Assembly: GCA_016290215.1 (NCBI GenBank)
Contig: JAEETH010000036.1
Location: 1-34,869 of the forward strand
Direction: 5' to 3'
From: Bacteroidales bacterium
GTDB taxonomy: Bacteria; Bacteroidota; Bacteroidia; Bacteroidales; F082
Length of the DNA: 34,869 nt
In this document: piece by piece, positions 1 through 34,869 of the stretch
Position numbering within the stretch: position 1 is the first letter of the stretch
Layout: every line of letters starts with the position of its first letter
The notes under the pieces: generated by a model
The model's database searches: none
What the model saw: the letters and a program-made list of their open reading frames with translations, nothing else
What the model was told of the DNA's origin: nothing
Program-made: the position numbers and the translations under genes

Positions 1-2342
1 TTCCGAAACGGCAAATCACCGTGGTGACGGGCGTGTCGGGGTCGGGAAAGTCATCGTTGGTGCTGGATACCATCGCAGCTAAGTCGCGGCGGGAACTCAA
101 TGACACTTTCCCTTCCTTTACGCAACAATATTTGCCCAAATACGGTCGTCCGCATGTTGGCGACATCGAGAATCTGCCCATCGCCATCGTAATCGAGCAA
201 CGCAAGCCGACTTCCAATTCACGCTCAACGGTAGGCACCTTTACGGACATTTATGCCTTGCTGAGATTGTTGTTCTCGCGTATCGGGCTGCCTTTCGTGG
301 GTTATTCCGACGCTTTCTCGTTCAACCACCCTTCGGGCAGTTGTCCACGCTGTGCAGGATTGGGTGAAATTCGCGAGTTGGACATCCACAAACTTGTCGA
401 CTTCGATAAGTCACTCAACGACGAGGACACCATCCACTACATTGCCTTCGGCAAAGGCGGCTGGCGCTGGATCCGTTATGCCCATAGTGGCCTCTTCGAC
501 TTGGACAAGAAAATCAAGGACTACACGCCCGAAGAACTCGATTTGTTCCTCAACTCGCCGCAAATCAAACTGAAAAACCCACCGTCGAACTGGCCCAAAA
601 GCGCCAAATACGAAGGCCTCATCCCCCGCATGTACCGCAGCATTATCAACTCGGAAGAAGGTCTGCTCCACGCCGCCGTGCTTAACCCCATGCTGACGAT
701 GGGCACCTGTCCCGACTGCGGCGGCACCCGCCTCAACGAGAAGATACGCTCCTGCAAAATTAAGGGTATCAACATCGCAGAGGTGACCGCCATGAGCATC
801 GCCGACTGTCGTCAGTGGATGGAAACCATCGACAATCCTCTTGCCGAGGACATCAAACATGCCACCATCGAAAGGCTGGCTGCCTTGGAGGAAATCGGCC
901 TCGGCTACCTCACCCTCGACCGCGCCATCGGCACGCTTTCGGGCGGCGAGGCGCAACGCTGCAAGATCGCCAAATACATCAACTCACCTCTTTCCGATGT
1001 TATGTACATCCTCGACGAGCCCAGCGTGGGTCTGCACAACCATGACATCTTGCTCATGCAGAAGTCGGTGCAGAAACTGAAAAATCACGGCAACACGGTC
1101 ATCCTCGTGGAGCACCACAAGGACATGATCAAAATCGCCGACCATATCATCGACATGGGTCCAGGTGCGGGCATGAAAGGCGGCGAAATCGTCTTTGAAG
1201 GAAGCTATGATGAACTTTTGCACAGCCAAACCCTGACTGGCACCTCGCTTAGCGCAACAAGTTCCATTAAGGAACAAGTTCGTCAGCCCAAGATGTTCTT
1301 CCATTTGGAGAACGCCACGTTGCATAATATCAATAACCTAACCGTGGATTTGCCCTTGGGCGTGATGTGCGGCATCGCAGGGGTAGCTGGCTCGGGCAAG
1401 AGTTCATTGATGGAGTGCTTTGTAAAAAATGTTGAATCGTTGAATGTTGAATTGTTGAACTGTTCTCGCGACGACAGAACAACAATTAAACAATTAAACA
1501 ACCCAACAATTAAACAGTCAGACATCGTTTACATCAGCCAGAAGAACATCGGCATCAGCCTACGTTCCACCCCTGCTACCTATCTCGATGTGGCCGACGA
1601 TATCCGCAAACTTTTCGCCAAAGTGAACAAGACAAAGGCTGACTTGTTCTCCTTCAATGGCAAAGGCGGCTGTCCCGTCTGCCAAGGCAAGGGCGTCATC
1701 ATCAGCGATATGGCTTTCATGGATGCCATCGAGACCACTTGCGAGGCTTGTGGCGGATTGCGCTATAGCAACGAGGTCTTATCTTATAAGGTCAACGGCA
1801 TGAACATTGCTGAAGTGATGGACATGACCGCCAACAAAGCCTCAGAGATGTTTGCGGGCACCGTCATCGCCGAGAAGCTGGAGCCTTTGCGCAAGGTCGG
1901 GTTAGGTTATTTGCATCTGAACCAGTCGCTCTCGACCCTCTCGGGCGGTGAGTTGCAGCGCATCAAATTGGCCGCTTATCTTGTTGAATCGTTGAATGTT
2001 GAATCGTTGAACTGTTGTCGCAACAACCCAACAATTAAACAATTAAACAACTCAACAATTAAACAACCCAAAATCTTCATCATGGACGAGCCTTCCGACG
2101 GACTGCACCTCAACGACATCAAGCGCATCCTCGACCTCTTCGACACCATGGTGGAGGCGGGCAACACCATTTTCCTCATCGAGCACAATTTGGAAATGCT
2201 GAAGCAGTGCGACTACCTCATCGAGCTTGGTCCCAGCGGAGGTGCCATGGGCGGCAAGATTATTTTTGCTGGTACGCCGAAGGAAATGTTGGGTTGCAAA
2301 GGCTCGGTCACAAGGCCCTATTTCTTGTCCAACATGGACTAA
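1..2342 (+). CDS. UvrA2-like excinuclease ABC subunit A homologue, 5'-truncated by the window edge
   Basis: The frame is already open at base 3 and reads P-K-R-Q-I-T-V into the first Walker A (TGVSGSGKSS), so the true start lies upstream and roughly 25 residues are missing. Two ABC ATPase halves are visible, each with Walker A, LSGGE signature and Walker B (ILDEPSVGLH and IMDEPSDGLH). The segment that carries the UvrB-binding domain and the first half of zinc finger 1 in classical UvrA is absent: the chain runs from the LRLLFSR region almost directly to FSFNHPSGSCPRC. This is the pattern of UvrA2-type proteins, linked to DNA-damage or drug tolerance rather than core UvrABC repair. The C-terminal-half zinc finger (CPVC ... 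CEAC) is intact. Two inserts of 29 and 28 residues (residues 471-499 and 655-682, counting from base 21) are encoded by palindromic repeats. The family call is firm; the UvrA2 subclass is inferred from the deletion. No clear terminator follows. Confidence 0.9.
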   Translation, partial: PKRQITVVTGVSGSGKSSLVLDTIAAKSRRELNDTFPSFTQQYLPKYGRPHVGDIENLPIAIVIEQRKPTSNSRSTVGTFTDIYALLRLLFSRIGLPFVGYSDAFSFNHPSGSCPRCAGLGEIRELDIHKLVDFDKSLNDEDTIHYIAFGKGGWRWIRYAHSGLFDLDKKIKDYTPEELDLFLNSPQIKLKNPPSNWPKSAKYEGLIPRMYRSIINSEEGLLHAAVLNPMLTMGTCPDCGGTRLNEKIRSCKIKGINIAEVTAMSIADCRQWMETIDNPLAEDIKHATIERLAALEEIGLGYLTLDRAIGTLSGGEAQRCKIAKYINSPLSDVMYILDEPSVGLHNHDILLMQKSVQKLKNHGNTVILVEHHKDMIKIADHIIDMGPGAGMKGGEIVFEGSYDELLHSQTLTGTSLSATSSIKEQVRQPKMFFHLENATLHNINNLTVDLPLGVMCGIAGVAGSGKSSLMECFVKNVESLNVELLNCSRDDRTTIKQLNNPTIKQSDIVYISQKNIGISLRSTPATYLDVADDIRKLFAKVNKTKADLFSFNGKGGCPVCQGKGVIISDMAFMDAIETTCEACGGLRYSNEVLSYKVNGMNIAEVMDMTANKASEMFAGTVIAEKLEPLRKVGLGYLHLNQSLSTLSGGELQRIKLAAYLVESLNVESLNCCRNNPTIKQLNNSTIKQPKIFIMDEPSDGLHLNDIKRILDLFDTMVEAGNTIFLIEHNLEMLKQCDYLIELGPSGGAMGGKIIFAGTPKEMLGCKGSVTRPYFLSNMD
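1431..1517 (+). repeat. In-frame palindromic repeat insert, copy 1, in the UvrA2-like gene
   Basis: This is 87 bases, exactly 29 codons, starting on a codon boundary. The left arm is a run of GTTGAAT-type units with period 7-8. The right arm is a run of AATTAAAC units with period 8. Between them is a core with the inverted repeat TGTTCT/AGAACA around CGCGACGAC. The encoded peptide begins VESLNVELLN and ends TIKQLNNPTIKQ. It sits between the second Walker A helix and the conserved ISQKNIG strand. Confidence 0.9.
1983..2066 (+). repeat. In-frame palindromic repeat insert, copy 2, in the UvrA2-like gene
   Basis: This is 84 bases (28 codons), clearly homologous to the copy at 1431 and read in the same frame. 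Its peptide begins VESLNVESLN and ends TIKQLNNSTIKQ. The core hairpin is TGTTG/CAACA around TCG. It lies between LSGGELQRIKLAAYL and the Walker B strand. The equivalent loop in the N-terminal half of the same protein is only about 7 residues, so this is an added sequence. Confidence 0.9.
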
Positions 2343-2402
2343 TTTGCGTCCAATCGGCATTTTTTTCAGATAAAACGAGGCCTATCCCTTACCAAAAATT
2401 CA

Positions 2403-2410
2403 TATTTTTG
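2403..2410 (+). promoter_or_regulatory. Bacteroidota -7 promoter element
   Basis: TATTTTTG matches the TAnnTTTG consensus 33 bases before the ATG at 2444. No good -33 TTTG is visible at the usual spacing. Confidence 0.55.
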
Positions 2411-2443
2411 CATTTTTAATCAAAATTTTTTGAATCACTCATT

Positions 2444-2929
2444 ATGAAACGATTATTGAAACACGGATTGTTGCTTTTAATCCTTGCCATGGGATTATGC
2501 ATCCATGTGAACGCTCAATCCACCCAGATGGTTGTCACGATGAATAACGGGACAGTGCAGACCTATTCGATGGATAACGATGCACGCATCTACTTTGAAG
2601 ACAACACCTTCCTCGTCATCGAAAGCACGCTCGCCAAAGACATCGTTAGAATCAGCATGGAAGACATTAGAAAAATCACTTGCGAGGAGACTGTCGGACA
2701 AGTCGAAAACCACCTGAGCGAGGTTAGCATTATGCCCAACCCCACGCATAATGTCATGGTACTCCGCAACCTCGATGGACCTCAAACCGTTAGCATCTAC
2801 GCCATTGACGGCCGCTTGATTAGGTCATTCGAAGCTATCGGAGACCAACCCATTGACGTTAGCGACATGGCCATCGGCCTCTATCTTGTGAAAACCCCAT
2901 CATGTACCCTTAAAATGATCAAGCTATGA
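2444..2929 (+). CDS. Small exported protein with T9SS C-terminal sorting domain
   Basis: A 161-residue protein with an N-terminal signal peptide ending near VNAQ. Residues about 25-85 form a small domain with a D-A-R-I-Y-F motif. From about residue 93 the sequence (IMPNPTHNVMVL, then VSIYAIDGRLIRS, then IGLYLVKT and a basic end) is a type A T9SS sorting domain, which in this family is recognised by the outer-membrane translocon and removed or used for surface anchoring. No catalytic domain is present; apart from the tail there is little room for one. Its stop overlaps the next start (ATGA, 2926-2929), so the two are translationally coupled. The function is unknown; it may be a surface partner or export aid for the large protein downstream. 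Confidence 0.85.
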   Translation: MKRLLKHGLLLLILAMGLCIHVNAQSTQMVVTMNNGTVQTYSMDNDARIYFEDNTFLVIESTLAKDIVRISMEDIRKITCEETVGQVENHLSEVSIMPNPTHNVMVLRNLDGPQTVSIYAIDGRLIRSFEAIGDQPIDVSDMAIGLYLVKTPSCTLKMIKL

Positions 2930-5391
2930 GAAAGACCTTGTTTTTATTGGCCTTCTTGCTTGGTTGCATAGGCTTAAACGCGCAAAACTACCACATCTAC
3001 CTGCATAAAACGGGAACGGTGATTTACAACAACGATGTGAACACCATCAGCGATATTCATTTCGAAGGCAGTCAGCCCGCCAACATGCTCATCAACGCGG
3101 AAAACGGCGACATTGCCTTACCCATCACTGCTTTCGACAGCATCACTTTCGAGAGAAAGCAAGAACCACCTGCGGGCGACACGGTTTATATCACTTACAA
3201 CGGTTCAAGCGTGAGTGTTATCAACCCTTTCGCCAACGATGGCGTGACGGTTTCAACGGATAATGCCAATGTAACGGTGAGTTCCACCAAGGCTAATGTG
3301 CCATACGTCGTTTCGGGCAATTCTTCCAACGGCTCGTTGACGATGTACAGCACTTCATCCTTCTATTTAGCACTCAGCTCACTCACGCTGACCAGCGGCA
3401 GCACCGCAGCTATCAATTTGGCATCTGAAGTTGCAGTAACACTTGCCTTAAGAGGAACAACCAATCTTGCCGACAATGCCAACAGCACCATCAACGGTGC
3501 CCTTTATGCCGCAGGCAGCCTCGCCATTGGCGGTTCAGGCATCTTGCGTGTCACGGGCAACAGCAAGCATGGCATTTCGGTTGACGGTAACATGACGGTC
3601 AACTCGGGCAACATTAACATTCTTAGTACCGACAGCGACGGCATACATGGCAGTAGCAACTTGGTTTGGAATGGTGGCACGCTCGACATCGCCTCGGCGG
3701 GTTCCGATGGTCTCGACTTTTCGGGCACCGTCTCCATCGGCAACGGCAACCTCAGCATCAACACCACTACGGAAACCCAAAGGAGCATTAAGGTGACTGG
3801 TGTCTTCACCATGTACGGCGGCTCGCTCAGCATGAATGTGACTGGCAACGACTGCAAAGGTATCAAGGGCGACGACAACGTGATTCTAAATGGCGGCATC
3901 ATCGACCTTCAAGTGGCGGGCGAAGGCTCAAACGGCATCTCCAGCGATACCGACGTCACCATCAGCGGTGCCGACATCACCATCGTCTCGACGTCTGCCG
4001 ATGGCAAGGGCATCAAGAGCGACAGCACCTTCCACATGAGCAGCGGCAGCCTCAACATCACCCATTCGGGCAACACCTCCAAAGGCATCGCTGCCGACAG
4101 CGACCTCAGCATCAGCGGCGGCACCATCGTCATTAACTCTAACGGCACCACAGTGGTAACCGACTACGACCCGTCCTACTGCACCGCCATCAGGAGCGAC
4201 AGCAACGTGAACATCAGTGGCGGCGACATCACCATAACACTCCCGGCCTCCAACCAAGGTGGCAAGGGCATCAAGGCCACAGGCAACATGACGATAAGCG
4301 GCAATAACACCATCAACATCACAACGCATGGTGACGGCGCCACCTACACCGCCTCAACGGGCACCGACACCTATTCCAGCTCATGCCTCCGCAGCGAAGG
4401 CGACATGCAGATACTGAACGGCAACATCACGCTTACCTCTACTGGCAAAGGCGGCAAGGGCATCAAAGTGGGTACCCAAACCGCGACAGGCAGCGGCTGG
4501 GGTGGCACCACTTACACCTACTCAGGCACCTACACGCAAGGCAGCCCCGATGGCACCGGTCCTACCCTCACCATTTCCACCACTGGAACGCAGGTAGGTT
4601 CAGGTGGTGGTGGCGGTTGGCCTCCAGGACCTGGCGGTGGCGGTTCCTCGTCGGCAAGTGCCTCGGCAAAAGGTATCAAAGTGTGTGGCCTTGCGACAAT
4701 TTACGGCGGTACCACCACGGTGACAACCACCAAAAGTGGCGCCGAAGGCTTGGAATCGAAAACGCAAATCAACATTGAAGGCGGTCAACATTACTTCAAA
4801 TGCTACGACGACTGCATCAACTCGAAAGGCAAGATATTATTCAACGGCGGTGTGACCGTGTGCTTCAGCAACGGCAACGATGCCATCGACTCGAATGCAG
4901 GCACGGCGGGAGCCATCACCATCGGCGACGGCGTCGTGTTCTCTTACACTACTAAAGGTAGCCCTGAAGAAGGCTTCGACTGCGATAACAACAGTTACAT
5001 CCGCATCACTGGCACTGGCATCGGCATCAGTGCAGGTGGCTCGCAAGGCGGCGGTGGCGGCTGGCCTGGAGGAGGCGGCGGGAACACCATTACTGGTGCT
5101 GTTCAAGGCTACTACTTCCACACCAGCAGCTATAGCTTCCAAGCGGGAAGATACTACACCCTGTCGAACACCAGCGGAGCAGGCGGCACCAACATGGTGA
5201 CGTTCAGCTTCGAGGCCAACTGCTCAAGCAACTTAGCCCTTATCACGGCGACGGGCATGGCACATGGAAGCACCTATTACGTGAAATACGGCTCTTCGGC
5301 ACCCACCAACCCGACAACGGCCTTCCACGGAATCTACCTCGGAGGAACTTCCTCTGCATCGACACAAGCCTTTAGCTTTACTGCACAATAA
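2926..5391 (+). CDS. Large exported beta-helix protein, Cthe_2159-type carbohydrate-binding domain
   Basis: An 821-residue protein with a signal peptide (ending LNAQ) and a small N-terminal domain (to about residue 80) similar in pattern to that of the preceding gene. Residues about 130-560 are a repetitive series of the type 'G-N-M-T-I-S-G-G-x-I-N-I ... K-G-I-K-S-D', the signature of right-handed beta-helix proteins related to Clostridium thermocellum Cthe_2159 (DUF4353), which binds cellulose and acidic polysaccharides. Two glycine-rich linkers (residues about 556-580 and 706-722) separate a second repeat block and a C-terminal beta-rich domain. No T9SS sorting tail is visible at the end (AFSFTAQ). 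Binding of plant or host polysaccharide at the cell surface is inferred from the family. A strong terminator follows. Confidence 0.8.
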   Translation: MRKTLFLLAFLLGCIGLNAQNYHIYLHKTGTVIYNNDVNTISDIHFEGSQPANMLINAENGDIALPITAFDSITFERKQEPPAGDTVYITYNGSSVSVINPFANDGVTVSTDNANVTVSSTKANVPYVVSGNSSNGSLTMYSTSSFYLALSSLTLTSGSTAAINLASEVAVTLALRGTTNLADNANSTINGALYAAGSLAIGGSGILRVTGNSKHGISVDGNMTVNSGNINILSTDSDGIHGSSNLVWNGGTLDIASAGSDGLDFSGTVSIGNGNLSINTTTETQRSIKVTGVFTMYGGSLSMNVTGNDCKGIKGDDNVILNGGIIDLQVAGEGSNGISSDTDVTISGADITIVSTSADGKGIKSDSTFHMSSGSLNITHSGNTSKGIAADSDLSISGGTIVINSNGTTVVTDYDPSYCTAIRSDSNVNISGGDITITLPASNQGGKGIKATGNMTISGNNTINITTHGDGATYTASTGTDTYSSSCLRSEGDMQILNGNITLTSTGKGGKGIKVGTQTATGSGWGGTTYTYSGTYTQGSPDGTGPTLTISTTGTQVGSGGGGGWPPGPGGGGSSSASASAKGIKVCGLATIYGGTTTVTTTKSGAEGLESKTQINIEGGQHYFKCYDDCINSKGKILFNGGVTVCFSNGNDAIDSNAGTAGAITIGDGVVFSYTTKGSPEEGFDCDNNSYIRITGTGIGISAGGSQGGGGGWPGGGGGNTITGAVQGYYFHTSSYSFQAGRYYTLSNTSGAGGTNMVTFSFEANCSSNLALITATGMAHGSTYYVKYGSSAPTNPTTAFHGIYLGGTSSASTQAFSFTAQ

Positions 5392-5413
5392 AAGCCAAAG
5401 ACCACTTTATATC

Positions 5414-5453
5414 AAAAGTAGGGCTACCTTTGTAGGATAGCTCTACTTTTTTT
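5414..5453 (+). terminator. Rho-independent terminator after the beta-helix gene
   Basis: A 13-bp stem (5414-5426 with 5438-5450, one G-T pair) has an 11-base loop and is followed by a run of seven T (5447-5453). Confidence 0.85.
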
Positions 5454-5462
5454 CTATTTTTG
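5429..5462 (+). promoter_or_regulatory. Promoter of the HD-domain gene
   Basis: TATTTTTG (5455-5462) matches TAnnTTTG, and TTTG (5429-5432) lies 22 bases upstream, inside the terminator loop. The ATG is at 5471, so the leader is only a few bases long. Confidence 0.55.
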
Positions 5463-5470
5463 CAAACATT

Positions 5471-6100
5471 ATGACGAAACAGATCGACAAAAACCTAATC
5501 GGTTACATCGAACAGGAAATCCTGCCCCGCTACGACCACTTCGACGCTGCCCACCAACGCAACCATGCCGAGGAAGTCATCGAACGCAGTTTGGGGTTGG
5601 CCGAACAATACAATGTCGACGTTAATATGGTGTATGCCATAGCCGCATACCACGACACGGGACTTTGCGAAGGCCGCGACACCCACCACCTTGTTTCGGG
5701 GCGCATCATCCGCGAGGACACGAAACTGCACGAATGGTTCGATGATGACCAAATCGAGACCATGGCGCAGGCTGCCGAGGACCACCGCGCCTCAAGTGGC
5801 CACGAGCCCCGAAGCATCTACGGCAAAATCGTTGCCGAAGCCGACCGTCTCATCGCGCCCGAAAAAGTCATCCGCCGCACCATCCAATTCGGTCTTGACC
5901 ATCATCCCGAACTCGACAAGGAAGGGCAATATCAACGTTTTCGCGAACATCTGTTGGAAAAATACTCCGACACGGGCTATCTCCGTCTCTGGATTCCCAA
6001 ATCGGACAATGCGGCACGTTTGGAGGAATTAAGAGCCACCATCCGCGACGAAAATGCCATGCGCGAAGCTTTTGAAAACGCTTATTCAAAATTGCTTTAG
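5471..6100 (+). CDS. HD-domain metal-dependent phosphohydrolase
   Basis: A 209-residue cytoplasmic protein with no signal peptide. The HD-superfamily metal ligands are in order: H32 (QRNH), H61-D62 (YHDTG), H105 (EDH) and D125 (EADR). Members hydrolyse phosphate esters, often of nucleotides; the substrate cannot be read from this sequence. The spacing of the motifs is that of small stand-alone HD hydrolases. The gene is probably monocistronic: a terminator ends the upstream operon and the next gene has its own -7 element. Confidence 0.85.
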   Translation: MTKQIDKNLIGYIEQEILPRYDHFDAAHQRNHAEEVIERSLGLAEQYNVDVNMVYAIAAYHDTGLCEGRDTHHLVSGRIIREDTKLHEWFDDDQIETMAQAAEDHRASSGHEPRSIYGKIVAEADRLIAPEKVIRRTIQFGLDHHPELDKEGQYQRFREHLLEKYSDTGYLRLWIPKSDNAARLEELRATIRDENAMREAFENAYSKLL

Positions 6101-6186
6101 GCAAGAAAAACGGCAAAAAAAACAGTATTTTAATATCTGGTTTCGATTTTTTCATATTTCTTGCGAAGCAATCCAAAATAAATCGG

Positions 6187-6194
6187 TATTTTTG
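6187..6194 (+). promoter_or_regulatory. Bacteroidota -7 promoter element
   Basis: TATTTTTG matches TAnnTTTG 22 bases before the ATG at 6217. A -33 element is not convincing. Confidence 0.5.
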
Positions 6195-6216
6195 CAACTT
6201 ATTAAACATTACGAAA

Positions 6217-7107
6217 ATGAAAAAAACACTTATTACCATGCTGTTCCTCTGCCTCGCAGGCTTTATGATGGCACAGGAAACAAACGAAACTGAATTCAAG
6301 ATGGCTTTGGGCGACACCCTCGTTTGGAAGCCCTTCGACAATTGCGACATGAACGGTTACAGCATCTCTGGGCCTAAAGTCATCAGCTTCAAGGCTATCG
6401 GGATGGGCGAACAAATTCAAATCATTGCAAAGTCGGTTGGCAAGAGCAGCATCATCGCCACTTGCCAAAACAATGACACCGAGGCTGTGGCCAAAATCAC
6501 CGTCGTCGACCCGAACGATGTTCCCGTAGTAGCCGAAAAGCCAGTGAAACCCCAAACATTGCCTTTCACCGAGACCTACAAATTCAACCCGCCCAAAGAC
6601 AACTTCTTTATCACCATCCATGATACGGGTAGCGGATTCAACGACACCTACATGAAGCACGGTGACGACGAGGCCTACAACGACGGACAAAGCTTCGACC
6701 GCTTCTGGAACGTGAAAACCGGTAAAAACTGGTACTACAAGCCCGATGCACAAGGTTGGACCGATGATGTTGACTGGGAGTTTGAGCCCTTCGGAGAGAG
6801 TTTCCCCATCCTCAACTCTTTTGCCAAAGAGGTGGACACAGACAACCTTTCCAACTACTATGTCGGCAACGAAAAAGTCACGGTCGGTAACTCCCATAAA
6901 CCCACGGACATCGATTGCTGGAAGTTTTTCGTTGACTTTGAGGACGGCTCTGTCATTCAATACTGGGTCGACCCCGCCAACGGCTGCACCCTGAAACGTC
7001 AAGTCAACACCGACCCCGCCAAGGTGGTCACGGTGTATGACCTCAAATACACGCGTTTGTATTTTGGTCCTTCATTCAAGAAAGGGCTGCATGATACTAG
7101 GAGATGA
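6217..7107 (+). CDS. Exported protein of unknown function with Ig-like N-terminal domain
   Basis: A 296-residue protein with a clear signal peptide (MKKTLITMLFLCLAG ... MMAQ). Residues about 25-95 look like a bacterial Ig-like (BIG2-type) fold: the G-D-T-L-V-W start, V-I-S-F-K-A strand and final A-K-I-T-V-V-D are typical. The rest (about 110-290) contains aromatic-rich segments such as NWYYKPDAQGW and DCWKFFVDFEDG and is not recognised. There is no T9SS tail and no lipobox, so it is probably periplasmic. The last codons and the TGA stop fall inside a heptad repeat array, so the C-terminus may have been altered by the repeat. Confidence 0.75.
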   Translation: MKKTLITMLFLCLAGFMMAQETNETEFKMALGDTLVWKPFDNCDMNGYSISGPKVISFKAIGMGEQIQIIAKSVGKSSIIATCQNNDTEAVAKITVVDPNDVPVVAEKPVKPQTLPFTETYKFNPPKDNFFITIHDTGSGFNDTYMKHGDDEAYNDGQSFDRFWNVKTGKNWYYKPDAQGWTDDVDWEFEPFGESFPILNSFAKEVDTDNLSNYYVGNEKVTVGNSHKPTDIDCWKFFVDFEDGSVIQYWVDPANGCTLKRQVNTDPAKVVTVYDLKYTRLYFGPSFKKGLHDTRR

Positions 7108-7156
7108 GTTAGGAGTTAGGAGTTTGCAGTTGTTCAGTTTGCAGTTAGGAGTTGTA
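7097..7156 (+). repeat. Heptad-period direct repeat array
   Basis: Degenerate AGTTAGG / AGTTTGC / AGTTGTTC units repeat with a period of 7-8 bases for about eight units. The array contains the stop codon of the gene ending at 7107 and fills the first part of the spacer before gcvT. Confidence 0.8.
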
Positions 7157-7188
7157 GAGCTGTCACAGCGTGGCAGACGATAAACCCA

Positions 7189-7240
7189 GTTGAATTTTGA
7201 ATATTAAATTTTGAATCTTTTATATATTAAATCTTAAATC
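7189..7240 (+). repeat. A/T-rich heptad repeat array upstream of gcvT
   Basis: Units of the type TTGAATT, TTGAATA, TTAAATT and TTGAATC repeat every 7 bases and end 7 bases before the gcvT start codon. A similar array lies at 25488-25521. Confidence 0.75.
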
Positions 7241-7247
7241 CCATAAA

Positions 7248-8363
7248 ATGGAAAACAACGAATTAAAGAAGACCCCTTACAATCAAATCCATCACGACTT
7301 AGGTGCCAAGATGGCTGAATTTGCTGGCTACGATATGCCGATTCAATACACCGGCCTCGTTGAAGAACACAACAACGTCCGCAACAACGTCGGCGTGTTT
7401 GACGTGAGCCACATGGGCGAGTTCCGTGCCAAAGGCCCCATGGCCAAACAGTTCATGCAATACTGCACCGTCAACGACGTGGCCGCTTTGAGCGACGGCA
7501 AGGTGCAATACACCTGCCTGCCCAATGGCAAAGGTGGCATTGTTGACGACATGCTCGTCTACCGCATCGCCGACGACCATTACTTCATGGTGCCCAACGC
7601 CGCCAACATCGACAAGGACTGGGCTTGGATGAGCCAGATTGCCGAAAAGTTCGGCATGACCCTCGGTGAAGACTTCAAGAACGAGAGCGAAGAATGGGCA
7701 CAGTTGGCCGTGCAAGGCCCCAACGCCTTGAAAGCCATGCAGAAACTCACCAAAGCCAACGTCGTTGATATGGAATACTACACCTTCCAAATCATCAACT
7801 TCGCCGGCGTCGACAACATCATCTTCTCGACCACAGGTTACACCGGTTCAGGTGGTTGCGAGATCTACATCCCCGTCGCCCACGCCAAGGAGGTTTGGGA
7901 CGCCGTCTTTGAGGCTGGCAAGGAGTTTGGCATCATGCCCGCAGGTTTGGGCTGCCGCGACACCCTCCGTCTCGAAAAGGGCTTCTGCCTCTACGGCCAC
8001 GAAATCGACGACACCATCAGCCCCATCGAGGCTGGCTTGGGCTGGATCACCAAGTTCGTTGACGGCAACGACTTCCTCAACCGCGAAATCTTCGCCGCTC
8101 AGAAAGCCAATGGCGTGAGCCAGAAGATAGTCGGCTTCGAGATGATCGACCGTGGCATTCCGCGTAACGGCTACGAAGTGTGCGATGCCGAAGGCAACTG
8201 CATCGGTATGGTGCGCTCGGGCAGCCCGTCACCTTCGACAGGCAAGAACATCGGTACGGCTCTCGTGAAGAAGGCCTTCAGCAAGAAGGACACCGAAATC
8301 TTCATCAAGATCCGCAACAAGCTCATCAAGGCTGTTGTCGTGAAGATGCCATTTCTGCCTTAA
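7248..8363 (+). CDS. gcvT: Glycine cleavage system T protein (aminomethyltransferase)
   Basis: A 371-residue protein that aligns end to end with GcvT. It transfers the methylene group from aminomethylated H-protein to tetrahydrofolate, releasing ammonia, in the cytoplasm. Visible hallmarks are FDVSHMGEF near the N-terminus, the folate/active-site region GGIVDDMLVYRI with the conserved Asp, GYTGSGGCEIY, and the C-terminal barrel with RSGSPSPSTGKNIG. Length is normal. gcvH and gcvP are not in the window, so the operon is dispersed, as is common in Bacteroidales. The upstream spacer consists mostly of two repeat arrays, and no clear promoter was found; a strong terminator follows. Confidence 0.97.
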   Translation: MENNELKKTPYNQIHHDLGAKMAEFAGYDMPIQYTGLVEEHNNVRNNVGVFDVSHMGEFRAKGPMAKQFMQYCTVNDVAALSDGKVQYTCLPNGKGGIVDDMLVYRIADDHYFMVPNAANIDKDWAWMSQIAEKFGMTLGEDFKNESEEWAQLAVQGPNALKAMQKLTKANVVDMEYYTFQIINFAGVDNIIFSTTGYTGSGGCEIYIPVAHAKEVWDAVFEAGKEFGIMPAGLGCRDTLRLEKGFCLYGHEIDDTISPIEAGLGWITKFVDGNDFLNREIFAAQKANGVSQKIVGFEMIDRGIPRNGYEVCDAEGNCIGMVRSGSPSPSTGKNIGTALVKKAFSKKDTEIFIKIRNKLIKAVVVKMPFLP

Positions 8364-8417
8364 TCAAGTTTTTCTATCAAGTTCTTTTTATCAAGAATTT
8401 GGAGAATCTGAGGAAAC

Positions 8418-8449
8418 AATCCCGTTCACTGTCCGTGAGCGGGATTTTT
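8418..8449 (+). terminator. Rho-independent terminator after gcvT
   Basis: A 12-bp stem (8418-8429 with 8435-8446, one G-T pair) has a 5-base loop and is followed by T5, G, T5. Confidence 0.85.
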
Positions 8450-8484
8450 GTTTTTGCTATGGTTGGCGTTCTGCCAAAATTTCC

Positions 8485-8492
8485 GACTTTTG
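8485..8492 (+). promoter_or_regulatory. Possible -7 element of the rhomboid gene
   Basis: GACTTTTG is one mismatch from TAnnTTTG and lies 31 bases before the ATG at 8524, just after the gcvT terminator. Confidence 0.4.
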
Positions 8493-8523
8493 CAGCGGAA
8501 CAATTCTTGATAAACCCAACGAC

Positions 8524-9324
8524 ATGGACGAAAAAGCAGAAAAAAGGAAGTTTTGGGGCAGCCTCATCATCCCGCTCATCATCGTGGCTTTGATGTGGTT
8601 GGTGAAAATCATCGAGGTGTCGTTTGGCATCAGCCTAAATCGATGGGGCATTACGCCCCATTCGGCAAAAGGTCTCATTGGCATCCTCACTTTGCCTTTC
8701 CTACATGGCAGCTGGGAGCATCTGCTTTCGAACTCGGTGCCCATCCTCGTATTAGGCACTGCCTTGTATTATTGCTACCCTACCCTTGCCAACCGAGTGT
8801 TGCTTATCACTTATCTCGCCAGCGGATTAATTACATGGTGCATAGGAGACCCTGAATCCACACACATTGGAGCCAGTGCGCTCGTTTACGGGCTCAACCT
8901 CTTCCTCATCGCCAGCGGATTCATTCGTGGCAACCGTTTGCTTATTGTCATTTCGCTCATCATGGTGTTCCTTTATGGTAGTTTCATTTGGGGAATGATA
9001 CCCTCGTTGGCCATCCCACAAAACATCTCATGGGAAGGTCACCTCAGCGGAGCCATCATTGGTGTACTGCTGGCTGTTTTCTTGAGAAAAGAAGGACCTC
9101 AGAAAGAGGTTTATCATTGGGAAGAAGATGATGAAGATGAAGACACGGCCCTTCGACCCTTCGAGAGGCCTCACGGACTGCAAGCTCAGGGACCTGATTC
9201 TAACAATTCGACAGGCTCTGAAAGCGACGCTTCGACAGGCTCAGCGTCCGACGAAAAGCCCTATTGGGACGTGCCGATGCCCAGCAACGATGAGCTGACG
9301 GTGCAATACCGCTTCAGACGATGA
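8524..9324 (+). CDS. Rhomboid-family intramembrane serine protease
   Basis: A 266-residue polytopic membrane protein with about six hydrophobic segments between residues 12 and 190. The rhomboid catalytic dyad is present: Ser118 in the G-A-S-A-L motif and His173 in E-G-H-L-S-G. The family's conserved H-G-S-W-E-H-L-L-S-N segment is at residues 61-70. Rhomboids cleave transmembrane segments within the inner membrane; the substrate is unknown. The cytoplasmic tail from about residue 195 is acidic (EEDDEDED), then low-complexity, and is encoded by copies of the dispersed TTCGACAGGCTCAG repeat. The last 11 bases overlap the 3' end of the convergent SGNH gene. Confidence 0.93.
   Translation: MDEKAEKRKFWGSLIIPLIIVALMWLVKIIEVSFGISLNRWGITPHSAKGLIGILTLPFLHGSWEHLLSNSVPILVLGTALYYCYPTLANRVLLITYLASGLITWCIGDPESTHIGASALVYGLNLFLIASGFIRGNRLLIVISLIMVFLYGSFIWGMIPSLAIPQNISWEGHLSGAIIGVLLAVFLRKEGPQKEVYHWEEDDEDEDTALRPFERPHGLQAQGPDSNNSTGSESDASTGSASDEKPYWDVPMPSNDELTVQYRFRR
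9149..9255 (+). repeat. Dispersed TTCGACAGGCTCAG-type repeats inside the rhomboid coding tail
   Basis: Several copies or part-copies of TTCGACAGGCTC and CCCTTCGA(C/G) motifs, some in inverted form, encode the low-complexity segment at rhomboid residues about 209-244. Motifs of this type recur between genes in many bacterial genomes. The reading frame is preserved. Confidence 0.7.
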
Positions 9325-10054
9325 CATTGAAATCGGCCTTAAGCACTTCCAAAGTTTGGCGTGCAATGTCGTCCTGACCTTGAACATCGGGATGCCACCA
9401 ATCTTTGTGGATATCCAAGTCGATGCATTCTATGTCATAGTGATTGGTAATGCGATGCACCGATTCAACAAGATTCAGCCGTGTTTCCTCGCTGATGCCG
9501 CCCGGACACGGAGAGGTCTCAAGAAGGAAATAAATCTTGGCATCAGGATGTTGCCGTTTCACATTGTCCAAAAGACAGGCAAGGGATGGACGGAAAGAGC
9601 ACAATTGCTCTTCTGTCCAATCACTGTATACGAAGTCGCCAAAAGGTGCGTCTTGCCATACGTCGTTGGTGCCTCCAAGGATAAAAATCACATCCGGATT
9701 TCCCAAGTCATTCATACGTTTGAGGAAGGAATGACGCCCATAATAGCTCCCGCCTTCAAAATCACTAAAATTGGAAATCAGGGAACCCGAAAACGAGTTG
9801 TTTTGCTCCATAGACCATTCCATCGTAGTAGCCACCTTATGCCACCACATTTGCGAGACATCTGTCACGCCAATATCCTCATAGTGCCAACAATCGTTGG
9901 TTTCGGGATCGACATAGCCTTCAAAACTGGAATAGCTGTCACTCAAAATCGAGAAATGAATCTCGGTAGGAACATCGGTAGGATCCTCAGGCTTTACACA
10001 TGATGACATCACAATAGTCAAAACTGCTGTCATTATTAAAAATAATCTTTTCAT
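9314..10054 (-). CDS. SGNH/GDSL-hydrolase-like lipoprotein
   Basis: The ATG at 10054 gives a 246-residue protein beginning MKRLFLIMTAVL with a lipobox ending S-S-C, so it is expected to be a membrane-anchored lipoprotein. A longer frame starts at a TTG (10060) and is not needed. SGNH hydrolase blocks can be seen: a variant block I (SDSYSS, where the usual G of GDS is S), block III G-G-T-N-D, and a C-terminal block V with D and H (DWWHPDVQG). Family members are esterases acting on acyl or acetyl groups of glycans or lipids; the substrate is unknown. It is the last gene of a three-gene operon, 2 bases after the OmpA-family stop. Confidence 0.8.
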   Translation of the reverse strand: MKRLFLIMTAVLTIVMSSCVKPEDPTDVPTEIHFSILSDSYSSFEGYVDPETNDCWHYEDIGVTDVSQMWWHKVATTMEWSMEQNNSFSGSLISNFSDFEGGSYYGRHSFLKRMNDLGNPDVIFILGGTNDVWQDAPFGDFVYSDWTEEQLCSFRPSLACLLDNVKRQHPDAKIYFLLETSPCPGGISEETRLNLVESVHRITNHYDIECIDLDIHKDWWHPDVQGQDDIARQTLEVLKADFNVIV

Positions 10055-10056
10055 AT

Positions 10057-11712
10057 TCAATCAATTACAATCATTTCTGTTCTACGATTCAAGGCTCGAT
10101 GCTCATCGGTGTCGTTGGGAGCAACGGGGCGAGATGCACCATAGCCTTGGGCAGTCAACCGATTTCCATCAATACCATTGGATATCAAAGCATCGCGGAC
10201 TGAATCAGCGCGTTCGGAAGAGAGTTTCAAGTTGTAGCTCTCGCTGCCCACATTGTCGGTATGACCTGCCAGTTCCACCTTCAAGTTGGGATTACGCTGT
10301 AAAAAGTTGGTCAGCATCTGTATGCCTTGCTGCGAGTCTTCGGTCAAGGCAGAGCTGTTGTACTCAAACTGGATGTTTTGCAGGACGACTGCATCACCTG
10401 GAGCCAGTTCCACCACATCCACAGTCGCCAAATAGTTGGCGGAATCGGAACGGATGTCCTCTGGCAATTCAAAGGTGTAAATGTCGTAGCCACCATTGCC
10501 GCCTTCCCGTTGCGAAGAGATGAAAGCCGTTTTGCCGTCGGCAGCCACAAAGAAGTTGATTTCATCTCCATTAGTGTTAATGGGGAAGCCCAAATTAACC
10601 GGCTCTTGCCATTTTCCATCCTCTCCCCTACGGCTCATGAACAGGTCGAAACCGCCCATGCCGATGTGCGTGTCGGACGAGAAATAAAGCGTGCGTCCGT
10701 CGGGATGCAAGAAAGGTGCCATCTCCGTGCCTTTAGTATTAATAGGTGTACCTACATTCTGCGGTTCTGACCAGCTACCGTCCGAATTTCGCTTGGCGCA
10801 AAAGATGTCGGCATTATTTCCCGAGCGGCGCGACACAAAGTAAAGTTCCTTGCCATCGCTACTCACGCAGGGCTGCGACTCCCAACTGTTTGTGTTAATC
10901 GTGCCTTTCAGGCTTTGAGGCATCGTCCAAACGCCGTCAATCCATTCCGAAACATATATGTCGCAGCTGGTGTCGCGTCTCCAGCCGCAACCCGTCAGGT
11001 ATAGTTTCTTGCCATCGGCAGAGATGAATGCCGCTCCCGGGTCGATGTCCTCAGGAAAATCGGCGAAAGCAAGCTGTTGGGGCTCAGACCATTGTTCACC
11101 ATCCCATTGGGAAGTAAAGAGAAACTCCTTTTGATAGCCGTTGTCCATGGGCATTTTGCGCGTAAACAACAGCTGCGAGCCGTCAAACGACAGCATGTTC
11201 ACATATTCGTCATTGTTGGAATTAACCCCAACACCTAAGTTGTCGGGCTCGAAGGCGACAGGATGACACACCGCCCAGTCGCGGAAGGTGGCTTTTGCCA
11301 ACAGTTCATTGGCCGTGGCATTATTGGGAGCGTTGTTGAAGCCTTTCGACAAGTACCAGCGTAGCAGGACCATTTCACGCTTGTAACTGCCACGCATGTC
11401 ATAAAGACGTGCCAAGGTGATGGCCGCTGGCGGAAACAGCAGCGAGTCGGACGAAAGGGCGTTTTCATAACCCAACAAGGCCAAATCATAGTCTTTCGTT
11501 TCCATCCCGACCTCACCCTCCAAGAGCCAAGCCTCGGCATAGTTCGGGTCTTCCACCACGGCTTTCAACAGCTGCTGATGGGCTTTTTGATAGTCGCGTC
11601 TCTGAAAAGCTTCTTCCGCTGCCTCGTAGGCTTTCATCGCCTTCTTCGGATGCTGGGCAAAAGCGGTGGAAACTAACGCCACGAACAACAATATTATCGT
11701 TATACGCTTCAT
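10057..11712 (-). CDS. TPR-PD40-OmpA family outer-membrane/periplasmic protein (PorE-like architecture)
   Basis: A 551-residue protein with a signal peptide (ending STAFAQ). Residues about 20-140 are TPR-like helical repeats. Residues about 165-415 are PD40/WD40-type beta-propeller repeats (DGKKLYLTG, DGKELYFVSRRSG, DGRTLYFSSD, DGKTAFISSQREG). Residues about 440-551 are an OmpA C-terminal domain with the peptidoglycan-binding core (GHTDNVGSESYN, LSSERADSV, RRTEMIV). This order matches PorE of the Porphyromonas T9SS, which ties the translocon to peptidoglycan. The carboxypeptidase-regulatory-like domain of PorE is not obvious, and Bacteroidota genomes carry several paralogues, so a T9SS role is only possible. 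The start overlaps the upstream stop by 4 bases. Confidence 0.9.
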   Translation of the reverse strand: MKRITIILLFVALVSTAFAQHPKKAMKAYEAAEEAFQRRDYQKAHQQLLKAVVEDPNYAEAWLLEGEVGMETKDYDLALLGYENALSSDSLLFPPAAITLARLYDMRGSYKREMVLLRWYLSKGFNNAPNNATANELLAKATFRDWAVCHPVAFEPDNLGVGVNSNNDEYVNMLSFDGSQLLFTRKMPMDNGYQKEFLFTSQWDGEQWSEPQQLAFADFPEDIDPGAAFISADGKKLYLTGCGWRRDTSCDIYVSEWIDGVWTMPQSLKGTINTNSWESQPCVSSDGKELYFVSRRSGNNADIFCAKRNSDGSWSEPQNVGTPINTKGTEMAPFLHPDGRTLYFSSDTHIGMGGFDLFMSRRGEDGKWQEPVNLGFPINTNGDEINFFVAADGKTAFISSQREGGNGGYDIYTFELPEDIRSDSANYLATVDVVELAPGDAVVLQNIQFEYNSSALTEDSQQGIQMLTNFLQRNPNLKVELAGHTDNVGSESYNLKLSSERADSVRDALISNGIDGNRLTAQGYGASRPVAPNDTDEHRALNRRTEMIVID

Positions 11713-12626
11713 CTTCTCCTACTTTTAAGTACTTTGGCAATCCATTTTCTGAAATCCACCTCAAACAACCTTGCCGTCATGGTTGGTGAGGTCTCGGCGG
11801 TGACGAAACACCGTCCGTCATCGAAGATGCAGATGCCTTCGGTTTGCGCCCCAGCCAATTGTGGCATCTCGAAGCGGCGATGCGTGAGCTTCACTCCTGC
11901 CTCGTCGAAATCGAAGATGACATACATGAAGGGTTTCCAGATGGTTTTTACATAACCTACGATGACTAAAATATGGTTTTTCATGTCGTAGTCGGCACCC
12001 GTAATCAGACCTTGCGAGTCGAAGCCGTTGACCACTTCTGCCACATACTTCCCAGGTGTTTTCGGCAAGCGATACAGCCGTGTCGTGCCTGTCTCCCAGC
12101 CTTTACTGAGCAGATAAAGGTTATCATCGGTGACAAACATGGCTTCACAATCGAAATCGTGAATCTTGCGTTTCGAGAAGTCAGTTTGATCGCCAAAACT
12201 GAAAGTGATGGAATCCACTTTGATGGTCACATCCCCATTGTCAGGAATGGCGGAAAGAGGAAACGTATAGATGCTCAAGTCCTTACGGTTGCCCTTATTA
12301 TTTCCCATATTGCCGACGAAGACCGTCTCGCCATCGGTGCAAACATCTTCCCAATCCTTGTTTTTCACATTCTTGAGCGTCAGTTTCTGCACTACCTGAA
12401 ATGTGGTGGTGTCGAGGGCATAAAGTATTGGTTTGCCGCCGCTGTCGTTGTGCGTCCAAAGGCGATCATTATGAAAGAAAAGGCCTGACGTTTCACGCAC
12501 CTCCTCTGGCAACTCGGCTTTCAGCTGCGGGAAAAACAGCGGCCAGAAGTCAGTCGTGTTCCTCTCCTGCGCCATAGCCGGCGAGAGCAACAACAATAGC
12601 AGACTAATGATAATTACTTTCTTCAT
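11709..12626 (-). CDS. Exported beta-propeller-like protein of unknown function
   Basis: Starting at the ATG at 12626, the protein is 305 residues with the signal peptide MKKVIIISLLLLLLS...AMAQ. A longer frame begins upstream of the promoter and is rejected. Motifs such as THNDSGG, a K-D-W-E-D-V-C segment and G-N-M-G-N-N-K-G-N-R are characteristic of a Bacteroidota secreted family with propeller-like repeats (related in style to SdiA-regulated or SMP-30 proteins). No T9SS tail or lipobox is present. It is the first gene of an operon with the PorE-like and SGNH genes and overlaps the next by ATGA. Confidence 0.7.
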   Translation of the reverse strand: MKKVIIISLLLLLLSPAMAQERNTTDFWPLFFPQLKAELPEEVRETSGLFFHNDRLWTHNDSGGKPILYALDTTTFQVVQKLTLKNVKNKDWEDVCTDGETVFVGNMGNNKGNRKDLSIYTFPLSAIPDNGDVTIKVDSITFSFGDQTDFSKRKIHDFDCEAMFVTDDNLYLLSKGWETGTTRLYRLPKTPGKYVAEVVNGFDSQGLITGADYDMKNHILVIVGYVKTIWKPFMYVIFDFDEAGVKLTHRRFEMPQLAGAQTEGICIFDDGRCFVTAETSPTMTARLFEVDFRKWIAKVLKSRRR

Positions 12627-12642
12627 AACAGAGAAATCTGAC

Positions 12643-12673
12643 GCAAAAATAAAAAAAATGTTGGAACAGCAAA
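12643..12673 (-). promoter_or_regulatory. Promoter of the propeller/OmpA/SGNH operon
   Basis: On the minus strand, -33 TTTG (12670-12673) and -7 TATTTTTG (12643-12650) are 19 bases apart, an exact match to the Bacteroidota consensus. The promoter overlaps the terminator of the upstream gene and supports the start at 12626. Confidence 0.75.
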
Positions 12674-12690
12674 AAGCCATTCCAACATTT
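12648..12690 (-). terminator. Terminator of the 945-residue T9SS protein gene
   Basis: A perfect 11-bp stem (12680-12690 with 12656-12666) has a 13-base loop and is followed on the minus strand by T8, A and T5. Confidence 0.85.
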
Positions 12691-12710
12691 ATTAAGCGAA
12701 TGATCCGCTC

Positions 12711-15548
12711 TTATTTTACCACCACTTTCTGTACCTTCACGCTTTCAGCATTGACGAGGCGGAGCATGTAGATGCCGGAAGCAGCGTTGACGTTGACGTT
12801 ACTGCAACCGTTGATGCTTTCGGTCTTCATAATGCGACCGTTAATGTCAACAACTTGTAGTGTGGCTTCACTTTCATTGTTAATAACAAAACTACCGTTG
12901 CTGAAGAAGGCGAAGTTGTCGTCGTTGCCGTTGTTGCCAGTGGCAAACACGAGCTTGAAACGGCTTTCATAATCCGTGGTCTTGGCCATGAAGCTATAGC
13001 TCGGGTTGGCGAGCAGGTCGGTCTCGATGCCAGTCATATTATCAATAAGGTGGAGATAGGCAAAGCTCACTTCTTCGTTGGTGAAGCTGAGGGTATAAGT
13101 GCCGTTGCTCTCGGCCTTGAAGTTGACAGGGATGGCCCCCATCTCTTCGCTATTGACCACGGCATAGTCGACATTGTCCTGCGGGATGTAGACCTTGGTG
13201 CTGCCACTGCGGAGTTTCATTTTTGGCAATTGGTTGCCTTCGTCGAAGCGAACGATGGCTCGATCGAGGAAACTGCCCCTGTTGTTAGAGAGGTCCAAGA
13301 TAAGCTTGGAGACATTACCAGGAGCTGTGGTGCTGAAGGTCAGTATCTCCTCGTTTTCGTTAGCGACGACGAAAATGCCGTTCATGGCTCCGATGGGAGT
13401 GTTACCGCCGGTTTCGGGAGTGAAATCGCCAGCATTCTGCATGGAATAGAAGGAGCGTCCAGTGGGCAGATAGGCGTCATCTGTGAAAGGATTGCCCACA
13501 AGGTTCCAGTCGGGGAAGTCTAAACCATCCGTTTTATTTACCTTGGTCAACGTGACTTCACCGTTGCCGCTGTAGGGATAACCCGTGAAGGTCAGTGTCG
13601 TACCTACGCTGTTGGCATAGAGGTAGCCCTTGCCGGAAACAAGGTCGAACTGATAGTGGTTGCTTTCATTATTCTCCCAGTTCTCCCATTCCAACGACGC
13701 GGCCTGGTTGAAACGATAGAGGTCGTATTCGTTGACGAGAAATCCGTTCTCAACCGTAGGCGTTACCGCATCACTCAGCGGAGAAGCAATGAGGTAGTAG
13801 CCACCATCGCTCTCTCCGTAGCCCTCTATCACCTTTGTGTAGCTTTCGGGTATCATGAAATTCAAAACGACCGGATCCCTTAAGCTGCCCCACATTTCGT
13901 TTTCATACCATGTCAAGACAATATCGCACGAGTCATACTCCTCATCATTGGTTCTATCGTATAGTTTAAAAGAAATCTCCTCTCCTGGTTCACCTTGAAC
14001 AGTAATCATCAACATATTTGTAAAGGAAACATTAGGTTCGTTAATTAACACCCATCCATTTTCCATGCTGCCAACTGCACGGCATACACCATTGCTGTTA
14101 AAAGCGCCAACTTCCCAATTGGCCCTATCTTCAATATTCACCCCATTTATTTGAACAATGGCGAATAACACGGCGTTACCTTGAGTAGCATGATCATCCA
14201 CAATCCAATGGTTTCTGGAGGCAAACTTCAGCATAAAACGTGACTCCGCGTCACCCGCGCTGGCAACAAAGGTATAGCTCGAAGTCTCAAGCAGGTCGAT
14301 GTCGTCACCTGTGAGATTGTCGACCAAGTGTAGATAACCCATCTCTATGTTTTTCGGATTCACACTGAGGGTGTAGCTGCCGTCGGTTCTTGCCTTGAAG
14401 TTGACCGGCACCTCCCCTTGGCCATCGCTGTGAACCATGGCAAAAGCTTCATCCCCTTGAACAATGGAAATATTGGTACTCTCCTCATCGAGCATGAATT
14501 TCTCCAACTGAAAGCCTTGGTTGAAGTCAATGACGGCACGGTCAATGACTCCGTTGCTCCTGTTGCTCGTGAGGTTCATCACCAAAGTGGCTGGATTGCG
14601 GTTAGGCACATCCGTTGAGAAGATCAGCGTCTCGGGGTTGGTTTCAGCGACAACGAAGATTCCTTCCATCGCATCAACTGCCCTGGTACTGGGACTTTCA
14701 ACTATGATAATCTCCGAGGTAAACTCATTCATGTAATAGTATGGTTTAGTGATATAGGCGGGATCCGGGAAAGGATTGCCCACAAGGTTCCAGTCGGGGA
14801 ACTCCAAACCTGGCGCTTCTTCTGTCTTGGTCAACGTGACTTCACCATTGCCGTTATATGGACGGCCAGCGAAGGTCAAGGTAACAGTGTTCTTTTTGGC
14901 ATAAAGATAGCCCTTGCCATTGACGAGGTTAAAGCCATCCGCTTTATAGTTAATCCATTCCAAAACAGCACCCTGGTCGAAGGCATAAAGATCATAGTTG
15001 ACGTCATCATCACCTGTGAGAATCATTCCATCGATTGTGGTAGGATCAACTTCGCTGGCAAGTGGAGAAGCAATGAGGTAATACCCCTTGGCGTTATCAC
15101 CGTAGCCCACAATCAACTTATCGAAAGATGGAGTCGTAAACTCAAGGAGAGTAGGATTCAAAGCGTTACTTACCTGATCGGATGAACCAGTGGTAGTATA
15201 TGTGTAAGGGCATTCAGCATATTCTATTCCGGTACTATGGTCATAACATTTAAAAGTGACGATTTCCCCGTGACCAGTAAATTGACCTTGCAATAATGCC
15301 TGATAAACCCTATCTTGATAATAGGGTTGGACTCGTGTAACGTACCTACAGGATCCATCAACAAACTCGGCAACTTCAATGTCATAAGAGGTCTGAGCGA
15401 CACCGTCAATGCGAACCTCACACCAAAACATTGCTATGGAAGAGCCCGTCACTCCGTCAGGAGTGAAATAGTTTTCTTGGTTTTCTTGGGCATGCATCAT
15501 GCCCATAAATAGAAATGATACGATTAGTAAGAACCAGTTTTTTTTCAT
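12711..15548 (-). CDS. T9SS-sorted secreted protein with two tandem homologous halves
   Basis: A 945-residue protein with a signal peptide (ending GMMHAQ). It has two homologous halves, about residues 25-450 and 450-870. Each begins with an 'EVRIDG ... VAEFVDGSCRYV' / 'IVQINGV ... VGAFNSNGVCRAV' domain and continues with GYYLIASPL, a Y-D-L-Y-x-F segment, GKGYLYA, G-N-G-E-V-T-L-T-K, PDWNLVGNPF and an I-F-V-V-A segment. The C-terminal 75 residues are a T9SS sorting domain (VVDINGRIMKTE, ASGIYMLRLVN, VQKVVVK). No catalytic residues are recognised, so an adhesin or structural surface role is likely. The first domain of each half also occurs near the C-terminus of the C25 peptidase upstream. It has its own promoter and terminator. 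Confidence 0.88.
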   Translation of the reverse strand: MKKNWFLLIVSFLFMGMMHAQENQENYFTPDGVTGSSIAMFWCEVRIDGVAQTSYDIEVAEFVDGSCRYVTRVQPYYQDRVYQALLQGQFTGHGEIVTFKCYDHSTGIEYAECPYTYTTTGSSDQVSNALNPTLLEFTTPSFDKLIVGYGDNAKGYYLIASPLASEVDPTTIDGMILTGDDDVNYDLYAFDQGAVLEWINYKADGFNLVNGKGYLYAKKNTVTLTFAGRPYNGNGEVTLTKTEEAPGLEFPDWNLVGNPFPDPAYITKPYYYMNEFTSEIIIVESPSTRAVDAMEGIFVVAETNPETLIFSTDVPNRNPATLVMNLTSNRSNGVIDRAVIDFNQGFQLEKFMLDEESTNISIVQGDEAFAMVHSDGQGEVPVNFKARTDGSYTLSVNPKNIEMGYLHLVDNLTGDDIDLLETSSYTFVASAGDAESRFMLKFASRNHWIVDDHATQGNAVLFAIVQINGVNIEDRANWEVGAFNSNGVCRAVGSMENGWVLINEPNVSFTNMLMITVQGEPGEEISFKLYDRTNDEEYDSCDIVLTWYENEMWGSLRDPVVLNFMIPESYTKVIEGYGESDGGYYLIASPLSDAVTPTVENGFLVNEYDLYRFNQAASLEWENWENNESNHYQFDLVSGKGYLYANSVGTTLTFTGYPYSGNGEVTLTKVNKTDGLDFPDWNLVGNPFTDDAYLPTGRSFYSMQNAGDFTPETGGNTPIGAMNGIFVVANENEEILTFSTTAPGNVSKLILDLSNNRGSFLDRAIVRFDEGNQLPKMKLRSGSTKVYIPQDNVDYAVVNSEEMGAIPVNFKAESNGTYTLSFTNEEVSFAYLHLIDNMTGIETDLLANPSYSFMAKTTDYESRFKLVFATGNNGNDDNFAFFSNGSFVINNESEATLQVVDINGRIMKTESINGCSNVNVNAASGIYMLRLVNAESVKVQKVVVK

Positions 15549-15595
15549 TTTTTAAGACAGAATTTATGTTTATAATTGATTTTCAAAAAAGCGTG

Positions 15596-15628
15596 CAAAA
15601 GTACAAAATAATTCAATATCAATTCAAT
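15596..15628 (-). promoter_or_regulatory. Promoter of the 945-residue T9SS protein gene
   Basis: On the minus strand, TACTTTTG (15596-15603) fits TAnnTTTG, with ATTG (15625-15628) 21 bases further upstream. Confidence 0.6.
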
Positions 15629-15634
15629 AGAAAT

Positions 15635-17584
15635 TCATTTTTTTTCTAAAACTACAGGAAAATAAAAACTCTTGCTTTCTGAAGAAGTTGATTTATAGAT
15701 GTAGCCTTTGCCTGGTTCAAATTTACTAAACGTGCCAATCCAATTGCCGTCGGAATACATGGCAATGCCCGTCATCGACTTAATGAAATCGCCGTTGTTT
15801 GGGACAAGGCCTGATAGAGCTTGGTTGAGGCTCATAGACTGCGCCAATGGGTAACCTATCCAGTTGAAGCCGGGTGCCAAAGTAACAGGATGAGTTGATG
15901 GGTCAATAGGTGTACCTCTTACGACCAGTTCCAACTCGGTGCTTGATTCCAACATATACATTTTTATTGGATCGAAGGTCTCCAAATTGCCATCCCAACC
16001 ATAATTAGGCAAATACGAAATGGCACCATCCGAAGTAACCACACTGAGACCTTTATCACCCAAAGCCACCTTAAGTTGCTCCAAATCAATGTCAAGATAA
16101 GTCGACCACCAATTCCATCCACGAGAAATGGTGATGGTTTGCTCAACAAAGTCAGATCCTTCTTCAACCTCGAAATGATGAGGTTCAACGGCTCCAAAAC
16201 TCGGTTGCGAATAGCGGTGACCCGACTCATCGGCTCCGTAGACATAATAATCCACAGATGATCCGTAATGGTAACCTTTGATATAGCCGACATATTCATA
16301 CGGATTGCCCGTGGCGGTCATCTTTGCAGTTTGGTATGCGCCACCATCGATGCGGTAATACACCAAAAGCGAATCTTGCTTGAGGTTTTCTCCGCTGTAG
16401 GCGATGAATTTGGAAGTGATGGCGATGGAATCCTGCATGGGCTGTTCACCAAAAATCACATTGCGATGGTCGACAAAGAGCATGTCGAAGTCCATCACAC
16501 CACGGGTGCGGCAATGCAAAGCATCCGTGTTTTGCCATCCTGTACTGTAATTGCTGTTGGTGACACCGATAATCTCATATCCAGGCAAAGCCTGCTGGTA
16601 AACAGCCAAAGCATTATTGTTATAGGTGCTGTTGCTGCCCAAAGGAACAAAAACCGTATTGTTGAGAATCAAACTGTTAGTATAGGGTGCCAAAGTGGAT
16701 CCACCTGGTTCGTAAACACGGTAAACCTTATAAGGATAGCCCCAGCAGCAGTTGGTATTGGCAAAAAATTCAGCCACTTGCTCGTATTCATCATATTGGC
16801 TGTTGGATTCGGGCAGTTGGGCAATGAGAATCTTGTCGGGAGCCAACAGTTTGCCCCAGCAGTCCACATGGGCGATGTAGTCGCCTTGTGGGTCGATGGT
16901 GATGTGATAAGGATCGATGCCGAGGTAGTCACGCATTTTGTTACGGACATTGGTTTCGTTGTTGTTGTTTTCATTCAAGATAAGTTCATCGGAAACACCA
17001 ACTCCACGACCATCCTCCATCATGTTACCACCCGTATGCGTCAGGTTCATACCATAAACAGTGAGTCCCAACTGTTGTCCCATGTATATTGGAACCATGT
17101 TGTCGTTTTGGCGGGGACGGTTATACACATTGTCCACAATGGCCGGTTCAAGGTCATTAAAAATGTACCAAGGTCCATAGTCGCGCACCCAATAAGAATC
17201 CGTCGACATATTATAATAGGTAATATTGTTCATGTTGCAACCAGCATTTTGGAAAGTGCTATTGGCACTATTCTGTTGGCTTGAAGTTACCAAAACATAT
17301 ACCTTGGTACGTTCAGAGAGTTGTTTTACAAAGCTGGTAGGAATGCCCAGCGGATAACGGATGGTGACCGCTTGCATAGGCTCAAACTCGGCAGGGAATC
17401 GGACATAGTCACCCGAAGGCGGGTTAGTCTCGTTAAAAAGGACACTGCGTTCTTTGGAAAGCATTTCCTCTTCCGAGAGATAATGCAACTTTTTCCAATC
17501 AGGTTTCTTTGTGTCTTGTGCAAAAATCAAAACATTGCCAAAAATCAAAATAAAGGCCAAAAAAATAAATTTCAGTTTTTTCAT
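15635..17584 (-). CDS. Secreted peptidylarginine deiminase-like enzyme (PAD_porph family)
   Basis: Starting at the ATG at 17584, the protein is 649 residues with signal peptide MKKLKFIFLAFILIFG...IFAQ. Residues about 55-390 form a guanidino-group-modifying domain of the PAD_porph/agmatine deiminase family. The catalytic set of P. gingivalis PPAD has counterparts in order and near-identical spacing: D135 (RDYGPW), H239 and D241 (HVDCW), N303 (YTNSLIL) and C358 (ALHCRTRG). An R-x-R pair (R156/R158 in YNRPRQND) matches the PPAD arginines that bind the substrate C-terminal carboxylate. Deimination of C-terminal arginine to citrulline is therefore plausible; agmatine deiminase activity is less likely for an exported enzyme. 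An Ig-like region (about 395-475) is followed by a module (486-649) also found in the neighbouring protease. No T9SS tail is present. It lies 82 bases downstream of the protease. Confidence 0.88.
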   Translation of the reverse strand: MKKLKFIFLAFILIFGNVLIFAQDTKKPDWKKLHYLSEEEMLSKERSVLFNETNPPSGDYVRFPAEFEPMQAVTIRYPLGIPTSFVKQLSERTKVYVLVTSSQQNSANSTFQNAGCNMNNITYYNMSTDSYWVRDYGPWYIFNDLEPAIVDNVYNRPRQNDNMVPIYMGQQLGLTVYGMNLTHTGGNMMEDGRGVGVSDELILNENNNNETNVRNKMRDYLGIDPYHITIDPQGDYIAHVDCWGKLLAPDKILIAQLPESNSQYDEYEQVAEFFANTNCCWGYPYKVYRVYEPGGSTLAPYTNSLILNNTVFVPLGSNSTYNNNALAVYQQALPGYEIIGVTNSNYSTGWQNTDALHCRTRGVMDFDMLFVDHRNVIFGEQPMQDSIAITSKFIAYSGENLKQDSLLVYYRIDGGAYQTAKMTATGNPYEYVGYIKGYHYGSSVDYYVYGADESGHRYSQPSFGAVEPHHFEVEEGSDFVEQTITISRGWNWWSTYLDIDLEQLKVALGDKGLSVVTSDGAISYLPNYGWDGNLETFDPIKMYMLESSTELELVVRGTPIDPSTHPVTLAPGFNWIGYPLAQSMSLNQALSGLVPNNGDFIKSMTGIAMYSDGNWIGTFSKFEPGKGYIYKSTSSESKSFYFPVVLEKK

Positions 17585-17621
17585 AACCAAATAAAAAATG
17601 CAACAGTGTTTGCTCAAAAAG

Positions 17622-17658
17622 AAAAAATGGGCTGAAGCTCACTTTGGAACTCCAGCCC
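17622..17658 (-). terminator. Terminator between the C25 protease and deiminase genes
   Basis: A 9-bp stem (17650-17658 with 17629-17637, one G-T pair) is followed on the minus strand by T6. Readthrough to the deiminase gene, for which no clear separate promoter was found, is possible. Confidence 0.75.
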
Positions 17659-17666
17659 TAAATCAT

Positions 17667-20600
17667 TTATTTCACTACTAGTTTTACAAAATGAGTGGTC
17701 CCATTTCTGTCAGTGATCTTGATAGTATAGACTCCAGCAGTTGGCAAACCTGCCATTGAAAAACGGGTACCGGAAAGAGTTTCGGTACGGACCCTTGTTC
17801 CAAGGGCGTTAAACACCTCGACACTGGCGTCGTTAATCTCGATGTCTGCAGGTATCTCCATGCTGAAAGCCTGACCTTTGTCAACAGGATTGGGGAAGAT
17901 GCTTAGGCTGTTGCTATTGACATGGAGAACGAAGGGGTTCTGCAAATCACCGACCAAAGCGTCAGCGATGAATACGATTTCCTCCTTCACCTCGCGTTGA
18001 ATGTCACCGTCGAGAATCCTAAAGCTGATAGGCTCATTTGACTCGCCGTGGATAGTCATAAAGGCGATGTAGCGTCCCATCTCTGGAATGAGTTGTAGAC
18101 GCATGCTGCCACGACATTCGTTACCAGCAAAAGCGCCAATCTCGATACCGTCATTAAAGGCCTCAGCCCCGTCAATTTCCACCACGGCCATCACATTCAT
18201 GTTGTTCGCGAAGCGAGACGACTCAGGTGTCCAGTAGTTATCTTCAATTGTAATGCTGGCCTTTGCTCCACCTTCTCCGTTAGCCGGATAATAGAAGGTT
18301 TTTTCAGTAGAGGCATAGGAATAATACTTGTATCCTTGTCCAGGTTCCATAGTAAATTCGCTCAACCAAGAAGAGCCGCCCCATGTCGCCATTTGATTCT
18401 TAGACTTGATGATGTCACCAAAAGCTGGGGTAAGATTTGCGAGGGCTTCACTGACGCTCATGCTCTGTTGGACAGGATAACCAATCCAGCTCCAACCATT
18501 TTGATTGATAGTAACAGGAATTTCGGTGGGGTTGAGCGGTAAAGCGCTCAGTGTGAACTCAACTTCTTGACTCACGCTAATCTCGAGCATCATTGACGGG
18601 TCAAGAGCATTCAAATTGCCGTCCCAACCCAATCCTTCAAGATACGAAACCGAACCGTTTGTTGACAAGATGGTGTTGCCATAGTTGCCCAATGCTGTCT
18701 CAAGGTCGTTGAGGCTAATGTCGAGGTTGGTCGACCACCAGCTCCAGCCTTGTGACAGGATAATCTGCTGTTCAGGCTGTTCAGGCTCGGACACCACACC
18801 GCTCAGGCTGACGCTACCAATGAAGTTGTTGCCAGCAGTTGCATTGAGTGTGCCACTATAGCTGCCTGCCTCGAGACCCTCAGCCATGCGAACGTAGACC
18901 GTGGCGGGAGTGATGGTGACAGGCATCTCAATAGTGATGGCGGCATCGGTATCGAGCACGAAGTCGTCAACATTGATATAGAACTGGTCACTGCAATTGA
19001 AGTGACGCACAGCGATATAGCCAGTTTGTCCTGCAAAAGCACTCAGGTCAACTGAGAAATGCTTCCAATCGCCACTCGACAAAGTCCATTCGCCTAACAT
19101 GGTGAAGCTGCTCGCGTTGGTATTTGTGGTGGAGACCAAAATAGCAAAATGCTCGGCAGGATAGGCGGCCTGTTGTGGATGTGCCCACATGGAGAACGAA
19201 CCGCCAAGGGTTACCTGAGGTGAAATCAGCCAGTTGTCGGGGGTTAATACTCCAGCATTGTTGTCGTATGACTGTGAGTAAACAATACCCGTTGAGCCGT
19301 CATGACCACCAAAATCGGTGTTATGCGTCCAGTTGTATCCGTCCCCATCAGCATCAGCGACAGTCCAGCCTTGCAAACCATCTTCGAAGTCCCAGGTTTG
19401 CACATCACGGTTGCGCTTGCTCGTTTCGCGAGGAATAACAACGGATGAAGCGTAAGTGCCATTCTCGTTCAAGCTGATTTCGAAGTTGGCGGGAGCAGTA
19501 ACGGTGATGTCATTGCTGAGGTCAACGCCAACAATGCCAAACTTGTAAGTAGCCGACGGGCCTTGGCCTTCCTCATAGCTGAAGTCGTCAATTTCATCAG
19601 GCGACACGGTTAGCGATTCGGCGCTGCCCGGAACCTTGATGGTGAACTTAATCTGGTTGTTGGAAGTAGAACGAGTTCCAGTGGTGCTTTCAAGTTGATT
19701 GGAGTAGCCAATAACACTGCTATAGTCAGTGGCACTATTGCCTGTACTATAGACATACATGGCTCTGTTAGCTCCAGTGCTATATGTGCTAAATGCCCTA
19801 GAATTATTACCTACCTGCGTAGTGGTTTTGTCCACGACGCAAATATTAAGATTGCTCGTGCCATCATATTCGAAAGGTGTATCTAAAGTGATGGTAGCCC
19901 AATTGTTAGTGAAGCTAACACTACCCGAATACACCTTGGCTACCGAACCCATGACCTCCCAATCCGTGGTGGAACTAAAAGCTGTCTTGTCAGTGTGAGC
20001 CATGTAAATGTCGAGATTACGGGTAACACTTCCATTGGCTTTGAACGCTATAGCGGTGATTCTACCATTATAACCAATCTCGGCGGCAGTGTAAATCTGC
20101 TGCGTAAGGGAATGACAAATAGTTCTCCTATAAACATAAGTTGGGAGATATGAATTTGTGCTAGTGCCGTTACCAACGGTTTGCTCATGCTCCTCTTCCG
20201 TCACGAAAACGGCCATCACGGTCACATCGCTTGAAGGCATAAAGAACCAACTGTTATTCACCACTGCGATCACATCCCTCGGGCTGCCGGTCTTATAAAC
20301 ATACCAGGCCTCAAAGACGCAACCATTATTAGGTGTAGCAGTCAAAGTAACAACATCGCCAGGTTGCAGTTGTTCAGTATGGTCAGCGCTTACAGTGCCA
20401 TTAGGAGTTTGGTTCAGAGTGACCATGAAACCTTGTGAGAAGGCGGCAGTCACAGTCACATTGCTCTCAGGCATGGTGAACTGGTCGTTGGTCACCACAA
20501 CAGTTTGGTTGTTGGCATCAACCACATTCCATTCCACAAAGAAATAGCCGCTCTCTGCCGCGACACTCAAGGTAACCACATCGCCAGGATAAGCTGTTGC

Positions 20601-23600
20601 CAGGTCAGCAGTGATGGTGCCACCCTCGACTTGGTTGACGGTGACATTGTACTGAGGTATCTCTTCGAAGATGGCCGTGTAAGTAGCGGCATTGTTCACT
20701 TGGAAAGTGTAAGGATTGGCTGTGGAAACGATGTCACCACCCAGCTGCCATCCAGCGAAAATATAGTGCTCGTTAGGTGTGGCAGTCAGCGTACAGTTGC
20801 TGTTTTCATAATAGGTGCCAGCGCCAGTGACATTACCACCCACTGCGGGACTGGCATTGACCGCGATACTATATTGTTCACCACTGCCAGGAATGACGGT
20901 GCCGATGAGTGCGACCGTGGCTGAAGTTGTGCTCGAAGTCAAGGTCAGGTTGCCGTTACATGTGCCAGGAGTGTTGGAGTTCAGGCGGACATATACATTG
21001 GAACGAACGCTACCGTTGGAAGGTGTCAATGTCAACGAACTATTGTAAGTGCCATTTTGCGTGGCGCATACCTCATAGCCATTGGGAGCTGTGATGGTAA
21101 GGTTGGTTTGGAGGTTGTTTCCAATAACGGACATGCTTTGCGGCTCGGAGGCCATGCCTGCAATGGCGTTGAAGCCGCTCAAACTCGTGGGTGACACAGA
21201 GAGATAGCCTTCGGCGCTCGGAACTTCTTTGGTAAGCATTATCTGGTTATTGCTCGTAAGAAGGTTGTTATTGGAGGAGGCGGAAATTGAGGCAGGATTA
21301 AAGTCCGTATCATCTTGATATGTATAGTGTGCTCTGTTTGCACCTGTTGAATACACATAGAAAGACATTTTACTGCTAACCCAAGAATCGGAGTTGTCGT
21401 CAACGGTGATGAGCAGGTTGTCCGTGCCGTTATACTCAAAAGGTGTGTCAAGAGGTATGACATTCCAGCCTGTCTGACCAAATGTCTGATAACCTTGAAC
21501 GACACGATAGCTTGTGCCTTGTGCTACCCAGTCGGAGGTGGAGGAGAAACTATTCTTGGAAGTGTGCGACATATAAATGTCTATTGTCCTTTGATTAGGA
21601 TTTGCTGAAACATAGAATGCAATTTGGGTGATTGTTCCAGCCTCACCTACCTCGGCTTTAGTATAGATTTGTTGTGTCAGACTAAAATCATAATAGTTAT
21701 AGGTGGGAATATATTGGCTTGTACTCGTTCCGCTACCAATAGTCACATCGCCACCTGCTGGCTTGCTGAAAATGGCACTCACGGTGACAGGATAGTTGGG
21801 CATGGTAAAGCTATTGCCGCTCACGCTAACGGTGGTATTCACATCGCCAGTCTTATAGACAACCCAGCTTTCAAAGTTGTAACCGCTGGCAGGTGTAGCC
21901 GTCAGGTTGATAGTGTTGCCTTGAAGGGCATACACAGGGTCGGCACTGATGGTGCCATTCATCACCGAGGCCAAAGTGACTTGCAAGCCTGGGACGAAGG
22001 TGGCAGTCACAGTCACATCGCTCTCAGGCATGGTGAACTGGTTGTTGGTCACTGTGATGCTGTGGTTGTTAGCATCTCTCACATCCCATGCAGAGAGGCA
22101 GTAACCCATTTCGGGAGTGGCGGTCAGCGTTACCGTCGAGTTGGCATAGGCCTGTTCAGGGGCGCTGATAGTGCCGTGTTGAGGTTGGGTGCAAGAAATG
22201 TCGTATTGCGTGCCACCAACAACACTGATGGTGCCAAAATAGGGCTGGTATTGTTGACGGGTGACAACCACATAGAGTGTGCCATAAGTAGGAATGGCAT
22301 TGGTGAAGTTCACGGTAGCAACGCCCGATGAATTGGCCTCGGCAACGCCGTAGATGACCGAGCTATTGTCGGTAACGGAGACATAGGAACCCGCCAAAGC
22401 GTTAACCGTAATGGAGGAAGTACCAGGGGTGACCGTACTGGGTATCGTCACGGTGTTCGTTTCCGGCTTGGTGATATAAGGCATAATAGAACCGTCACCA
22501 AAGGTGTGGTAGAACTGGAAGTAATAGTGAGCAGAGTTGTTGCAGTTACCATCAGTGATGCCACTAGTGGTGTTACCATTGGTGACGGCTTGCTGCACGG
22601 CGAGGTTACCGACATAAAGTAATCCCGATGCCGAGTTCCAGTATTGGTCTTGGAACATAACATCGTAAACGCCTTTCGATGAGGCTGTGTTTGTAGGATA
22701 ATTGCCTGCCGAATATGAGTGCGCTCCGACTGCCCAGTAGAAGTCTTCATACCAATAGGAATAAGGAGAGCAACCTACGTAAACCACAGCACCTGCGTTA
22801 GGCACGCGAATCATCGTTTCTGCAAAGCAGGCATTGGTACCTATGGCAGAACCAGGTGAATAGGTGGTCATGGTGCTGTTGAAGTTACCCGTCAAGCAGC
22901 AGTTGCCGACACCAAAGAAATACTTGCCTGTGTTGGAAAGCGTGGCCACTTGGGCTGCTGTCATCAAAGGTTGAGTCCATTCCTGCTTGTCGCCATGGGC
23001 AGTGTAGTTCAAGAAGCACACACCGTTGTTGATGCCTTGGTAAACACCATTGTTGCTGCCACTGTAACCTTGAGATGACGATGTTGAAACCGTAGCACTA
23101 ATGGTGCCGCTGCCAAAGCCACCATACGTGGTGTTGCTTGACTTGAAGTAATAGTTTGTACCGTAGTTGATGGTCGGTTTGGCAACTTTAGGTGTCCAGT
23201 TCGAATCCCAACCGCCAACGAGGATAACATTGTTCAAATAATTGCCACCATCAGAAAACTCATATTTTTCATAAGTTAACACCTTATTAATATAGTTGGT
23301 CAAGTGTGTGGTGTTCTCCACCGAAATACGGCTATAGTACATGTCGGGGAAGTAGTTGGTTGTATTGGAAGTCGTGAAGTTGACAGCAGCGTAGCCAAGG
23401 TCGGAAGCACAGTTTCCAATGTCGGAATCTATGTTTTTGTTCATGTATTGAGGAACCTGTCCAGTGTCACCAATCACAATCAGATAAGTGTAGGCATTGC
23501 CATCCGAGACAGATGCATTGTATTTTGTCTTGATGAAGTTTTGTATGTTAGTGGCTGTCGTTCCTGTCTCATCGGTATAGTGGATGTCAACATAATAGCC

Positions 23601-24413
23601 CTTCTGCAATTTCCACTCCAACCAGCTATTAAGAGCTGCGTTGTTCTTGAAGCCCGAATAGCAAATCACGAGCATCTTAACAGGTGTGTTGTAAAGATCG
23701 GGATGGTCGGTATAGACATCCGCTACAGCTCTGCCATTGAATAGCTGTGCATAAACGGGTTCAAAAGCTGGGCTGTAAGTCTTCAGCAGCATGTCTTCGG
23801 TAGCTTGTGTATCGGCGCCATCGAAGTGAACGGTAACTTCAATGTCATTGAACACACGGATGGTGTTGTTGACGGGGTCATAGCTCATGGGCTCGATGAT
23901 CATCGTTCCAAGTTGGATGCCACGCATCCTGCCTTCCACATTGACAACCGCTGTGGGTTCAGAACGCAAGCCACGAGTTTGGTAAGCAGCATCATTCATG
24001 ATGAATGGCACGTCTTCCGGTTTTTGGTCTTTACGCACAGAGGGTTGGCGCGGCACCAAAGTCTTCATGTCGTAGTCAGCAAGACGATAGTCTGTGACGC
24101 TGTAGCTCGTGACTTCAATGCGCGGGGTGGCACCGAAAGGAACGGCGATAAGTTCATTCACGACGGGAATCTGAGGATCACCCACATTGCCGCCGAGTAC
24201 AGTGTTGGGCAGGCTGAGCCATGAGAAAGTCCCACGCTCACTTTCGTAATCCTGCGCTTCGATAGTAGAGAACGAAAACGAAGCCTTGAGGCTCGTCATG
24301 TCGCTCTTCACACATTCGGCCTTATTGGCTGAACGTAGCTGGAGAGTTTGCTGTGCCATTGCAGTGACGCAAAATGCCACCAACAGCATTGAAAATAACA
24401 GTCTTTTCATCAT
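17667..24413 (-). CDS. Giant gingipain-family (C25) cysteine peptidase with adhesin-like modules and T9SS tail
   Basis: The ATG at 24413 (or the next codon, 24410) gives about 2248 residues with a signal peptide; a longer TTG start is rejected. Domains in order: gingipain-type propeptide (25-235), C25 catalytic domain (240-650) with His473 (TAHGDKQ) and Cys506 (GNCCLTGNF, 33 residues on, the same spacing as in RgpB and Kgp), Ig-like domain (652-733), five Flg_new/InlB-type repeats (737-885 and 1178-1410), two copies of a roughly 180-residue beta domain (889-1063, 1412-1595), two BACON-like domains (1070-1177; 1600-1873, split by a cleaved-adhesin domain at 1665-1823), a W-W-S ... G-x-G-Y module (1885-2043), an EIGAFAGNECRG domain (2050-2165) and a T9SS sorting domain (2170-2248). 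It is expected to act at the cell surface. Arg or Lys specificity cannot be read from the sequence. Confidence 0.93.
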   Translation of the reverse strand: MMKRLLFSMLLVAFCVTAMAQQTLQLRSANKAECVKSDMTSLKASFSFSTIEAQDYESERGTFSWLSLPNTVLGGNVGDPQIPVVNELIAVPFGATPRIEVTSYSVTDYRLADYDMKTLVPRQPSVRKDQKPEDVPFIMNDAAYQTRGLRSEPTAVVNVEGRMRGIQLGTMIIEPMSYDPVNNTIRVFNDIEVTVHFDGADTQATEDMLLKTYSPAFEPVYAQLFNGRAVADVYTDHPDLYNTPVKMLVICYSGFKNNAALNSWLEWKLQKGYYVDIHYTDETGTTATNIQNFIKTKYNASVSDGNAYTYLIVIGDTGQVPQYMNKNIDSDIGNCASDLGYAAVNFTTSNTTNYFPDMYYSRISVENTTHLTNYINKVLTYEKYEFSDGGNYLNNVILVGGWDSNWTPKVAKPTINYGTNYYFKSSNTTYGGFGSGTISATVSTSSSQGYSGSNNGVYQGINNGVCFLNYTAHGDKQEWTQPLMTAAQVATLSNTGKYFFGVGNCCLTGNFNSTMTTYSPGSAIGTNACFAETMIRVPNAGAVVYVGCSPYSYWYEDFYWAVGAHSYSAGNYPTNTASSKGVYDVMFQDQYWNSASGLLYVGNLAVQQAVTNGNTTSGITDGNCNNSAHYYFQFYHTFGDGSIMPYITKPETNTVTIPSTVTPGTSSITVNALAGSYVSVTDNSSVIYGVAEANSSGVATVNFTNAIPTYGTLYVVVTRQQYQPYFGTISVVGGTQYDISCTQPQHGTISAPEQAYANSTVTLTATPEMGYCLSAWDVRDANNHSITVTNNQFTMPESDVTVTATFVPGLQVTLASVMNGTISADPVYALQGNTINLTATPASGYNFESWVVYKTGDVNTTVSVSGNSFTMPNYPVTVSAIFSKPAGGDVTIGSGTSTSQYIPTYNYYDFSLTQQIYTKAEVGEAGTITQIAFYVSANPNQRTIDIYMSHTSKNSFSSTSDWVAQGTSYRVVQGYQTFGQTGWNVIPLDTPFEYNGTDNLLITVDDNSDSWVSSKMSFYVYSTGANRAHYTYQDDTDFNPASISASSNNNLLTSNNQIMLTKEVPSAEGYLSVSPTSLSGFNAIAGMASEPQSMSVIGNNLQTNLTITAPNGYEVCATQNGTYNSSLTLTPSNGSVRSNVYVRLNSNTPGTCNGNLTLTSSTTSATVALIGTVIPGSGEQYSIAVNASPAVGGNVTGAGTYYENSNCTLTATPNEHYIFAGWQLGGDIVSTANPYTFQVNNAATYTAIFEEIPQYNVTVNQVEGGTITADLATAYPGDVVTLSVAAESGYFFVEWNVVDANNQTVVVTNDQFTMPESNVTVTAAFSQGFMVTLNQTPNGTVSADHTEQLQPGDVVTLTATPNNGCVFEAWYVYKTGSPRDVIAVVNNSWFFMPSSDVTVMAVFVTEEEHEQTVGNGTSTNSYLPTYVYRRTICHSLTQQIYTAAEIGYNGRITAIAFKANGSVTRNLDIYMAHTDKTAFSSTTDWEVMGSVAKVYSGSVSFTNNWATITLDTPFEYDGTSNLNICVVDKTTTQVGNNSRAFSTYSTGANRAMYVYSTGNSATDYSSVIGYSNQLESTTGTRSTSNNQIKFTIKVPGSAESLTVSPDEIDDFSYEEGQGPSATYKFGIVGVDLSNDITVTAPANFEISLNENGTYASSVVIPRETSKRNRDVQTWDFEDGLQGWTVADADGDGYNWTHNTDFGGHDGSTGIVYSQSYDNNAGVLTPDNWLISPQVTLGGSFSMWAHPQQAAYPAEHFAILVSTTNTNASSFTMLGEWTLSSGDWKHFSVDLSAFAGQTGYIAVRHFNCSDQFYINVDDFVLDTDAAITIEMPVTITPATVYVRMAEGLEAGSYSGTLNATAGNNFIGSVSLSGVVSEPEQPEQQIILSQGWSWWSTNLDISLNDLETALGNYGNTILSTNGSVSYLEGLGWDGNLNALDPSMMLEISVSQEVEFTLSALPLNPTEIPVTINQNGWSWIGYPVQQSMSVSEALANLTPAFGDIIKSKNQMATWGGSSWLSEFTMEPGQGYKYYSYASTEKTFYYPANGEGGAKASITIEDNYWTPESSRFANNMNVMAVVEIDGAEAFNDGIEIGAFAGNECRGSMRLQLIPEMGRYIAFMTIHGESNEPISFRILDGDIQREVKEEIVFIADALVGDLQNPFVLHVNSNSLSIFPNPVDKGQAFSMEIPADIEINDASVEVFNALGTRVRTETLSGTRFSMAGLPTAGVYTIKITDRNGTTHFVKLVVK
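18942..19421 (-). other. Cleaved-adhesin domain nested inside a BACON-like domain
   Basis: Residues 1665-1824 of the C25 peptidase (WDFEDGLQGW, NWLISPQV, FAGQTGYIAVRHFN, DDFVLDT) match the cleaved-adhesin/MAM-like fold of gingipain adhesins. The flanks (FEISLNENGTYASS before, TVYVRMAEGLEAGSYSG after) align with the uninterrupted domain at residues 1113-1175 (YEVCATQNGTYNSS, NVYVRLNSNTPG), so one domain interrupts another. Confidence 0.75.
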
Positions 24414-24454
24414 ATTAATTATTAGAATTATTAGGTTAGTTTTTTTCAAGGGTA

Positions 24455-24485
24455 CAAATGTCGGAATTTTTTATTGATTATCAAG
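24455..24485 (-). promoter_or_regulatory. Possible promoter of the C25 peptidase gene
   Basis: On the minus strand, CTTG (24482-24485), 19 bases and GACATTTG (24455-24462) resemble TTTG-N19-TAnnTTTG with one or two mismatches. It would give a leader of about 40 bases before the ATG at 24413. Confidence 0.5.
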
Positions 24486-24497
24486 GTGTAAAAGCTC

Positions 24498-24547
24498 AAA
24501 AAAATTCAAATTCTCGCATTTTTAATGTTAAAAAGCGAGAATTTGAA
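24498..24547 (-). terminator. Terminator of the ffh-folD unit
   Basis: A perfect 13-bp stem (24535-24547 with 24505-24517) continues after a single bulged base into a further 7-bp stem with a 2-base loop (24519-24534). It is followed on the minus strand by seven T (24498-24504). Confidence 0.85.
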
Positions 24548-24600
24548 CTTGTTCTCCATAAACAAAGGCGTATTTGTCTTATGACATATACAACCTTATT

Positions 24601-25482
24601 TTATTTAGGATAAATTTCTCCTTTGGCTGCCTTCAACGTGTTTTGCAGCAAGGAAACGATGGTCATGGGGCCCACTCCACCAGGGACTGGAGTTATCTTG
24701 GAGGCCACTTTGTAGACCTCGTCGTAGTCCACGTCGCCCATGATTTTGTAACCCTTCGGGCTGGTGGCATCTTCGATGCGGTGGATGCCCACGTCGATGA
24801 CCACGGCACCAGGTTTCACCATGTCGGCAGTCACGAAGCCCTGCTTGCCGATGGCAGCCACAAGAATGTCGGCATTACGACAGATGTCGGGCAAGTTCTT
24901 GGTACGGCTGTGGCATAAGGTCACTGTAGAGTCGATGCCCTTGCGCGACATGAGGATGGCCATGGGCGTGCCCACAATGTTGGAGCGGCCCAAGACGACC
25001 ACATTCTTGCCCACGGTCTCAATGCCAGAACGTTTGATGAGTTCCATGATGCCATTCGGTGTGGCGGGAATATAACAAGGCAAGCCCAACATCAAGCGGC
25101 CTGCATTGACGCTGGTGAAGCCGTCCACGTCCTTCTCAGGCTTGATGGCGGCGATGACCTTGTTCTCATCGATGTGTTTGGGCAGCGGCAACTGAATAAT
25201 ATAGCCGTTGATTTCGGGGTCGTTGTTGAGGAACTCGACCATATCGAGCATCTCTTTTTCCGTCGTGCTGACGGGCAAGCGATACACCGACGAAGTCATG
25301 CCCACCGAGTGGCAGGCTTTTTCTTTCGAGGCCACGTAGGTCTTGCTGGCGCCGTCGTCGCCCACGATGACCGCTGCAAGATGCGGAGCGGCGATGCCCC
25401 TATCAATCATTCCAGCGACTTCAGCCGCTATCTCTTTCTTTATCTGTTCAGAGATGATTTTACCATCAATAATCTTATCCAT
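24601..25482 (-). CDS. folD: Bifunctional methylenetetrahydrofolate dehydrogenase/methenyltetrahydrofolate cyclohydrolase
   Basis: A full-length FolD of 293 residues. It interconverts 5,10-methylene-, 5,10-methenyl- and 10-formyl-tetrahydrofolate in the cytoplasm, using NAD(P). Signature segments are present: TYVASKEKAC with the catalytic Tyr and Lys, IIQLPLPKHI, KDVDGF with the conserved Asp, VVLGRSNIVGTP in the cofactor fold, and PVPGGVGPMT near the C-terminus. It lies 37 bases downstream of ffh, and that spacer is almost entirely an A/T-rich heptad repeat, so the two genes are probably cotranscribed. A strong hairpin terminator follows. Confidence 0.97.
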   Translation of the reverse strand: MDKIIDGKIISEQIKKEIAAEVAGMIDRGIAAPHLAAVIVGDDGASKTYVASKEKACHSVGMTSSVYRLPVSTTEKEMLDMVEFLNNDPEINGYIIQLPLPKHIDENKVIAAIKPEKDVDGFTSVNAGRLMLGLPCYIPATPNGIMELIKRSGIETVGKNVVVLGRSNIVGTPMAILMSRKGIDSTVTLCHSRTKNLPDICRNADILVAAIGKQGFVTADMVKPGAVVIDVGIHRIEDATSPKGYKIMGDVDYDEVYKVASKITPVPGGVGPMTIVSLLQNTLKAAKGEIYPK

Positions 25483-25487
25483 AATTA

Positions 25488-25521
25488 TAAATTTTGAATC
25501 TTGAATTTTGAATTTTAAATC
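25488..25521 (-). repeat. A/T-rich heptad repeat array between ffh and folD
   Basis: On the plus strand, units TTGAATC, TTGAATT, TTGAATT and TTAAATC repeat every 7 bases. The array fills the ffh-folD spacer and reaches into the ffh stop codon. It is the same unit type as the array before gcvT (7189-7240), but in the opposite orientation relative to the downstream gene. Confidence 0.75.
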
Positions 25522-26854
25522 AACGCCGTTTCATCGCTCCAGCCATGCGCATCAGCTTCTTGCCACCACCTGTGGTCATCATACGCATCATCTTGGAGGT
25601 TTCCTCAAATTGCTTTACAAGACGATTGACTTCAACAATTGAGGTGCCGCTACCGTCAGCGATACGCTTGCGGCGCGTACCGTTGAGCAGTTTCGGGTTC
25701 TCGCGCTCGGCGGGCGTCATCGAATAGATGATGGCCTCGATGCTCTTGAAGGCGTCGTCGTCAATCTCTTCGCCCTTCAAGGCTTTGTCCATGCCAGGAA
25801 TCATGCTGGCAAGGTCCTTCAGATTACCCATCTTCTTGATTTGCTGGATTTGTTTCAGGAAGTCGTTATAGTTGAATTCGTTCTTGGCCAATTTCTTCTG
25901 CAACTTGCGGGCTTCCTCCTCGTCGAATTGCTCTTGGGCACGTTCAACGAGAGAAACGATGTCGCCCATGCCGAGGATACGGTCGGCCATGCGCTTGGGA
26001 TGGAACACATCGAGGGCATCCATCTTCTCACCGATACCGACGAACTTGATGGGCTTCTCCACCACCGAACGGATAGTGAGAGCCGCACCACCACGGGTGT
26101 CGCCGTCCAACTTGGTCAGCACCACACCGTCGAAGTCCAAGCGGTCGTTGAAGGCCTTGGCCGTGTTCACGGCATCCTGACCTGTCATGGCATCGACCAC
26201 AAACAAGGTCTCATGCGGATGCACCGCTTCCTTGATGTTGGCGATTTCATTCATCATCTCCTCATCGACGGCCAAACGACCAGCGGTATCGATGATGACG
26301 ACATTCTTGCCTTGACTCTGAGCGTGCTTGATGGCGTTTTGCGCAATCTGCACTGGATTCTTGTTACCTTCCTCGCTATAGACTTCAACCTCAACCTGTT
26401 GACCCAACACCTTCAACTGCTCGATAGCAGCCGGACGATACACGTCGCCAGCCACCAGCAACACTTGCTTGCTACGTTTACGCTTCAAATAAGAAGCCAA
26501 CTTGGCCGAGAAAGTGGTCTTACCAGAGCCTTGCAGACCCGCAATCAAAATAATGCTCGGCTGGCCTTTCAGGTTAATATCGACGGCATCGCCACCCATC
26601 AGTTCGGCCAACTCGTCGTGCACAATCTTAACCATCATCTCGCTCGGTTTCACCGCAGTGAGAATCTCCTGGCCGAGGGCTTTTTCCTTAATGTTATTGG
26701 TGACATCCTTGGCAATCTTATAGCTGACGTCGGCATCCAAAAGGGCGCGACGGATTTCCTTCATCGTATCGGCCACGTTCACCTCAGTGATATAGGCCTG
26801 TCCTTTAAGGACTTTGAACGAACGTTCTAGTTTTTCGCTTAAACCTTCAAACAT
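25520..26854 (-). CDS. ffh: Signal recognition particle protein Ffh (SRP54 GTPase)
   Basis: A 444-residue protein with the standard N-G-M layout. The N domain is at about 1-90. The G domain has the P-loop G-L-Q-G-S-G-K-T-T (about 106-114), DTAGR, TKLDGDTRGG and GIGEKMDAL. The methionine-rich M domain (from about 300) has the RNA-binding segment RRKRIADGSGTS and a C-terminal run rich in Met. With SRP RNA and FtsY it delivers nascent membrane proteins to the Sec translocon. Length and motifs are normal. It precedes folD in a two-gene unit with a -7 element upstream of its ATG. Confidence 0.98.
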   Translation of the reverse strand: MFEGLSEKLERSFKVLKGQAYITEVNVADTMKEIRRALLDADVSYKIAKDVTNNIKEKALGQEILTAVKPSEMMVKIVHDELAELMGGDAVDINLKGQPSIILIAGLQGSGKTTFSAKLASYLKRKRSKQVLLVAGDVYRPAAIEQLKVLGQQVEVEVYSEEGNKNPVQIAQNAIKHAQSQGKNVVIIDTAGRLAVDEEMMNEIANIKEAVHPHETLFVVDAMTGQDAVNTAKAFNDRLDFDGVVLTKLDGDTRGGAALTIRSVVEKPIKFVGIGEKMDALDVFHPKRMADRILGMGDIVSLVERAQEQFDEEEARKLQKKLAKNEFNYNDFLKQIQQIKKMGNLKDLASMIPGMDKALKGEEIDDDAFKSIEAIIYSMTPAERENPKLLNGTRRKRIADGSGTSIVEVNRLVKQFEETSKMMRMMTTGGGKKLMRMAGAMKRR

Positions 26855-26873
26855 TTTTTCTGAAATTTTGGCG

Positions 26874-26881
26874 CAAAAATA
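26874..26881 (-). promoter_or_regulatory. -7 promoter element of ffh
   Basis: On the minus strand this reads TATTTTTG, matching TAnnTTTG, about 20 bases before the ffh ATG at 26854. It is divergent from the promoter at 26901-26932. Confidence 0.6.
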
Positions 26882-26900
26882 ATAAAAAATAGTTTTCCAT

Positions 26901-26932
26901 ATTGCACGGCATGGAAATTGTGGCTATCTTTG
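26901..26932 (+). promoter_or_regulatory. Promoter of the DUF5618-like gene
   Basis: ATTG (26901-26904), 20 bases and TATCTTTG (26925-26932) fit the Bacteroidota consensus, 20 bases before the ATG at 26953. Confidence 0.65.
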
Positions 26933-26952
26933 CAGCATAAATGCGATAAAAA

Positions 26953-27345
26953 ATGAAACGCAAAAACCCTATTGATGAAGCGAGGCGGTATGTGGAAAAT
27001 GCCCGTAAGACCTTGAAAGAAAATGGAGAACTTGATACCGAACTGAACATCTATCAAGATGACAAATATGTAAGAGCAGCGGGAAATTACTTGTGGCTCG
27101 GCGTTTTAATGGCTCTTGATGCAGTTTTTCATGTCAGGGAAGACCGCCGTACCCGTGTTGATATCAAAGACTATCGAGATGCAGTTGGGAAACGCGACAA
27201 AAAGTTGTTAGCCTTGATAAACAGCGGTTATGACGTCTTGCACCTTTACATGAATTATGACGGCAATCAGTCAAAAGGAGTCAGCGACGAAGGTTTTCGC
27301 CTCGCCAACAATATCATCGACCGTTGTGCGGTGTTAGTGAATTAA
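26953..27345 (+). CDS. Small DUF5618-like protein
   Basis: A 130-residue soluble protein with no signal peptide or membrane segment. It is rich in charged helices (DEARRYVENARKTLKENG at the start, YVRAAGNYLWLGVLMALDAVF in the middle, DYRDAVGKRDKKLLALINSGYDVLHLYMNYDG towards the end). The pattern resembles the Bacteroidota family DUF5618, whose function is unknown; the all-helical layout is reminiscent of HEPN-type folds, but the family assignment is from memory of its general pattern. It has its own promoter and terminator and no toxin-antitoxin partner beside it. Confidence 0.75.
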   Translation: MKRKNPIDEARRYVENARKTLKENGELDTELNIYQDDKYVRAAGNYLWLGVLMALDAVFHVREDRRTRVDIKDYRDAVGKRDKKLLALINSGYDVLHLYMNYDGNQSKGVSDEGFRLANNIIDRCAVLVN

Positions 27346-27365
27346 ATGTGTCAGTATTATACTGA

Positions 27366-27405
27366 AAGAGCTTCAACTACAACGAGTTGAGGCTCTTGAT
27401 TTTTT
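27366..27405 (+). terminator. Terminator after the DUF5618-like gene
   Basis: A 12-bp stem (27366-27377 with 27386-27397, one G-T pair) has an 8-base loop and is followed by T6. Confidence 0.85.
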
Positions 27406-27425
27406 ATAAATGAAATATTAAGTCC

Positions 27426-28097
27426 ATGATAAAAGATAATATAGAGAAAATCAGGGCGACATTGCCCGATTCGGTAACCCTTGTTGCGGTCAGCAAAACC
27501 AAACCCGTCAGCGACTTGCAGGAAGCCTACGATGCCAACCAACGCATCTTTGGCGAAAACCATGCCCTTGAAATGCGAGACAAGCACGAAGCCTTGCCAA
27601 AAGACATCCAATGGCACTTCATCGGCCATTTGCAGACCAACAAAATCAAATACATCATCCCTTTCGTCACGCTCATCCACAGTATTGACTCGGCCAACCT
27701 GCTCGAAGCCGTCAACAAGGAGGCCAAGAAGCACGACCGTGTGGTGGATTGCCTGCTGCAATTCCATATTGCACAAGAGGAAACCAAATTCGGCCTCGAC
27801 ATGGAAGAAGCACGGCAACTGCTTGATTCAGAAGCATTCAAAGCAATGCAGAACGTGCGCATCTGTGGCGTGATGGGCATGGCCACCTTTACCGACGACG
27901 AGGCCGAAATCCACAAGGAATTCAAACATCTGAGAACGATATTTGACACCTTGAAGACGGAATATTTCGCCGACCAACCTCAGTTCAAGGAGATTTCGAT
28001 GGGCATGTCGGACGACTATCCGATTGCTGTTGAAGAAGGTGCGACCTTAGTTCGTGTCGGCAGCAAGATTTTTGGAGCAAGAAACTATAATGTTTAA
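27426..28097 (+). CDS. YggS-family pyridoxal-phosphate-binding protein (PLP homeostasis)
   Basis: A 223-residue cytoplasmic protein of the YggS/PROSC/YlmE family: a single TIM-barrel, PLP-binding protein like the N-terminal domain of alanine racemase. The PLP lysine is in V-A-V-S-K-T-K-P. Other hallmarks are FGENHALEM, WHFIGHLQTNK, IHSIDS, GVMGMATF, SMGMSDDY and GATLVRVGSKIFG. The family has no known catalytic turnover and keeps PLP and amino-acid pools balanced. Length is normal for the family. A -7 element before it is not convincing. Confidence 0.95.
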   Translation: MIKDNIEKIRATLPDSVTLVAVSKTKPVSDLQEAYDANQRIFGENHALEMRDKHEALPKDIQWHFIGHLQTNKIKYIIPFVTLIHSIDSANLLEAVNKEAKKHDRVVDCLLQFHIAQEETKFGLDMEEARQLLDSEAFKAMQNVRICGVMGMATFTDDEAEIHKEFKHLRTIFDTLKTEYFADQPQFKEISMGMSDDYPIAVEEGATLVRVGSKIFGARNYNV

Positions 28098-28104
28098 ATA
28101 GGAC

Positions 28105-28204
28105 GATGGCCTATAGCCTATGGCTTATGGCTTGCTTCACCCAAAATGTTGAAGTCAGCACATTTCACCTTAGCGAGCCATTGGCCATTAGCCATCGGCC
28201 ATAG
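28105..28204 (+). repeat. Heptamer arrays arranged as an imperfect inverted repeat
   Basis: The left arm (28105-28135) is GGCCTAT, AGCCTAT, GGCTTAT, GGCTTGC-type units. The right arm (28173-28204) is its imperfect reverse complement (GGCCATT, AGCCATC units), and about 37 bases separate them. It fills the spacer between the YggS-type gene and the exchanger gene. Confidence 0.85.
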
Positions 28205-28220
28205 TCAGAAAAAGGAATAA

Positions 28221-29177
28221 ATGGAATCCCTAATACCATTACTACTCCTCGCCGTGGGTTTCGTCGCCTTGATTTTAGGCGCCAATTGGCTCGTCAACGG
28301 AGCATCCAGCATCGGCGTGCGTGCCAAGCTGTCGCCGCTTATCATCGGCCTTACCATTGTGGCCTTCGGCACCTCGTTGCCTGAAATGATTGTCAACATA
28401 TTCTCGTGCGCCAAAGGCAGTCCAGGCTTAGCCATCGGCAACATCATCGGCAGCAACACGATGAACATCCTGCTCATTCTCGGTGTGAGTTCGATGATTT
28501 GGCCCATCGACGTAAGCCGTGTCTCTATCCGCCGCGACATCCCCGCTGGTTTCATCGCTACGCTCGCCATCACCTTGATGGCCAATGACTTTTTCACTGG
28601 TAGCGCCTGCACCGTCAACTGGATGGATGGCATTGCCCTGCTGCTCATGGGCTTCGCCTATCTGCTGTTGACCGTACTGAAAAACGACCCGTTGGAAGAA
28701 ATCGAAGATGTTCAAACAGCCATGCCATGGGGCAAGACGATAATTTCGTTGGTGGTCGGCATTGCAGGTTTGTATATTGGCGGCGAGCTCGTCTCACGCA
28801 ACGCACAGGTGTTGGCCCGCAACTGGGGTATGAGCGAAGGCACCATCGGACTCACCGTGGTGGCCACTGCTACATCCTTGCCCGAACTTATCACTTCCAT
28901 CGTCGCTGCTTTGAAGAAAAACTCTGGCATCGCCATCGGCAACGTATTGGGTTCCAATATCATGAACATCTTTATGGTGTTGGGAGTCAGTGCCCTCATC
29001 ACACCCTTGCCTTTCGAGCCTATGATGAACCATCAATTGATGATCCTTTTTGCAGCCAACGTCTTGATGCTGCTCCTTGTCTTTATAGGTAATGGCCGTA
29101 AGATTGGACGCTGGGAAGGAGCCTTGTTAGCATTGGGATACATCGGGTTCATGTGGTTTTCGTTGGCCATGCAATAA
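28221..29177 (+). CDS. Calcium/sodium antiporter (CaCA family, YrbG-type)
   Basis: A 318-residue inner-membrane exchanger with about ten hydrophobic segments. The two inverted alpha-repeats typical of the CaCA superfamily are clear: G-T-S-L-P-E with GNIIGSNTMNILLILG in the first half, and A-T-S-L-P-E-L with GNVLGSNIMNIFMVLG in the second. The acidic residues in these motifs bind cations in the family. It exchanges cytoplasmic Ca2+ for Na+ (or H+); the ion preference is not determined by sequence. A modest purine-rich ribosome site (AAAGGA) precedes the ATG. Confidence 0.95.
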   Translation: MESLIPLLLLAVGFVALILGANWLVNGASSIGVRAKLSPLIIGLTIVAFGTSLPEMIVNIFSCAKGSPGLAIGNIIGSNTMNILLILGVSSMIWPIDVSRVSIRRDIPAGFIATLAITLMANDFFTGSACTVNWMDGIALLLMGFAYLLLTVLKNDPLEEIEDVQTAMPWGKTIISLVVGIAGLYIGGELVSRNAQVLARNWGMSEGTIGLTVVATATSLPELITSIVAALKKNSGIAIGNVLGSNIMNIFMVLGVSALITPLPFEPMMNHQLMILFAANVLMLLLVFIGNGRKIGRWEGALLALGYIGFMWFSLAMQ

Positions 29178-29253
29178 ATCTTTGTTTCCGACTGCCGTGA
29201 CACGACAGCCCGACAACCTTTTGATGTGCAAGGCTGTCGCAATTTTGGCTGCC

Positions 29254-29288
29254 GCAAAAAAAAGACTCGCCCCAACGAGCGAGTCTTT
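29254..29288 (-). terminator. Hairpin terminator between convergent genes
   Basis: A perfect 10-bp stem (29261-29270 with 29279-29288) has an 8-base loop. On the minus strand the T-run is long, so it terminates the lipoprotein gene. On the plus strand a broken T-rich run could also serve the exchanger gene. Confidence 0.8.
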
Positions 29289-29312
29289 CATTTTCTTTCA
29301 TTTAAGTCTCTA

Positions 29313-29846
29313 TCAGTCAGCCAGTTGGAAGGCGGTCTTCACTGCTTCGTAGTTGCTGTAGTCAACATCGCTGCGGTCTTTGTAGACAGTAGCTTCGATG
29401 GCCACAACCTTGAATCTGTGTGTGCCTGGGCGTACCTGCCACAAGTCGCTTTCCGTCCAAAACAGGCTCACTCCACCGTCACTAAGTGTGGCGACTTCAA
29501 TCGAAGCTTCATACAGGCCTCCATCCAATTCATAGTAGTACGTCAACGGAACTTGCGACCATGCACCGTTGACATCCATGTAAACGAGAACTGCGCCATA
29601 GTTATACACATTGTTGTTGATGGCGGGATAATCGATGGTGACCACATATTGGCCTCTTTCATTACCATCGTCATCAGTATAAAAATGATTCCATTTCCAA
29701 TCCCCATCGTAAATGGTCAACGTTGAGGAGGCCACATTGGCATTACCATCGTGACCAGCAGGACCTTGAGGGCCTTGTGGTCCGCGGCATGAAGCCAAGA
29801 AGGAGATAGCCAAAACCGTCATGCAGATTAAAGATAACTTTTTCAT
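29313..29846 (-). CDS. Collagen-like lipoprotein of unknown function
   Basis: A 177-residue protein with a lipoprotein signal peptide (lipobox L-A-S-C). Directly after the acylated cysteine is a short collagen-like Gly-x-y run (GPQGPQGPAGHDG), then a beta-rich domain (WKWNHFYTDDDGNE, VVTIDYPAI, ALFWTESD-like strand, GTHRFKVVAIEATVY). This layout is common among Bacteroidota cell-envelope lipoproteins of unknown role. The Gly-x-y run is too short to form a stable collagen fibre and is probably a linker near the membrane. It has its own -7 element and terminator. Confidence 0.85.
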   Translation of the reverse strand: MKKLSLICMTVLAISFLASCRGPQGPQGPAGHDGNANVASSTLTIYDGDWKWNHFYTDDDGNERGQYVVTIDYPAINNNVYNYGAVLVYMDVNGAWSQVPLTYYYELDGGLYEASIEVATLSDGGVSLFWTESDLWQVRPGTHRFKVVAIEATVYKDRSDVDYSNYEAVKTAFQLAD

Positions 29847-29898
29847 TTTGATAGCGTTTTAATTATTTGACATTTGATAAACTTCCATTTTTACGTTG

Positions 29899-29906
29899 CA
29901 AAGCTA
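29899..29906 (-). promoter_or_regulatory. -7 promoter element of the collagen-like lipoprotein
   Basis: On the minus strand this reads TAGCTTTG, matching TAnnTTTG, 52 bases before the ATG at 29846. Confidence 0.6.
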
Positions 29907-29957
29907 CAAAAATCTTGCCGAAATGTTCCAGTTCGGAAAAACAATCTCAAAAAAGCG

Positions 29958-29965
29958 TACTTTTG
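29958..29965 (+). promoter_or_regulatory. -7 promoter element of the first EamA gene
   Basis: TACTTTTG matches TAnnTTTG. Only 4 bases separate it from the ATG at 29970, so the transcript is probably leaderless or nearly so. Confidence 0.6.
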
Positions 29966-29969
29966 CGGC

Positions 29970-30929
29970 ATGAAAAACAGAGGCTACATCGTTCATTTGG
30001 CTGGCATCGTCGCCATGATTTTCTGGGGCATGTCGTTTGTTTGGTCGACGCAAGTCTACCAAAACCTGAATCCCACTGCAACCATTTTCCTACGCCTCGT
30101 TGTGGCCACTATTTTCTTCACAGCGATTCTTTTCGCATTCCGCCTTAATGAAAAAGTCAAGAAAGAGCACCTGAAACTCTTTGCGTTGGCGGCCATGTTC
30201 GAGCCTTTCCTCTACTTCATCTTCGAGGGCTATGGGCTGAAAAACACCTCCCCTGTCATCGGTTCAGCCATTATCGCCATGATTCCCTTGGTGACGCCTA
30301 TCGCGGCGCGCATTTTCCTCAAGGAGCGGTTGACACCCATGAACATCGTGGGATTCATTGTTTCCTTTGTGGGAGTCATCGTTTTGCTGCTCAACAAAGA
30401 CCTTGAGTTCACTGCCTCGCCCAAAGGCATCATGTTTCTTTGTGGAGCCGTCTTAGTGGCCGTGGGCTATTCCATCGCGCTCATCAAGCTGACGAAACTC
30501 TACAAACCATTGACTATCACTTGGGTGCAAAACATCATCGGGATGATATATTTCATTCCGTTGACACTCATCATGGAACGGTTTCAGCCGTCCAACTTCG
30601 CCAATGTGGGCAGCTACATCATTCCGTTGGTTTGTCTCGGTGTGTTTTGCAGTGCCGTCGCCTATGCCCTTTGGGCTTTCGCTTTCAGTAAATTAGGGGC
30701 TTCGCGTGCCAATGTGTATTCCAACCTGATTCCCGTTTTCACGGCCATATTCAGCTATCTTTTAGCCATCGAAGAAATGACAGTGTTCAAAATCATCGGC
30801 ATTGTCGTGGTCGTGGTGGGATTGGTGTTGTCGCAGATGAAATCAAAAAATGGCCAAAGCAAACCAATGGATCGCTTCGTTCCTCGCGATGACGCAAAAC
30901 GCAACCCAACTGAACAACTGAACAACTGA
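29970..30929 (+). CDS. EamA/DMT-family transporter (copy 1)
   Basis: From the ATG at 29970 the protein is 319 residues, with ten predicted membrane segments in two five-helix EamA halves (IVAMIFWGMSFVWS in helix 1; NTSPVIGSAIIAMIPLVTPIAARIFLKERL at the end of half 1; RANVYSNLIPVFTAIFSYL in half 2). A longer frame upstream lacks membrane character and is rejected. Members export or import metabolites; the substrate is unknown. The hydrophilic C-terminal tail and the stop codon are encoded by two dispersed repeats (30869-30894 and 30901-30946), so the ancestral protein probably ended nearer residue 300. The stop is 17 bases before the methyltransferase gene. Confidence 0.92.
   Translation: MKNRGYIVHLAGIVAMIFWGMSFVWSTQVYQNLNPTATIFLRLVVATIFFTAILFAFRLNEKVKKEHLKLFALAAMFEPFLYFIFEGYGLKNTSPVIGSAIIAMIPLVTPIAARIFLKERLTPMNIVGFIVSFVGVIVLLLNKDLEFTASPKGIMFLCGAVLVAVGYSIALIKLTKLYKPLTITWVQNIIGMIYFIPLTLIMERFQPSNFANVGSYIIPLVCLGVFCSAVAYALWAFAFSKLGASRANVYSNLIPVFTAIFSYLLAIEEMTVFKIIGIVVVVVGLVLSQMKSKNGQSKPMDRFVPRDDAKRNPTEQLNN
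30869..30894 (+). repeat. Dispersed repeat in the 3' end of the EamA gene
   Basis: The sequence around ATCGCTTCGTTCCTCGCGAT followed by GACG corresponds to the short repeat widespread in bacterial genomes whose opposite strand translates as HCEERSDE-like peptides. Here it encodes the transporter tail DRFVPRDD. Confidence 0.75.
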
Positions 30930-30946
30930 ACAACTTCCAACTGAAA
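30901..30946 (+). repeat. AACTGAAC octamer array at the EamA/methyltransferase junction
   Basis: AACTGAAC units repeat with an 8-base period. The TGA of the EamA gene (30927-30929) lies within one unit and the array ends immediately before the ATG at 30947. Confidence 0.85.
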
Positions 30947-31717
30947 ATGATCACCAGCAAAACCAACCCAAAAATAAAAAACCTCGTCAAGCTGCAAAAG
31001 GCATCTGAGCGCCGAGAGCAGAATCGCATTCTCATCGAGGGACAGCGCGAGATTGAACGTGCCCAAGCCTGCGGTTTCGAGATTGAGCAGTTGTATGTGT
31101 GCGAGCCATTGTTACGCGAACCCGTGAAGATTAAGGCCACCTTCACCGAAACTGTCACAGAAGAAGTATTCGACAAGATTGCCTACCGCGAAGGCAGCGA
31201 CGGATTGTTGGCCGTGGCCATACCCAAATACAAGAGCCTCGGCGAGTTCAAGCCCAAGAAGGATGCTTTGATTATCGTGTTGGAGACCGTTGAAAAACCA
31301 GGTAACCTTGGTGCCGTGATGCGCACCGCTGACGCGGCGGGCGTGGATGCCGTCATCGTGGCCGACCCCGCCACCGACCTTTTCAACCCCAACGCCATCC
31401 GTGCCAGCATCGGATGCATTTTCAGCGTGCCGGTGTATGCCTGCTCCACAGAGGAATGTATTAAATGGCTGAAAAAGAACGGCATAACCATCTATTGCAC
31501 CTATCTCAAAGCCTCCATCGACTACCTCGATGCTGATTTCACCAAAGCCACAGCCCTCGTGATGGGCACCGAGGCCACGGGCATCTCCGACGCTTGGGTC
31601 GAGGCCGCCGACCAAAACATCATCATCCCCATGAACGGCATCGCCGACTCGCTCAACGTGTCGGTCACCACCGCCATCGTTACTTTCGAGGCTGTCCGCC
31701 AAAGGAGAAAACCATGA
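30947..31717 (+). CDS. TrmH/SpoU-family RNA 2'-O-methyltransferase
   Basis: A 256-residue cytoplasmic enzyme with an N-terminal RNA-binding (SpoU_sub_bind) domain (KIKNLVKLQKASERREQN, LIEGQREIERA) and a C-terminal SPOUT domain. The three motifs are present: E-K-P-G-N-L-G-A-V-M-R-T-A (motif 1, with catalytic Asn/Arg), V-M-G-T-E-A-T-G-I (motif 2) and I-P-M-N-G-I-A-D-S-L-N-V-S-V (motif 3, forming the trefoil knot). It uses S-adenosylmethionine to methylate a ribose of rRNA or tRNA; the target nucleotide is unknown. It overlaps the next gene by 4 bases (ATGA), so the pair is translationally coupled. Confidence 0.95.
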   Translation: MITSKTNPKIKNLVKLQKASERREQNRILIEGQREIERAQACGFEIEQLYVCEPLLREPVKIKATFTETVTEEVFDKIAYREGSDGLLAVAIPKYKSLGEFKPKKDALIIVLETVEKPGNLGAVMRTADAAGVDAVIVADPATDLFNPNAIRASIGCIFSVPVYACSTEECIKWLKKNGITIYCTYLKASIDYLDADFTKATALVMGTEATGISDAWVEAADQNIIIPMNGIADSLNVSVTTAIVTFEAVRQRRKP

Positions 31718-32589
31718 AAAAGGACTATTTCCTGCTGCATCTTTCCGTCTTCATCGCGGGTTTCACCGGCGTGTTGGGCCGACTCATCACCTTGGATTCG
31801 GCCATTTTGGTATGGTGGCGCATGGCCGCGGCGGCGGTGATTATGTGGGTTTTTCTGGCCATAACTAAACAACTGAACAACTATAAACTGAACAACTTAT
31901 TACAGATGGGCGGCGTAGGCATGTTATTGTGCCTGCATTGGGTGTTTTTCTACGCCTCCATCAAGGCCTCCAACGTGAGCATCGGGGTGGTGTGTTTCTC
32001 GTTAGTGGGGTTTTTCACGGCATTATTTGAACCCATCATCAATAGACACAAATTCTCAGGCAGGGAATTCCTGTTCAGTCTGCTCACCATTTTGGGCATT
32101 TACCTTATCTTTCAGTTCGATTCGCGATACCGCTTGGGCATTGTCTTGGGTGTAATCTCATCTGCATTATACGCTTTGTTTGCCATCGCCAACCAAAGGG
32201 TGGGCAAACACTACGAAGCCAAGAACATGCTGCTGTGGGAGATGGTCGGCGGTCTCATCGGACTGACCTGCCTCCTACCTTTATATAATATGTTCATCCC
32301 CGTCGGGCGACTTTATCCAGTCGGGATGGATTACGCCTATTTGGCATTCATGGTAATAATCTGCACCATTGGGCTGTGCCTGCTGCAAATCATTGTGTTG
32401 CAGAAGATTCCCGCCTTCACCGTCAACCTGACCTACAACTTGGAGCCAGTGTATAGCATCATCCTCTCCATGTTCATCTTTAAGGAATACAAGGAGTTAA
32501 ACTACTCATTCTGCATCGGCATCGCGCTGATTATTATTTCGGTGGTGCTGCAGACACTGTTTGAAATAAGACGCAGAAAAGTATCATAA
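31714..32589 (+). CDS. EamA/DMT-family transporter (copy 2)
   Basis: The ATG at 31714 overlaps the upstream stop and follows a good ribosome site (AAAGGAG); a longer frame upstream is a shadow of the methyltransferase gene. The 291-residue protein has ten membrane segments in two EamA halves and is clearly different from copy 1. Between the second and third segments an in-frame repeat (31861-31905) encodes K-Q-L-N-N-Y-K-L-N-N-L-L. A repeated P-V-G-x-x segment (IPVGRLYPVGM) lies in a loop of the second half. The substrate is unknown. It ends 7 bases before the end of the convergent phosphatase-fold gene. Confidence 0.92.
   Translation: MKKDYFLLHLSVFIAGFTGVLGRLITLDSAILVWWRMAAAAVIMWVFLAITKQLNNYKLNNLLQMGGVGMLLCLHWVFFYASIKASNVSIGVVCFSLVGFFTALFEPIINRHKFSGREFLFSLLTILGIYLIFQFDSRYRLGIVLGVISSALYALFAIANQRVGKHYEAKNMLLWEMVGGLIGLTCLLPLYNMFIPVGRLYPVGMDYAYLAFMVIICTIGLCLLQIIVLQKIPAFTVNLTYNLEPVYSIILSMFIFKEYKELNYSFCIGIALIIISVVLQTLFEIRRRKVS
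31861..31905 (+). repeat. In-frame AACTGAAC-type repeat in EamA copy 2
   Basis: ACTAAACAACTGAACAACT, then TATAAACTGAACAACTT, matches the octamer family at 30901-30946. It encodes ITKQLNNYKLNNLLQ between two membrane segments and keeps the frame. Confidence 0.75.
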
Positions 32590-32596
32590 AAAACAA

Positions 32597-33544
32597 TCAC
32601 AGTTTTACCCGAACAAACACCGGATAATGGTCGGAAGGATTGTGACGGATGTATTTATCGAAAGTGATTTCTTGCGGCGCATCGGTGCCTTTTAGTGCTT
32701 CTTCGGTTTCATCAGGTGTCCAATAGCTATCAGTAAGCACGCCGTAGGCTTTCACCGTGGTCGTTGGCGATACAAACACATGGTCGATGCGGCTTGTCGT
32801 ATACAAATCCGTCTTGAAATTGTTGAAAGTGCCATTTTCCGCAAAGCGAATGCGAGCAGCCTCATAACTGTCCTTCAGTAGGCCCGAATTGGTAAAGATG
32901 CCAAAAATCTCATTAGTTTGGTCGACGTTGAAGTCACCGGTGATGAACACAGGGGCATCTTTGGCCATCTCACGGACACGCTGCACCACCAACTTGGCTG
33001 CCTCGCGCCGTGCCACCACGCCGATATGGTCCATGTGGAGGTTGAAGAAATAGAACACTTTCCCTGTCGCCTTCCTGCGGTTGAACAAGCCGTGACGCTG
33101 TGGCTTTTCTATCACTGCGAACTTGCCCCAAGTGCAAATGCGGAAGCAGACCGCATCCCAGCCCAAGCCAGGCTTGTCGGGGGTCTCGCTGAGCCAGAAA
33201 TCGCCGTGGTCGAGCAACTTGAGTTTGTCTCTCTTATAGAAAATGGCTTCATGTTCGCCGCCATGCACGCCGTCATCACGTCCGACGCCGATGTAGTCGT
33301 AACCGTCAAGGGCCTTCTGCATGTCGTTAAGCTGCTCATACAGCACCTCTTGCGTTCCGAAGATTTCGGGGGCCATGAAATTCACCTGGTCGCAGATGAC
33401 TTGACAACGTTTGGGCCATTGTTCGCCTTGCACGCTATCGTTCCTGTTCTTGTAACGGATATTGTAGGAACCGACCAACATATCTTGGGCGGAGAGTTGC
33501 AGGGATGCCACTACGATGAGGGCAATGAGGAGGAGTTTTTTCAT
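32597..33544 (-). CDS. Exported endonuclease/exonuclease/phosphatase-fold protein
   Basis: From the ATG at 33544 the protein is 315 residues with signal peptide MKKLLLIALIVVASLQLSAQ; a longer frame extends past the promoter and is rejected. EEP-fold catalytic residues are visible: N in GSYNIRY, E in GTQEV, D and N in TGDFNVD, D in RIDHVF and H in SDHYPVF. Members hydrolyse phosphodiesters in DNA, phospholipids or inositol phosphates; in Bacteroidota the exported forms are often annotated only as EEP proteins. The export signal suggests a periplasmic or extracellular substrate. It has a well-matched promoter. Confidence 0.92.
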   Translation of the reverse strand: MKKLLLIALIVVASLQLSAQDMLVGSYNIRYKNRNDSVQGEQWPKRCQVICDQVNFMAPEIFGTQEVLYEQLNDMQKALDGYDYIGVGRDDGVHGGEHEAIFYKRDKLKLLDHGDFWLSETPDKPGLGWDAVCFRICTWGKFAVIEKPQRHGLFNRRKATGKVFYFFNLHMDHIGVVARREAAKLVVQRVREMAKDAPVFITGDFNVDQTNEIFGIFTNSGLLKDSYEAARIRFAENGTFNNFKTDLYTTSRIDHVFVSPTTTVKAYGVLTDSYWTPDETEEALKGTDAPQEITFDKYIRHNPSDHYPVFVRVKL

Positions 33545-33565
33545 TGTTTTATAGTTTTGTTGTGG

Positions 33566-33595
33566 CAAAAATAGAAATTTTTGTTTCAACGACAA
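33566..33595 (-). promoter_or_regulatory. Promoter of the EEP-fold gene
   Basis: On the minus strand, TTTG (33592-33595), 18 bases and TATTTTTG (33566-33573) fit the Bacteroidota consensus, just after the stop of the acetyltransferase gene. Confidence 0.75.
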
Positions 33596-33602
33596 AAAAA
33601 CA

Positions 33603-34169
33603 TCATCTCATCAATTTATTATACCAACTTCCAAACACAAACATCTCCTCGCTGAAGGCGAAGCCCAAACTTTCATAATACTTTTGCAGACGCGGTTTAT
33701 CCTTGTCGACAAGCAAGGTAACCATTTGAAAACCATTGCTTAAAGCATAATCCACACGGTCACGCATCAGCATCTTGCCAACGCCTATGCCTCTGTATTC
33801 GGACAAAATGGCCATACTGTCTAAATAGAATTCCCCTGAACCGGTTTCCATTGCGTTGTGACTCAAATCCATGCCAGAAGTTTGCATCACGAGGCCGAAA
33901 GTCTTTTTGCGCATCTTCGCATAACCGGCGCCATCGTAGGCCACCAAAGCACCCACCTGATTGCCATCAATTTCAGCAATGCGCGTGTTGCGGTAACTAT
34001 ACAAGGTGTCGTCCATGCAACAAATCTCTATCAAATGTTCGTAGAGGTGACGTTGTTCATCGGGAAGAACAGCATCAAGGTCAAGCATATCGATGCCTGC
34101 CAATACCACACGCGCAATGAAAGGGGCATCCTCCGATGTGGCATCACGAATGTATATCTTTTTTCCCAT
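33603..34169 (-). CDS. GNAT-family N-acetyltransferase
   Basis: A 188-residue cytoplasmic enzyme of the GNAT fold, starting at the ATG at 34169 (MGKKIYIRDATSED). A start at 34187 would lie inside the upstream terminator hairpin. The acetyl-CoA pyrophosphate-binding motif A is Y-R-G-I-G-V-G-K-M-L, and the strand after it reads MVTLLVDKDKPRLQKYYESLGF, typical of the fold's C-terminal part. The acceptor substrate is unknown. The start codon directly follows the T-run of the terminator of the MFS gene. Confidence 0.9.
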   Translation of the reverse strand: MGKKIYIRDATSEDAPFIARVVLAGIDMLDLDAVLPDEQRHLYEHLIEICCMDDTLYSYRNTRIAEIDGNQVGALVAYDGAGYAKMRKKTFGLVMQTSGMDLSHNAMETGSGEFYLDSMAILSEYRGIGVGKMLMRDRVDYALSNGFQMVTLLVDKDKPRLQKYYESLGFAFSEEMFVFGSWYNKLMR

Positions 34170-34223
34170 AAAAAATCGGAGACGCATTGACTCCGTCGAA
34201 TACTGTGTATTTCAATGCGTCTC
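34170..34223 (-). terminator. Terminator-like inverted repeat between the MFS and GNAT genes
   Basis: A perfect 12-bp stem (34212-34223 with 34179-34190; GAGACGCATTGA) is followed on the minus strand by T6 (34170-34175). The GAGACGCATT arm resembles a palindrome dispersed in many bacterial genomes. Confidence 0.8.
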
Positions 34224-34231
34224 TACAACGA

Positions 34232-34869
34232 TTAACGTAATTTATTTCTCTGATAATGAGGCGTTACAACGACAACAAAAAAGACGAGCGACACCAACAC
34301 CGAGGCCGAAGCCACCAAATAAGCCGCCGAGAACGAGAAATGTTCGGCTAACATACCGCCCGAGAAAATGCCGATACCGAGACCCAAATCCCAAGTCGTC
34401 AGATAGGTAGAGGTGGCCGTGCCACGTTGCGCATTGGTGCCCAGGTTGATGAACAAGGCATTGAACGAGGGAAAAGCCGCACCAAAGCCCAAACCACAGC
34501 ACATAGCAATCAACAGGAACGCCACAGCCGTGTAGTTAGAGCCCAAGGCATTGCAATGATGGCACATGCCCAATCCGAACATGGCCAAAACGACAATGCC
34601 CAGACCCAAGGCGATGGTCTGCGTCACCTTACCCTTATCGACCATCTTGCCTGCAAATAGGCGCGAAGCAATCAGGCCGACGGCATACACCGTGAAGAAC
34701 AAGCCGCTACTGATAGTCAGGCCCATCTCCTTGGCATAGAGAGCGATGTAATTGGAGATCTGTCCGTAGGCGAAAGCCAACAAGGTGAACGAAATGCCCG
34801 CCAGCAAGCCTTTCAACAAGATGAAACGGTCCAAGGAAATCGGAGGACGCTTGACGGGCGGCCTGACTT
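34232..34869 (-). CDS. MFS transporter, truncated by the window end
   Basis: The frame is open from the window edge (34869) to its stop at 34232, giving about 212 residues of the C-terminal half of a major facilitator. Six membrane segments are visible (LLAGISFTLLAFAYG, GLFFTVYAVGLIASRLFAGKMVDKG with the conserved loop motif, TIALGLGIVVLAMFGLG, AVAFLLIAMCCGLGFG, DLGLGIGIFSGG, AYLVASASVLVSLVFFVVVV). The N-terminal half and the start lie outside. The substrate is unknown; drug or sugar efflux is possible. An apparent start at 34834 is a TTG inside the gene and is not used. Confidence 0.9.
   Translation of the reverse strand, partial: VRPPVKRPPISLDRFILLKGLLAGISFTLLAFAYGQISNYIALYAKEMGLTISSGLFFTVYAVGLIASRLFAGKMVDKGKVTQTIALGLGIVVLAMFGLGMCHHCNALGSNYTAVAFLLIAMCCGLGFGAAFPSFNALFINLGTNAQRGTATSTYLTTWDLGLGIGIFSGGMLAEHFSFSAAYLVASASVLVSLVFFVVVVTPHYQRNKLR

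Follow-up and report, generated by a model that had tools for sequence, protein, structure and literature searches.

A PPAD-type deiminase beside a Kgp-type gingipain homologue in a Bacteroidales genome, and a probable gene cluster for extracellular peptide-end processing

Introduction

The closest described counterparts of the enzymes considered here come from Porphyromonas gingivalis, namely the gingipains Kgp and RgpB, the deiminase PPAD and the carboxypeptidase CPG70; their genes are scattered in that organism. The numbers of two P. gingivalis genes, PG0232 and PG1424, agree with such scattering where they are given in PMC5445135, a source which also, in its passages on the enzyme, presents CPG70 as an Arg/Lys carboxypeptidase that processes gingipains. 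For Kgp, PMC6426963 names D516 and T442 as the residues that bind the lysine of the substrate. For PPAD, the active-site passages of Goulas et al. (PMC4487231) describe R152 as indispensable and R154 as the second carboxylate ligand, and report that Y233 clashes with longer substrates, R154 and Y233 together binding the C-terminal carboxylate. As to distribution, three sources (PMC12732937, PMC5445135 and PMC6147916) speak, in the parts that bear on this point, of P. gingivalis or of some Porphyromonas, and a phylogenetic paper (PMC8826395) states that pPAD genes occur more widely than had been supposed; the spread of PPAD alone is therefore not new. A cluster uniting PPAD, gingipain and carboxypeptidase genes is announced in none of the titles and abstract openings of the papers listed by searches of open-licence literature.

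Results

The window, by which we mean the whole stretch of 34,869 nucleotides that was analysed, is one contig (C94; JAEETH010000036.1) of a Bacteroidales genome (GCA_016290215.1) of 3.8 Mb in 153 contigs, rated 85% complete and 3.6% contaminated. On its minus strand the ORF map and Pfam place a PPAD-type deiminase gene (ORF 15635-17617, ATG at 17584), the product of which has a signal-peptide-like start, a PAD_porph catalytic domain (16427-17437; E 2.1e-29), an Ig-like region, and a C-terminal module, here termed MOD (15647-16150), that ends 3-4 residues short of the stop. Structures of PPAD (4yt9, 5ak7) match at 1.5e-102 across residues 61-483, an alignment that takes in both the catalytic domain and the Ig-like region. 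The preliminary description of this DNA had credited the deiminase with all catalytic residues, and the alignment to PPAD bears this out: all nine of the PPAD residues compared are kept, among them the catalytic C351, H236, N297, D130 and D238, the C-terminal-arginine determinants R152, R154 and Y233, and W127. The agmatine deiminase model TIGR03380 scores 53.7 bits against a curated cut-off of 381.8, and agmatine deiminases match only weakly. The enzyme is of PPAD type and carries the determinants for a C-terminal arginine, from which C-terminal citrullination is predicted. It differs from P. gingivalis PPAD in that the latter ends in a T9SS type A domain, whereas a profile scan of the window deiminase found no T9SS sorting domain and MOD occupies its place; in that it sits among gingipain genes; and in having orthologues at 87-92% identity in three relatives of one genus.

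Adjacent to it on the same strand lies a C25 protease gene (ORF 17667-24449, ATG at 24413; ORF map and Pfam), so that the pairing of a His-Cys C25 protease with a PAD_porph deiminase, as first described, is confirmed by the ORFs, by Pfam and by residue alignment. The protease comprises a propeptide, the C25 catalytic domain (22482-23675, minus strand; E 1.1e-48), C25_C, five Flg_new_2 stretches, one Cleaved_Adhesin, MOD (18276-18779, minus strand) and, in the ~200 residues beyond MOD, a T9SS type A domain (35.2 bits). The catalytic His and Cys are both present. Its closest structure is Kgp (4rbm) at 3.6e-101, as against 9.3e-09 for RgpB (1cvr), and C477, H444 and D388 are kept together with the lysine-pocket residues T442 and D516 (Kgp numbering). 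At the position of RgpB Asp163, a marker of specificity type (Asp in the Rgp type), the window protease has Thr, as counted on the 1cvr alignment. An Arg-gingipain identity was rejected on the pocket residues and the best PDB match, and the earlier view of the neighbour as an arginine-cutter falls with it; since it is Kgp-type, the protease should cut after lysine and expose a C-terminal Lys. Across the loci studied, an alignment of C25 domains divides the gingipain-like members into a Kgp type and an Rgp type (Asp163), with other C25 types beside them. The window protease resembles Kgp in its propeptide, catalytic domain and possession of an adhesin domain, and RgpB-like enzymes are among the cluster partners in relatives; it departs from the P. 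gingivalis enzymes in its extra Flg_new_2 repeats and MOD, in its clustering with PPAD and, in relatives, with an M14 enzyme, and in belonging to a genome with 23 C25 matches. The best Pfam C25 matches of this genome are a tandem pair of proteins with long N-termini (G000:C90:6047-10602, L123), and similar pairs occur in many genomes of the genus among the matches listed.

The spacer between the two genes holds an intrinsic-terminator-like hairpin (17629-17658, minus strand) with a 12 bp stem and a T tract, of energy -21.5 kcal/mol and z -4.8; it is among the 10 sites found by a terminator-pattern scan of the region, for which 8.5 were expected.

The common C-terminal module of the two proteins, which the preliminary description had also reported, is real: residues 492-655 of the deiminase and 1893-2056 of the protease (ORF numbering) align over 165 residues with 74 identical (~45%; E 4e-43). 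A module private to this pair was excluded by nine matches in the window's own genome and by its presence in 58 of 71 further genomes of the genus that were searched; at 1e-6 it is found in 70 of 119 genomes, 59 of them of the window's genus, with at least 1-26 matches each there. Searches of Pfam, NCBIfam and the PDB returned no convincing match (the best being 0.0044, for one of 20 members, in Pfam and 0.51 in the PDB), and an AlphaFold model made from the two window copies has a mean pLDDT of 51.5. The module stands at the extreme C-terminus, the position taken by T9SS sorting domains (types A, B and C), yet a type A identity found no support by profile, there being no similarity to five such domains of the window's genome (hhalign probability 0.3%), and the scanned proteins that end in MOD gave no sorting-domain match in Pfam or NCBIfam. 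The Kgp-type, Rgp-type, M14 and PPAD-type proteins of relative G020 all carry MOD and lack a T9SS sorting domain, as does the Rgp-type protein of G018, whereas three MOD-less paralogues in the window's genome do have one; the window protease has both. A gene for the SprA (SprA/Sov) translocon is present in the window's genome.

In a tree of 64 modules drawn from 21 genomes (only those of at least 140 residues were used, which leaves out the module of the G004 deiminase, cut by a contig end), the grouping follows the genome, with 27 changes against a shuffled mean of 50.6 and none of 200 shuffles as low, a contrast which near copies inflate; labelled by kind of enzyme, the tree requires 20 changes, a bare count. 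Modules of G018, G048, G030, G049 and G004 depart from this pattern, and those of the near-identical genomes G018 and G048 group by enzyme. The four PPAD orthologues are 87-92% identical in their catalytic domains and 78-87% in the Ig-like part, as opposed to 37-47% in their modules. Likewise, the M14 proteins of G018 and G066 are 97% identical with modules at 60%, and those of G018 and G048 are 98% identical with modules at 97%. In all four genomes the PPAD module is nearest to the M14 module of its own genome (54, 72, 67 and 68%, against at most 49%; eight M14 modules were compared). Modules of one genome thus tend to resemble each other and to differ from those of other genomes, and although MOD is widespread, this likeness does tie these enzymes together. 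In G021 the signal-peptide-like starts of the PPAD and M14 proteins (L103:8629-10605 and 5139-8513) are nearly identical, so homogenisation may reach past MOD. Nine sampled MOD proteins of G045, a genome with 20 MOD matches on many contigs (e.g. L232), form one clade, and no C25 or M14 domain was found in them.

We examined 80 regions around the higher-scoring PPAD matches together with the window, giving 81 neighbourhoods and 83 PPAD ORFs; stronger matches in G083, G076 and G035:C115 and a split gene in G003 lie outside this set. MOD-bearing PPADs number five (the window, G004, G020, G021 and G061), and a Kgp- or Rgp-type C25 is present in all five of their neighbourhoods against none of the other 76, among which 72 show just PPAD, three show C25 genes of other types and one shows MOD proteins only. 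By hand, the chance of such a split is 1 in C(81,5), or ~4e-8, a figure to be read with the knowledge that the rows are related and that contig ends truncate many neighbourhoods. Nor are the five independent: four of them fall in a single clade, and on the PPAD tree two changes are needed to account for MOD. Most PPADs of the genus have no MOD and are nowhere near Kgp- or Rgp-type genes. Around the five MOD-bearing PPADs, 16 of 18 MOD genes (hand count) encode C25 or M14 proteins; in a convenience sample of MOD ORFs these made up 14 of 39, the remaining 25 being neither, and many other large proteins thus bear MOD.

Adjacency of deiminase and gingipain genes is not limited to the window and is seen in G061, G020 and G004. 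The gene order is Kgp, M14, PPAD, Rgp in G020 and M14, Kgp, Rgp, Kgp, PPAD, Rgp in G061; in G021, PPAD and M14 are followed by a Cthe_2159 protein and three Kgp-type genes, and in G004 two Kgp-type genes precede a PPAD at the contig end (contamination is rated at 8% for G020 and 6% for G004). The PPAD and M14 genes of G020 share 4 nt where the former starts and the latter stops, and the Rgp-type gene begins 28 nt past PPAD as read by eye from the sequence; in G061 two ATGs are candidates for the start, giving a corresponding distance of 27 or 30 nt. The Rgp-type partner in G020 is nearest RgpB (2.5e-83, with Kgp at 2.2e-13), and a further C25 gene of that genome lies at C9:135186-139379. In the window's genome these components are divided, a Kgp-type gene and PPAD being on C94, and another Kgp-type gene with module-bearing M14 and Rgp-type genes on C48; the window itself has no M14 gene, and Rgp-type C25s without MOD occur on further contigs.

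The M14 protein of G020 matches carboxypeptidases D, M and N at 8e-46 to 9e-34, and the motifs NYPWD and RQD do not vary among the four M14 proteins that were aligned. The Asp and Gln of these motifs are the basic-specificity pair of carboxypeptidase D, so that the M14 enzyme of the cluster, with the pocket of Lys/Arg-removing enzymes, is a predicted Lys/Arg carboxypeptidase. It may be set beside CPG70 of P. gingivalis by description rather than by sequence, both being M14 zinc carboxypeptidases and the cluster enzyme being CPD/CPM-like with its basic-pocket Asp and Gln positions kept; unlike CPG70, it carries MOD and adjoins gingipain genes. At 1e-60, M14 matches occur in 98 of the 119 genomes of the genus and order search. 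We studied the loci of the 29 top-scoring matches (28 loci, at least 640 bits, a cut-off picked after the list was viewed), and a Kgp-type gene lies within two genes of the M14 gene in 16 of 23 loci in which the latter bears MOD, as against none of the five in which it does not. Six of the remaining seven MOD-bearing loci reach a contig end within ~1 kb, G015 being the exception.

Downstream of the window deiminase lies the gene for a T9SS-domain protein of 945 aa, here protein X (P0003; 12711-15548, minus strand), with a type A domain at 34.8 bits. Homologues directly follow an Rgp-type gene in G018, G048, G066, G020, G055 and on C48 of the window's genome, and for this reason we assign protein X to the cluster; further homologues are located elsewhere. 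The order Kgp-M14-Rgp-X recurs in G018, G048, G066 and on C48. Elsewhere in the window, the second gene past protein X (10057-11712) encodes a TPR/PD40/OmpA protein resembling T9SS PorE (251 bits, with a cut-off of 600 bits), and a Cthe_2159 carbohydrate-binding protein is encoded at 2926-5391 on the opposite strand; the Cthe_2159 protein in the G021 cluster bears MOD.

PPAD-type enzymes extend well beyond these clusters. Of 119 genomes searched (own, genus and order), 94 have a match with E no higher than 1e-3, including 66 of 72 genus genomes by count of the table (own included), and at the order level 15 of 47 genomes reach 1e-30 or lower; the eight residues tested in the genus and order copies (Y233 lies outside this set) are kept in 80 of 83. 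A genome-contig scan, which may pass over the closest kin of the window, found at least 576 PPAD-encoding stretches, of which the best 80 named loci were studied (Bacteroidales, Lentimicrobium, Marinilabiliales, Saprospiraceae, Cloacimonadota and others, with titles that read as MAGs or uncultured isolates), and all nine residues are kept in all 80. Adjacency of PPAD and C25 as a general rule found no support, a C25 gene lying within 10 kb in four of the 80 best named loci, in none of which could the Kgp or Rgp type be established; ten of the genomes concerned were searched and have 4-49 C25 matches each. In two Cloacimonadota MAGs (L141:9830-16159 and L143:1909-4973) a C25 gene directly follows the PPAD-type gene, that of L141 being of a third type (HRDHG motif) and that of L143 being cut before the active site. 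Second PPAD-like genes in tandem with a normal one occur in G022 (L048:11491-13197) and G016 (L075:3630-5243), with W127 replaced by Phe and R152 by Glu; PPAD cannot do without R152, so these paralogues probably act on another substrate. A PPAD-like protein of 1128 residues in G040 (L092:7328-10711) has Phe in place of R154, and a match in G003 (G003:C3:50865-51844) is split across two frames, reflecting a broken gene or an assembly error.

Discussion

We read the window as part of a gene cluster for extracellular peptide-end processing, in which chains would be cut, trimmed and citrullinated, and would put the probability of this reading at roughly 0.6. Gene content, residues, order, spacing and the course of module evolution are taken directly from the genomes compared. 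In its fuller form (G020 and G061), the cluster encodes Kgp-type, Rgp-type, M14 and PPAD-type enzymes, all with MOD, for which cleavage after Lys, cleavage after Arg, and the activities on the resulting ends are predicted. The activities, export, surface location, co-action and assembly of these enzymes are what we infer, with specificities read from homology. The gingipains would cut proteins at the cell surface, and the M14 carboxypeptidase would take off the new C-terminal Lys or Arg; the deiminase would convert a C-terminal Arg to citrulline with release of ammonia, leaving an end that would be hidden from the carboxypeptidase. MOD may hold the cluster enzymes to one another on the surface, or sort them to it.

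The preliminary description had proposed a dedicated cut-and-citrullinate system outside Porphyromonas, and this stands in part: the deiminase is of PPAD type and its association with gingipains recurs (five of five MOD-bearing PPADs among the 83 PPAD ORFs), whereas the adjacent protease is Kgp-type and a hairpin lies between the genes. A true pair had been seen with the protease type mistaken, and the carboxypeptidase and wider cluster were outside that view. Adjacency alone is not decisive, because the genome has 23 C25 and 4 PAD_porph matches. The neighbour in the window is the Kgp-type enzyme, and the MOD-bearing partner of predicted Arg type is encoded on another contig; the original scheme fits better the relatives G020 and G061, in which an Rgp-type protease gene begins ~30 nt past the deiminase. 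Same-strand adjacency and the common module would also be expected of a dedicated two-gene pair, in which the neighbouring protease exposes a C-terminal Arg for the deiminase, and a Kgp-type orthologue (catalytic domain 88% identical) lies directly upstream of PPAD in G061 too. However, the pocket of the window protease is that of Kgp and not of RgpB, the terminator-like hairpin separates the window genes, and a T-tailed inverted repeat can be seen by eye in the G061 spacer as well, such that we consider a pair of this kind quite improbable. We give very little credence to the notion that free arginine, agmatine or internal arginine has become the substrate of the deiminase, and that the cluster is only a nutrient-scavenging protease array. 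Some related PAD_porph members are agmatine deiminases, and the tandem paralogues in G022 and G016 are without R152 and W127, but the window enzyme retains R152, R154 and Y233, and its agmatine deiminase score is far under the cut-off.

A more general objection is that there is no functional link at all, MOD proteins of every kind piling up by duplication while gene conversion among neighbours evens their modules. The module is indeed multi-copy and widespread, non-peptidase modules also group by genome (as do the nine of G045), and a PPAD gene beside a C25 gene is rare elsewhere (within 10 kb in 4 of the 80 best named loci, and the ten such genomes searched have 4-49 C25 matches each). Against this stand the preponderance of C25 and M14 proteins among the MOD genes around MOD-bearing PPADs (16 of 18) and the recurrence of the Kgp-M14-Rgp-X order in G018, G048, G066 and C48; moreover, the window PPAD module groups with the M14 module of the other contig, at least ~24 kb off by hand arithmetic. 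We therefore regard the absence of a link as unlikely, and prefer the peptide-end-processing cluster. A stronger version of the latter, which we put forward tentatively and hold to be less probable than not, is that MOD acts as a sorting or docking tag particular to each genome, able to take the place of the T9SS sorting domain, and assembles gingipains, Lys/Arg carboxypeptidase and deiminase into one cut-trim-citrullinate surface machine. Under this docking-tag reading, the need to match partners would hold the tag constant in any one genome while setting it apart from those of other genomes, much as with the dockerins of cellulosomes.

In one genus, then, genes for a PPAD-type enzyme, for gingipains of both classes and for a carboxypeptidase occur together, their products having a tail in common. 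The residues for the end-of-chain specificity of PPAD are kept throughout the 80 best named loci, in Bacteroidales, Cloacimonadota and others. MOD is a candidate for a new export or docking module, and a natural gene cluster of this kind opens to direct test the long-standing proposal that PPAD is supplied with substrate by gingipains.
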